The position numbers were made by a program, and so were the translations under genes. A stretch of DNA of 64,000 nucleotides from Pholiota molesta. Taxonomy: Eukaryota > Basidiomycota > Agaricomycetes > Agaricales > Strophariaceae. Shown one piece after another: positions 1-64,000 of this stretch (positions are counted from its first letter, which is position 1; each line of letters begins with the position of its first letter). The notes below the pieces were generated by a model. It had not been told where the DNA came from. It was given only the letters and a program-made list of their open reading frames with translations, and ran no database searches. The stretch covers positions 124,001-188,000 of the forward strand of contig JACGCK010000034.1 of the NCBI GenBank assembly GCA_014925825.1, read 5' to 3'.

Positions 1-1100
1 AACACCGACGTCAACAAACATGCCGCAGTCAAATCAGCAGCTCGATCAAGTAGAAAATAGGGTGGTTCAAGGAAAACATGGGCACCGAATCAAGCACGAA
101 CACGAGTAGCAAGGCAGAGCAGAACGGCAGCACCATCCAACAGCGCCATACAAATATGAATGCATCGACAGCGACAAGTCCAAGATGAGACAAGCTGAAC
201 GCGCAAAAACAAGCTTAGCTTGTACCAGATAACCATCGAGGTTTTTACATGGAATACCATCACCCTCACCCTCGTTTTCAGCGATACTTCTAACTGCACA
301 TCGTCCACTCGCTCGCCATGTAAGTAACCCAACCCGTATGAAGGTTACTCGTCCAACATGCGACTCCTACGAGCGTTGCGAGTACAGAAAGATAGGTGCT
401 GCAACGAGCGTCGAGGAAGAGGAAGTAGGATATAAACCCAGGATCGAAACTGGTGCAGCGTCGCAGAAATAGCGCCGGACAGCCATGCAGACAGGCGCTT
501 TCTCTCCTCGAGGCGCTTGCCGGCCTGACTTGCACATCCTATAGAGCGACTAAGCGGATTTCTCGTTTCGTTCCGTCCCTCGGGATCGTGCGCTTGCGTG
601 TAGACGGTATGGTGGAATGCGAAAGGGTACGACGGACGTTGGAGGACGGGGTTTCAGAAAGGTTTAGAATGCATGATGCTACCTGGGGTTCTAGTCACTC
701 GTAACGCGTCACTCGTCACTGTCGGTTTGTCGGCTCCGATCATCGTGCTCCCAGAACCAAATCGTGTCCTTGAACCTTCCTCCATCGACATCGTCCACCA
801 GTTGATGTTCTCCAAGTCCACTCGTAGATAAACTAAGAACAGAGGCCTGGTCAATACTACACCCTGAAAATCAAAGCATTTTCACGTACGCGCCCCTGCT
901 CCACCCAAGCTTATACCCAATTGTCTCAAATTTGTTGATCAGGTTCATGCAATTACACAGCACCCAAGCAAACACGCACTCGGAGGCGCGCCCAGCCAAA
1001 TGATAGATCTCAGAAAGTGTGTTACGGAGACATTCCTGACTCTTCGAAAACCCGTTTTGTCCAGACACCACTGCCTGAAACCCCCACCTTCGTCTGAAAC
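1..1100. other. Duplicated 5' flank of the HNH gene, no intact gene
   Basis: No intact gene was found. About 100-720 resembles 33,500-34,150, and parts resemble 11,500-12,060 and 47,600-48,060, so this is a dispersed duplicated flank. On the minus strand the copies share short hydrophobic reading frames (for example the pattern SSMVIWYELSL at 33.7 kb against TSMVIWYKLSL here), which suggests a decayed membrane-protein gene. No copy keeps a full reading frame. Which family it came from cannot be said. Confidence 0.5.
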
Positions 1101-2581
1101 ATGACTGCCCTCCCGCCCCAAGCCCCCGAGCGCCTCCGGCATCTCGACAGCATCGTGAGCGCGTACAACGTCTGCCTCAACCTTGAGAGGGCCCTCCTCA
1201 GGGACGCTGGCAACATGGCCGGCGGCGGCAAGGCCGAGGGCGTGGCGAAGAACCTGATCTACGCGCGCACGCTCGGGTACCTCATCCACTTTGTCCCCAC
1301 TAAAGAGGGGCCGACTTCTATCGTGCGCGGGATCACTGCGTGTGGGGATGATAACGCGCAGCTGCTTACTATGGGGAAGATTTATTATGACCATTATATC
1401 AGGGCATGTACGCTCCCCACCTCCCCTCGTTGCATGTTCTAAGTGTCTAATGCCGCCTTCGCGAGTACAGTCAAAGCCGCCAAGGGCCGTGTAGCAACTC
1501 CCTCCTCCGATGAATCCCGCGCCACGTTCGACACCATCGAAGAAATGTCCGAGGCGCTCTTCGTCGACGTCCCCCAGTCGCACTCTGCCGCCAAAAATGA
1601 TGTCCGTGCCATTCAACCTCTTATCGTTCGGATACGCGTCTCATTGAGAATGCTCGCTATACAGGCTTTAATCCGCGATGGATACCGCTGCATCGTCACC
1701 GGGAAATACGATGCGCGCGCAGTACACGAAAACCGCGAGCTCCAAGACATCGTCAACGCAGACCCCAGCACACGCACCGCGCCCACGGAGTGCGGGCACA
1801 TATTCCCGCTCTCCGTGTACCCCGCCCGAGAGCCCGACTCGCGAAAGGTAGGTGCACCCATCCCGTCCCTCGTCCTCATCCCCCAATCTAAATCTGAACA
1901 CCCCATTGTCCGTTCCCGGTATCCGCACGCAACTCTACTGCTACCTACTAGCGCAATTACGCTGCATCGATGTACGGCGTGATGGCGCGCCTGTGCCACG
2001 AGGACGTCCCGCGCGCGCTGATCCGGTCGAACATCCACCGGCTGGAGAACGCGATGACGCTCGTGCACGACTTCCGCCTCGGCTTCGATGCGTTCGCGTT
2101 CTGGTTCGCGGAAACCGTACGTCCGCCTCCCATCGCCTCCCTCGCCGCACTGACACTACCCGCCCCCCATACCGCCCCGCCCCTCCCATCCCCTCATATC
2201 CTGTCCTATCCTATCCGATCATATCATATCCTATCCTATCCTATCCTATCCCATCCCATCCTAACCCGAACCGGACCCCAGCCCGTCTTAAACACCTACA
2301 CCCTCGAATCCGCCCGCGCCTACGACCTGCGCGACTACCCCGCCACCGTCACCCTCCGCACCCCGGACCCCGTGCTTTTGCCGCTCCCGTCCCCGCGGTA
2401 CCTCGCGATCCACGCCGCGTGTGCAAGGGTCGCGCAGTACTCCGGGGCCGCGGAGCTGATCGGGCGGGTGTACCAGGAGATGGACGAGGGGCGGAGCCGC
2501 GGGTCGGGCGGGCTGGATCCGGGGGGCGGGTCTGGGGGGGTGCTGGAGCGCGCGTTGAGGGCGCTGCAGGTCGGGGAGTGA
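1101..2581 (+). CDS. HNH endonuclease domain protein (fungal HNH_2 type)
   Basis: Five-exon model: 1101-1407, 1471-1601, 1665-1847, 1952-2116, 2282-2581, giving 361 aa with all junctions in frame. The middle carries the usual fungal HNH_2 pattern: DGYRCIVTGKYD in exon 3 (about residues 150-160), then TECGHIFPLSV, then SNIHRLENAM...DFRLGFDAFAFWF in exon 4. These supply the Cys, His, Asn/His and FD positions of an HNH metal site. The C-terminus (REMDEG-like helix, then Gly-rich GGLDPGGGSGG, then LERALRALQVGE) is variable. Proteins of this type are abundant in mushroom genomes and mostly uncharacterised; DNA cleavage is a family inference, not shown. Decayed pieces of the same gene lie at 12.5, 34.2, 44.0 and 48.2 kb, so this is the only intact copy here. 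The long last intron is a pentanucleotide microsatellite. Confidence 0.85.
2195..2265. repeat. Pentanucleotide microsatellite in an intron
   Basis: A run of TATCC/CATCC-type pentamers, with a few interruptions, fills much of the last intron (2117-2281) of the HNH gene. It lies entirely between splice sites, so length change would not alter the protein. Confidence 0.85.
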
Positions 2582-3730
2582 AGGAGGGAGGGACGGGCGG
2601 GGGGGTGGGTGGGGTGGGAGGAGCGTGGGAGGTGCGGTTGGTGGGGAGTTGTGGGATGGTGTGGGGGATGGGCAGTAGATTTTGGCTACGTATGATGCCT
2701 GTTGATACGTGCTCAAATTACAAATTTTATCTGACGAGATATAAGCACGCCATGCAGATAGTATAATTTGATTAATCCCTTTGTACCGCTACTTCTCTCG
2801 GCCACATGAGCGAAAGGAATGAGTTAGACTAACAAAAATTATTGCTACCATCACAGAGGTTAATTCCTTTATCATCATTTCTAAACATGTCTTTGCGCGA
2901 TGGATTTTCTTCGTTTGTACTATACTATACGTAGATCTTCTGGTCCACTGCCTCCATTGAAAGTCAAACATTCTGTAAAGGGGACTAGATTTAGCCTACA
3001 TATCACCGTTTTTTAAACCTGTTCTTGTCAATTCCGTTGGTAGTTTTCAAGCCTTTGCTGAATTGAATTTGGATCGATATATTAATAATAGCTCATTCCC
3101 CGATTTTCAAGGAGCCCTAGAATTCTACTCAACACATTAATTTAATATAAGGTTAGAAAATGGAGGAAAACAAGGTATTCTTGAGGCGGCGATGCAGATG
3201 AAGTATCGCTTCCGAAGCCTCGTTACCTTTTAAAGGCAATGGAACAGACACCCTTCGAAAATCTGCAAAATGCATGGTAGTCATTTATCGATTCTCTCGT
3301 CCGGGAATTGAAGGCTTCCGTGTCCGTACTCCTCCTCTTGCGTTCATCTCATTTGAAATAGAAGGCATTTAAGGCCCCATTGATTTTGTTGATAACTTGA
3401 TCGTGGCCTATTACCCGAAACGGAACCAAGGTAGGCCCTTACTGAGAAATGTTCATTGTTGGCCAATACCATGGATCGTAGACCATTTAAGGAGCCCTTT
3501 TCGCCTCACAAAGCGAGATGCGCGTTCAAACGCAACAATTCACAATTAACAAATCCATTATATTCTATGCTAAGCGTCAATTATGTTACGCATCACTACT
3601 TTCCAGAACATGCTCAGCATAAAACATATCCGTTGCGACGAGATGCTCCCTCATGAGTTATGCATCCGCAAAAGTGACTGTAAAAAGGTTGCAAAGCAAC
3701 TTTTTGGGAACTGGAACACGGCACTGGCAC
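2582..3730. other. Intergenic, AT-rich, nothing recognised
   Basis: No coding exon pattern was seen. About 2,800-2,870 resembles 6,155-6,220 (shared CCACATGAGCGAAAGGAATG), another trace of local duplication. From about 3,460 onward the sequence is similar to about 44,175 onward, and this similarity continues through the SSP gene. Confidence 0.5.
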
Positions 3731-4222
3731 CTACTTTCCACTGAAGATTGCACGATCCGCTCCCCGTCTGGTGAGAAACCACCTTTTCCTTGGATTGGGG
3801 CAGTTGGCCAAGGCAAATTTTTCTTTGTTTTTGAAATGCACAGATTTGTTTCTGTGTAATAGTTTAGCTCCTGATCCAATGTTCACGATCATTATTTATA
3901 GGACTTACATTGCCCTGGTTTTGCTGTAGACATCGGGATAGTGCCGTCCATCTAAAAGTAACTCATTATTTCTTGACTCCAAGTCATCAATTATAACCAA
4001 CTCACTGCAAGTACACGAATTAACGGGGGTCACTGGTGGAGCGGGATGCACTGGTGGAGCGGGATGCACTGGTGGAGCGGGATGCACTGGTGGAGCGGGA
4101 TGCACTGGTGCAACGGGATGCACATTGCTTCTACGCTCTACTAGTTGCGGGTTATCCAAAGGAGCTGCCGATACTAGAAGGAGCGGGAACGCGAGAAGGC
4201 AGGTAATGAAGACGTTTTTCAT
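3731..4222 (-). CDS. Small secreted Pro/His-repeat protein SSP1
   Basis: Three-exon minus-strand model (4222-4006, 3951-3909, 3740-3731), 89 aa. It starts MKNVFITCLLAFPLLLVSAAP, a clear signal peptide with a likely cleavage after SAA. A dibasic ERR follows, as in many processed fungal secreted peptides, then five units of a six-residue PVHPAP repeat, then SCTC and a C-terminal GRHYPDVY segment. SSP2 at 44.46 kb has the same signal peptide, SCTC and GR...DVY ends but lacks the repeat. The splice sites are conserved between the two genes, supporting the model; the tiny last exon (GK plus stop) is the least certain part. Function unknown; Pro/His repeats could bind metal or cell wall, which is speculation. 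Confidence 0.65.
4032..4121. repeat. 18 bp tandem repeat coding for PVHPAP
   Basis: Four identical 18 bp units (ACTGGTGGAGCGGGATGC on the plus strand) at 4032-4103 and a fifth, diverged unit at 4104-4121. Unit length is a multiple of three, so copy-number change keeps the SSP1 frame. Confidence 0.95.
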
Positions 4223-4377
4223 TATTGGGAATAAGTTTTAAGATTGTTAAGTGAGAACGAAGATCAAAGTAAGTTCGCGTGGGTCGAATGGGTTCCAGGG
4301 CACCAGGCAAAGAATACACAACCAGATCCATAGTCTTTTATAGTTGTCAAGCGTTGATCAGGTGCTCCGAACGCGCA
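4223..4377 (-). promoter_or_regulatory. SSP1 promoter region with TATA box, conserved in SSP2
   Basis: About 150 bases upstream of SSP1 are closely similar to the region upstream of SSP2 (44,865-45,033). Both carry CTATAAAAG on the minus strand (4335-4343 and 44,989-44,997), roughly 115-130 bases before the ATG. That is a credible TATA box at the expected distance for a fungal gene with a 5' leader. Confidence 0.6.
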
Positions 4378-4378
4378 G

Positions 4379-4396
4379 ATATATATATATATATAT
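4379..4396. repeat. AT dinucleotide microsatellite
   Basis: Nine AT units in a row just upstream of the conserved SSP1 promoter block. The SSP2 copy lacks the AT run, so it arose or was lost after duplication. Confidence 0.85.
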
Positions 4397-4744
4397 GCTC
4401 ATATCGAACATGTCGGAACAGTGTGGATAGTGGAAATATCAAACGATGTCAATTGGACCTCGAGCGCGAATATTTACATTTTCATTGACATAACGTCCAA
4501 AATGGCTGATGAATCGAAATCAGTATCTTGAGTTGATATTCAACCTGATAATCGGTATCAAGTTTGACGCCATATATATGCCTATCTGAACCTCGTTTTC
4601 ACCGAGATAAAGGACAAAGAGATCGCAGATGAGCAAGCAAGGAAGGACATTCTAATCTTTGGCAACATTGAGGAGGCCGCATCAAGCGCCCGTCGTGATT
4701 TTAGTGCTTCTTATCTTGACCACGGGGTGCAGAAGTGTGTCAGG

Positions 4745-5016
4745 CTTGGGACCCACAAGGCCTAAGGCCTAAGGAATCATCCACTTCGCCGAAGTAGAAC
4801 GTACACGATGGACCCACAAGCCTCAGGAACCACCCACATTAGAAACTAAGTACACGATGACTGAAGCTTTCATCAAATCTTTCGCGAATTTAGGGTAGCG
4901 GATGCCGATGTATGCAATTCTAGATCAAACACTTTTGATGAAAATAAAGGCTTTTAATAGATCACCGGCGCATTATTAAGTCCATCCATTCCTTTTGCGC
5001 CATTCTTCCTACAATC
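4745..5016 (+). promoter_or_regulatory. Conserved upstream region of DUF3632-like gene 1
   Basis: All five DUF3632-like genes share an upstream block. It holds TTTCAGGCTTGGGACCCAC or a close variant, one or more copies of GACCCACAAGGCCT, ACTTTTGATGAAAATGA, ATCACCGGCGCC(GTGACTT) and a pyrimidine-rich CGCCATTCTTCCTACAATC just before the ATG. Here GACCCACAAGGCCT is followed by a short tandem (AAGGCCTAAGGCC), and a second diverged copy (GACCCACAAGCCTCAG) lies about 65 bases on. No TATA box is obvious. The GACCCACAAGGCCT element is the best candidate for a shared binding site. Confidence 0.5.
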
Positions 5017-5975
5017 ATGTCGACCACTACTGCTTTGAACCTTCCATTCCCCAGCTACACAGACGGACAAAAGATTTATCTTCAGCAGACTCTTGATGAC
5101 GAACATAAAGTCTTCTCCATCCTCGATGCATACCTCCAGCCCTCATCCGCGATATCTGCAACGATTGCTGCGGAGGAGATCAACAAGCTCTATATGACGA
5201 GTCCATCGCCTGGGCCGGAGGACTATTATAGCTCCCTGTCGCATCTCTGGGAGACTTTCGTCATGGTGGTAGATCAGATCCCTTGGCAGCACCCATCTCA
5301 GGACAAACTCGTCGCATTGATAAAAACCCTCCGCGACCTTCCTGATCCAACCGCAATTACCGTTGCCTACTGGGACGATGGCACTACGAAGCTTTGGGCT
5401 GATCTCCCAGTTCTTGATCACGTTCTGACGGACAGTCTTGAAACACACGGTAAATAACAATCCCCCTTGCGTACATGGATTATGATGATGTTTTAATCAT
5501 TCTTCGTTGGATAGGCATTGTCATAGACGACGATTCAGAAGAAGAGAAGGGCTCGCGTATCCGTGATATTAACTTCCAGGCCTTCGCTGCGCGATTGACC
5601 ATAGAGGGTGTTTGGGATGTGTCAAGACTCGCTGTATATAGTATACGTGACGTTCTGGAGGAAGATCCGGACTTCGACGTTCCGGGCTATGATAAAGTAG
5701 GCCCTCATCTGGATACTGGCATCCCCGTGGCGAATGTGTGGATCTCCCTTGCCGGAAAACTCATTTTCGGTCTCTGCAAAGTGAACGGAGAGGGCGCTGC
5801 TCGGAATGACATGCCTGGCGGAAAACATTGGAAAGGAAGTGTAGGCTTTTCTGTCGAACGATGGGAGTTCTGGAAGCAGAGATTGGATGAAGTAGCAATA
5901 AACGACGAGGCGAGTGAGGAAACCCGCGGTATTGTGAAGAAGATGAAGGAAATGATGATCGCGGCCGAGGCTTGA
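5017..5975 (+). CDS. DUF3632-like protein, copy 1
   Basis: Two exons, 5017-5449 and 5515-5975, split by a 65 bp intron with G|GC phase; 297 aa. The N-terminal half has a helical pattern ending in LWETFVMVVDQIPWQHPSQD, KLVALIKTLRDLPDP and KLWADLPVL. The C-terminal half has INFQAFAARL, VGPHLDTGIPVANVWI and VERWEFWKQRLDEVA. The LW..(V)..QIPW.HP.QD...L...LRDLP core and the W.DLP motif are, as I recall them, those of the fungal family DUF3632 (unknown function). No signal peptide or membrane segment, so probably cytosolic. It is one of five paralogues in the window (6.4, 12.9, 45.9, 49.0 kb); copies 1 and 2 are tandem and the most alike, so recently duplicated. Confidence 0.8.
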
Positions 5976-6434
5976 AGGTCGTAGATGTACCGCTGTCACC
6001 GTGCAGGTTTTGGGGATCAAGTATGTAGTCGCAATTGCACGTCCTGTTTTTTTTATCTGCGGTAAATGTATTGGCTACAAGTTGGCTACAAGCTTGTATA
6101 GGCTTGTATAGTGGTCGAAGCGTGACATGTAACTGGAAAATTAATTCTAGATCATCCACATGAGCGAAAGGAATGAGCTACTACCAGACCAACGCAAATG
6201 CTACCATCGCACAGGTTATTTGTTAAATAACTTTGGTTTCAGGCTTGGGATCCACAAGGCCTCAGGAATTAGCTCCTTTGGTGAAAGAGAAGTCACGCAT
6301 TGGACCCACAAGCAACCCACAAGGCCTCAGAGATCAAACACTTTTGATGAAAATGAACATTATCAACAGATCACCGGCGCCGTGACTTCGTTGTCAAGTC
6401 CATCCATTCCTTCTTCGCCATTATTCCTACAATC
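5976..6434. promoter_or_regulatory. 3' flank of copy 1 and promoter of DUF3632-like copy 2
   Basis: The 3' flank (GTACCGCTGTCACCGTGCAGG and on) is shared with other copies, so duplicated units include downstream sequence. From about 6,238 the conserved upstream block of this family begins (CAGGCTTGGGATCCACAAGG, ACCCACAAGGCCTCAG, ATCACCGGCGCCGTGACTT). Confidence 0.55.
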
Positions 6435-7393
6435 ATGTCGACTGCTACTGCTTTGGACCTTCCATTCCCCAACTACACAGACGGACAAAAGATTTGTCTT
6501 CAGCAGACTCTTGATGACGAACATAAAGTCTTCTCCATCCTCGATGCGTACATCCAGCCCTTATCCGCGATATCTGCAACGACTGCTGCGGAGGAGATCG
6601 ACAAACTTTACACGACGAGTCCATCGCCTGGACCGGAGGACTATTATAGCTCCCTGTCGCATCTCTGGGAGACTTTCGTCATGGTGGTAGATCAAATCCC
6701 TTGGCAGCACCCATCTCAAGACAAACTCGTCGCATTGATGAAAACCCTCCGCGACCTTCCTGATCCAACCACGATTACCGTTGCCTACTGGGACGATGGC
6801 ACTGCGAAGCTTTGGGCTGATCTCCCAGTTTTTGCTCACGTTCTGACGGACGCTTATGAAACACACGGTAAATAACAATCCCCCTTTTGTACATGCATTA
6901 CGATGATGTTTTAATCATTCTTCGTTGGATAGGCATTATCATAAACGACGATTCAGAAGAAGAGAAGGGATCGCGTATCCGTGATATTAACTTCCAGGCC
7001 TTCGCTGCGCGATTGACCATAGAGGGTGTTTGGGATGTGTCCAGACTCGCTGTATATCGTATACGCAACGTTCTGGAGGTAGATCCAGACTTCTACCTTC
7101 CGGGCTACGACAAAGTAGGCCCTCATCTGGATACTGGCATCCCCGTGGCGAATGTATGGATCTCCCTTGCCGGCAAACTCATTTTCGGTCTCTGCAAAGT
7201 GAACGGAGAGGGCGCTGCCCGGAATGACATGGCTGCAGGAAAATATTGGAAAGGAAGTGTAGGGTTTTCGGTCGAACGATGGGAGTTCTGGAAGCAGAGA
7301 TTAGATGAAGTAGCAATAAACGACGAGGCGAGTGAGGAAACCAGAGGTATTGCGAAAAAGATAAAGGAAACGATGATTGCGGCCGAAGCTTGA
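6435..7393 (+). CDS. DUF3632-like protein, copy 2
   Basis: Exons 6435-6867 and 6933-7393; 297 aa, same intron position and phase as copy 1. Differences from copy 1 are scattered substitutions (for example LFPNYT for LPSYT-type changes near the N-terminus and VDPDFYLPGYDKVG in place of EDPDFDVPGYDKVG); no stop or frameshift. The YLPGYDKVG form is shared with copies 3 and 5, so copy 1 is the outlier there. Function unknown, see copy 1. Confidence 0.8.
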
Positions 7394-7679
7394 AGGTCGT
7401 AGTAGTACCGCTGTCACCGTGCAGGTTTTGGGGATCAAGTATGTAGTCGCAATTGCACGTCCTGTTTTTTTCTGCGGTCAATGTATTGGCTACAAGCTTA
7501 TATAGTTATTAGCTTTGTATTAGCTGTTATGCAATTTGGAAGCAATCACCCATCGCGCAAGCGTAGCTTATCTTCCACGGCGGTCTTTTCTTTTTAACGT
7601 TCGCGTCGTAGTCACTCCAATGTCTTTCTGCACATCGAGCAACATCGGATAATCAGCAAGATTCTTACCAATGCTCAGC

Positions 7680-8346
7680 TCATGGAGGGGCGCACCCTGT
7701 GCAGACGACAATCTAGAGTGGTCACCTCAGGCTCTGCGCAGTCTTCTCCATGTACGTACCTGTTCCGCCAAATTTAATCATTGGTCTCCTCAACATCCAC
7801 GCTAAAAAATGTATCAGATCGCATTCACTTTCGTCAAACAAAACATCCAAGTAATCATTGATACTCAAACTTTTTTCATCTACTTCCAGGTAGATGCGAC
7901 TCGCTAGTAAGGAGATAAAACGGACTTGTTTTACCTGATCGTTTGGTGTGTATACCTGGTGTATACCGTATACGTCTTTGCATCGAAGTTCTGCATACGT
8001 ACACCAGAAGCGTATTGATGGTACGTCAATCCGGCTCTTCAGGTATTGAGCACATTCAGGTTCTCTATCAATGCGTGCGTCAATCTCAGTGCCTCTGCCA
8101 ACAGCGCCAGCGCGTGCATCTCAAGGTACGGTACAAATTCTACAGACCTGAATCCACCATCTTCAGGTGGGCGTCCAGCACGCCCAATGATGAAGCGCAG
8201 TTCAAGCCGACGGCATGCGACGTACGGTTCGGTATATATGTCCTTGTGGCTCTGGAGTGTGATCGTAGTGCCAAAGGTGTCTGTTCTGATACTGTGACGA
8301 CGCAGAAGTTCGCCATCGCGCCGTTGAGCAGATGAATATGAGCAAA
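7680..8346 (-). CDS. Unrecognised multi-exon protein, 5' end not found
   Basis: Minus-strand exons 8346-8148, 8064-7760 and a short last exon from 7696 read as one frame with good splice sites. The residues include TFGTTITLQSHKDIYTEP, CRRLELRFIIGRAGRPPEDG, then after the first intron REPECAQYLKSRIDVPSIRF, YGIHQVYTPNDQVKQVRF, SLSINDYLDVLFDESECDL and HFLAWMLRRPMIKFGGTG. The residue mix is strongly protein-like and lacks low complexity. I do not recognise the family. The 3' end is uncertain: canonical splicing gives a stop at 7680-7682, but a longer frame to 7568 also reads well after one unexplained shift. No start codon was found upstream of 8346, so either a short first exon lies within 8,350-8,610 or the gene is 5' truncated. 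No paralogue in the window. Confidence 0.5.
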
Positions 8347-8614
8347 CTTGGGGGCAGGTATGATTGGTGTAAGCGAAGTCGTTTTGTTGAGCGTTGGTGA
8401 AACGGATTACGGATCATCTTTGTAACGCTGACGCCTGTTGTCTTCGCCGTTAGACACCGTCTCGACTCCGGTATATACTTCCCTTTGACATTTGGAGAAT
8501 ATAAATCTAAATGAAGCAGAATCCGATACGAAAATAAATGCATTTTAATGGTCATTACGAATGTATACATGAAACCAAGAATGAGTACGAGAAGCGGGCT
8601 ACCGCAACAATAAT

Positions 8615-10785
8615 CTATAGTTTGGCGCTCTTGAAAGCGGCCAAGCTAAGTGGTTGATCTGCACAATCGAAATCAGATTTGTTGACATCGACAACGAAAT
8701 AAAAATAAAAATATACTCACAAATCGTGTTGTAGAGATTATCGGAAGGAGTTAAACCAGCATGCGAGCGAAGCGCGCTAGCATCGACCATCTCCGGAACG
8801 ATCTCGCTGATCGTCCGCGCGCCGATCAACCGCATGTTCATCTCAAACTCATCCCGCAAGATCTCGAAAGCGCGCTCGACGCCCTCCTGCCCGTAGCTCG
8901 AAAACGCGTACAGGAACCCGCGCCCGACGCCGACCGCCGACGCGCCGAGGGCGATGGCTTTGAGCACGTCGCTCGCACGCCGGACGCCGCCGTCGACGAA
9001 GACGGCGAAGTTGGGGTTCGGCCACGGCCCTTTGGTCTTGAGCGCGGCGACGATGTCGATGAGGTTCTCGATTCCGGAGCGGCTCGTGTCGAGCTGGCGG
9101 CCGCCGTGGTTGCTCAGCACGATACCTTGGCACCCGGCTTCAAAGGCCAGGATGGCGTCTTCGGGAGTGGCCACACCCTTGAGGATGATGTGCACTGTAA
9201 AATCATATCTCAGTATTGCAAGAAGTTGTGATTGGGTTACGACATACTGTTTGTGATGCTTCGGAACCAAGGAATATCTTTCCATGAAAGACTGGGATCG
9301 ATGAACGACTAGAAATAATGTCAGAAACAAACATTCGAGAGGTACGGCTGGCGATCTTACGCTGATGGCTCTGGCAACACCTTGATCCTTCTTGACGTCG
9401 GATTGGCCTTCTTGTACCTTCGCGCCCGCACCATCATCAACAAACTTCATACGCATGTCCTTCTCGCGCCGACCGAGCTGCGGCGCATCGACAGTGATGA
9501 AGAGGGCTTTCACGCCCCGCTTCTCAGCGTGCTGGACGTATTTCTTTGTGATCTCTCTGTCGCGGTTCACATACCTAGTAGTAACAAATTTCAGCCGTCA
9601 GCGCACTGCTAGAGAACTATGACGGGTGATTGCTTACAATTGGAGGAAGAGAGGTTGGCCGGGTTGTGCGGCATCTGCGATCTCGTCGAAGGAGCACGAA
9701 GCCAAAGTGGGAATCTTCCAAATCTAGTTAAATATTATCGTGCCAAATAAATGAAAGTCGAAGATCACCATCTGGATAACACCATGCTTGCCCGCCGCTC
9801 TTGTGAGGTTGAGTTCGCCATCTGGATGGCCCAGTTTGCCAAGGGCCGTCGCGGACTGAAAATCTAGTCAATACCCACGAGAATGAAATCGAGGTTCTGT
9901 CCTACAATGTACACGGGCAGGGAAGATTTGCATCCCAGGATAGTTGTCGACCAATCTACGCTCGTCACATCGCGAAGCACACGAGGACGGAACCAGACTC
10001 TGCTCGCCGAGTGAGCAAAACGACCAGGAGAACGAATGCTGATAGAACGGACCTCTGGTACGCAGCACGATTCTCGCGAATGGTGATCTCATCATCCGAA
10101 GCTGAAGAATAATATGCCCACGCTTTCGGTGAGAGGACAGCCTTCGCCACAGCCTAAACAGAGCGATCGCCTAAGCGACTAGTCGAGTATATCCACGGAC
10201 GAAAGCCTTACCTCGAAATCGTGGAGGTTGAGAATTTCATCGAGAGGCGGTCTGGCATCCATCAATACTTGGCGTCTCTTGTCCTCTTCCGTTACCTCCT
10301 TGACGACTTTGACGACGGTATTTGGGTCGATGGCGCCGATGCTGAGCAACGCGTTTAGGATTCGAAACGTCAAATGTGTTCACCGCTTACTGTTTCTCGA
10401 TTGGAAGATTGTTTTGGATGGCGTCGGGTGGATGGATGGGTTCATAGGCCTCCCTGCGACAAAGAAGAGTTAGTGAATTGACCTATGTTGCCGAAACAAG
10501 TATGTATGCGTACGTTGCATCCTTCCCTGCATACTTGAGGATAATTTTGCTACCTCCGGGGTGTTCTATAAATCACATATCAGGCTTTTATCGGTTGATA
10601 TCGTAGCGTTCAATCGCGCACCATCTAAGAACTCCGTAACGTCGTAGACCTTGTCTATGAAATCGATGATGATATTAAGCAAACATGTTGCCTATGAATC
10701 GAAGCCACCTACTGTGTACAATAATCCAACAACTGTCCCGATTCGCATGCTCGGCGACGACTTGCCCGGTAATCAATGTGGACAT
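8615..10785 (-). CDS. L-lactate dehydrogenase, flavocytochrome b2 type
   Basis: Multi-exon minus-strand gene starting MSTLITGQVVAEHANRDSCW at 10,785 and ending AAFKSAKL at 8615. The N-terminal cytochrome b5 domain has both heme histidines: EHPGGSKIILKYAGKDAT and EPIHPPDAIQ. The FMN-dependent alpha-hydroxy-acid dehydrogenase domain follows: GVKALFITVDAPQLGRREKD, ILKGVATPEDA, IVLSNHGGRQLDTSRSG with the catalytic His, FAVFVDGGVRRASDVLKAIA and GASAVGVGRGFLYAFSSYG (phosphate-binding region). Known proteins of this kind oxidise L-lactate to pyruvate and pass electrons to cytochrome c. No mitochondrial presequence is visible, as in many fungal paralogues, so the site and exact substrate (lactate or another 2-hydroxy acid) are open. 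A broken copy on the other strand lies at 35.4-36.8 kb. Confidence 0.9.
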
Positions 10786-12530
10786 GATTTTGGAAGGAAA
10801 TCAAATGTGTAGTGGGGGTGGCGGGAAATTTGTGGGGCAGGAATTAGTTATGTCGCCGTAGATATACCACCACGGAAGGCGAGGGAGCCGCGTCTGGAGC
10901 GTATTCCCGTCGGTCCGCGAGGCATGGATGGGAGTACATATTTGAGCTGGCGTTTGACTTACCAAAAGGAAGTCGGAGTTAGAGAGGAGCGCGTCGCGCG
11001 AGCGGAATCCTGGGCGCTGAAAGTCCAGCACATCCGTCCTGAAGTCCCCTCTATCGCCGAGACGCCGAAAGCGCAGGGCGCGGGTCGGCGTATGGACTTC
11101 CCAGTGGGTGGTTCGCGTGTGAATGGTCTTGGAAGACTGGCGCGGAGTGTTATTCTAATGGTGGGCGTGTAACGCCAATTAGGAAGTGAATTGGGAAGAC
11201 CTGGGAAGCCACGTTCAGAAGTCCAATAATAACGGGCGCTACTCTGCGCAATGGACGAAAATCTCACTGCGGCACTATTCACGCTGCTCCGATAAAGTTT
11301 TCTGGACCTCAGCAGCCCTCCGTTGCTTTTGGCACAGTTTGTGGCGGTGCCATCCGTAGCGACCATATTGAAGGCCCCCAATACCAGCAGGCCGCTTCGG
11401 TGTCCCGCAGCGGAAAACGACAGACGTGCTTGGTCGCTATGAAGAGTGAGTCGTGTAAACCCAGAAAAGAAAACAGTTGATGGAGAACGGAGGGATTGTA
11501 TCAAGCATGAATAAAAGTAACAAAGCAGACAGGAATAAGAAGGCAGAGCAGAACGAGGATACCCAAGAACACTAGCATGACATCTCTTTCAGATTCACAG
11601 AAAACAAAACAACGCTTGATAAAACTTGGATAAAAACATCACGATTAGAAGAGGGCAAAAATCGTAACTGAATACGAAGGCAGAAAGTAATGACTGCGTC
11701 AATTACGAACGAAGCGAAGAAAAGAAGCAGAGGCGGCAAGGCAGAGCAGAGCGGTAGCACTCAAGAGTACCATATGCATGAACCATTGGAATGTATATGC
11801 AACAACGCCTGGGCAAAAGAAAGAGGAAGAGCAACAAAATACCAGGAATGCATAGATACACACTCTTGTGCCAGATAACCGCCTCCCAATATGTCTTATT
11901 ACCCTCGCCCTCGTTCTTAGTCGTACTGCAGACAATGTAAACATGGACAGGCACAGAAACATCGAAGTTGCAACGACCATCGAGGACAAGTAAGTTGGAA
12001 ATAGAGAAGGACGAATACTGGTGTAGCTCCCGGGGAATGCATCCACTTACCACTTCCATGGTTGCGAAGCCAAGGTTGGCAACGGCGTAAAGCGAGAGTG
12101 GCGCTGGGCTCTCAATAAGGGACGCCTACGTCGACGGTCGTGGTGGTGGTCACTGGTCTGGAGAGTTTTAAATTAGACGACGACGAGCCCTGCATTTACA
12201 TGGCGTCACGAATCACGCGTCACGCGTCTACATGTCTCGCTTGGATCTTGCTTCAGCGAGACGGCGAAGTCATGAGAAATCATTAATCAGATCCTATCTT
12301 CCACTTCGACCGTAAGTCTGAAAACAGTTTTAAAATTAAAATCCTGAGTATTATTATGGTAACGACGCACCTCAGTCCTGTTAAGCTCCTGGTTTATCGA
12401 TGCGTCTATAGCAGTCGTACCGACACTGAGTACGCACGTTGCATATCGCGTGGTTACGCCAGTGCTGTAAAAATATTGAACCCTTCTGATACCAGCATCC
12501 CCAATCCGCGTCCAACATAGAGAAATTCGT
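10786..12530. other. Intergenic with decayed coding traces
   Basis: About 11,190-10,970 on the minus strand holds an open exon-like frame (WEVHTPTRALRFRRLGDRGD then DVLDFQRPGFRSRDALLSN) that I do not recognise, with possible splice sites on each side but no start. About 11,500-12,060 minus shows hydrophobic frames resembling those at 90-450 and 33,500-33,900, so it is another copy of the decayed membrane-like sequence. No intact gene. Confidence 0.35.
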
Positions 12531-12534
12531 CGGC

Positions 12535-12720
12535 GTAGGGTTTTCGACGCGTTCGCCTTCTGGTTCGCCGAAACCGTATGTCCTCGCCTCCTTCGCCCCA
12601 CTAACACAGCCCGCCCTCTTCCGATACCGCCCCTCCTATCCTGTCTGACCCCGAATACAGCCCGCGATAAACACATACAAACTCGAATCCCCGCGCGTCT
12701 ACGACCTCCGCGACGGGGGG
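12535..12720 (+). pseudogene. HNH nuclease relic joined to a DUF3632 promoter
   Basis: The frame FDAFAFWFAETV of HNH exon 4 is present, followed by the start of exon 5 with its intron shortened. The match ends at a G-run near 12,720 and the upstream block of the DUF3632-like genes begins at once. No start, HNH motif or 3' end. Confidence 0.7.
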
Positions 12721-12740
12721 GGGGTCAATAATTTTCGTTT

Positions 12741-12930
12741 CAGGCTTGGGACCCACAAGGCCTAAGAAATTAGCTCCTTCACCGCAATAGAACTCACGCG
12801 ATGGACCCACAAGGCCTCAGAGATCAAACACTTCTGATGAAAATGAAAGTTATCAACAGATCACCGGCGCCGTGACTTCGTTATCAAGTACATCCATTAT
12901 GATTCCTTCTTCGCCATTCTTCCTACAATC
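12741..12930 (+). promoter_or_regulatory. Conserved upstream region of DUF3632-like gene 3
   Basis: Contains the family elements in order: CAGGCTTGGGACCCACAAGG, GACCCACAAGGCCTCAG, ATCACCGGCGCCGTGACTTC and CGCCATTCTTCCTACAATC. Compared with copy 2 it has a short extra piece (ATTATGATTCC) near the start codon. Confidence 0.55.
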
Positions 12931-14058
12931 ATGTCGACCACTACTGCTTTGAACTTTTCCTTCCCCGAATACACAGACGGACAGAAGAATTACCATCAGC
13001 ACACTCTTGACGACGAACATAAAGTCTTCTCCATTCTCAACGCATACCTCCAGCCCTCATCCGCGATATCTGCAACGACTGCTGCACAGAAGATCGACAA
13101 ACTTTATAAACCGAGTCCATCGCCTGTATTAGAAGACTATTTTGAATCCCTGTCGCATCTCTGGGAGCTTTTCGTATTTGTGATAGATCAAATCCCTTGG
13201 CAGCACCCATCCCAAGACAAAGCCGTCGCACTGATAAAAACCCTCCGCGACCTCCCCAATCCAGCGACGATTGCCAGCTATTGGGGCGATGGCACTGCGA
13301 AGCTCTGGGCTGATCTCCCAGCGCTTCCTCAGGTTCTGACGGACAGTCTCGAAACACACGGTAGATAACGAACTCCCTTTCGTACATGCATTACGATGAT
13401 GTTTTAATCATTCTTCGTTGGATAGGCATTGTCATAAACGACGATTCAGACAAAGCACTGCTGGAGGCGATTATTGTTCCATGTGAAAACAGCCCAGAAA
13501 AAGTATATTTTCAACGTGTTGCATAGGCTGTTCCAACGAAAAACTTCGGGAACAGCCTTGCAACCTGTTCACAATAGGCTGTTTCCAAAAGAAACAGCCA
13601 TTGCCTCCAGCAGTGAAGAGAAGCGATCGCGGATCCGTGATATCAACTTCCCGGCGTTCGCCGCACGGTTGACCATAGCGGGTGTTTCCGATGTCTCAAG
13701 ACTCGCTGTATATCGTATACGCAACGTCCTAGAGGTAGATCCCGACTTCTACCTCCCGGGCTATGACAGAGTGGGCCCGCATCTGGACACTGGCATCCCC
13801 GTGGCGAATGTGTGGATCTCCCTTGCCGGCAAGCTCATTTTCGGCTTTTGCAAAGTGAACGGAGAGGGCGCTGCGCGGAATGACATGGCTGCAGGAGAAT
13901 ATTGGACAGGAAGTGTCGGTTTTTCTGTCGAGCGATGGGAGTTCTGGAAGCAGAGATTGGATGAAGTGGCTGTAAACGACGAGGCGAGTGAGGACACCCG
14001 AGGTATTGCGAAGAAGATGAAGGAAATAATGGTTGCGGCCGAAGCTTGGAGCTCGTAG
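12931..14058 (+). CDS. DUF3632-like protein, copy 3, with transposon insertion
   Basis: Exon 1 is 12,931-13,360. The usual exon 2 start (G|GC after GGATAG near 13,421) leads into a 160 bp insertion (13,456-13,615) that brings a stop and a frameshift, so normal splicing gives a truncated protein. If the donor at 13,361 is instead joined to an AG at 13,590-13,591 inside the insertion, exon 2 becomes 13,592-14,058 and the frame is restored: 298 aa with ETAIASSS in place of the usual short acidic linker. The rest (INFPAFAARLTIAGV, VGPHLDTGIPVANVWI, VERWEFWKQRLDEVA) is intact and shows no decay, which favours a working rescue or a very recent insertion. Residues EAWSS replace the usual EA end. Confidence 0.6.
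13456..13615. mobile_element. CACTG-ended MITE (CACTA/EnSpm-like), 160 bp
   Basis: Ends are perfect 13 bp inverted repeats, CACTGCTGGAGGC and GCCTCCAGCAGTG. AAG stands on both sides (13,453-13,455 and 13,616-13,618), a 3 bp target duplication: DUF3632-like copy 5 has the unoccupied site GACAAAGAGAAGCG. The inside holds inverted copies of GGCTGTTCC/GGAACAGCC (13,526-13,534, 13,549-13,557) and of GGCTGTTTCC/GAAACAGCC (13,577-13,586, 13,591-13,599). CACTG/CACTA ends, 3 bp duplications and subterminal repeats are hallmarks of CACTA (EnSpm) transposons. Too short to encode a transposase, so non-autonomous. Confidence 0.9.
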
Positions 14059-15890
14059 TACCACTGTGCAGGTTTCGGGGATGAAGTACTTATATATTCG
14101 CAATTGGGCGTACTGTTTGTTCTGCTGTCAATGTATTGGTAACAAGCGTGTTTATGATGTATAATCTGAATGCCGAATGCAAAGATGCGACAAATTGGAA
14201 AGGCGATGAATTGCTCGTCGCTCGACATCGTGCGGCTACGTAGCGCGATGTGAGAGCCGCCTCGCACGAAACCCAGACCGACCGCCCAGCCTGGGGAGCA
14301 GCGCAAGTCGCTGCCCTGGACGAGGACAAGGACAAGGACATCATCTACGGAGTGAAGACGGCGCCGCCACCGCTAGATCCCACAATGCCTGAAGCATGAA
14401 GAGCGCGCTGCGCGGCACGCGCGCAGCTCCGAGCCACAGCGGGGCCACCCACACACCTTGCGCTTGTCCGCTCAATCGATGAGCGTGCGGTTGACCTGGC
14501 CGTCGTTACCGGTGATGTGGTTTGGAGGGCCCGAGGCGCAGTGGGTGAAGACGAGCCGCGCATCGCCGGCGCAGGGTGGGGGGATGAGGCCTTTGCAAGG
14601 CCTTTGTTTTGAAATTGTCGAGGTGAATCGGGGATGGTTTAATGGAATCACCGTGGGCAAGCGTGCTACATCAGACCTGGGTAAGGGAATCGATCATGGT
14701 GTGCAAGTACCTTACAATTCAGTCACAATCCGAGCTGCTGAGAAGGGCGTACACTGACTGCCAGTGCGTCTCCCCAGTGGCGCAGCCCGGGACAAATCAA
14801 GTAATCAAGTAATTAGCCGCTGGCACCAACGACGCGTTCTTCTAACTTCGGAACTGCGTAACGAACGCCTAGACGTCGACGTGCGTCGGAAGAAAGTCAG
14901 CGCGTACCAACCGCGTACGGAGCTACGCACCGGCGAGCGCGGCGCAATTCACACGCCGTCTCGACGTCACGCTGCGCACGTTTCTTGTGACACCGCGTCA
15001 GGTAACACGCTGCACGCGTGGTTCGTTGAACTTCGTTCTTGTAGTAACAACTCTTCAAAGCTTCATCGATTCATCCCCCGGCTCTCCCTCTCGCCGTCGC
15101 CTCGCATGTTGGCGCGCACCCACCTGGCACGGAACTGGCTTCAAACGTAGGCCTTTTCTGCGTTGTGCTTTCAAGCGAGAGGCACAGTTGCTGGGGGGTG
15201 CCGACGACGGAGAGGCTCGATAGGCTTGATGGCGCTGCCGCGGGATAGGCTCGATAGAGATCCACCACCCCGCTTGCGAGCCATCTGCACTAGCTGTGTC
15301 TGATCTGCAATTGCCACTCTGCCCGGCGGACGCAACGATGCTCAACGATGATGGCGTCTGCCAGCCAATGCTCGATGACAGCGCCTTGACAAAAGCGACC
15401 GCCAAACCATCGCGGTCCCGGCCCACCATGCCAACGCACGAACTGTGTCTCGAATAAAGACGCCAGGCTCCAGCTCACGACACCGGTTTTCGCGACAAAC
15501 TGCGCATAGGTGCCGCAGGAGAGTTCGAAGGTAAGTTCTTTCCGTAACATGCGTAGCGTACAAATGGCTTGAGCTCACGCCTGAGCTCGTCATTTTTTAT
15601 GTTTGTCCACCAGTGTTAGTTGACTCAGCTACTTTCTCTAGATAGCCTCATCTCCCCTCCTGGCGTGACAACTAACTCGACCGCCAGCGAGAGTACCCCT
15701 GCATCCACAGCAAACATGTCAATCAGCGGACGGACACCATCGCGGTGGAAGTAGCAGTCCACTTGTTGTCGGAGGAGATTGTTGTGGCCGTATTCTCCGC
15801 CTCGGGTGGATGATTCAGGTGGATGATTTGAGTGATTGAGGTCGGGGTGAGATTTAGCAAAATCCAAGCGCGGGAGAAAGACATGGACGA
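14059..15890. other. Intergenic, no gene assigned
   Basis: About 14,190-14,260 shares TCGTCGCTCGACATCGTGCG with 47,955-48,000. About 14,660-14,470 minus has an open frame (GDARLVFTHCASGPPNHITG) and 15,550-15,290 minus another (FVAKTGVVSWSLASLFETQF), both protein-like but short and unrecognised. 14,870-15,020 is rich in ACGC/CGCG words like the arrays at 22.9 and 26.8 kb. Confidence 0.3.
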
Positions 15891-15892
15891 AT

Positions 15893-18795
15893 CTAATGCG
15901 CCGCGAAGAGAGGCTTGGCAATAGCCCCTCATGCCTGAAGCTGAAGTCTGCGCTTTTATCGCTAGTACGTTGTTGGTTCGTCAAACGTTTAGTTCTCATT
16001 CACACCACATAGGCGCGTACTTGACATTAGATATTCCTATACATTGTGTCGACGATAACTTGATTTTCAATGCTTTAATAAAATATGGTAGGATGTTGTC
16101 CGTCGCTACCCGCTCTCTACCATCTTTTGCAAACTAATTTCAACGGGATCGGAGGCTGAAAAACTGTAAGGCTTGCCGCTGAGCGTTGGCCGAGTCTCGC
16201 TGTCGCCCCGGGCTGAAGACCGAGCAATCGTGCGGTCATTGCTACCCTAAATTGGTGAGGATGAGGGTCAGCGCCTTGATGTGGAAATCCAGCCAAATTG
16301 TGATACGAACCAAAATGCTGGTTGAAAACTTCATGGACTCATTTGCAAGTCGAACGGATAGAATTTCCTCGTCTTCTCCCACTCCTCTAATAGCGTTGCG
16401 ACTGTTCAAGCTGATGGAGGGATAAGCAAGAACATTTAATGGGCAACTTATAATAGTTCATTGAATATGGACTACTCACGTTGCAAGGACGGAGTTCGTA
16501 TAAACTAGAAGACCAAGGATTGAGGGTTGAACGCTTGAGCGCCGCATACCAAAAACACATTGAGCTACGCCTACCTTTACTGATCGATACGTGGAATGCC
16601 ACCCAAGCCATTGAGTCGGGCTTTATTTCAAACTATTGCACATATTAGATTCCCATAGATCGGAGCTGTCATTGAGTGAAATCTCACAGCAATCAAGTAG
16701 AAAAGTTGAAGAAACCTTCATAACAAAGTCAGTTACTAGGTATTCAATGCTCAACAGGCATTCTTGACAGTGGACCTACGTCGTAATAACACCCCGATTG
16801 ACTGCAAAAACTATCAATTTATTGATCATGGTGTTCGTCCTAATAAAAACATAGATGAGCATCCATGCGTCTGACTTCTCAGGTTACCGGTATTTTTCAC
16901 TTCGATACACACCTGCTGATCTCAGAGCGACCTCTATGAAGGTAAAAGCAGAGAGCTGCGGTAATCAGGGCATCCGCACATGTTTCAAGCGACTTATTAG
17001 CCGCTACCAATATCTATGGGAGGGTGTAAGATTCGTTAATTAGGCGGAAGAAAATTCCATGTTAACCTTCATATAGGGAAGGAGAGATGAACTCCAAAAC
17101 TTGAACGTAAATCTAAGAACACATCATGAAGTTAGCTCGTTGTAAACCACGCAGCAAGTCGGAGCATACACTTTAATGACAATGGCTTTGAATAGAGCTA
17201 ATCAAAAAACGAGCGCCGATTATTTTGAAGGAGCTTACCAAGTGCAGATCCTAGAGTATAAAGGTCCGCCTTAGTGGTTGCAGAGAGATGGGACGGCTAT
17301 CGACCTACCGAATGCAGCTAAGCTGAAGAAGTCTAGAGAGATGTCAGCGATCAACTTCGTAAATAATCTCTGATCCCTGGCACGTACAATAACTCCAGGT
17401 AAGAGCTTTTTGCGACCGGTCACTGGAATCCAGAGACTTGGGTTAGGAAATCTGGTGTTATAAGTTTGTTAACAGCCACGTACATTCCCAAATGCGCACT
17501 ACAAAGAACCTAAATCACGAAAGTTTGATCATGGCGAATACCTAAAGATTCATAAACTGACCCTTGTGTAGTTAACATGATCGTATACTGGTAGCTCGTC
17601 AGCACGTTCTATGGGGGAGAGTCGTGAATGAGCCATACCGCTATAAGAGCTTCAACCTATTTCGATAATCAATGGATATGACAGAAGACGCACGGAAATC
17701 GAACTAACCTGTACGCTCCTGAAAGAGAAATACTTAGTATACTATTGGGAGATACCGAAAACAACACATACCAGACTTGGATAAGAAGCATTTCAAAATT
17801 TCCGAAGGTAACAATGAGATAATGGTATAATCCATGTGTTTCGAAGATAATCGTTAAAGTGTCCAAAATACTGTAAAATGTGAGCAAATACCGTGCTAAG
17901 TTTCCTTAAATTTGACATACAATAGTGACAAAACCTGGACAATTTTCAATCGCGATATTTAATATTTAGGTTGAGAGAAGCAACGTACAAGTATTTTGAA
18001 TGTCGGAGGATCTTTAGGGTACTGGTTGAAGTAGTATATCGTCTGAGATACCAAGATTCCGTACAGCCTGCAATCGATAAGAGTCAGGGACATCGTGAGA
18101 GGATTGGGGGCACGTACGACGCAGCTACAATGGCTCCAATCAAATATGCGCCATAAGTTAAACCAAGATTTAATTCTGGTGGAAGCTGAGGTGTACTAGA
18201 CGACATGACTCAAGTGTGGACGCGAGTTACATCCCTGCCTTGTATTCTACGTATTTAACTACTCTCCGCTCTACCTCAGCGATCTTATCCGCTCTCACGT
18301 TTGGACTGAACGCACAAATGTCAGGTAGGGTTCATCAATCAGGTAACAAAGGTTGCCACTGCATATGCTGCTCATCAAACTTACTTCATTCCAAAGGGTA
18401 TTGCGGTGTAAAAGATGTCTATACTTAATCCACAATCCAGTGCTCTTTGTGGGCGTTTTTATTTATGTCTATCTTGAGATCCATCGGCTACAGTCACGCA
18501 CATTGCATAGAAGTGCTTCTTCTCGTTCATCACTGTAATCGTTTTATTTAGCGCTCTCTTCTATCCGCGGCGATTGATGCATCTAGACAGAATAATCAGA
18601 TACTGATATGTTCTATATAAATCTCTTACTGCTTGAGCAATTCCAGCGACCATAGAGCAACTAATAGTGTTATTTATTCTCAGAAGTACTGTTCTCAGTG
18701 ATGTTTGAGCGGCTTTACCTCGGGTAGGTGACGCTGCTAATTTTGGTTTTATCATTCCAAGGAATGATCAGATTTATCCATCTTCGAAGCGTGGG
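15893..18795. repeat. Segmental duplication A, copy 1 (DUF6534 block)
   Basis: Colinear and same-strand with 36,857-39,735, from AATGCGCCGCGAAGAGAGGC to a shared GGAATGATCAGATTTA near 18,775. Similarity is high through exons and introns with scattered small indels. After this point the two copies part; similarity resumes at 30,358 against 39,951. Confidence 0.9.
16242..18206 (-). CDS. DUF6534 multi-pass membrane protein, copy 1
   Basis: Minus-strand, many small exons. The start reads MSSSTPQLPPELNLGLTYGA YLIGAIVAAS; after an intron, LYGILVSQTIYYFNQYPKDP, then LDTLTIIFETHGLYHYLIVT and FGNFEMLLIQVW, all hallmarks of the basidiomycete DUF6534 family. Later exons give ADALITAALCFYLHRGRSEI, TMINKLIVFAVNRGVITT and the diagnostic end VYTNSVLAT-LNSRNAIRG. 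The final exon runs to a stop at 16,242. Exons between about 17,650 and 17,150 are hard to place, so the model is incomplete there. The family has about seven membrane helices and no known function, often found in large lineage-specific sets. The paralogue at 37,240-39,184 keeps the same exon pattern. Confidence 0.75.
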
Positions 18796-19040
18796 AGACG
18801 CACACCATCGCAAGCTACTTGTATGTATGACCAATGCGCAACCTGTTAGCCATGGGGGTTCCGGAAATTTGAGAATTAAGAAAGTATAAATGGTACAGAA
18901 GCATCCACCTTGTCGTCAAGCCAGTATCTACCGGTTTCTTCATTGGCTCAACGTGCTACGGAAATCAAGACTGTTTCAGCTTGGTCAGTATTCACGGCCG
19001 CTCACAAATAATGTCTACCTTACGCTCTCTTTCTTTTCAG
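18207..19040. promoter_or_regulatory. Spacer between DUF6534 copy 1 and monooxygenase 1
   Basis: 18,207-18,795 belongs to the segmental duplication and serves as 5' flank of the minus-strand DUF6534 gene. 18,796-19,040 is unique. AAAGTATAAATGG at 18,881-18,893 is TATA-like and sits about 150 bases before the first monooxygenase ATG. Confidence 0.4.
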
Positions 19041-21152
19041 ATGTCTACCGCTTCCAAACAGCTTCCGGTGCTTGTTGTTGGCGCAGGTCCTACGGGCCTC
19101 ACTACGGCATTGTATCTTGTTCAAAACGGCATTAATGTGCGCATTATTGAGCAATCCGTTCAATTGCACGCTGGGATTCGTGGAACGGCCATTCTCGTGC
19201 GTGTAATGATGATTATGAGCCTACACACTTGCTTACTGTATTATAGCCTCGAACTCAAGAGCTGCTCGCAATTCTCGGCGCCGAAAATGATCTCTTCAAG
19301 ATTGACACGGGCCCATTGCAGATGGCGGTATACGGACCAGATGGCAAAACCATCCTCAAGGCATTTGATTGGTCTGAGCAAGCAGAAGAGAGTCCAGCCA
19401 TCCCATTTGTAGGTTGAATATCGACATCATTCAACCCTTCTGTCGTGTTAATAAGTCTGAATTACAGAGGAAGACCGCTTCCGTTAGTCAAGCGCAGCTT
19501 GAAATCATCCTCCGCCAACATCTACAAGAATATGGATGCGAGGTAGAGATGGGAATGCGCCTCAACGGTATTTCTCAAGACGATTCTAAAGCGACTGCCA
19601 CCGTCGAAGTCGTGCAAAGCAAGAAAGAAGTTCTTATAGATTGTAGCTACATTGTGGCTGCAGACGGAGCGAAAGGTGAAAGATCCTTTGTCTTCCATCG
19701 TTTGCTGTTCTCATGCGTACTTCACCAGGTCGCTCCCGTCACCTGATTGGAGTCTCGTTCCTCGGAGAAACTAAAGAGGCTGATAGGATGTGGACTGCGA
19801 ACGTTGAAGTACCTGGATTTAGCAGGGAGGTGAGCATCTATTTTATTTATTGAACTACTGACTTGTAAAGTGCTAAACAACTACGACTAGTATTGGCATC
19901 GATGGGGCGACTTCGCTAAAGCTGCGTAAGACACACTGTCTCTATATGTTACACACATGCTCAATATATTGCAGAACTTCTTTGAAGCCCATATATCCTG
20001 CGCCGCTTTTCCATATGCAATCTTTGGGAGGGTCTCTCCCGAAGGATATACCCATGGATCTCGCAGGAACACAACAGTTGTTTAATTCTATCACAGGTCG
20101 GGATGACGTTAAATTGGAGACGGCGGAGTACATGAGCGAATGGAAGTAAGTTCTAGCTACTAGATCGATCTCGACATCAGGACGCGTTCCTAACATCGTA
20201 ATAGAGCCAACATAAGGATGTCCGACAAATTCTCCGTCGGACGTGTCTTCCTGGCGGGTGGTGGGTGCCGATTTATATACTACTGCGGATACATATTGAA
20301 CTACGTCTTAGATGTTGCTCATTGCCACTCTCCTACCGGCGGTCAAGGTACTAATACTGCAATGCAGGATGCTGTGAGTTCAATACGTCTCGAAAAATAC
20401 GAAGCTCTAACCGACCGTCGTAGCTTAATCTTGCATGGAAGTTAGCCTTGGTTGTGAACGGAAAGGCATCTTATGCGCTTCTCAAATCTTACGAAGCTGA
20501 GCGAATGCCCGTTGTGGCGGAGATGTTAAATTTATCCAACGCGCTCCATGCCAGAGCCTTTCCGCATATTCCAGCCACGGCGTTCGAGACGCCAGAAGCG
20601 AACAATACACAGCCCGATCCAATGCAACGCTCCCGAAAGCTCCTTCAGCTGGGCATAAATTACCGCTGGAGCAATATCATATACGATGAACGAAACGACA
20701 AGGAAGCGATCCAAGACGCGACTCCCTACGATCTCCTGGAAAACCAAATTCGCGCAGGCGACCGTGCTCCGTACATCGGAGGGCTCACGGGAGGTTCAGG
20801 CGAGACTACCAATCTATTCAGTCTTCTCCGCGATGCACCTTCCCACCTCGTCTTAATCTTCCCCTCTTCAGGGTCGTCCCCCATTGAGCAGCTATCAGCA
20901 ATTCAGTCGATCATCGATGCGGGCTTGATTCAGTTTGTTGTTATTCTCGGTAACAAATCCTCTGATAAACAGACTCCAGACAAAGGCGTCAGATATCTCG
21001 TGGACTCCCAGGATACCTCGCGTGCGTCCTACCACATCGATGCAAATCGGAGCACCTACGTCACTATCCGACCTGATGGAATCATAGGAGCTTTTACATT
21101 CGGTGTCAATGGAATCAAGGAATATTTTGTGAGAGTAGGGGTGACAGTCTAA
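19041..21152 (+). CDS. FAD-dependent aromatic monooxygenase 1 (class A)
   Basis: Nine exons: 19041-19196, 19247-19408, 19468-19675, 19729-19829, 19891-19925, 19975-20145, 20205-20260, 20312-20373, 20424-21152; 559 aa with every junction in frame. Class A flavin monooxygenase motifs are all present: VLVVGAGPTGLTTALYL (FAD GxGxxG, residues about 9-25), YIVAADGAKG (DG motif) and FLAGDVAHCHSPTGGQGTN (GD motif). The C-terminus (from about GDRAPYIGG to YVTIRPDGIIGAF) is the thioredoxin-like domain typical of the PgaE/RdmE and phenol-hydroxylase branch. Such enzymes use NAD(P)H and O2 to hydroxylate phenolic or polyketide aromatics. The ATG at 19,011 would add ten residues; 19,041 was chosen because it puts the FAD motif at the usual distance. 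No sign of decay. It heads a three-gene same-strand set with 24.1 and 28.6 kb. Confidence 0.9.
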
Positions 21153-22884
21153 ACGGCGATTCATGATTCCATGATATCAACACTTTAGCAACTTGAAACT
21201 TGTAGAAATTTATGGAATATATGCACATGTTTACTTCCGATTCTCTTCGTTATGGGAAACCAAAGAACGCACGTTTACATGCCAAGCGGGCAACTACCTT
21301 TTGGCGTGACCATGCGTCCGTGTGCGTGTCCAGTGGCTTGCACCAATTTGCACCGCTGGCCTGCCGCGGGCACACGCTTATGTGATTTAAGCTCCGATTA
21401 AAATGTAAAGTTCACATATCAAAAGCGCCGACTTTGAGGTAATATATAAACAGGGAAGAGGCTCATAATCCCCAATTTTTTTTCGCTGATATATAAACTA
21501 AGTATATTGAACAATGTGTCAAAATTAACCGTCTAAGACTTCGTGAAGGTATAGTGGCCAGGCCTTGGCCTCAAGTGTTGAATTTTCGGGTTATGTGACA
21601 ATCAAATGGTACGCCAACTTGAAGAGCGCGCGAAATCTGCATGGACACAGTTATCTGGTTAACAACATTGAAAATAAATTCTGGGTGAGGTATATATATT
21701 GAGAAAACTGCTTTTTCTGGGGCGGGATACCCTCGAAGTGGGAAATCTTGAAGAAGATTTAAATTTTACCGTACCGGCAACATACGGCTGGCAGTCGGGC
21801 CGTTCCCTGCGCGCCTGCTTTGATCAACCCTCTCCTCCTCTCACCCTCCATGGCTGGCTCTCGCCCTCAGCATCGAGCTCGTTGGTGTCAGGATTCTTTG
21901 GAAAATGGTACAAGGTCATCCGAGGCTTGTGTCATGGTGCTCAGACGAGGTATTTCACTTGGTAAAAGATCCTGACAATATCTTTGTTCGATCCAGGTTC
22001 GTTCTTTGTCACCTTTTATTGGGCACTTACTGACAGGATATGGATACATGGCTGCGCCGCCTGCGCCCTCTTCAACGACGAACGAGCAGCTACCTGTTTA
22101 CTGCCGGCTTCAACATCGCCTCCACCCTCCAATCTTACCGTGGGCACTGCAATGACGCAGGATCACTATGCTCGTTCGCCAGTTCATCTGTGGCAACCCT
22201 CTCCCGGGCCCCGGCGGCAACCAGTCGTTTTTCACCCTTTCTAAGTACCACCATTTTCGACGCCGCCACCATCCTAACCACGGACTTCCACCTCCGCCTT
22301 CGACACGGCTGATCCATGATGAACGAGTTTGGGGCTCGTTTGTCGGCTTCTGCATCTCGTGGCTAGCGCATCCCAGCTACTACGACGACCCCATTACACC
22401 CACTGCCGCCCTTCTCGCGACTGCCCCCACAGCGGCTCTGCTTCACTGTTTTGATGCTCAATATCACCAGCACCCGCTGCCGCCACCACCCTGTCCAAAG
22501 ACGGATGGACAAGTGATGGACGATGAATGTCGGACCAAGAACGACCACGACCGGCGGACGCGCCCGCGGCGGTCGACGAACAACAACGCATAACCACGAC
22601 CTGCGAAGCGCCACGGACTGCGAACGGTTCGTCGGCCTCTGCCCTGTCTGGCTAGCGCATCCCTGCTACGACGACGACGACTTGCGACCCCGCCCTTCCA
22701 GCTGCCGCCCTCATGCCCCATCCATCTCTTCCACTCAAAAAATAGCTGATATAACGATGATATTCACTAGCTCGTCAGAAAGGAGATGATAAATGGGCGA
22801 GCTCACGCTATATGGCATCAGTGGGAGCGCTCTGAAAATACTTTGTTTATCAAATACTTCTCTGGAGTAAGTATCGGCCAACAA
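21153..22884. other. Spacer with internal duplication
   Basis: No gene recognised. 22,300-22,460 and 22,600-22,730 are imperfect copies of each other (GTCGGCTTCTGCATCTCGTG against GTCGGCCTCTGCCCTGTCTG, both followed by GCTAGCGCATCCC and TACGACGAC). The longer open frames here are C/T-rich and not convincing. Confidence 0.4.
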
Positions 22885-23038
22885 TTGCTGATGCACGGAC
22901 GCACGCTGGCGTGCTGGCGTACACGTAGCATGCGTGCGCAAGCTTGGCATGCGTTTGCGCACGCTAGCGCGCGCTCTATAGCGCTGATACATCTAGCGTG
23001 TACGCTTGAAGCACGCCAATGCACGCTACTACACGTTT
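22885..23038. repeat. ACGC-rich repeat array, upstream of monooxygenase 2
   Basis: ACGC or its complement GCGT recurs every few bases across about 150 bases (GCACGGACGCACGCTGGCGT and on), very unlike the AT-rich flanks. The same kind of sequence occurs at 26,815-27,320, on the other side of monooxygenase 2. Confidence 0.8.
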
Positions 23039-24081
23039 AGATACCTGTCACTGATGATAATCCCAAGGCATTAGTGTTATTCAGCGTATTACAAATTGAC
23101 TATAACGTAAATTTATTTTCAAGGAAAGGATTGTAGTACGTTCGGCAATGAGCTCGACAATGGGCCGATAGAGTCCCAATTGAAGTTGGGTCACACGATC
23201 CATCTGAGAGAAGACGGTCAGATGTGAATCAATTTATGTACCAAAAACACGCACTATGGGCGCTACAATATGATAAAAAGCGGGATGGAAAGTAGCGGAA
23301 GAAATCTAATTAATCTGGCTTGCTCTTCGGACATGCCACAAGCATAATTGCATATTCCGGATGTGCATAAATATAAATATATTGATACTTCCACCTACCA
23401 CCTGAGAGTTTTGCACTTTGGAAACCCATCTCATCAAGTTAGATGCCCTGATGAATGCTCTCAAGACTGGATCAAAGCGTAGTAGATTTCATGGGAAGGT
23501 GATCCGTACTTTTATACCCTAGTTCTTGCCTGCGGCGAACGCGATGATTTATCACGGATGCGGAACTATAGAGATATAATCGACGCAATTTAATCAGGGC
23601 ATGGGAAATGTAGTATACTCGGCTCCTGCTTCTTAGATCGGTGTATACCACCCAGGGACGTCTGGGTTTGTCAGAACTCCAGGAGTTTGCGGGTTCTCTG
23701 ATAGAAATGTATGATTGCTCTATGCTAGCTATAGACAACTGATGGTAGGAGAATTCTTAGATCTTGGCTTGCTGATATTCAGCGGAAACGACCCACTACA
23801 CGCGATTGAATCTGTGCTGTGTGGGAGCGACATGTAAATAGCATTCTCGTCCGAGAAACACTGAACTCGTATTATGGTTTGAGTTTGAAACGTCTGATGG
23901 TACCAAAACCCCATGACAGAAGGCTTCGTAGTGCGCAAACAGAACACTGGTCTGGGCTCTGCAATAAATAACCCCCAAGTAACGAATAATTCTGTTTTAT
24001 TTTGGAATTTAAATAAGTACCTCAAATATCCCAAGTATACTTCACTGACTCATTCACATTTTACTGTGTCCCCAAGCATCG
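23039..24081. promoter_or_regulatory. AT-rich 5' flank of monooxygenase 2
   Basis: No coding pattern was seen on either strand. Contains the presumed promoter; GGAATTTAAATAAG near 24,003 is A/T-rich but no clear TATA box can be chosen. Confidence 0.3.
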
Positions 24082-26727
24082 ATGCTCCCAACTACTCATA
24101 GCAACGTTGATGTCCTTATCATTGGGGCAGGTCCATCTGGACTCATGGCTGGACTCATTCTGACGACAATGAATTTAAAAGTGAAGATAATCGATCGACG
24201 GTACGCTAGACTTTTAAGTATTACTTATTAAGATGTGGCTGACGAGTATTCATGCATCACTTAGTATGCCCAATGAGACTTCTGGGCAAGCAGACGGAAT
24301 TCAGCCTCGTATGCTTGAGATCTGGGAAAGCCTTGGCATTGGCAAGTCGTTACGCGAGAAGAGTGAACATGTGTATAGGATGGTAATTTCCCTCCTTAAC
24401 AATGACAACGACACCATTATCTGACATTATGAGATAGGTTACATATGTACCAAATGAGCGCAAAGATGGGATCAAGGCAAGTGAGCAGACTTGCATACGA
24501 ATATTGGTTAATTCGGATTATAGCATAAGTCTCAAGGGCTGAATATTCCTGTCCCTTCTGCAAGGTACCAATATGAGGTTTGATGTTTCAGCGGCATATA
24601 AACAGTATCCTTTTTAACCACTCAGAGATAGGTACTAGCACGTATAGATATCATTGAGAGCATTCTTGGAGCCCAGCTGCTCAAGAATGGTGTTTCTCCG
24701 GACTATCCAGTTGTGCCTTCTTCAATGGCGATTTCCAAGTCTCCAGATGAAGAGTATCCTATTCAGGTGGGTGTCATGTCGTGTCGCTTCTCAAATAATA
24801 CCTCATTACTTACTCCTTATAACCAGGTGAACGTCTCATGGCTCGACGAAGATATCTTGAAAAGAAACAAATTATCTCAAGAGTCCCGCAGCGACCCTGC
24901 CCTTATCGAAGGAATCATCAAGCGCAAAGATACGATTTCAACTAAGTTTGTTATTGGATGCGACGGTAATATGCCGCTTATAAATTTCCTTCATGTTCGC
25001 CATTGATCAATACTATCGATATCATAGGCGGCAAATCGTGGACTAGGAAGCAGCTTCATATTGCCATGGAGGGCGAACAGACAGGTTAACTTCTACGTGT
25101 CTGCCCGATGTGCCTCTTCTTAATTGCATTCTACGTAGATCTCAAGTGGGGCGTCATCGACTTCACGCCCTTGACTAACTTTCCAACGCCACGAGCCAAG
25201 AACATAATACAATCTCCTCTTGCTGGTGCTCTTGGGGTCAGTATGATAATCAAACCAAAGCGTGATGTATTAAATCTCAGCACTCACGCGTACACATTAC
25301 AGTATTTACCAAGACCCAATGGTACCGCACGGGTCTATGTCATGCTTGGGGAAGGAAAGCAGGCAGATGATCAGAACGTAGATGCGATGGATACCATTTC
25401 CAAGGCAAGTTAAATGTGTTACACGGCTCAGAATTCGTCGATTCAAGTAGCCATCAACTGTATTTTAGGTTCTTCGGAGAGGGTTTGAACCCTACAAGAT
25501 GGAAATCCAAGATCCCACATGGTGCAGCATCTTCCAAGGTGTTCATTTTGATATTTTGCATCACGAATGGAAGCTAACGGCGGCGCCACTTTAGTCAGCC
25601 AACGCGTCGCAGAACGATTCTCTGGCCATGGTCGGGTATTCATTGCAGGAGATGCATGTACGTTCGATTATATGTATGAATTCAGTTGCTAATCGACTTC
25701 AGGCCATACGCATTCACCGAAAGCAGGACAAGGTGCAAATGCCTCGATGTCTGACACCTTCAACTTAGGTATTTCTCGTATTTTCAGTTCATCAATCATA
25801 AATTCATGTCATCTAAGCCTGGAAAATTGGATACGTAGCCAATGGCTGGGCCAAACAGAACATTTTGGACACTTACGAAACAGAGAGGAAACCTTTTAGC
25901 GAGGAATTGATCAAGCTCGATCAGCAAATCTTCAAATTATTTTCTGGACAGACTGTTGCTCCTCAGGAGTATATGGAGTGAGTAGCATTGCCCTCTCTAC
26001 GCTTGAACCTTATGCTGTATACTTACGAGTATAGTCTATGGCACCGGCAGATTATGTTTGCGTCGTATGTCGATCTTATGTGTACATGTGTCACACTGCT
26101 TAACTTTTTCTAATTCCAGTGGAATTGGCTTGCGGTATTCGTCATCTCTTATCAATACATCGGGCCAATCACTCGCAGGAAAGCTGTTTATTGGGGAACG
26201 GCTTCCATCAATGAAAATTACTCGCTCTGACGACTGGCGTCCGCTGAACTTGCAAGATATTGCACCTTTCGATGGAAAATTCAGACTATTTGTTCTCCCA
26301 GGGGACATATCAACTCGTAGCGGAATCGAAACGTTGCACAATTTTGGCACGGAATTCATATCAGTGCTCAAAAATGTTCCTAGCCTTAACAAGCTCATTG
26401 AAGTATATGTACTCATTGACAATAAACCATCGCTCGCTATCGAGGCATTAGAACTGCCATTAGCCATAATCCATGGTCGTTACGAGAGGTGCGCATATCT
26501 TTGACTTTCTTTTTCGTCATAGCTCAATTAGTTGCAGGCTGTTTTTTACCCAGGGAGAAGATGGCAAAAGCCTATACGGCGAACTTGCACTCAAGCCATC
26601 AGCTATTCTCAATAGGCCAGATAACCACGTTGCGGCTTTGTCTTCTCTTGACAAGAAAGGTGTCCGTGATATCGAATCATACTTTATGGAAATCTTACCA
26701 GAGTTTACAAATTCCTTGTCTGCTTAA
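24082..26727 (+). CDS. FAD-dependent phenol 2-monooxygenase-like protein 2
   Basis: Many-exon gene from MLPTTHSNVDVLIIGAGPSG (FAD GxGxxG) to LPEFTNSLSA at 26,727. Motifs in order: SGQADGIQPRMLEIWESLG; STKFVIGCDG joined by splicing to GGKSWTRKQLHIAMEGEQT (DG motif region); FIAGDACHTHSPKAGQGANA (GD motif) followed by NLAWKIGYV and YETERKPFSEELIK; SSSLINTSGQSLAGKLFIGE; and a thioredoxin-like C-terminal domain ending LFFTQGEDGKSLYGELALKP. This is the phenol 2-monooxygenase branch of class A flavoproteins, which ortho-hydroxylate phenols with NADPH and O2. Two introns need GC donors (AAG|GCAAGT near 24,475 and 25,405). Exons around 24,430-24,720 are the least sure. No stop or frameshift is forced, so probably functional. 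Flanked on both sides by ACGC-rich arrays. Confidence 0.85.
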
Positions 26728-26814
26728 CTCAGAGTACGGACTCCGGATTGATGTAAATCATTTGAATGTTTCTTAACAAATTGGAATGGAAATTAAACCC
26801 TGAAGGCGGATGTG

Positions 26815-27320
26815 CATCGTGTCAGGAGATTGGTTTTTGCGTGACCCAGCGTGGCGCATGGCGCGCACGCTTGTCCACGCTTACGCACGCTGGTCGCTTA
26901 CCTTGCGTCCCCTTGAGCTCATGCACGCCGAATGTACGCCAGACGCACGCCGGACGCGCTAGAGTGTATCGGCGTGCACGTTGCGCGGCAAGCGTAGGCT
27001 TAGCACGCGATTTCTCACGCTCGTCCACGCCAGTACATCCGGCGTGCACGCTCGATGCACGCTTATTCACGCCGACACAATGGACGAACAACGCTATGCT
27101 CAACGTGTCATAACGTCGTAGCCAGATGATAAGGCCGACTGTCAGCAGCTGAGGCGCCCATAGGCGATTTGAGGCCTATGTCTCACAGAACACTGTGCGC
27201 CGTCTGCGCACGTCGACCCACGCCCGACTCCCGCCGACCCACGCCTGACATCCCAGCATGCACGCTTACGCACGCCGGTGCACGTCGACGCTGCGGCGGT
27301 GCCACGCTGGGCCACGCAAA
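26815..27320. repeat. ACGC-rich repeat array ending in an A-run
   Basis: About 500 bases with ACGC/GCGTGC words every 5-12 bases, interrupted at about 27,110-27,190, ending with 11 A residues at 27,318-27,328. Resembles 22,885-23,038 in composition and word use but not as a clean tandem unit. Confidence 0.75.
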
Positions 27321-28603
27321 AAAAAAAACCAAGTTAGGCTGGGTTGGGTGACAGGATATCCGTCACACTTCATGTCATCGTTCGCGGAAGTGTCCCGAAG
27401 ACAGTTTTCGGGACAGTTAACAGTTACGCGAACAGTTCACCGGGTGTCTTGAATGCATGCACAACCTTATCCAAGCTAGATGGGCTTGAGAAGGGCCCAG
27501 TAATTTTTGATTGATTTCCAATTATAATGATATGGGTTCTTAAAGATGGAAGGTGTTGCCAGAACGGTGGGAATGACGCCCATTCATGTTGGTTATTTTC
27601 AGGTCCCCAAATTCGGAGTGCATTGTGAGAAATTCCGAATGACCGTGACTTACGTCATTCCCATTTTGGGACCCGTTCCTAGTACCCGCTGCTGTATCCA
27701 TGCCACTTATTCTTGCTCCTCTCACTTCCGACGTGGTCCATTGACCGGATCCATCAAAAATCAAAGTAGAAGTGCAGGTGTGAATGTACGGCGTACGCGC
27801 CAAGGACGCGCGCTAGAATGATGGACGCCGAAGATGTTTGTCCTTGTCCTTAGAGCCACCGTGAGTGAACAGAGCTGTACCTTCACTGGTGTGAAGTCAA
27901 GCGACATCAAGAAAGGCGTTCAGACTCAGAAGGTCAATTCCCAGAAGCTGCTCGAAGTTTTTCCTGAGTTTCTCACAATCTTGATGCGCTGAAATAGAAT
28001 CTCGTCAAGAGTCCACGTCACGCACAGGCTGGATGGATTAGATCATGGCTTAGGTCTATATTGATCCGCGTGTCGAATCAGTATTTTGTTAACATGGCAC
28101 AAGTTATGTCATAAGATCGCACCTTTCTACGAGATTCTACATATCTTGGGGCGACTGTGGAAGTAAAATGTAGCTATTTAAAATATACATACGAGTACGA
28201 GGAGGAGGATTACCCCGATCCGAATACTTATAGATGAATCACTTCCCTGTTCTGAATCGGTAGTTCATTTTGTTATCTTGGTTGTCCATTATAGCTACAC
28301 TACACACATGGAGGGAAAAAGCAGCCGAAAGTATAATTTAGTGCTATATCTCTACCTTCTGATATTCTGATAAGGCATGGCCATCATTAAATCTGCTCAG
28401 CGTTTCGGGGGCATGTGTTTCGCGGGCATGTATGACTTATAAATAATCCTTTAATCGTATTGATAGCAGATCCAAGTCATACGCAGAATATCTTGATTGA
28501 TTTTTTATCATTTACAGGCTTAGACATTTATCGTAAAAATCGTATAAGAGAAGTATCTACCTTGGATGTTAGACGTGATTCATTTACTACTTCATAAGTA
28601 AAC
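27321..28603. other. Spacer before the prenyltransferase gene
   Basis: No gene recognised. 27,392-27,414 can form a perfect 8 bp hairpin, GTCCCGAA with TTCGGGAC around a 7 base loop. The rest is AT-rich and includes the promoter of the UbiA gene. Confidence 0.4.
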
Positions 28604-29996
28604 ATGTCTATTAGCATTCATTCTCTTCTACTTATCAGTCGTCCATGGGTAAGTTTTCTTGACTAAACAACTCTAACTTCATGTGATTTAACGTATTTTT
28701 TCGCCATAGATTGAACTCGCTCGCTTGAATAAGCCAGCAGGAGCCCTCCTCATCATATGGCCGTATGGTTAGTCGTGTACAACTTGCTTTGTAATTGCAA
28801 ATTCTTATCATATAATACCAGTATGGGGCCTGTCCATGGCGGCAGCTGCTGCCAAACTTCCGGTGCTATCCTTCCTGAAGTATCTTATTGTCGGATCTAT
28901 TTGGTTTCTATTTGTGCGAAGGTCAGCTCTGCTTTTATTTGGTATTCTACGTATTCTTACACCTATACAGTATGTACTCGCTATATATGCTTAGGAACAG
29001 AGTATTGAGACCAGCAATATTAGGCACTGGATGTATATGGAATGACATTATCGATAGAAATATCGATCGACTTGTCGGCAAGTATTCATCACGATTCACA
29101 TAGTTGGCGTCTATTGCTTACTCTCTGGTAGAGCGTACGAAACATCGCCCGTTAGCCACTGGGCGTACCTCAGTTGTGGGAGCATTAATATTCTTATGCT
29201 TGCATCTAATGGTTCTCTCCTCCCTGCTTGCCCTCGGAAATAGGCAAATGTGCGTTTCTTTTGTCGCATTGAATTTTCGAAAATGTCATTTGACACTGAA
29301 ACGCTACTATATAGACGTGTTATTGGCCTTGTGACACTTTACCCTTTAGCTGGAGGCTACCCGTTTATCAAGCGTGTGTCATATTGGCCACAAGCTTGGC
29401 TCGGTATGTTCTCTTACTCCCGATGCCATATTTCCCGGTGCGATTTTTATCAATACTCACAGGAGTCGCATTTAACACTGGAACTTTCATGTCCTGGGCA
29501 TGTGTTGCTGGATCTATAACGCAGAGTAGCATTCATCTCATTGTTGCAACTTGGTTGTGAGTGCTCGACAGTTTCATAGGATCCATATTCATGTTTTCCC
29601 ATAGCTGGACAATGTGGTACGGTAAGGTTAGCTGTCCGATTTGTCAGAATAATATTGAGGAATTGGGTAGACACAATCTACGGAAGTCAAGACAAGAAAG
29701 ACGACATAAATATCGGTGTCAAGTCTACCGCATTGCTGTTCAAGTCTACAAAAAACACTAAACAGTTCCTGGCCTTTCACGCTTTTATGTTTATTGGGTT
29801 CCTCACAACGGCCGGCCTCTTAAACCAGCAAAGTGCTCCATATTTCATCGGCGTGTGTATTTTAGGTGTACATTTGGCGTTCCAATTCTGGCATTTAGAT
29901 TTGGATTCTCCGAAATCCTGCTTGGCCGTGGTAAGCCTGTTCAACAACGTGGTAAACTGGATTAATAAATCGAAATTCCTATTAGTTCAGCAATAG
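28604..29996 (+). CDS. UbiA-family aromatic prenyltransferase
   Basis: Starts MSISIHSLLLISRPW, then after an intron IELARLNKPAGALLIIWPYV, WGLSMAAAAAKLPVLSFLKY. The two Asp-rich motifs that bind Mg-diphosphate are intact: GCIWNDIIDRNIDRLVERTK (NDxxDxxxD) and DTIYGSQDKKDDINIGVKST (DxxYxxxDxxxD). HRPLATG and YPFIKRVSYWPQAWLG are typical of 4-hydroxybenzoate polyprenyltransferases and the fungal meroterpenoid enzymes related to them. Hydrophobic stretches fit about eight membrane helices; the protein ends LFNNVVNWINKSKFLLVQQ. One intron uses a GC donor (GTCG|GCAAGT near 29,074). It would attach an isoprenoid chain to a phenolic acid or similar aromatic in a membrane. A ubiquinone COQ2 role is possible, but the tandem setting with two aromatic hydroxylases and lack of a mitochondrial presequence favour secondary metabolism. 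Confidence 0.88.
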
Positions 29997-30357
29997 CGGA
30001 TATATAATAGGGCCTATAATTGCTATTGGCTCTACGACTGACTATTTCTATCGTCAATTATACCTGTAGACCTCACAGGTGCTTTAAGCCTGACGCATGG
30101 GTTGTATCATTCCTTATAGTGGACGTTAAACTTCGAGAAGTGTAGAGAAACTTTGTCAGAGCCGGCCCAGTGGTACTCCTCCTAGCAAATTCTACTCGTA
30201 TAGTTTCTCAGCGCAACAAAATCTCTTCAAGAGTGATTCGTTATAAGCCAGGAAAATACCTGACGCGAACGTGTAAGCTGCCTGCCGTACTTGCCGAACA
30301 CATTAAAAGTCTTGACAGAAAGGCCAGCGCAGCGAACAGGCTAGCGCAGGAAATCCA

Positions 30358-31440
30358 AACTCTGCCAAACTTCGCTTTGGGCAGCGTGTGTATGACACTG
30401 TTCCAGTTGTAGCCAAGGACTGAGTCCTGAGTGCTTAGACTGAGATATGCTTGCTGGCAGGAAGCGCATACGGAGAAGGAAGAACGACTAGTCAATGGGG
30501 ACAAATGAACAGAAACATGATGAACTAGCTCAAGTGCCGTGAGCCCGAAGTACGTGCAGCGAGTGCTGAGGAAAAATGCGTGCATGCACTCAAGGGCAAA
30601 ATAGCGTAACAGGAGCTACACACGGCAAGTTCTGTATCGTCCTTCAACTGTATATTATCGAAACTCAATCTGTCAACCATTCTTACCACGGTTCCGCGGT
30701 GATACCATCATCCTGAATAGCACTCATCATTAGAGCAAGTAACGATTCTTCAAACAAAAATTGGGCGCTCAAAAGAACAATAAACCAACTTTTCTCGCAA
30801 GCCACAGCTGCGGTAGATATCAAACATCTCAGTTACGGAGTGATGCAAAGAACTCTTTGAACAGAATACCTATTATTGATTCGGGACAGAAGTGTTGGGT
30901 TTGATGAGGGAGGGACGTCTCTTCTTTTCAATCGGATGACTACAACAAGTACCGCAAGGGCTGCTTATTACGGCCCTTTCAAACTTTCCGTGAGAGAAGA
31001 TCGTGACAGGAGGAAACAGCAGGTGGTCTGATTACAGGGGCTTCTCCGGCAAACCCGAATTACTCAAGAAGATACGTAGATTAGACCAATTTTAAACTAT
31101 CACCCCTCCCCAATTGAGAAGCTACGATGCCAAGACTTGCCCGTGTCAATGTTGTTCGCAGCTTCCATAGACAATTCCCAGGTTTACATGATCCATGCGC
31201 ACGTCGGCGTCCTCGTCGGGTGAATATATCTGCCCACGCACTGACGCTAGCATCTGCAGCTAAGCAGGAGATATTTGTGGTGCGGTTCAGTAATGGTCAT
31301 TACAATCGCGCCCGTATTTTTAAATTTGTGAAGGAAGTTGTTTATCGCATGATATACACCGCGGGCAGTGCTGAATGTCCATCCATTGTCGAATAGCCAA
31401 GTTACTAATACCTGGATAATCCATACTCAATAACTCAATA
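30358..31440. repeat. Segmental duplication B, copy 1 (3' flank of peroxidase)
   Basis: Colinear with 39,951-41,060, starting at CTGCCAAACTTCGCTTTGGG and continuing into the 3' end of the minus-strand peroxidase copies. No intact gene inside. Short frames such as MPRLARVNVVRSFHRQFPGL occur in both copies but have diverged by indels, so are probably not coding. Confidence 0.85.
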
Positions 31441-32480
31441 CCCACCGACGCCGCGCGCAACTCCTGCGTCCATTCTCATTGATTACCACACCCGCACCAC
31501 CATCCCACTGCCCGCCACCAACACCGCCAGGCCCTGCAGCAACCCACCCACCGCCAGCCTCCCGGCCCCAGACGCCTGGCCCCCATTCCCCGCCCCCGCC
31601 GTCGCACTCGCACTCGCACCCGCCCCAGCCGTCGACACCGTCGCCACCGTCGCGCTCGCCACCGCGCCCACCGGCAGCGGGCGCGAAAGGTCCACCGCGT
31701 GCCGCACCCCATCGACCTCGACCGCGATGTCCACCTTCGGGCGCCCCGCGGTGCTGGTCGGCGTGGTGAAGCGCGCGGTGTAGAGGGTGTAGTTTAGGAG
31801 CGCGGGCGGGAATAGCGCGGCGAGGGTGTAGTTTTGGGAACTGGCGACGGGCACGAGGGGCGCGGTGGTGGCGAACGGTACGCTCAGCGCGGTGCGGAAG
31901 GTGTTGTCGTACGCCTGCACAGTCGCCGCCGTCGGCGTTCGAATAGCCAAGTTACTAATACCTGAATAATCCATACTCAATAACTCAATCCCCCACCGAC
32001 GCCGCGCACGCAGCTCCCGCGCCCATGCCCATCGATTACCACACCCGCATCGCCCAACCCACCACCATCCCACTGCCCACCACTAACACCGCCAGCCCCT
32101 GCAGCAACCCACCCACAGCCAGTCTCCCAGCCCCCATTTCCCGCCGCCGCCGTCGCACTCGCACTCGCACTCGCCCCAGCCGTCGACACCGCCGCTGTCG
32201 GCACCCCGCCACCGTCGTGCTCGCCCCAACGCCCACCGCCGCCCACCGCGTGCCGCACGCCATCGACCTCAACCACGATGTCCCGTCGGGCGCCCCGCGG
32301 TCGCGTTCGGCGTGGTGAAGCGCGCTGTGTAGAGTGCGTACCCGAAGAGCGTGAGTGGGAGCGCGGCGAGAATGTAGTTCGTGGAACTGGCGACGGGCAC
32401 GAGGGGCGCGGCGGTGGCGAACGGCGCGCTCGGCGCGGCGCGGAAGGCGTTGTCGTACGCCTGGACCGTCAAAAGTGTCG
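31391..32480. repeat. Tandem duplication of the peroxidase 3' exon
   Basis: Two direct copies of about 545 bases, 31,391-31,940 and 31,941-32,480, each starting GAATAGCCAAGTTACTAATA. Each holds the last coding exon and the GPI-like tail. The 41 kb peroxidase copy has a single such unit. Confidence 0.85.
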
Positions 32481-33600
32481 GCGGCGAGTTGCTGAGGATC
32501 TATTTCGCAAGAAAAAGAAGTGTAAGCAGCACATTCCTTCTTCTACTGCACGCAGCCTCGTGCGCAGTAAGGCAGAATCGGTTAAAGCAGAGAACCAGAG
32601 CACATACCCCAACAACGACATCGAACACCACCGCCCCCGCCCCAGCACTCCCGCCCATCAGCGGCAAAACATCAGCGCATCATCGACCGCATACCCCGCT
32701 CCGCCATTATCCTGCACCACCCCCGCGCCGGGCGCGCTCAGCGCCTCGAACCAGAATCGCCCCACCCCGCGCCCGGGGATCACCGGCACCGCCAGCTCAT
32801 ACTCGACGAAGGACGTCCGCAGCACCTTCGCCACGGGGGAGACGGGCACGTCGTTGAACTGCGTTGGGGGGCAAGAACGAGGTGAAGGATGCGGTGTTGG
32901 AGGGGAAGTTCGGTGTGGGCCCACGCGCGTCGCACCAGTACATCGCGATGGAGCGCGGCGTGGTGTTGGCGATCTCGTCCGCGGCGGTGACCGCGACCGC
33001 GACCTGGAGAGATGAAATGTTAGTGGGCGTGTGCGAGAGGGTGGATACGCGGACGAGGACGTCGAAGAGGAGCTGGCCATCTTGAATCGTGAACTGCGCG
33101 GAGGAGACCTTGAATGGGAGGAGGTTGATCGCGTCCGTGAGCTGCAAAGTGACATTGCGCAGGACGGTGTTGATCATGCGCTCGAGCAGCCTAACGCAGG
33201 TCGCGTTGAACGCCGCTGGCGAATTCATACTATTGGTATTATACGTTGCATTAGCATTATGACACAATGAACAAGTGTGAGAGAGACGCGGAGTGCTGGA
33301 GAGCCGAAGCGGCCTGGGGAGAGGGCGTCAATGCTGCCGCCGCGGAAGCGGAGGATGGTTCCCGCGCAGGAGGCGACGCCGAGGGCGTATTACGGCTCTG
33401 GCCATTGGTACGCCGGCGTAGTCGCGAAGAGTGCACTGTGGAGGGAGAAATCCGACAAGACGGGGGAAGCGAGTCCGCGCATTGTATTGGAAGACCATAG
33501 AGATGCACCCAGCACAAACAAGGACAAGACCAGTAGCAACGCAGCCCAGAACGGCAGTGCCATCCAAGAACAAGCAAAAATGCGAACCATCTGGATACTT
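31483..33600 (-). pseudogene. Heme peroxidase pseudogene, copy 1
   Basis: Minus strand. Exon 1 is cut short after LHSALFATTPAYQWPEP and runs through a stop directly into exon 4 sequence (GVASCAGTILRFRGG), so the distal-His exon is gone. Exon 4 is itself truncated after SPGRFGS, removing the proximal His. Exons from NSPAAFNATCVRLLERMINT onward remain, but a C6 run near 32,866-32,871 shifts the frame (expected QFNDVPVSPVAKVLRTSFVE). The C-terminus (Ala/Ser-rich, then GGLLQGLAVLVAGSGMVVRV W) looks like a GPI-anchor signal. The 3' exon is present twice (31,483-31,940 and 32,027-32,480). Relatives of the best copy at 62.5 kb show the family; this one cannot make an active enzyme. Confidence 0.85.
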
Positions 33601-34620
33601 CAACAGCAACAAGCCCATAACGAAAAAGGAGGCGAAAAAGGCGGCCAAATCAAGACTAAATGCGCAGAGAGCAAGCTTAGCTCGTACCAGATAACCATCG
33701 AGGATCCTACATGGGATACTTCCACCCTCAACCTCGTTTTCAACTGCACATCGTCCATGTCGGTCGCCATACGAGTAACCCAACCCATATGGAGGTTTTT
33801 CGTCCAACCTACGACTCAAGCAGACGCCGCTGGTATAAGAGAATATGTGCTGCAACGAACATCGAGGAGGGTGAAGTAGGATATAGAACCAAGATGGAAA
33901 CTGGTGCAATTGAGCGTCGCAAAAAAACGAAATAGCCCTGCAGGACAGCCATCCACAGACAGAAAGATATGATAAGCCTGCTTACTTGCTCTTTAGAATA
34001 TATAGCTCGGGTAGACGGACGCCTCAAAAAGACGAAGCGCCTGTCCCTTGGGATTGTGCGCCTGCATATGGTGGACTGGGAAAGGGCCTGGGTTGAACAC
34101 TGCAGTTTAGAAAGCGTGATGCTACCTTGGGTTTCCGTCACTTGTCACTCGTCACATAAGTATCACAACCGGTCCGTTGGTTCCGACTCCAACGCCAACA
34201 AAGACGTCCCATCCTGCCTCTCATCATCACTCGAACCGTTGCTCATTACTACCGCTCGCTGTACAGGCGCTGTGTCGTAATACCTCGCATGCCATGCATG
34301 AAAACCGCGAGCAACAAGGCACCGACCAAACCCCGCGAACCGAGAACGCAATTCGAATGTAAGCGTAGCCGCGAAACGGGAGATGCGTCGGGCATTCGAC
34401 ACGGGTGATATTGCTCTGGTGGACTCCGCCGCCTGGTACTCATTAGCAAGGACACCGAGGTGCTGGGAACGTAGACGAAGGCTGTCTTTCAACTCGGTCC
34501 AGGAGGTGTGTTACATCGATAGAGTCTTTCCTCACTTCATCTATCTTACATTTTGGAAGACCAGGCGTATGCGGCAAAGGGTGACCATCGCACAAGCTGT
34601 ATGGCACTGATACGGCGTGC
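33601..34620. other. Duplicated HNH 5' flank with small HNH relic
   Basis: 33,500-34,150 matches 100-720 upstream of the HNH gene. At about 34,240-34,330 a short HNH exon 3 trace remains (CTCGCTGTACAGGC, then GAAAACCGCGAGC). No HNH motif. A phrase VLANEYQAA on the minus strand at 34,440-34,465 recurs at 61,035 on the plus strand. Confidence 0.5.
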
Positions 34621-35230
34621 CAGCATCACTGCACCCCAGAACGCGCGCAGGGGCAGAAGTTAACGCCGTCCAGGGCGGGCGGAGGGCTCGTTCCGGACCT
34701 GTACAGCGATTTGGTCAGGCGGATCGCGATTCGCCGCTGGGGCAGGGGGGTATGTTCGTGGTTTGTTGCATTGTATAACACGCTATCGACTCCTAGCTCT
34801 CCTAGCTTTGACGAACGGAGAGATGCTAGAGCGAGCGAGTCGTGTGGTGGTGGTGTTGATAACGCATGATCATCGCCTGCGGCCGCGTCGTGCGGGAGCC
34901 ATGCATCCCCGCGGACCGCGCCCGCGTCCCTTCCCAACTGGCCATAGTACACCCGCTCCTCGAGGCGGCAGGTGGCCTGCGTCTCCGTTTCCTCCATCGT
35001 CGCTCACGGTCTGCTACAGCCTCGACGACTACGCCAGGTCCGTACGACCCGCTCCAAGGCCCGCGCCACGTCGCCGGGCGCGAGGTCGCGGCAATGTCGA
35101 GCGCTGGATGGATTCAGTCGGCTAGGGAAGGTGGATTTGAAGGCGCAGATTGAGATCAATTCGGGCGGGAGAGGTGGGTGTTTTCGTCTTGTTATCTCAT
35201 CTAAAGTCTGTTACCGCCCTCGTCGGGATG
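34621..35230. other. Unrecognised duplicated fragment U, copy 1
   Basis: 34,625-35,020 (plus) is similar to 60,330-60,670 read on the minus strand (shared GGCCTGCGTCTCCGTTTCCT), and its first part to 43,290-43,590 (shared ACTGCACCCCAGA, GTTCGTG..TTG.ATTG.ATAACAC). On this strand RQVACVSVSSIVAHG aligns with QVVCVSVASIVAHD from 60 kb, so it was probably once coding. No family recognised. Confidence 0.35.
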
Positions 35231-35384
35231 AGTAATCCGCGTTCTAGGAAGGAAATTTAACTGAACATCTTTGCTTTTAGCTCACGGGTTGAACTTGGTA
35301 CCGCTTCAAAGGTACAAGGTCATCCTGGTCGACGTCGCGTTTGAACTTTGCTGGGTTCCTCTTGGCTAGAGGAAGCCGTCATTC

Positions 35385-36790
35385 GCAGCCTGACGCCATC
35401 CAAAACAATCTTCCAATCGAGGAATAGAAACAGTAAGCGATTGAACACATTTGGCATTTCGAACCCTAAACGTGTTGCTTAGCATCAGCGCCATCGAACC
35501 AAATACTGTCGTCAAAGTCGTCAAGGAAGTGCCGGAAGAGGACAAGGACGCCCTCCTCTCGATGAAATTCTCAACCTCCACGATTTCGAGGTAACGTTCT
35601 TCCTCTCGATATTCGGCTAGTTGCTCAGGCGGTCCATTAGGCTGTGGCGAAAGCTGTTCTTCCAGCCAAAGCTTGGGCATACTACTCTTCTGCCTCAAGA
35701 GCGGCCGGCGAGCATGGTGTTATTCAGATGGTGATCTTTTGCGACCTTTGTTTATGTTCTCGACACGAAAATTTCTAACTTCACTCCAACAAAAGATACC
35801 CAATTTGGCCTCATGCGTGCTCCTTCGACGAGATCGCAGATGCCGCTCACCCCGGCCAGCCTCTCTTCCTCCAATTGTAAGCAATCATCCTTATAGTTCT
35901 CTAGCAATGCGCTGACGACTGGAACTTGTCACTGCTAGGTATGTGAACCGCGACAGAGAGAGCACAAAGAAATACGTCGAACACGCCGAGAAATGGGGCG
36001 TGAAGGCTCTCTTGATCGCTGTCGGTGCCCCTCAGCTTGGTCGTCGCGATAAGGATATGATGGTGCGGGCGCGAAGGTCCAAGAAGGCCAATTGGTCGTC
36101 AAGAAGGATCGAAGTGTTGCCAGAGCCATTAGGGTAAGCACAAGAACGCCGAATGTATCTCTTGAACGTGCGTGCTGATGTTACTTCTAGTCCTTCATCG
36201 ATCCTAGTCTCTCATGGAAAGACATTCCTTGGTTCCGAAGCATCAGTGATCACAAACAGAATGTTACCACCCACTCACTGTCTTGCAAACCCTGATATAC
36301 GACGCTACAGTGCACATCATCCTCAAGGGTGTCGCCACTCCCGAAGACGCCATCCTGGCCTACGAAGCAGGATGACAAGGTATCGTGCTGAGCAATCACG
36401 GTGGCCGCCAGCTCGACACGAGTCGCTCTGGTATCGAGAATTTCATCGACATCGTCGCCGCACTCAAGACCAAAGGGCCGTGGCCGAACCCCAAAATCGC
36501 CGTATCCGTCGATGGCGGCGTACGTGCTCAAAGCCATTGCCCTCGGCGCGTCGGCGGCCGGCGTTGGGCGTTGGGCGCGGGTTCCTGTACGCGTTTTCGA
36601 GCTACGGACAGGAGGGCGTCGAGCGTGCTTTTGAGATCTTGCGCGGTGAGTTTGCGATGAACATGCGGTTGATTGGTGCGCGCACGATCAGCGAGATGGT
36701 ACTTGAGATGGTCGATGCCAGTGCGCTTCGTGCGCATGCTACGTTGACTCTTGCTGATAACCTTTACAACACAAGTTGTAATTGGCATTC
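35385..36790 (+). pseudogene. L-lactate dehydrogenase (cytochrome b2) pseudogene
   Basis: Plus-strand relative of the 8.6-10.8 kb gene, from DAIQNNLPIEE at about 35,394 to the NLYNT region near 36,770. The first cytochrome b5 exons are absent. Lesions: TGA at 36,373-36,375 replaces the Cys codon in EAGCQGIVLSNHGG; a short deletion removes RRASD after VDGGV; several frameshifts occur near 36,070-36,120 and 36,560. Pieces such as LSNHGGRQLDTSRSGIENFI survive well, so inactivation is recent. It sits directly before segmental duplication A copy 2. Confidence 0.88.
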
Positions 36791-36856
36791 TTTTTGGTCC
36801 TCCTTTGGTCATGACTCATTCAACGACCCTAATTTTTATTGCCAAGTTCAACCGAA

Positions 36857-39735
36857 CTAATGCGCCGCGAAGAGAGGCTTGGCCATAAACTTCATGCCTG
36901 AAGCTGAACTCTACGGCTTTCAACACTAGTACGCCATTGTTCCAATGTTTAGTTCTTGTTCATACGTACTAACACTAGACATTCCGATACATTGTGTCGA
37001 CGATAAGTTGGATCTCGATGCTTTACTAAAATATGGGAGGATATTGTCTTTCGCTATTCGCTCTCTACCATCTTTTGCAAACTAATTTCAACGGGATCGG
37101 AGGCTGAAAAACTGTAAGGCTTGCTGCTGAGCGTTGGCCGGGTCTCATTGTCGCCCCGGGCTGAAGACTGAACAATCGTGCGCTCGTTGCTGCGCTAAAT
37201 TGGTGAGGATAAGGGTAAGTGTTATGATTTGAAATTTAGCTAGCTTGGGATACGAACTAAAATGCTGGTTGAAAACTTCATGGAGTCATTTGCAAGTCGA
37301 ACGGATACAATTTCTTCGTCTTTTCCTACTCCTTTAATTGCGTTTCGGGTGTTCAACCTGATAAAGTAATAAGCAAAAAACGTTTAATGGGCGCCTTATA
37401 ATAGTTCATTGAACATGACTACTCACGTTGCAAGAACGGAGTTCGTATAAACTAAAAAACCAAGGGTTGAGTGTTGAGCGCCGCATACCAAAAACACATT
37501 GAGCCACGCCTACCTTTACTGATCGATACGTGGAATGCCACCCAAGCCATTGAGTCGGGCTTTATTTCATACTATTGTACATATTAGATACCCATAAATC
37601 GAACCTGTCAATGAGTGAAATCTCACAGCAATCAAGCAAAAAAGTTGAAGAAACCTTTATATCAAAGTCAGTTGCTATGTCTTCAATGCTCAACGGGCAT
37701 GCTTTACAGTGGACCTACGTTGTAATAGCACCCCGATTGACTGCAAAGACTATCAATCTATTGAGCATTGTGTTCGTCCTAATAAACAACATAGATGAGC
37801 ATCCATGCGTCTGACTTCTCAGGTTACCGGTATTTTTCATTCGGATACACACCTGCTGACCTCAGAGCGACCTCTATGAAGGTAGAAGCAGAGAGCTGCG
37901 GTAATCAGAAAATCCGCACATGTTTCGAGCGACTTATTAACCGCTACCAATATCTGTCGTCAAATAAAGGGTGGGTGTAAGATTCATGGAGTATGCGGAA
38001 GAAAATTTTATATTAACCTTTATATAGGGAAGGAGAGCTGAACTCCAAAACTTGAATGTAAATCTAAGAACACATCATGAAGTTAGCTCGTTATAGACAA
38101 CGCAGCAAGTAGGAGCATACAATTTAACGACAATGGCTTTGAATAGGGTTAATCAGAACACAAGCGCCAATCATTTTTAAGGAGCTTACCAAGTCCAGCT
38201 CCTAGAGTATTAAAATCGTCTGCTTTAGTGATTGCAGAGAGAGAAGGGGCGGCTATCGACTTACCGAATGCAGCTAGGCTGAAGAAAGTCTAGAGTGATG
38301 TCAGTAATCAATGTCGTTAATAATCTCTGATCCCCGGCACGTACAATAACTCCAGGTAAGAACCTTTTGCGACTGGTCACTGGAATGCAGAGACTTGGAT
38401 TAGAAAAACAGGGGTCATAAGTTTGTCAACAGCAACGTACATTCCCAAATGCGCACTACAAAGAACCTAATACATGACGAAGTTTCAGAGTTTGATCATG
38501 GCGAATATCTGGAAATTCATGAACTGACCCTTGCATAAACAACTTGATCGTATACTAGTGACTAGTCAGCGGGTTCTAGGGGCCAGAGTCATGAATGAAC
38601 CATACCGCTATGAGAAGTTCAGACTATTTTGATGATCAATGAATATTACAGAAGACGCAAGGAAATTTCACGAACCTGTATGCTCCTGAAAGAGAAATGT
38701 TTAGTATACTATTGGGAGATACCGAAAACCACACATACCAGACTTGAATCAGAAGCATTTCCATATTTCCGAAGGTAACAATGAGATAATGGTATAATCC
38801 GTGTGTTTCGAAGATAATCGTCAAAGTGTCCAAAATACTGTAACAATGTGAGCATATACCGTGTTAAATTTGCCTAAACTTGGCATACAATAGTGACAAA
38901 ACCTGGACTGTTTTCAACCACGATATTTAATATTTAGGGTTAAGAGAAGCAACCTACCAGTAATTTGAATGTCGGAGGATCTTTAGGGTACTGGTTGAAG
39001 TAGTATATCGTCTGAGATACTAAGATTCCATATAGCCTGTAATCGATCAGAGTCTGGGACATCGTGAGAGGATTGAGGGCACATACGACGCAGCTACAAT
39101 TACTCCAATCAGATATGCACCATAAGTTGAACCAAGATTTACTACCGGTGGCAGCTGAGGTGTAAGAGAGCTACTAGACGACATGACTCAGGTGCGGATG
39201 CGAGTTACATCCCTGCCTTGTATTTAACTACTCTCCGCTCTACCTCAGCGATCCCATCTGCTCTCACGTTTAAACTGAACCACAAATATCAGATAGGTTT
39301 CATCAATCAGGCTTCGAAGGTTGCCGCTGCATATGCTGCTCATCAAACTTACTTCATTCCAAAGGGGTATTGCGGTGTAAAAGATGTCTACACTTGATCC
39401 ACAATCCAGTGCTCTTTGTGGGCGCTTTAATCGTTTCATTAAACGCTCTCTCCACGGCGATCAATGCATCTAGAAAGAATACTCAATACTGATATGTTCT
39501 ATATAAATCTCTTATGTGCTTGCATTAACTTCGGTGGGAATATCACTCGTTGAGCCATTGCTTGAGCAATTCCAGGAACATAGAGTAACTACCGGTGCTA
39601 TCTATTCTCTAAAGTACTGTTCTCAGTGCTAGTGATGCTTGTGCGCCTTTACCTCGGGTAGGTGAAGCTGCTAATTTTGGTGTTCATCATTGCTTGGAAT
39701 GATCAGATTTACCCATTTTCGAAGTGTGGAAACTG
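36857..39735. repeat. Segmental duplication A, copy 2
   Basis: Partner of 15,893-18,795, same strand and order. It contains the second DUF6534 gene. It ends where 18,795 would lead into the monooxygenase cassette; here about 215 unrelated bases follow before duplication B starts at 39,951. Confidence 0.9.
37240..39184 (-). CDS. DUF6534 multi-pass membrane protein, copy 2
   Basis: Same exon pattern as copy 1. Start MSSSSSLTPQLPPVVNLGST then YGAYLIGVIVAAS; LYGILVSQTIYYFNQYPKDP; LDTLTIIFETHGLYHYLIVT; end VYTNSVLAT-type splice into LNTRNAIKGVGKDEEIVSVR and stop at 37,240, earlier than in copy 1, giving a shorter tail. The coding exons have changed less than the introns in the parts compared by eye, which hints at constraint. 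The same middle region is unresolved as in copy 1. Confidence 0.7.
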
Positions 39736-41060
39736 CGGTTGCTTGACCATATTTGGCCGTCCCGTCACTCGTTATCAAGTTGGCTTTCAATCTAGCGTCA
39801 ATTTTGTCCAGAGAGACGTGGAACCAGTGTGTCCTGATAGCTATCGAAACTCGAACACTCGACATATGCATTTTGTACCTTAGCTTTACACCCCTCGGGG
39901 CACAGGAGGCCATTACCAGGAATCGCGGCATTTTATTCAAACTCTGTTGAAATTCTGCCAAACTTCGCTTTGGGCAGCGTGTGTTTGACACTGTTCCAGT
40001 TGTAGCCAATTTGACACTGTTCCAGTTGTAGCCAAGTACTGAGCGCTTAGACTGAGATATGCTTGCTGACAGGAAGCGCAGTATGGAGAAGGAAGAACGA
40101 CTAGTCATGGGGACAAAGAACAGAACACGATGCACTGCCAAAGTGCCGTGAGCCCGAAGTACGCGCAGTGGGTGCACAGGACAAGCACAGGAAGGTGCGT
40201 TATGCACACAAGGGCCGAATTAGCGTTACAGGAGCTATACATGGCAAGTTCTGTATCGTTCTTCGGCTGCATGTTATCGAAAATCAATCTGTCAATAGGA
40301 AGTCTAACCAGCGATGGCAATCTTTCCAAGGTTCCGCGGTGATTTCGTCGACAAATCGTCATCCTGAATAGCACTCATCATTGGAACAAGTAACGATTCT
40401 TCGAACAAAGATTGGACACTCACCAGAGCAATAAACCAATTTCGTTCGCAAGCCACAGCTGCGGAAGGTATCAAACATCTCAGTTCAGGAGTGATGCGAA
40501 GAACGAACATCCATCATCGATTCGGACAGAAGTGTTGGGCTCGATTCGGGACGTCTCTTCTTTCCAATCGGATGACTACAACGAAAACCGCAAGGGCTGT
40601 TAATTACAGCTTAATTACGACCTTGTCAAGCTTTCCGTGAGAGAAGATTGTGGCAGGAGGAAAGAGCAGGTAGTCTGATTATAGGGGCTTCTCCGGCAAA
40701 CCCGAGTTACTCAAGAAGATAGTACAGTTCCCCCCTCTTCAATTGAGAAGGTACGATGCCAAAACTTGCCCATGTCAATGTTGTTCGCAGCTTCCATGGT
40801 CAATTCCCAGGTTTACAGGATCAATGCACTCGCCGGCGTCCTCATCAGGCACATACATCTGCCCACGCACTGACGCTAGAATTTGCGTCTGAGCAGCAGA
40901 GGCGCGGATCAGCAAATGTCATTACTAACGCGCCCGTATTTTTGAAATTGGGAATCAAGAAGTTGTTTATCGGATAATACTCACCACGAGTACTGAATAT
41001 TGAATGTCCATCCATTGCGCATTTACGAATACCTGAATAACCCATAATCAATAACTCAAT
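39736..41060. repeat. Spacer and segmental duplication B, copy 2
   Basis: 39,736-39,950 is not found in copy 1. From 39,951 it follows 30,358-31,440. A 26 bp unit (TTTGACACTGTTCCAGTTGT and six more bases) is doubled at 39,984-40,009 and 40,010-40,035 but single in copy 1. No gene recognised. Confidence 0.85.
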
Positions 41061-41105
41061 AACCACCGACACCGCACACGCAACTCCTGCGCACATCTTC
41101 ATCGA

Positions 41106-42669
41106 TTACCACACTCGTATCGCCCACCCCAGCACCATCCCACCGCCCACCACCACTACCGCCAGCCCCTGCAGCAACCCACCCACAGCCAGCCTCCCCG
41201 CCCCGGACGCCTGCCAGCCCGCCGCCGTCGCACTCGCACTCGCACTCGCGCTCGCCCCGCCGTTGGCACCCCCGCCACCGTCGTGCTCGCCGCCGCCCCC
41301 ACCGCCGCGCCGACCGGCAGCGGGCGCGCAAAGTCCACCGCGTGCGCCACCACGTTGCCCTCGACCGCGATGTCCACCATCGGGCGGCCCGCGGTGCTGA
41401 GCGGCGTGGTGAAGCGCGCGGTGTAGAGGGTGTAGTTGAGGAGCGTGGGCGGGAGCGCGGCGAGGGTGTAGTTTCGGGAACTGGCGACGGGCACGAGGGA
41501 CGCGGTGGTGGTGAACGGCGCGCTTGGCGCGCTGCGGAAGGTGTTGTCGTACGCCTGCACCGTCGCGAGTGCGGCGTTGAGTTGCTGAGGATCTAATCCA
41601 AGAAAGAAAGAAAAAACAGGTGTCAGCAGCACATCCCTTCTTCTACTTGCACGCAGCCTCGTGCGCTCTGGCGCAAAATCAGTGGAAGCAAGGCAACAAA
41701 GCACATACCCCAACAACCCCCCCGCCCCCACACTCCCGCCAATCAGCGGCAAAAACACCACCCCATCATCCACCGCATACCCCGCCATTATCCTGCACCG
41801 CGCCCGCGCCCGGTGTAGTAGTGGGCTCTGGCCCGAGCTGGCCGGGCCTCGGTTAGTTTAGATTTCACTCAGTAGCACAGCTTCCTGTCCGTATGTAGAC
41901 ACTCGCGGTCACGCAGACCAAATCAAATCGATCCTCCTTGGCTCTTGCCATCGCGTGCTCAGCCTGTCCGCACAGCGCGCTCGACGCGTTATCCGAGCCC
42001 TGCCAGCCCACGCATCCTAGAGTAGGTCTGACTGGCCTACTCCACCGGCGCACTCAACGCCTCGAACCAGAACCGCCCTACGCCCCGTCCCGGGTCCACC
42101 GGCACCGCCAGCTCATTCATACTCGACGAACCCTGTCTGGAGCGCGTGCATCACGGGCGAGACCAGGATGTGGTTGAACGACGTCGGGTGCGCGATCGTG
42201 GTGAAGGACGCGGTGGAGCCGGGGCAGTTCGGTTGGGCCCGCGCGCGTCGCACCAGTACAACATGATGGAGCGCGGCGGGGTGTTGGCGTTCTCGTCCGC
42301 GGCGGTGACTGCGACCTGGTGAGGGGAATGGGAAGGGTGTGAGGGTGGAGCAGGGAGGAAGGAAAGGGCGACGTACCGCTATCATGGTACGACTATGAAT
42401 ACCAGCTTTTATCCATGAACGACCCAACCACCACCAGGCATCTCACTGACCAGACGGAGCCACTCTGCAACCACAGGAGACAGATCTTCAGCACGCTTCC
42501 CGCACGAATTCGTCAGGATGGTGAAGGGGTTATCGTCGATATCGGTGCCCTCGTAGAGCAGGCGTTCCAGGACCTCGTATTGCGGGTCTGGCCATTGGTA
42601 CGCTGCCGTAATCTCTACCAGTGTACTGTGAAGGGAGGACATTGAGACGAGGAAGGCGAATCCGCGCAT
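41106..42669 (-). pseudogene. Heme peroxidase pseudogene, copy 2
   Basis: Minus strand. Exon 1 is complete (MRGFAFLVSMSSLHS signal peptide, AYQWPDPQYEVLERLLYEG, DLSPVVAEWLRLV) and exon 2 begins SYHDS with the distal His. Then 42,377/42,376 joins GATAGCG straight to a GTACGT that in the 62.5 kb copy is a later intron donor: about 1.04 kb, including the proximal His exon, is deleted. Downstream a 1 bp loss after ARGP and a 4 bp gain in GAGTATGAATGAG shift the frame again. The 3' exon ends with a Ser/Ala run and GGLLQGLAVVVVGGGMVLGW, a GPI-like tail, stop at 41,106. Confidence 0.88.
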
Positions 42670-44070
42670 CGTTTTGGAAGACCGAAGAAATGTACCTAGA
42701 ACCAGAGGACAGCTGGCGAAAGGGAAGATGCGTTTGTGGGCATGTCAGGGCCTTTAGCTCTCGGAGCCGAGACGGTGATGGAGAGCTTCGAAAGTATCAA
42801 TACAAACGCGCAAGAAGCGGAGGAAAGGAGGAAGCAAGCAAAACTTGTCAATTTATGACGTTGACATCGTAAACGATCAACGTAGGCTATCGATTTTGGC
42901 GAGCGCGTGACGATGCAGTGAGGGTAGAAAATCCTCTCCAAGATGTCTGCATGGTGTAGCTTGGGCAATTATAGGCGCTTGTAGCGTTTGGAAATCGCAT
43001 TGCATGGTTGTTCGTTGGAGAAGAAAGGTGAGCGGTCCCGCACTGCCGTGAAAAGCCGTTCAGCGGAGTCTAAAGATAGAATCTCCTCTTTTCGCCTGTT
43101 TCAGTCACCATCCTCAACCGCGTCCAAGCAGAGCGCGCCTCCTAAGCCAAACGCGTCGAGCGAACTAAGAGCTCCATTCGGATTCAAGCGCGGACTTCGT
43201 CGCGGATGTCGTAGGGTTGACACGCCTCCGCCGCCTCAGACTCGTTGCTTTAGCATGTGAACGAGGCGCTGGAACCACTGCACTTGCACTGCACCCCAGA
43301 CGCGCTTCGCCATCGCGAACACGATTCCATCACCGCTCCCAGCCGCGACCAACACTGACATCCAAACATTGACGAGGAGAAGATCATTAGCCGCCCTCAC
43401 CTTTTCGCCTTGACGGCATTGCAGGAGCAGATCTCGAACGTGGCGAGTGCGAGTAGAAGGCTTGTGTCGAACCGGTACAGGGAGTTGAGTCAGGAGGATC
43501 GCCGCTGAGAGGAGAAGAACTTTCTTATTCGAGAGTATGTTCGTGTTGTATTACATTGCATAACACTTTACTGATACGTTCTAAGTAGATCCTGTGCATG
43601 GGTCACACTGGGCGCCCATTCTCTTCGCCGCCGGGCTTCGTTCGCAGGCACTCATGAAGAGGGTCGTCGACGAAGTCTTTACAAATTCTTTCCAAGCGCG
43701 TCCGGTAGACGCGGTGCAAAACCGACTGAGCTCAACCCGGCTGGTTCGTTGGACAGCTGCTGAATACGACATTTTCTACAGGTGCGGCGCGGGAGGTGGG
43801 ATGCAGGGGGTATATATCGCGCACCAGGTGCGATGCTCCTGGGCGGCGGTCAGGGATAAGGTGACGACGTGCGTGCTTGGAATCCATGCACAAGAGTAAG
43901 CGCGTTGTGCTCCTTTGATCATCACTGACGGTTGCGTCGTTCGCTGTAGCCCGTTCATCGCAGCAGACCACTCGAGGGGCAGGGGTCGACCAGGCTGGCT
44001 CCCGTGGGCGGGCCGGGACGGGTGTGGGAACGGGCGCTTAGGGCGCTGCAGGTTGAGGAGGTGGAGTGAG
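42670..44070. other. Peroxidase 5' flank, fragment U copy, HNH 3' relic
   Basis: 42,670-43,090 is the 5' flank of the peroxidase, shared with 62,060-62,497 in inverted sense. 43,290-43,590 is a piece of unrecognised fragment U (a frame ending SNRYRELSQEDRR and stop). 43,985-44,069 is the last part of an HNH gene (frame ending ERALRALQVEEVE, stop) without the rest. Confidence 0.5.
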
Positions 44071-44461
44071 GGGCTCGGAGTTTGAGGATTGTGGTCGGCG
44101 CCTTTCAAGTACAGTTATTTCCAAGTCGTGGTATGTTGTGGATGTCAAGTAGATCCCGTCTACATATGGGTCTTTTGCCATTTAAGGAGCGGGAGCCCTT
44201 CCCTCTCACAAAGGCGAAAGAAGCAATCCTGAGGCTCACCCGAGATTAAATGCACGTTCAAATTCAACGATTCAAATTCGACAAGTCCATTATATTCTAC
44301 ACTAAGCGTCAGATACGCTATGCATTCCGCCTTTCCAGAACATGCTCAGCAAAGAATAAATGCGTTTCTAGTAGGTGCTCCCTGATGCGTTATGCACCCG
44401 CAGAAGTGTCTGTAAAATGTCATAAATCAACTTCTTGGGCGTTGGAGCAAGACACGGGCAC

Positions 44462-44864
44462 TTACTCTCCACTATAGACTGCGCGGTCTACATCGTTGAG
44501 CTTCCACCTTGCCATTGGCTCGGGCAATTGGGCAAGTGGAGTGCCTCCAGGTTGTGGTACTCGTTGGGATCGCTGTTGATTAATTCAGTCCCTGATTCAG
44601 TATTCATTATTCGCAGGACTTACTGTGCGCTATGGTAGACATCGTGGTGTACCCGTCCATCTAAAGCAAAACCCGTTAGTCCAAGTTCTCGACTCGAGTC
44701 ATCAATTATAACAACTCACGGCAAGTACAAGAATGCCTGGGGGTGGTTGGACGTGCAACGACATGTACACCGCTTCTACGGTCCAGCTTCGGGACATCCA
44801 AAGGAGCCGCCGACGCCAGAAGCAGCGGGAACGCGAGAAGGCAGGTAATAAAGACGTTTTTCAT
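44462..44864 (-). CDS. Small secreted protein SSP2
   Basis: Three-exon minus-strand model (44,864-44,720, 44,660-44,624, 44,471-44,462), 63 aa. Signal peptide MKNVFITCLLAFPLLLASAA is nearly identical to SSP1. Then PLDVPKLDRRSGVHVVARP, SCTC and a GRVHHDVYHSAHGE end. It lacks the PVHPAP repeats, and its mature part is only about 40 residues. Splice sites align with SSP1, and the 5' and 3' flanks are duplicated with it. Function unknown; size, signal peptide and RR site fit a small secreted peptide. Confidence 0.6.
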
Positions 44865-45033
44865 TATCGAAGATGTAGAAGGTGCGAGTTTCGAGATTGT
44901 TAAGTGAGTACGAAGACTGCAAGTAAGTTCGTATGGGTCGAATGGGTTCCAGGGCACCGGGCAAAGAATACGCAACCAGATCCATAGCCTTTTATAGTTT
45001 TCGAGCGTCGATCAGGTGCTCTGAACGCGCAGA
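44865..45033 (-). promoter_or_regulatory. SSP2 promoter region
   Basis: Matches the SSP1 upstream block (GGGTCGAATGGGTTCCAGGG, CTATAAAAG on the minus strand at 44,989-44,997). Similarity ends near the position of the AT run in SSP1. Confidence 0.6.
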
Positions 45034-45931
45034 TAGTCGCGGTATATCCGATAAAAAGTGTACTTATTTGCATGAATGGCAATTCACAAGAATCCAAGTT
45101 TGCATTATGGAAAGTCACCCACTGACAACCCATGGAGTACATATCGGCTAGAAGTAAATAATCTGCTAACACCGAAGCTGAACAGCCATTATCTTGAATC
45201 TTTCGAAATACTGACAAATGGAGCCCATGTGATACTAATGCCTATACGCGACGGTTGATAACGCCTAGCTTAGTGCACACAGCAGCGTCCGGATCCTGTA
45301 AATAAGTCTTTCTGGAACAGATTACAGCTGTTTCCCGAAACCTAAGATTACACCCATGGAGAGACCGTTTCAGTGAAAGTCCATAGGACGTAAAATACCT
45401 GGAATCGAGTTCAAACTGGGGCAGTGACTGGTTTCAAGATTGGAGGCATTATTGAAAGTCATTGCCTCAGTCACCAGACAAGGTCCCAGGGATCAGCAAC
45501 TTCGCCGAACTAGAACTTACGCGATGGACTACAAGGTCCCAGGATCCCAGGAGTCACCCAATACTCCTCGCCGAAATAGAAACTACGCGACCAATAATGC
45601 AGTTGTCAAATCTTTCGCAGATTTTCGCAAGTTTTACATTGTGCTTCTTATCTTGACCATGTGGGTCAATAATTTTCGTTTCAGGCTTGAGCCCCAAGGA
45701 CCCACAAGGCTTCAGCTACTTCGCCAAAATAGAACTTACGCGATGAATGATGATCGAAATCCTTGTTCATTCTCGATGTATTTGAACATCCATCACTGGT
45801 AAGCGCTAAGCCGACGCCGATGTCAGATGCCACTCCAAATCAAACGCTTCTGATAGTTATCAATAGATCACCAGCGCCGTGACTTTGTTTTTAAATCCAT
45901 TCATTCCATCTTCGCCATTCCTCCTACAATC
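45034..45931 (+). promoter_or_regulatory. Spacer and upstream region of DUF3632-like gene 4
   Basis: 45,034-45,470 shows nothing recognisable. From about 45,480 several diverged copies of the family element occur (AAGGTCCCAGG, GACCCACAAGGCTTCAG), with ATCACCAGCGCCGTGACTTT and CGCCATTCCTCCTACAATC before the ATG. The region is longer and more repeated than in the other copies. Confidence 0.5.
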
Positions 45932-46878
45932 ATGTCAACCACTACCGCTTTGAACCTGTCCTTCCCCGAATACACAGACGGACAAAAGGCGCGCCATCAG
46001 GCCACTCTTGAAGTCGAACAGAAAGTCTTCTCCATCCTCGATGCATACCTCCAGCCCTCATCCGCGATATCAACACCATCTGCCGCGCAGGAGATCGACA
46101 AACTGTTCCCGCCTGCATCGGTGGACTACACCGCCCTGCTGCACCTCTGGGATCTGGTCACCGCGGTGGTAGAGCAAATCCCTTGGCAACACCCGTCTCA
46201 GGACAGACTCGTCGCACTGATAAAAACGCTCCGCGACCTCCCCGACCCAACCACGATTGCCATCGCCAATTGGGACGACGAGCCCACGAAGCTCTGGGCT
46301 GATCTCCCAGTCCTTGATCACGTCCTGACGGACAACGTCGAAACACATGGTAGATAACGATCCCCTCTTCGTACATGCCTCACGATGTGTTGATCATTCT
46401 TTATTCGATTTGGATAGGCATCATCATAAACGATGATTCAGACCACCAGAAGCGCTCGCGCATCCGTGATATCAACTTCCAGGCCTTCGCCGCGCGGCTG
46501 ACCACAGAGGGCGTCTCCGACATCTCAAGACTCGCCGTATATCGTATACGCAACGTCCTAGAGGTCGATCCGGACTTCTACATCCGGGGCTACGACAAAG
46601 TCGGCCCGCATCTGGACACTGGCATCCCCGTGGCGAACGTATGGATCTCACTTGCCAGCAAGCTAATTTTTGGCTTTTGCAAAGTGAATGGAGAGGGCGC
46701 CAGTCGGAATGACATGGGTGGCGGAAAACATTGGAAAGGGAGCGCAGGGTTTTCTGTCGAAAGATGGGAGTTCTGGAAGCAGAGATTGGATGAGATAGCA
46801 GTCAATGATGAGGCGAGTGAGGAGACCCGAGGGATTGCGAAGAAGATGAAGGAAACTATGATCGCGGCCGAAGCTTGA
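45932..46878 (+). CDS. DUF3632-like protein, copy 4
   Basis: Exons 45,932-46,349 and 46,418-46,878; 292 aa, five residues shorter than copies 1 and 2 because the segment after AAQEIDKL is FPPASVDYTALLHLWDLV rather than the longer SPSPGPEDYYSSL form. Core motifs QIPWQHPSQDRLVALIKTL, LWADLPVL and HLDTGIPVANVWI kept. Closest to copy 5 by this shared short form. G+C content is visibly higher than in copies 1 and 2. No lesions. Confidence 0.8.
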
Positions 46879-48184
46879 ACGTCGTAGTAGTACCACTGCC
46901 ACTGTACAGGTTTCAGGGATGAAGTATGTAATCACAATCGCACATCCTGCGGTCAATGTATTGGATACAAGCTTATTTACGATGTATAATCTGGATTTCG
47001 AATGTAAAAGATACGACATAATTAGAACGAATACGGATACAAACAGTCGAATACAGCTACTACAGAATGATGAAATGTGAGTCTGCCGGTTTGAAGCTGC
47101 AAAAGTTGCGAGGTCGCCAGCCAGCCACCTAAGTGCGTTCAACATTCTTTTTTCCCATGTTTCCAAGACCATGTCACGTTGTTCGAATAGGAATATAAAA
47201 AATATATAAACGACGAGAAGACACACTAGGTTCATCACTGCCCGACGAGGAGATGCCCGGAAGAAAGACCACGCAAGAGACGATGAAGGAGAGCCAGGAC
47301 GCGGCGAAGATGGAGATAAACTGGGAAGGGTTCAACGACGCTATGACGCCCCTAGCACCCTTCCACAACACAGCGCGCCTCCATTCGAGTATGGCCCCCC
47401 CACGAAAAGCAAATAGACCACCCCTGCACTACCCATAGTCATAGCGCCGTGCGCGCAGGTGCTTCACAGGCTTCCCATTACGAACGGAAAGCCCACAACG
47501 CCGCACTGAGAGTCCAGGTGGCCAAGAAGAGCGAGTTATCGCATACTTGTATTGACGATCCGTGGCATCTTCAACCCAGCCGGCGTTTTCTCAGTCGATC
47601 GATGAGTGCATGTCGGCGCGTATAATGAGATGAGACTCGGAGAGCACTAGCGTCGCTGAATTTGGCGACGAGATTGTTGTTGCGGAGGCGAGGTAGCATG
47701 AGGCGCCGGTGTTATACTTCTGATTGTCCATCGTCCCACGTCGCTCGCCGCATAAAAAACTGACATGTACCTTTCTCGACAATCCTGAGACGCATATGAC
47801 GCATACAGAGGAGGCAGGCATAGAAGATATTCGTGGCAACGGGCATCGAGGAGTAACTTGGGGAGCCAGAGTAGGATGGAAATTGTCACTGATGCAATGG
47901 AGACAACTTAGTGGCTCTATAGAATACATAGCTCATGTCGGCGGACGTCTGAAGGGGATGAATTACTCGTCGCTCGACATCGTGCGGCTACGTAGAGGTG
48001 GTGAACGGGGAAAGACGGGGAAGGGCTAGGCGTGACGTTAGGCAGGGGTTTTCTTGTCACTAGTCACGATCGGTCCGTTGCCTCCGATTACCCATTTTTC
48101 TTTCCACTTCCACCTATTCAATATTCAGTTCTGACCGACCTCCTCTCAGTTACTCCTACGCTCCCAAACTCGCCTCATTGTATG
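46879..48184. other. Intergenic with duplicated HNH flank
   Basis: 46,879-47,000 is the shared 3' flank of DUF3632-like genes. 47,600-48,060 resembles the HNH 5' flank (with TCGTCGCTCGACATCGTGCG). 47,253-47,438 is an open frame (MPGRKTTQETMKESQDAAKM) with no known relative, probably not a gene. Confidence 0.4.
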
Positions 48185-48825
48185 TTCTGAGTGCCTAATG
48201 GCGTCGCGGATGCAGTCAGAGCCGCCAAGGGCCGTATAGCAATGCCCTCCGACGTTGAATCCTGGGCCACGTTCGACACCACTAGAGAAATGTCCGAGGC
48301 GCTCTTCAAAGACGCCCCAGTCGCGCTCTGCCGCCAAAAAAGGTGTCCGTCCATTCAGCCTCTCGTCGTTCGAATAGGCCCCATTGAGAATGCTCGCTGT
48401 ACAGGCTTTAGTCCGCGACGTCGATCGTAACTGGGAAATACGACGCGCGTGCAGTACATGCAAATAGCGAGCTCCAAGACATCGTCAATGCCAACGCTAG
48501 CACAGGGACCGCACCCACGGAGTGCGGGCACATATTCCCGGTAACTGCGGCGTGCGCGCGCGTGGCGCAGTACTCCGGTGTGGGGGAATGGATTGAGCGG
48601 ATATGTCGGGAGATGGACGAGGGGAGGTGCAGGAGGTCGACGGGGCTGAATTCGGGGGCAGGTGGAGTGAGGGAGCCTGGGGCCCGATGGTCGTGGTCCT
48701 GCGGTTGTCGGGAGTTGCGAAAAGTTCGTGTACGGTGGTGTGTTCATGACTGTCAAGTTGATGTTGTCCATAACGTCCGATGACGCTTGTAGACGACTTC
48801 CGCGTCGGCTTCGACGTGTTCGCCA
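48185..48825 (+). pseudogene. Scrambled HNH nuclease relic
   Basis: Pieces of the 1.1 kb HNH gene occur in altered order: exon 2 (ADAVRAAKGRIAMPSDVES, ATFDTTREMSEALFKDAP) at 48,200-48,330, exon 3 trace to about 48,540, exon 5 (ACARVAQYSGVGEWIERICR, REMDEGRC) at 48,545-48,640, and only then exon 4 (MTLVDDFRVGFDVFA) at 48,779-48,824. Frames are broken between pieces. The last piece is fused to the DUF3632 upstream block. Confidence 0.8.
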
Positions 48826-49010
48826 TAACTTTGGTTTCAGGCTTGGGACCAAGGCCTCAGGAATTGCTCCTTCGCCATAATAGAACTCACGCGATGGACC
48901 CACAAGGCCTCAGAGATCAAACACTTTTGATGAAAATGAAAGTCGTCAACAGATCACCGGCGCCGTGACTTCTTATCACTTCCTTCTTCGCCATTCTTCC
49001 TACTACAATC
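48826..49010 (+). promoter_or_regulatory. Conserved upstream region of DUF3632-like gene 5
   Basis: Begins ATAACTTTGGTTTCAGGCTT right after the HNH relic, with GGGACCAAGGCCTCAGG (a shortened form of the element), GACCCACAAGGCCTCAG and ATCACCGGCGCCGTGACTTC. The stretch after GTGACTTC is shorter than in other copies. Confidence 0.5.
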
Positions 49011-49952
49011 ATGTCGACTACCACTACTCTGAACCTCGTCTTCCGTGAATACACAGCCGCAGAAAATGCTCAGCACCCATCCACTCTCGATGTCGAACCA
49101 AAAGTCTTCCCCATCCTCGACGCATATCTCCAGCCCTCATCTGTGATATCGGCGACGACTGCTGCAGAGGCGATTGCCAAACTTTTCCCGCCTGGATTGG
49201 TGGACTATACCTCCCTGTTGCGCCTCTGGGATCTTTTCATCGAGGTGGTAGAGCAAATCCCTTGGCAGCACCCATCTCAGGACAAACTCGTCGCATTGAT
49301 AAAAACCCTCCGCGACCTCCCCGATCCAACCACGATTACCATCGTCGATTGGGACTATGGCCCCACAAAGCTTTGGGCTGATCTCCCAGTTCTTGGTCAT
49401 GTTTTGACGGACAACCTTGAATCACACGGTAAATAACTATCCCGTTTTCTTACATTCATTACACTGTGTTAATCATTCTTCCTTAAATAAGGCATCATCA
49501 TAAACGATGATTCAGACAAAGAGAAGCGATCACGTATCCGTGACATCAACTTCCAGGCCTTCGCTGCGCGGTTGACCACAGAGGGCGTTTCCGATGTCTC
49601 AAGACTCGCTGTATATCGTATACGCAACGTTCTCGAGGTCGATCCGGACTTCTACCTTCCGGGCTATGACAAAGTAGGCCCTCATCTGGATACTGGCATC
49701 CCCGTGGCGAATGTATGGATCTCCCTTGCCAGCAAACTCATTTTCGGTCTCTGCAAAGTGAACGGAGAGGGCGCTAGTTGGAATCAGATACCTGGTGGAA
49801 AACATTGGAAAGGAAGTGCAGGCTTTTCTGTTGAACGATGGGAGTTCTGGAAGCTGAGATTGGATGAGATAGCAATAAACGACGAGGCTAGTGAGGAAAC
49901 GCGAGGTATTGCGAAAAAGATGAAGGAAACGATGATCGCGGCCGAAGCTTGA
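49011..49952 (+). CDS. DUF3632-like protein, copy 5
   Basis: Exons 49,011-49,428 and 49,492-49,952; 292 aa. Like copy 4 it has the short form (FPPGLVDYTSLLRLWDLF). The linker reads NDDSDKEKRSRIRDINF and gives the unoccupied target site of the transposon found in copy 3. The C-terminal half keeps VGPHLDTGIPVANVWISLAS and ERWEFWKLRLDEIA. No lesions. Confidence 0.8.
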
Positions 49953-50829
49953 ACGTCGTAGTACTTAGTACCACTGCATGTAGTTGACGAGACATGTGAG
50001 CTTTGAAATTCAAGTGCGGATAACGTAGTTTCGAAATGGAACAGCTAAAATTATTGTTTTCGGGCATCGAAGGGTACAGGTAATGCTGAACGAGGCTCAG
50101 GTCCTCAGGAGCCACTTCGATCCCGTTTTCACCGCGCGTGGCCAACATGAGCCAACATGAGACCCGAACAGTCCGAGTTTGTGTGTATAGCGTTCTCCGA
50201 TCCGTCGTGCCAGATGGGTTCGGTATGTGCTATCTAGGCAGAACGTGCAACGCCTGGGCCACCTGCGGCAGCCTTCTGTGCCCGCATAGCTAATTTTAGA
50301 GTGTCGGATTTCTATTTCTGGGCGCTGCGTCCGCACTTTGAATGCGCGACTGTGGCGTCCTGTAGGAGTGTAATTGTAACTGGATATTTTGGATAGCCCG
50401 TTGATGGCCATTTGTATGCATATGGTGTTATATCATAGCGGTGTTCTGATGTGGAATTTGGATTTCGGATTTGAGGTCAGTCAAAGTAATCTCGCGTGTT
50501 CTGAGCAGTATCACGGCGTTCAACGGTTGTTTTCTAGGGGAATACTGCTGGCTTATCTGGTCATCGAACATCACTCGCAGACGCGAAAACCTAAGACAAG
50601 GCAATGACAATGGGCGTCTGGACAGAAGTAAAAGTCAAAAAGTGAATGAAGAAAAAGGCGTACGAAAGCATGATGTATGTTTTCTGCCATACGATTTACT
50701 TTGACATGCTTTTCACCCGTTCAAAGCGGAGCTACGTATGTCTTTTACGGGAAGTGAGGGAAAAGGCAGGAACATCATCAAATAAAGCTCGACATGGAGA
50801 TATTGAAGTAGTAAATATAAACATAGAGC

Positions 50830-50922
50830 AAGAAAACATATAAAAGGGCAAGCTCTCAATGTTAGTTTCCTCAGAATCAACTCATTTACTGGTTCTATCT
50901 TCCATTACACACTTCTCTTAAC
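50830..50922 (+). promoter_or_regulatory. TATA box and leader of crystallin-like gene 1
   Basis: TATAAAA at 50,839-50,845 followed by GGGCAAGCT, about 80 bases before the ATG. The same box and following bases occur in inverted sense at 52,549-52,565 in front of gene 2. Confidence 0.65.
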
Positions 50923-51417
50923 ATGTACGCTAAATTCGTTCGCCTCTTCGTCATTGCCGCTGTCGCTCTCGTCGGCGCCAACGCTGCACCCGCCGCGAAT
51001 GTCGTGAGTACCCACCAACTAAATTATCTGCGACTTATCTCTGAACAACACACAGGAGAACATCAATGCGAGAGCCGCTGCAGTCGACGGCCATCTCTTC
51101 GTCTGCACCGATGACAACTTCACCGGCGACTGTGCCAATTTCGCGTTCAACGTCGACGAATGCATCAACTTCAACTCGCCGTTCCAGGACTCCATCTCGA
51201 GCTTCGGCCCCGACGCAGGGTTCATCTGCATTACTTACACGTGAGTAACTGTACTGCCCCACACGGATAGTACACATACGGATATGATGCTAATGGGCTG
51301 TTTATTAGGGACGCCAATTGCTCTGGATTGACCTACACCGCGACCAGCCCCGGGTTTTCCAGCCTTCCTGTTGGCATCAACGACGCTATCAGCTCCTTCC
51401 AGTGCTTCCACCAGTAG
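50923..51417 (+). CDS. Small secreted beta/gamma-crystallin-like protein 1
   Basis: Exons 50,923-51,003, 51,056-51,240, 51,309-51,417; 124 aa. Signal peptide MYAKFVRLFVIAAVALVGAN followed by APA. The mature part reads HLFVCTDDNFTGDCANFAFN, DECINFNSPFQDSISSFGPD, AGFICITYT, then DANCSGLTYTA and NDAISSFQCFHQ. Paired cysteines and the repeated xxISSF pattern are those of small secreted fungal proteins with a beta/gamma-crystallin-like (Greek key) fold; I am fairly sure of the type but not of a named family. Role unknown; it could act in the cell wall or in competition with other organisms. Forms a convergent pair with the copy at 51,969-52,480. Confidence 0.8.
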
Positions 51418-51968
51418 AGCATTTCTTCGTCACGCAGGATCGAAGGTGGTTTTATGTACTACTGAGCTTCGTTTGTAACATATTCTTTCAAATGGGATAG
51501 CGTCATTGGCCAATGACAAACATATTTCTATACGGTTTGACAAGAGCCTTGTAGAGGACCAAGCTGTCAGCCCCGACTTTAAGAAATGAACTCAAATGCA
51601 ATTAATAAATAATGCATCGCCTACACTTCCGTGTCTTATAAGTTATACACTCCATCCAGCCGCTTGCCAAGCACTTACCCTGTCAGAATCACAGATGTAG
51701 AATTTCATCAGAGAATTTAGTGCTAGTGAGTCCTTTAACAACCGCCGAATTATTTCTTAATGTCCACAGTCTCAGACTCCCTCATTGACATATTTTATCA
51801 GAAATAAATCGAGGATCGACAACATGGCCGTCGACATGGCTCTCATCAACCGTACAAGTAGAAATATGTTTGTCATTTGCCAATGACGGTATCCCATTTG
51901 AGATAATACGTTACAAACGAAGCTCAGTAGTACACAAAACCATCGATTGATCCTCCGAGACAAACGCT
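51418..51968. other. Convergent 3' flanks and centre of the inverted duplication
   Basis: The outer parts are the duplicated 3' flanks of the two crystallin-like genes; the unique centre is about 51,530-51,840. Polyadenylation of the two convergent genes must fall here. No gene. Confidence 0.6.
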
Positions 51969-52480
51969 CTACACGCGGAAGCACAGGAAGGAGCTGATTT
52001 CGTTGTCGATGCCAGCAGGAAGGCTAGTGAACCCAGGTTTGACCGCTGTGTAGGTCTCTCCAGTACTACATCCGGCGTCCCTAGTAATAAACAGCCCATT
52101 AGCATCCATATCCGTATATGTACTACTTATCCCTGTGGGGCAGTAAAGTTAAGTTACTCACGTGTAGGTAGTGCAGCTAAATCCTGCGTCGGGGCCGAAG
52201 CTCGAGATGGAGTCCTGGAACGGCGAGCTGAAGTTGATGCACTCGTCGACGTTGAACGCGAAGTTGGCACAGTCGCCGGTGAAGTCGATGTCGGTGCAGA
52301 CAAAGAGATTGCCGTCGGCTTGAGCGGCTCTCGCGTTGAGGGTCTCCTATATAGTTGTTCAGAGACCGCAGATAATCCAGCTAGTGAATACTACTTACGA
52401 CATTCGCGGCGGGTGCAGCGTTGGCGCCAACGAGAGCGACAGCGGCAATGACGAAGAGGCGAGCAAATTTAGCGTACATG
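51969..52480 (-). CDS. Small secreted beta/gamma-crystallin-like protein 2
   Basis: Minus-strand exons 52,480-52,400, 52,346-52,162, 52,080-51,969; 125 aa. Signal peptide MYAKFARLFVIAAVALVGAN. Mature part NLFVCTDIDFTGDCANFAFN, DECINFSSPFQDSISSFGPD, AGFSCTTYT, DAGCSTGETYTA, IDNEISSFLCFRV. Exon sizes match gene 1 (81, 185, then 112 against 109), and every cysteine is kept, with changes mainly between them. Both genes look functional. Confidence 0.8.
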
Positions 52481-54181
52481 TTGAGAGAAATGTGTAATGG
52501 ACGATAGAACCAGTAAATGAGTTGATTCTGAGAAAACTGACATTGAAAGCTTGCCCTTTTATATGTTTTCTTGCTCTCTATGTTTGTAACGAATACTTTA
52601 ATATCTCCTACTTTTTCCCCGCTTCCCGGTAAAACATGTACCGCTCCGTTTTGACCGGTTGAAAGACTTGTCAGAATTATCATATGGTAGAAAACACAAT
52701 ACATCATGCTTTCATGCGCGTTTGAATTTTTTTGTTCACTCTTTTTCGATTTTTCGTCTGTACGGATGCCCATTGCCATTACCTTGTCTGAGGCTCCCTC
52801 GCCTGCGAGTGATATGCCATGCCCAGATATGCTACTTAACAGTGTCTTCATAGAAAAACAACCATTGGACGCGCCGTGATACTGCTCAGAACACACGAAA
52901 ATACTTTGACAACCCTCAAATCGGAAAAATCAAATTGCACATCAGAACACAGCTACGGTATAACACCATACGGGTCATCCAAAATATTTATACCACTACA
53001 GGACGCCCAAAGGCTCACATCCAAAGTCCGGCCGCCGCGGGCCAGAGACAGATCCAGAGCGCCGACCCGCTAAAATTAACCATTGTGGGCGCAGAAGGAT
53101 GCAGGCGTCAAACCGTGGACGATCAGCCGCCTGCCATAGCACATACGAACGCCCATGTGGAACGCAGCGTCGGAGAACGCTATTCTGAACCCCCCGTCTT
53201 GACCGCACCAGCGCTGGGCCACAGTGTGTGTACCATGTGGGTGTAGCGAATGATACGGCGTCTTTGACGTCGTTCCTGGCCCGTTCTCGGCGGTTCTCAG
53301 CGCCGACAAGACAGATATAGAGGACAGACCACCCTTGCCTCCAGAAGAACATCCGAACAGTGCACACCAACGCAAACACAAATTTCATAAATAATACATC
53401 GCCCACAGTTCCAAACCGGTATCGCATCAACGACACCCAATACACCCAATAAAAAGAATTCAACGCGCCACGTCAGGTCAGAGTCAAGGGTTCAACGTTC
53501 AGGGATCGGAAGGCAACGGTTCAGGATGAGATATGAGGAATGTGATGTGATGGGGGTGCAGATACGCAAGTATGTATACTTATAAGTAGATGGTCGATTA
53601 TGCGTGATGGGAAGAGGGGAATTCGTTCTGGGATGGGTGTTGGGGCGAGGGGGTTGCGGTTGCGGGACACCTAGGCCCCTGAGATTATGGTCCAGAGAGA
53701 AAGAGGCAAATACGGAGGGCAAAAAACGAAAGAGCACGGAAAAAAAGAATAGTAAAAAAATCCTTGTGTAAAAGCAACCCCACCACCGTCGGTGGAAAGG
53801 AAAGGGAAAAGGGAAAGTGAAAAGAGATTAGGATGTGTCGACTACCATAAACAATAAAATAGAATAGCATAAAAGATGGGAAAAAAGTAATATAATCATA
53901 TCCCGTACCGTCTTCTTCTCCCTTCTTTGTTCTTTCTTCATTTCATCTTCATGATTACCTTCGTTCGTTCGTCAGTCGTTCGTAGTTCTTCAGTGTTCTG
54001 GGCGGTGGATGGGGATGATGTCGTAAATAATGAGGGGTGGGCGGCGTGGGACAAGATGCGTGATTCGGACGCGGTTGCTGATAGCGACCGGCACGCGAAG
54101 GGGGCGGCGGAGCGGAAGCGCACATCACGACCGGCAGGCGAACACCCCCACCAGCGCACCAGACACCGGGCAGCACCCGCT
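52481..54181. other. Outer arm of the inverted duplication, then 3' flank of the next gene
   Basis: 52,481-53,210 is the 5' flank of crystallin-like gene 2 and part of the inverted arm. 53,240-54,181 has no recognised exon; 53,700-53,930 is A/T-rich with short A-runs. It probably includes the 3' end of the minus-strand gene that stops at 54,182. Confidence 0.4.
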
Positions 54182-55603
54182 TCACGCCCTCCCGCCCACC
54201 ACCGCAGGCTGCGCGCGCGGCTCCACCCTTACCCCCTCCTCGCCCGCGCCCACGCCGCCGGCCCCCGCCAGCGCCTCCAGCCGCTCCTCCATGCCCATCC
54301 CCAGCCCCTGGCGCTCCCACTCCCCGCCCACATTGTCCAGCAGCGCAATAGAATCCCGCATCCCCGGGTGCGTCAGGCCCCCAGGCAGCGGCGCGCCGAG
54401 CGCGCCCAGATTCAGCCCGAGGCCCAGCGCCGGCGTCAGCGCCCCCGAGACCGACACATTGCGGATGCTCCCCGCGCGGCTCGCGGACGCGCTGGGGCTC
54501 CCGAGGCCGAGGCCGCTGACGCCCGGGATGTGCGGCGGCGGCTCGCTCCCCGCGGCGGTCGTCAGCGCGCTCAGCGGCGTGAGCTGCGCGGGCGTCGACG
54601 CGCGCAGGTCCGCGTAGGACATGAAGGAGAGGCGCTTCGTCGCGCCGTGCAGCGTCGGCGACGGCGGGTGCGAGGGCGCGAGCGCGGACGTCTGCGAGCG
54701 CGGGGACGCGAGCGGGGACGCGCCGCCGCCCGGGGAGGTGAGCGACGGCTCCTCCGCTGCGGGCGCGGCCGCGGGGAGCACGGGGAGGCTGCCGTCGCTC
54801 GACAGCTGCGTGACGGTGCTCGCGGTGTCGGTGGTGCGGATCACGGGCCGCGTGTGCGAGTGGGAGGGCGAGGAGGAGGCGGAGGTGGAGGCGGGGGGCG
54901 ACTCGAGGCGCGCCTGGGGGATGCTGAGCAGCAGCTCCGCCGCGCTGATCTTGCTGCCTATGGGGCTCGGACTGCGACTCCTGAAGCTGCCTATCGGGCT
55001 CGCGAACCCGCTGGTCCGGCCGCCGATGGACCCTGACATGCCGCCGCCTGCGCCCCCGGAGAAGTCGAACTGGACGCCCGTTGGGGCTGGGGCGACGACA
55101 GAGACCTGTTCGCCGGGGGAAAGGGCGTCGGAGTCGCCGGGCAGGGAGCCGAGGATGGCTGCGGCGCTGTCGAGGACGGAGGGCACGGACTGTTCTAGTG
55201 CCTCGGTGCCTTTGGCGCGTGGGATGCGATGTGGATTCGGGGGCTGGTAGGTGTGTGGGGAAGTCGGGGAGAGAGGATAACTGGGGGGCGATGGTGGCAC
55301 GAGCGGTTCGATGTCGCGCTCAAAGATGGCCGACGACGACGAGTGGCTTGGAGCACCGTCAGTATACACCACGGAAGAGAGAAGAGGCACTCACACCGAG
55401 GTGGGGGATGATGGGATGGAGCTGGCGGAGGAGCCGCCAACGCGGGGGTCGCCTGTGCGCAGGTGCTGCGAGGTCCTGCGGTGGCCGGGGGAGACGAGGG
55501 CAGTGGCGGAGGTCATGTGGCGGAGGTCGATGGGCGGCGGTGGGGAGGCGGTCGTCGCTGGTGGGGACGGTGAGGAGGGGTGGGAGGGAGTGTTGGTGGC
55601 CAT
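54182..55603 (-). CDS. Ser/Pro/Ala-rich protein of unknown function
   Basis: Two exons: 55,603 to about 55,400 (MATNTPSHPSSPSPPATTAS to SSIPSSPTS) and about 55,347 to 54,182, joined through a GTGAGT donor and a CCAAG acceptor to read SSPTSV-HSSSSAIFERDIE; about 457 aa. Long disordered Ser/Pro runs (SRSPSPIGSKISAAELLLSI, SPGGGASPLASPRSQTSALA) alternate with motif-like pieces ATKRLSFMSYADLRASTPAQ and NVGGEWERQGLGMGMEERLE. No signal peptide, membrane segment or known domain. RRTS/KRLS-type sites suggest a phosphorylated regulatory or scaffold protein, which is inference. Single copy, high G+C, outside the duplicated blocks. A 369-codon frame on the other strand is its shadow. Confidence 0.7.
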
Positions 55604-57109
55604 GGTGGTTTGTTGAGAGGAGCAATCCAGCGGTCACCATCGCACGACTCAACATTACATAATCGCACACCATCTTCCGGCGGACCGGCTGCGTCCACAG
55701 CCCAGGCATGATCAACTGCTATGCCAACTTGTATGCGTTTTCTGTGATGCACATATTGGTCGAAGCCTAGGCGATGCGATATCCATTCATCTTTCTTATT
55801 GCATGTATCTGGGGTGCGTCCTGCTGGGCTTGTGGCAGAATCGGCACTAAAACCTTAATCAGATGGAATGATCCGCTTGACATTTTCTGTGGCATGCCGA
55901 CAAGCAAGACATCTTGCAGACTTGCAGTGTTTGCCAACCTCCAAGTTCCCTTCCTACTCGCGATCAAACAAACGAATGGTTAATAGGTTTCATCCCTCGA
56001 TTGCACAGCGAAATTTGAAAGAGTGCATCATTGTCGACGTCGATATCGCACAGCTGTACCGCATTCTGCCAAATACTGCGCGATATTGGTATGTAAAAGT
56101 TTCTTCCAACGTCCGTTGAACTTCTTCAGCCGGTAGGCTGCTTGACGCGACCTACAGGTACTGCGCCTTATGCTTGATATAGACTGTAGCTCTTACTACC
56201 ATCACCTTGAACAGAGCCCTGAATCACAGCATCTTACATACGATTATACATCGCCGTACTAGCCCCTCCTTGACATGCGATGCTGATCTGTCCAAAGCCC
56301 TTATCTGATATTACAGTGCTTTGAGCAAGCATCTAATTATAGGCCGCTCTGGTCTCCCATTCATAGCTTCAATCGAGTTAAAATGTTATTTAATGATATA
56401 TTAGGATTCGTGTCTTCGAGTTGGCAAGGCGCACGGTTCTGATTGTCGATGGGAAATTTCATGCAAGCCCGCTGGCATCCACGCTCCACGTTAAACTCTG
56501 ATACGCAACGTAATAGATATACGGACACTCCATTGAACTTCGACCGTGTCAGATGGCCGTTGGTTTGCAATGATATTGGAAATTCCGAACGAAGCATCGA
56601 GAATACGAAATGATTTAAGCCGTGTACCATTCCACCTTTAAAGCTATGGCGCACGGTTCAGCTTTTCGTTAGGAATTTCCATGGACATGTAAACCCGCTG
56701 GTGTCCACATTACACTCCGATACGCAACGTAGAGATACGGACACTATTATTGAAAAATTCTGAATGGCTGTTGGTTTTGAAATATCATTGAAAAATTCTG
56801 ATCAAGGCGTCCAGAATAAAGAAGTGTTAGGTCCCATCTTCAGAAGGACTTGCCTTCACCCTTCTGGCCGATAGCGGTGCAGGTCGGGTTGTGGTTTCGG
56901 GGTTCTCTTCGTATGGTATTAAGCGCGATCATTGTAGGTCCAACCTCTGGAGTCAAAAATACTCTAGATATGGGTGTAACTTGAATAACTTGAACGCCAA
57001 GGAACCGTTAGCAACAGAGGGCAAAAAATGTGTAAAGATCAAACTTTCTATGCTCGTTTACCTGAGAATTGAATCATTCGTTAGTTATATATTCATCCAA
57101 ATTTACTCC
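55604..57109. other. Intergenic with a two-unit tandem repeat
   Basis: No gene recognised. 56,427-56,640 and 56,643-56,840 are diverged tandem copies (GCGCACGGTTC, CCCGCTGG.(A/G)TCCAC, GATACGCAACGTA, ATACGGACAC in both). Confidence 0.5.
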
Positions 57110-57439
57110 AGAGCCGCTGAAGTCGACGGCCATCTCTTTCTCCGCGCCAACAACTTCACCGGCGTCTGCGTCAATGTCGCGGTCGACAACTGCATCAACT
57201 TCTTCTACCCGTTCCAGTACTTTACGGCCCCAATCCTAGGTTCCTTTGTTCCTTTGCACTACGTAGACATGCGAATAAGTAACCTCCAACGCCTGGTTGA
57301 AACTCAGCTTGCGAATTCAATGTGAACGTGCACTCATTGCATTCAGTGATTCCGACTGTCGTGGATCGACCTACGGATCTTATTCCGAATGCGACATACC
57401 CATTGGCAAATGGAGTTCAGCTGCGCCACTATGAATAGT
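57110..57439 (+). pseudogene. Decayed crystallin-like secreted protein, copy 3
   Basis: Exon 2 relic reads RAAEVDGHLFLRANNFTGVC and VDNCINFFYPFQYF, and an exon 3 relic reads DSDCRGSTYGSYSECDIPI. The first cysteine is lost (FLRANN for FVCTDD), the ISSFGPD segment is destroyed by a shift, and no signal peptide exon lies upstream in a readable form. Confidence 0.7.
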
Positions 57440-58550
57440 ACCCCAGACGCAGAGAGCGTACCAGTGCCAGCACATGGAAGTTGTTTGTATTGAAGTTACA
57501 CGAAGTGATCGATCTTCTTGGGGCTTGGGCGCTTTTCTGGCTGAAACCAGTGGTAAGAGTAATCCCACAAGGCTTTTCTTCGTCAACTAAATAGAGACTC
57601 CGCAGGGCAGGACTGAAATTAGGTGAAGGCAACTTACGCAGCATTGCCGCGATGGGAAGATCACAGAAATAGGATGATTGAGGATAAAAAATTGCAATAA
57701 TCGGCGTTGGGTAGCTCAGCCACCTTTATCAACGCCCCCACAAATCTGGCAGTGAAGTCTGAGCCAATACGACGCACTTGTGGCGCAAGTGTAAATCATC
57801 CAAATTCATTGTGATTCAAGCGTTTGTTTCACAGTTCCGTTTTGCACAGTACGATTCAATGGTCCAGGTGCTCTCATGCAAAGTGAATATAACCAAACAT
57901 GTCTGATCATCCATGTGTTTGTGGAACCGCAGGGGTCTGCGTAGCACCTCAACTATAACGCCGTCGCACAGTGCCTTGGGGGTGAGGGTACGGTTATTAA
58001 GAGACGCAGGTCGGTGTGAGAGATTTTTCGTATTTTTATCAACGCGAGCGATGACAGTCTACAATTCAAATACAGCACCACCACCCAGCTATAAGTACCT
58101 GGCACTAACGTTAAAATACTATGATTCGTCATTGTAATATGTATGCTTCGTCTACTCAGACATTTTTTTCCTTTACCTCAGCATCACCGTCGATTTTAGG
58201 CATACGCTGCTGGCGAGGGCGAGTCAAGGAGTGACACGGTAAAATAGATTACGCAATGAGCAGCAGACAAACTGGTCATGCTGCATGAGTACAACTTCGC
58301 TTCCAAAAATACTCAGTGATTTCGGAATCTGCACTCGAGGCTCGAGTCGCTGCTTCTGAAGATCTATCTTTAGCGCGTGCAATACAATGCCTTCGATAGT
58401 CACCATAGCCAGGATGAAGGCAAATCGACACGTTGGAAATACTCATGATCTGAAACACTTGGCGCGGTATAAGTATTTTACTGTGCGTCTCCGTAATCCA
58501 ATTTCTCCACAAAATTCGTGTACTAACCTGACGCTACCGCTCCGGACGAC
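57440..58550. other. Intergenic, nothing recognised
   Basis: No exon pattern on either strand; last part is the 5' flank of the membrane protein gene at 58,551. Confidence 0.4.
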
Positions 58551-60154
58551 ATGCTAATCATCCTATTCCTCCTTGCATTCATCCGCACTCTCCATGGCGT
58601 GCCTATATCGCCACCGTTGGAAGCACCCGTTCTCTTTATTCGCGACGCCGGGGAACACCTTGGACGCCGCACGGTGAGCGACATCGTCACCAGCTGCGTG
58701 GCCACGATCTTCGCCTGCACCTGGTCTGCCGTCCATCCGAACGTCCCTGCGCCTGACGATTCTGGGTGGACGTGCTTCAAACGCCAGTTCGTGACCATGG
58801 TGTACGCGCTGCTCGCACCTGAGGCTATCACGGCGTGGGCGCTGAGACAGCGTCTGGGTGCGAAGAAGATCATGAAAGCGTACAATGAAGGTAAGCGTTG
58901 AAACTCTGGCAGAGTAACGATGGGATAAACATGAACGGTGCAGATGAAGGCGAAGACTTGGACAAGCAAAAATCGAACTACTTTCTTCACATCATACGGG
59001 GTTTCTTCCAAGATCCTCCTCCTCCAGCCGGTGGCGCTCCACGATGGACCCTCACGCATGGATTTTTCTTGCAGATGGGCGGCTTCATGCTTTCTGAAGA
59101 CGGCCGACCGATCCAGACCCTGGCGCCACTTCGCAAAGACCAAGTCGTTGAACCAGGCAGGTTTTCACCGGACATCAAAACCAACATCGACAACCACGTC
59201 ATCGACCCTCCGCTGACCACGAAAGAGGACATCCAGGACCGAAGCAAGGGCGACTTCATCTCGAAAAGCCTGATCATACTGCAGACGACGTGGTTTATCG
59301 TGCAATGTACCGCGCGGTGGTTCAACCAGCTCCCAGTCTCCGAACTCGAGGTGGTAACGCTAGGATTCGCTCTGCTGAACGGCGTCACTTGCTACTTTTG
59401 GTGGCATAAACCGCAGAGCGTTGGGCGACCTGTATTTCTCGAAATCAAACCCGATCAGCGAACATTGGTTTCCTATCCATCTCCTGTTGAATCCATGGCT
59501 ACCGACTTTTCGAGCTCCACCGCTACGCTCGTCTCGTTGGTCCAAACGGATGCGCAATGCAGTACGGATGACGGACAGACATGTTCAGAAAAGCAAGCCG
59601 TGACGCCTAGAAAGAAACCCTACCCCCAACGGACGCTAAGCAAAGACTTCGAGGAGCACAGCAGCCGCGCGCCCTGGAAGCTCCTCTGGCTGCTCCCCCT
59701 GCACGTCGTCGGCGCGCTGCTGCGCCCCATCGGCAAGCTCGCGGAAGCCGAAGTCGACGGCCACCTCGCGCGCAGCACCGTGCGGTGTGGCGCGCACCGC
59801 GTGCCGATGTTCTTCTCGGCGGAGGTGGACGACGAGCATGTACACGGACCCACGGCGCTCATCGGCGTCCTCTTCGGCATGGTGCATTTGACGACGAGCT
59901 GGACGCTCGCGTTTGCGTCGGCGGAGCAGATGCTGATGTGGCGCTGCGCCTCGGTGGTCATCACGGTGGCACCGGTGTTTCTGATGCTGTGGGGGCCGGG
60001 CCGCGTTTTGGTGAAAGTTATCGTGGCGGTTTGGTTGGTGATGTACATCGTTGGGCGTGTTGTACTGCTTTGGCTTTCCCTCATTTCCCTTCGCAATTTG
60101 TCTCCTGCCGCGCTCCAAACTATTGACTGGACGACTTTTCTGCCCCACATATAG
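58551..60154 (+). CDS. Multi-pass membrane protein, basidiomycete-type, unknown function
   Basis: Exons 58,551-58,890 and 58,944-60,154, 516 aa. Signal-like N-terminus MLIILFLLAFIRTLHG, then GRRTVSDIVTSCVATIFACTW and HPNVPAPDDSGW, VTMVYALLAPEAITAWALRQ, GAPRWTLTHGFFLQMGGFML, LTTKEDIQDRSKGDFISKSL, ILQTTWFIVQCTARWFNQLP and ELEVVTLGFALLNGVTCYFW WHKPQSV. This set (HPNVP, APE...AWA..Q, TH.F...GGF, I.DRSKGD..SK, LQ..WF..QC.AR, E..TL.FA..N...Y..WW.KP) is, as I recall, a widespread fungal family usually annotated only as hypothetical transmembrane protein. The C-terminus holds four more hydrophobic stretches. Single copy, intact, probably plasma or endomembrane. No function known. Confidence 0.82.
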
Positions 60155-62497
60155 GTCGTGCCTCTTGTAGTACATAGGAGTAGTTCAGACTGTTTTCGTC
60201 ATATCCATAAGCGTTTGAGTTATTCAATCACAAGGCATTAACAACGAAATTACCTCTTTAAAATGCTTTCAGGCGCGGGCCGGGGAGCGCATTGTCGGGT
60301 CTTGAGTAGGCATTAGTCGTCAATGCAGCAGCGGATCGTGAGCGACTATGGAGGCAACGGAGACGCAAACCACTTGCATGGATGCGGCCGTGGGTAACGA
60401 GCTCAGGACGGTTGGGATGGGACGAGAGAGGGGTCCGCGGGGACGAATGAACCGGCTACCATCACGCCCACATGCAGCACGCACTTCCGTGCACGAATTC
60501 CTCCGTTCGCAGGAGCTGGAAGGAGCAGGCGTCGATAGGTTTCGCGCAAGATGATGAAGACATCGACGTACTGGTCTAATTCCCGCCGTTCTCCTCCTCC
60601 CAACGCGAAACTCCCGACTCAACGCCTTGTACAGGCCTGGCACAAGCCCTCCGCCCGCACTCTCCAGGACGATGTTCGAGGTCGGGTCCTGCGCGGACAT
60701 GGGTCACTGGGATTGATGCCATGGGTAAGCGCGGCTGATGATCTTTTCTAAAGGCTTTGTCGTTCGGACGTCGGTCGTAAATGTCGGTATCGGCGGAGCA
60801 GCGGGGACGCAATCGTGGCCACGACGGTGGGGCGCGCTCTGGGGTGGAACGATACTGGCACGCCATATCAATACCAGCCCGGTTGTGAGATGGCCACCTT
60901 TTGCCGGCTTGAACAGCGGATCTTCCAGGATGGTCAGTAGATAGAGTGAGGAGAGTTATCGATGTACCGCACCTAGACCAAGTTGGGAAAGATCATCGTC
61001 TATGCTCCCAACACTTTGTCTGATGTCATCCTTGCCAACGAGTACCAAGCAGCCGGGGGCCTTCAGACCCATGACATTCGTGCCAAACGCGCGGCGCAGC
61101 TCCCGTTCCGTGGCTCGTGCATCGACAGGGCTTCTGCGCCGCACGTGGATCTAGATGACGCTGAGGTTCCAAGTCGAGAGCCCTAGCTTCGGCACCGCTC
61201 TTGAATTTTTGAACGTTCGCGAATGTAGAAGATTATTGTTGTAGAACTATTGCTTCTCCAACTGTGATTCTTTCTCCCTAAGACCCGCATCGATTAAATT
61301 CAGTATGCTAGGGAGAAGAATAACTTTCAGAAGAACGACGTACGGAATCGGCGCATTCAACCTGACAGACCCTCGGGGAGCACCCTAGCTCTACTTTTTC
61401 TGCTCAAGTCTTTTCCTCGACATAGAGTACCGAGCGAGAGGAAACGGCGATTGGAGTGGGCGGAATGGAGTAGGAAGGTCATGAGAAGGTTGGTGACAAC
61501 AACGTTTGTGGGCCAATCGGAGTAATCGGGCCGCTTGTGAAGGTAAAATCCATCGTCCATCTTGCATCAACGTCGACCACCATCATCATGGCTTCGGACG
61601 ACCTGTTTAATGAATGGAAGCGGGTATGATTGCTGAAGGTATGGCCTTTTACGCTGATTTTCATTGCGAGAAACTGCAAACCAGTCACTGGCAAGTCACT
61701 GGTAGAATCCAGATTGTACACGTACGAACAGCAGAGGCGGAAGTCCGAGATCGCTCGCAAAGGACTGACATTTATAAATTTGGACGCAATTGAAGAAGAG
61801 TTTCTGTTGTTATTCAGGCACTCTGCCGGCGTCGTGTACATTTTAAGCAAATTTTAAGATCTCGCTTTGCTCTAGCCTGACGTTCGCTGCTCAATGATTC
61901 ATATGCCTTGCTCGCCGCGGCAATACGTACGAATCAAGCATTTGACCAGTACAAACAGGTACTGTGTAGCATAGTAAGATCTGATAGATACGTGATCTAG
62001 AGGCATCAAGAGGACTGAATCCAGGGCAGGAAGAGGTCAGAGCACGCGCGACGGGTGATGGCATCGGTGATTCTATCTTTAGACTCCGATCAACGGCTTT
62101 TCACGGCAGTGCGGGACCGCTCACCTTTCTTCTCCAACGAACAACCATGCAATGCGATTTTCAAACGCTATAAGCACCTATAATTGCCCAAGCTACACCA
62201 TGTAGACGTCTTGGGGAGGACTTTCTACCCTCACTGCATCGTCACGCGCTCGCCAAAATCGATAGTTTGCGTTGATCGTTTACGCTGTCAATGTCATAAA
62301 CTGACAAGCTTTCCTTGCTGCCTCCTTTCCTCCGCTTCTTGCGCGTTTGTATTGATCCTTCCAAAGCTCTCCATCACCGTCTCGGCTCTCAGACCTAAAG
62401 GCCCTGGCATGCCCACAAACACATCTGGCCGCCTTCCTTCCCTTTCGCCCGCTGTCCTCCAATGCTGGGTACGGTAGACCTCTTCGGTCATCCAAAA
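60155..62497. other. Intergenic with fragment U copy and peroxidase 5' flank
   Basis: 60,330-60,960 minus resembles fragment U at 34.6 kb (VLESAGGGLVPGLYKALSRE, QVVCVSVASIVAHD). Upstream on that strand KPLEKIISRAYPWHQSQ is open but disrupted by a shift. 60,985-61,180 has VILANEYQAAGGLQ, related to 34.45 kb. 61,200-62,050 shows nothing. 62,060-62,497 is the 5' flank of the peroxidase, shared with 42,670-43,090. Confidence 0.4.
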
Positions 62498-64000
62498 ATG
62501 ATGCGCGGATTCGCCTTCCTCGTCACGATTTCCTCCCTCCACAGCGCACTCTTCGCGACCGCGGCGGCGTACCAATGGCCAGACCCGCAATACGAGGTCC
62601 TGGAGCGCCTGCTCTACGAGGGCACCGATATCAACGACAACCCCATCACCATCCTGACGAATTCGTGCGGGAAGCGCGCTGGGGATCTGTCTCCTGTGGC
62701 TGCAGAGTGGCTCCGTCTGGTGAGTGTGATGTCTAGTGGCGGTTGGGTCGCTCATGAATAACTGGGCATTTGTAGTCGTACCATGATAGCGCGACGCATA
62801 ATATCACGGATGGCACGGGCGGGTACTATGAGCTTAACAGGACTGAAGTGTGTATCTCATATTCCTCTCTCTGGCAGCGAGCTACTGATTTTATGATTCT
62901 GGTTCAACAGAATATCGGCGGGGGCATGGTCGTCTCGATGAACGACTTCGCCGCCTCCTCCAACAAATACGTCTCCCGTACGTCCCACCCCCCACCCCCC
63001 ACCCACCCCACCCCACCTCACGCATCCCAAACCACCCACTAACCACCCCCTTCTCCCCAGGTGCCGACCTCATCGCCCTCGGCGCCGTCTGGGGCGTCGC
63101 CTCCTGCGCGGGGCCCGTCCTCCCCTTCCGCGGCGGCCGCGTCGACGCCCTCGCCCCCGGCCGCTTCGGCGTCCCGCAGCCAGAGGAAGGGCTGGCGCTG
63201 GCGACGGAGCACTTCGCCGCGCAGGGCTTCAACGCGACGGAGATGATCGCGCTCGTCGCGTGCGGGCACACGCTCGGCGGGGTCAGGAATGTGGACTTCC
63301 CGACGGTCGTGCAGGTGCCGGGGCCGCAGGCGGTGTTGAGGGCGTTTGATGGGACGGATGCGTTTGATGCTGTTGGGTGAGTTGGTTTTGCGGATTGAAG
63401 TTTTTGGGGGTGCCAGCGCGTGGATGGAGTTGATGTGCTGATTACGCTTTTTGCCTTTTGGCTTCTGGTTGTGATAGGGTGGCGCAGTATTTGAATGGGA
63501 CGACGCAGAATCCGCTTGTTACTGTCAGTAACACGCTCTTCCAGTCGGACCTGCGCATTTTCTCGTCTGATGGCAATGTGACTTTGCAAAGGTGAGCCTC
63601 TCTTTCTTCTCTCCGTACATTTGAAAATCCGCGCTATTTCTGGCTTATCGGATACGAATAGTATGAATTCGCCAGCGGCGTTCAACGCGACCTGCGCTGG
63701 GCTGCTGGAGCGGATGATCAACACCGTCCCGAGCAACGTGCAGCTCACGGACACGATCGCCCTCCTCCCATTCAAGGTCACCTCCGCGCAGCTCACGATC
63801 CAGGACGGCCAGCTCCTCTTCGACGTCCTCGTCCGCGTACGTCCCTGCCCTTCCCTCCGCACCGCACCCTCGCACCCTTCCCATTCCTACTTATTACCCC
63901 CACGCTGACTGACCCCCGTCCTCACCAGGTCGCGGTCACCGCCGCGGACGAGACCGCCAACACCACGCCGCGCGCCATCACCCTGTACTGGTGCGACGCG
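62498..64000 (+). CDS. Secreted heme peroxidase (plant-peroxidase superfamily), 3' end outside window
   Basis: Exons 62,498-62,719, 62,776-62,847, 62,911-62,977, 63,061-63,376, 63,478-63,591, 63,662-63,836, 63,929 to beyond the edge. Signal peptide MMRGFAFLVTISSLHSALFA. Then EWLRLSYHDSATHNITDGTG with distal Arg and His, ADLIALGAVWGVASCAGPVL, FRGGRVDALAPGRFGVPQPE and MIALVACGHTLGGVRNVDFP with the proximal heme His. Later FNATCAGLLERMINTVPSNV and a beta-rich region ITLYWCDA at the edge. The two broken copies show the missing end would be Ser/Ala-rich with a GPI-like hydrophobic tail. It should use H2O2 to oxidise a substrate outside the cell. After GTGG the usual LDASI-type segment is absent (GTGGYYELNRTENIG), so activity is uncertain. 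The second ATG (62,501) is an equally good start. Confidence 0.82.

Follow-up and report, generated by a model that had tools for sequence, protein, structure and literature searches.

ClaS, the UbiA enzyme of the clavilactone pathway in Ampulloclitocybe clavipes, uses hydroquinone and GPP as substrates (PMC12790560). The pleurotin enzyme HGRIS_000139 of Hohenbuehelia grisea is a farnesyl-4-hydroxybenzoate synthase that farnesylates 4-hydroxybenzoate, and the gene clusters predicted in this producer are described as holding no UbiA gene (PMC11574748). In the vibralactone producer Boreostereum vibrans, the UbiA enzymes VibP1 and VibP2 take 4-hydroxybenzoate as acceptor and come from different scaffolds, and VibO is a phenol-hydroxylase-like flavoprotein (PMC10257657). 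In an ascomycete, the aty cluster for asperpentyn holds the UbiA enzyme AtyB together with the VibMO1-like FAD monooxygenase AtyG, and additionally a phenylalanine ammonia-lyase, a P450 and reductases (PMC12356543). As pleurotin and VibP1/VibP2 illustrate, cluster predictors often miss the prenylated aromatics of mushrooms (PMC11574748, PMC10257657).

Here, a 64,000-nucleotide stretch of the Pholiota molesta genome (the window) was analysed, in which a UbiA gene follows two flavoprotein genes, designated FMO1 and FMO2. On balance, it seems fairly probable that the three genes form a biosynthetic cassette that serves one pathway and that has been inherited or transferred as a single unit shared with relatives in Gymnopilus and Mycena.

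Gene models, selection and an unusual intron

A preliminary description of this DNA had read three consecutive plus-strand genes with complete catalytic motifs between 19041 and 29996. The order is as stated, the frames are complete after splicing, and inspection of the models found the motifs complete in all three proteins (Table 1). The start of the span also holds, but its end does not, because 29996 is a wrong last acceptor of UbiA and falls 73 bases short. The FMO1 model has the same length as the annotated P. molesta protein P0241 and 100% identity to it over 100%, and the FMO2 and UbiA models equal P0121 (intron 25237-25302 included) and P0001 at every residue; these three proteins are the annotation of the window itself and not relatives. 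Two introns of FMO2 are of the GC-AG type, both of which also occur on the second haplotype (contig C592), where the frames of all three genes are kept with zero gaps or stops. All three genes are under purifying selection, with dN/dS values of 0.13-0.14 between haplotypes (0.139 for FMO1, 0.129 for FMO2 and 0.142 for UbiA).

Table 1. Features of the locus, in window coordinates
Feature	Position	Strand	Structure	Basis
FMO1	19041..21152	+	9 exons, 559 aa	spliced model; Pfam; AlphaFold model and Foldseek; allele intact
FMO1 exons 1-5	19041-19196, 19247-19408, 19468-19675, 19729-19829, 19891-19925	+		
FMO1 exons 6-9	19975-20145, 20205-20260, 20312-20373, 20424-21152	+		
FMO1-FMO2 spacer	21153..24081	no strand		alignment to contig C592; Pfam on one ORF
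FMO2	24082..26727	+	16 exons, 602 aa	spliced model; Pfam; PDB search; allele intact
FMO2-UbiA spacer	26728..28603	no strand		alignment to contig C592
UbiA	28604..30069	+	10 exons, 305 aa	spliced model; Pfam; motifs; AlphaFold; Foldseek; tree
UbiA intron 3	28922..29024	+		splice-site inspection, both haplotypes; AlphaFold helix position

In the FMO1-FMO2 spacer, Pfam found no domain in the single ORF scanned there (22156-22590). The earlier remark that the window holds no scaffold enzyme agrees with Pfam on 30 of the 509 ORFs of at least 60 aa, a scan that is thus not exhaustive and that was complemented at 15.5-19 kb and 37-45 kb by eye only.

Intron 3 of UbiA may be mis-spliced. In neither haplotype could a canonical GT-AG intron be identified that yields the conserved Arg-Ser/Gly-x-Gly-Cys junction, which requires a non-canonical end (GT..GG or GG..AG), and the canonical acceptor ending at 29000 would put 8 extra residues into transmembrane helix 2 (helix 49-77). 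Both observations would fit a gene in decay whose protein is no longer made correctly. However, decay is improbable in view of the UbiA dN/dS of 0.142, the absence of stops and frame shifts between the haplotypes, and the presence of the conserved junction in the annotated protein. Furthermore, many other members of the UbiA clade are problematic at this position, which points to a peculiarity that is old and shared.

The prenyltransferase and the two flavoproteins

The UbiA protein is, by its sequence, a member of the UbiA aromatic prenyltransferase family, and is predicted to transfer a prenyl group to an aromatic acceptor. In a preliminary gene model, PF01040 scored 150.8 bits against a gathering cut-off of 34.2, and the NDxxDxxxD, YxxxK and DxxxD motifs are all there (N74, D75, D78, D82; Y140, K144; D199, D203). 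The AlphaFold model (mean pLDDT 93.9) has the UbiA membrane fold, with Foldseek TM scores of 0.73/0.80 against structure 4od4. In the tree, the protein falls into a separate clade (support 100/100) whose other members come from Gymnopilus junonius and from 12 species of Mycena. At the column of ApUbiA Arg43 it has Arg, a residue placed near the carboxyl group of bound 4-hydroxybenzoate in ApUbiA, although its role in binding is disputed within the same report (PMC11047366). HGRIS_000139 accepts 4-hydroxybenzoate (PMC11574748) although its aligned residue is His.

The retained Arg, together with a best NCBIfam match to 4-hydroxybenzoate octaprenyltransferase (TIGR01474, a bacterial equivalog model; 257.5 bits), could indicate a spare COQ2 of ubiquinone synthesis, with the flavoproteins as its ring hydroxylases. 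Mitochondrial COQ2 indeed shares the Pfam family and motifs of the window protein, but it is a distinct gene in this genome (contigs C146 and C402), and its C146 copy, at 323.2 bits, clears the TIGR01474 cut-off of 275.45 that the window protein misses. The window protein lies outside the COQ2 branch with support 97/84 in a tree that calls for some caution because its two outgroup branches are long, and it fell outside again in a second tree with COQ2 as the sole outgroup. In addition, FMO1 and FMO2 score far under the cut-offs of the UbiH/COQ6-type models. A spare COQ2 is therefore extremely unlikely, and identification of the window gene as COQ2 was rejected; the preliminary description had regarded grouping with COQ2, as the only such gene of the genome, as fatal to the cassette, and this did not come true.

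Group A flavin monooxygenases are characterized by the motifs named GxGxxG, DG and GD. Both flavoproteins have these motifs along with FAD_binding_3 and are thus assigned to group A. FMO1 (GAGPTG, DGAKG, GDVAHCHSP; FAD_binding_3 225.7 bits in a preliminary gene model) resembles pentachlorophenol 4-monooxygenase, RdmE and HbpA. FMO2 (GAGPSG, CDGG, GDACHTHSP) also has a phenol-hydroxylase C-terminal domain, and its preliminary gene model gave 209.3 bits for FAD_binding_3 and 76.3 bits, against a cut-off of 24.9, for Phe_hydrox_dim. In phenol and hydroquinone hydroxylases such as PHHY and TvMNX3, the C-terminal domain is thioredoxin-like. The top solved match of FMO2 in the PDB search is 8r2u (340.5 bits); yeast phenol hydroxylase scores 300.2 bits and VibO 168.3. 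The structure 8r2u is that of TvMNX3, a hydroquinone 2-hydroxylase of Trametes versicolor that works in aromatic catabolism, and the family includes fungal phenol and hydroquinone hydroxylases (PMC12915361).

By motif and alignment, FMO2 keeps the equivalents of phenol hydroxylase Asp54, Arg281 and Tyr289. In its clade (support 100/100), the Arg/Tyr pair is present in 11/11 proteins and the Asp in 9/11, one of the others having Gly (P0128) and one being truncated. At the column of VibO Phe265, FMO2 has Lys and thus differs from a VibO-type pocket; Leu at this position widens the pocket of TvMNX4 (PMC12915361). A basic Lys where VibO, which acts on a prenylated substrate, has Phe and TvMNX4 has Leu argues for a small FMO2 substrate, and hence perhaps for a step before prenylation.

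Conservation of the trio and its possible origin

Each of the three proteins lies in a separate clade, and the same species recur in these clades. Linkage in relatives was assessed by a proxy, namely the presence of clade members on contigs of identical length, which is hardly informative where contigs are longest (9.48 and 6.21 Mb); rows within and outside the clades were told apart by trees. UbiA and FMO2 clade members lie on such contigs in all eight species that have both (window included), UbiA and FMO1 in 7/9 species, and FMO2 and FMO1 in 6/8. All three share equal-length contigs in the window and in five other species, among them Gymnopilus, where the contig has 32,402 bases. Four sets of paralogues from the same families, used as controls, gave 0/6, 0/5, 0/5 and 0/5. 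Set against these zeros, the UbiA/FMO2 and UbiA/FMO1 counts make a conserved, patchily distributed cassette well supported, as judged by this proxy. The preliminary description would have been undermined by a lack of both correlated expression and a conserved neighbourhood in relatives; by the same measure, the neighbourhood appears conserved. Since the nearest relatives of the three genes appear to be grouped in several species of Mycena and in one further mushroom, the trio probably represents an undescribed small-molecule pathway.

Among the three, FMO1 is the looser member as far as these comparisons go, because its clade includes proteins from Mycenaceae that have no UbiA-clade protein among the matches listed (Favolaschia, M. 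pura and M. crocata, for example), and because it lies on another contig than UbiA in two of nine species (M. vulgaris and M. filopes). M. venus carries FMO1 and FMO2 on separate contigs and has no protein of the UbiA clade among the matches listed. The occurrence of FMO1 apart from the UbiA clade would suit neighbours without a shared pathway, that is, two hydroxylases that degrade aromatics in the catabolism of lignin or plant phenols, next to a secondary prenyltransferase, as would the several other group A flavoproteins of the genome and the catabolic role of TvMNX3, the nearest solved relative of FMO2. Such an arrangement is nevertheless unlikely, given the contrast in shared contigs between the trio and its paralogues.

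The FMO1 clade has support 95/91, and within it Pholiota and Gymnopilus (100/99) are nested among Marasmiineae rows. Holding those 25 Marasmiineae rows together was rejected (p-AU 0.0298), although this group had been chosen with the tree already in view. The Pholiota/Gymnopilus pair is sister to Mycena, and not within it, in the trees of UbiA and FMO2, and therefore loss of the cassette in other lineages may explain its distribution instead of lateral transfer. A broader scenario is thus put forward tentatively and with considerable doubt. A compact UbiA-FMO1-FMO2 cluster, widespread in Mycena, might encode a prenyl-(hydroxy)hydroquinone pathway not described so far, and a Mycena-like mushroom (Marasmiineae) might have been the donor from which the Pholiota/Gymnopilus lineage acquired the whole cluster laterally. 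The UbiA gene transferred with it would have, in much of the clade, a non-canonical intron end before the diphosphate-binding motif. If lateral transfer were true, a fungal cluster would have moved between suborders.

Proposed pathway and comparison with known systems

In the proposed joint pathway, the acceptor would come from primary metabolism and would most likely be 4-hydroxybenzoate or hydroquinone. The membrane UbiA enzyme would join an isoprenoid diphosphate to this phenol or phenolic acid beside the hydroxyl group, and FMO2, before or after prenylation, would introduce a hydroxyl at a ring position adjacent to an existing one, like TvMNX3 on hydroquinone. FMO1 would add another oxygen to the ring, perhaps with the ortho-prenylated phenol as its substrate, and a prenylated polyhydroxybenzene or quinone would result. 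A hydroxylation and prenylation pathway had been suggested for the locus before, and the exclusion of the COQ2 grouping, the neighbourhood conserved by proxy and the fit of the enzyme families all speak for it, but a close match to the clavilactone pathway was not found. A small cassette without a scaffold enzyme, whose genes seem to have remained linked in Mycena, Gymnopilus and Pholiota, offers a direct experimental handle, consisting of three genes for expression and a phylogenetic signature for tracing the product.

TvMNX3 is the best solved match of FMO2 and has the same domains, the Asp, the Arg/Tyr pair and a basic pocket residue in common with it, but the two are only 35.5% identical (566 columns). 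Another P. molesta protein, P0235, is nearer to TvMNX3 (62.1%) and belongs to another clade than FMO2; TvMNX3 itself (P0208) is absent from the tree.

The vibralactone system likewise combines UbiA enzymes with a phenol-hydroxylase-like flavoprotein (PMC10257657), and VibO reaches 168.3 bits with FMO2, so UbiA could in principle form 3-prenyl-4-hydroxybenzoate for ring expansion by FMO2 in the manner of VibO. Such a route is highly improbable: FMO2 scores higher with TvMNX3 and yeast phenol hydroxylase, it has Lys instead of Phe265, and the carboxylic acid reductase needed by the VibO pathway was not found among the window ORFs scanned. The separate scaffolds of VibP1 and VibP2 are a further difference. 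The aty cluster resembles the trio in joining a UbiA enzyme with a FAD monooxygenase, but AtyG is VibMO1-like, and none of the additional ammonia-lyase, P450 and reductases was found among the window ORFs scanned by Pfam (30/509).

Comparison with characterised clusters, as had been advised, identified ClaS as the closest characterised UbiA enzyme among the matches listed (49% over 94%). ClaS has the same motifs and an aromatic acceptor, but it lies outside the cassette clade and has His at the ApUbiA Arg43 site where the window protein has Arg; the locus was thus not assigned to the clavilactone cluster as carrying a ClaS orthologue. HGRIS_000139 (P0045) is similarly a basidiomycete UbiA protein outside COQ2, with 47% identity to the window protein, but it groups with another set of Mycena proteins and also has His at this site. 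Finally, the clusters predicted for H. grisea are reported to contain no UbiA gene (PMC11574748), whereas in P. molesta it adjoins two flavoprotein genes.

Gene models, haplotypes and surroundings of the cassette

The preliminary description placed two group A FAD monooxygenase genes (FMO1 and FMO2) and an aromatic prenyltransferase gene (UbiA) on the plus strand, and this is borne out by spliced models that agree with the listed Pholiota molesta proteins. The assembly of this species (Agaricales, Agaricineae, Strophariaceae) comprises 65.6 Mb in 625 contigs, and the contig bearing the cassette (C268) measures 347,520 bases, of which the window takes up positions 124001-188000. A second haplotype of the region, on contig C592, is rearranged and aligns with the cassette region at 91–96%. 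It contains all three genes, with coding sequences free of stops and gaps. Between the two haplotypes, dN/dS (NG86) is 0.139 for FMO1, 0.129 for FMO2 and 0.142 for UbiA, and third codon positions account for 47 of the 72 differences in FMO1, 31 of the 45 in FMO2 and 21 of the 33 in UbiA. The three genes are intact and under constraint. In addition, a small contig (C358:20365-25519) carries a further FMO1 copy, in split matches, together with the first FMO2 exon, and is perhaps a redundant haplotig.

Features of the window, in window positions
Feature	Position	Strand	Remark
FMO1	19041-21152	+	spliced model; 100% to listed P. molesta protein
FMO2	24082-26727	+	spliced model; letter for letter the annotated protein (P0121)
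UbiA	28604-30069	+	spliced model; letter for letter the annotated protein (P0001)
UbiA intron 3	28922-29024	+	in neither haplotype does a canonical GT-AG intron give the conserved junction
FMN-dependent dehydrogenase piece, fuller copy	8602-9597	-	225.8 bits
FMN-dependent dehydrogenase piece, partial	36138-36857	+	37.9 bits; covers only the last 50 positions of the profile
DUF3632 matches above Pfam cut-off	4948-5972, 13438-14055, 45857-46875, 49491-49949	+	four places
G+C-rich stretches	31409-33015, 41041-41857, 53891-55718	both	long low-entropy ORFs

Pfam was run on 30 of the 509 ORFs in the window. DUF3632 forms a local family of unknown function, and an ORF of similar layout at 6151-6687 gave no Pfam match. 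The FMN-dependent dehydrogenase was rejected as a likely partner of the cassette, since 9 kb separate it from the fuller, upstream copy and only part of the gene is present downstream; the two pieces align to a single stretch of C592 at about 82–85%. The G+C-rich stretches are probably repeats, because those at 31409-33015 and 41041-41857 find 73–83% matches at several places in pieces of C592.

Linkage and distribution in relatives

As a proxy for linkage, the size in bases of the contig bearing each protein, taken from protein listings, was used as a within-species fingerprint. Clade members of UbiA and FMO2 are on equal-size contigs in 8 of 8 species, namely P. molesta itself, Gymnopilus junonius, Mycena sanguinolenta, M. 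vulgaris, M. galericulata, M. polygramma, M. capillaripes and M. galopus. UbiA and FMO1 share contig size in 7 of 9 species, with M. vulgaris and M. filopes as the exceptions. For FMO2 with FMO1 the figure is 6 of 8, M. vulgaris and M. venus being the exceptions, and in six species, P. molesta among them, all three genes are on contigs of equal size. When the window is left aside, the counts are 7/7, 6/8 and 5/7. Control pairs of paralogues from outside the clades share contig size in 0/6, 0/5, 0/5 and 0/5 cases; these control rows were set first by identity and then checked in quick trees, in which the clade sets receive SH-aLRT support of 100 (UbiA), 100 (FMO2) and 86 (FMO1). The strongest cases are a Gymnopilus contig of 32,402 bases that bears all three genes and, in Mycena sp. 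CBHHK59/15, a contig of 14,943 bases that bears UbiA and FMO1; contigs of 9.48 and 6.21 Mb carry little weight as evidence of linkage. By this contig proxy, the trio is, with fairly high confidence, a cassette that travels together in relatives.

Protein searches, with about 8000 candidates scored for each gene, yielded 5705 (UbiA), 5225 (FMO2) and 4457 (FMO1) matches. Among the best 120 for each gene, UbiA and FMO2 clade members come from Mycena, G. junonius and P. molesta only, apart from one environmental source for UbiA, and the FMO1 clade is broader, extending to Favolaschia, Roridomyces and additional Mycena. Pholiota conissans, Hypholoma, Galerina and Hebeloma contribute only non-clade FMO2-family proteins among the matches listed. 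The FMO2 tree (40 of the best 120 matches) unites Pholiota, Gymnopilus and 9 Mycena rows with support of 100/100, and the proteins that come next among the matches listed, none above 44%, are from Boletales and Polyporales. In both the UbiA and FMO2 trees, the Pholiota and Gymnopilus pair is sister to Mycena. In the FMO1 tree (44 of the best 120 matches) this pair, supported at 100/99, forms the sister group of 19 Mycenaceae rows (95/91); Hymenopellis and further Mycena rows branch outside that group. A constraint uniting 25 Marasmiineae rows of the FMO1 tree, a group picked after seeing the tree, was rejected (p-AU 0.0298). Lateral transfer of the cassette is possible: the rejected constraint in the FMO1 tree speaks for it, and the sister placement in the UbiA and FMO2 trees speaks against it.

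The prenyltransferase and its third intron

The window UbiA matches Pfam UbiA at 150.8 bits and carries the motif residues N74, D75, D78 and D82, Y140 and K144, and D199 and D203. Its AlphaFold model, built with 33 input sequences, has a mean pLDDT of 93.9, and UbiA-family structures rank first in a Foldseek search.

The preliminary description considered that the UbiA protein might group with mitochondrial COQ2 and be the only COQ2 of the genome. A PF01040 search of the P. molesta genome gave 31 matches, counted exon by exon, among which a gene on contigs C146 and C402, stitched from tblastn pieces, reaches 323.2 bits on TIGR01474, above the cut-off of 275.45, and is taken as the COQ2 of this species. 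The window protein scores 257.5 bits, below the cut-off. In a tree of 55 rows (51 of the best 120 matches and four stitched UbiA pieces from the same genome), it falls in a 17-row clade with support of 100/100 and a long stem (0.93), comprising Pholiota, G. junonius, one environmental row and 14 rows that represent 12 species of Mycena. ClaS, of the clavilactone pathway, and HGRIS_000139, of the pleurotin pathway, fall outside this clade, and the P. molesta COQ2 groups with the bacterial outgroup, a placement to which a long-branch warning applies. A quick tree with COQ2 as the sole outgroup returned the same 17-row set (100 SH-aLRT). Given the sub-cut-off score, the separate placement and the gene elsewhere that is taken as COQ2, COQ2 identity was rejected for the window UbiA.

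Further UbiA paralogues occur on C597/C183 and C489/C136. On the latter two they form tandem pairs (C489:200000-213000 and C136:38000-56000), with no FMO1 or FMO2 match beside them in the loci examined there. A UbiA-family gene in a single frame (C604:189873-190655, 188.1 bits) resembles, in our reading of its sequence, heme O synthase (COX10).

At intron 3 the annotated UbiA protein reads FVR-STGCIWND, a junction that the DNA of both haplotypes yields only via GT..GG or, one base over, GG..AG. An in-frame canonical acceptor ending at 29000 is available in both haplotypes, and its use would add 8 residues in the window and, by reading, 7 in the other haplotype. The insert would fall within helix 49-77, after Arg67 and ahead of the NDxxD motif. 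Arg stands directly at the junction in 7 of the 17 listed clade proteins; the other 10 have other letters there, and their sequence looks mis-spliced at the junction or is absent immediately ahead of the NDxxD motif. One listed homologue (P0010) reads LLRGAGCIWND. Its 302 residues come from a contig of 1,111 bases, which leaves no room for such introns, and it is therefore probably a spliced transcript. These observations suggest an old non-canonical splice end in the clade. Arg67 aligns, at an offset of 19 counted manually, with Arg43 of ApUbiA, which the available text of PMC11047366 places near the carboxyl group of bound 4-hydroxybenzoate, and the same paper doubts the site.

The monooxygenases and the proposed chemistry

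FMO2 combines FAD_binding_3 and Phe_hydrox_dim domains, and its top solved matches are 8r2u (340.5 bits) and yeast phenol hydroxylase 1pn0 (300.2), with 3-hydroxybenzoate hydroxylase (194.1) and VibO of the vibralactone pathway (168.3) weaker. Entry 8r2u is TvMNX3, a hydroquinone 2-hydroxylase, according to its PDB title and the accessible part of PMC12915361. All 11 clade members keep the counterpart of the Arg281/Tyr289 pair of phenol hydroxylase, and 9 of them keep that of Asp54; of the remaining two, P0128 has Gly and P0131 is truncated. At the phenol hydroxylase Arg266 position all 11 have Lys and VibO has Phe265; in TvMNX4, Leu at this position enlarges the pocket (PMC12915361, in part). 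The uniform Lys speaks for a small ring as the predicted substrate and disfavours a VibO-like step, which is unsupported given the far higher TvMNX3 match and the replacement of Phe265.

FMO1 has a FAD_binding_3 domain and a structure model with a pLDDT of 86.8. Its top Foldseek matches are RslO9, PieE and GrhO5, followed at lower ranks by 2-hydroxybiphenyl 3-monooxygenase (14), TvMNX3 (21) and VibO (32).

With low confidence, we propose that UbiA would prenylate a phenol ring, with 4-hydroxybenzoate and hydroquinone as candidate acceptors, FMO2 would hydroxylate the ring beside a hydroxyl, perhaps on hydroquinone, and FMO1 would put on another oxygen. As for acceptors, the available portions of the respective sources report 4-hydroxybenzoate for VibP1/VibP2 (PMC10257657) and HGRIS_000139 (PMC11574748), and hydroquinone for ClaS (PMC12790560) and LaPT3. 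A literature search, in which subscription journals were thinly covered, turned up nothing on UbiA clusters in Mycena and nothing relevant on prenylated hydroquinones of Pholiota or Gymnopilus. The present clade and trio were not found described in the literature searched, and clusters joining UbiA enzymes to flavin monooxygenases are already known, a precedent being AtyB together with AtyG of the asperpentyn pathway (PMC12356543, as far as its accessible text goes).
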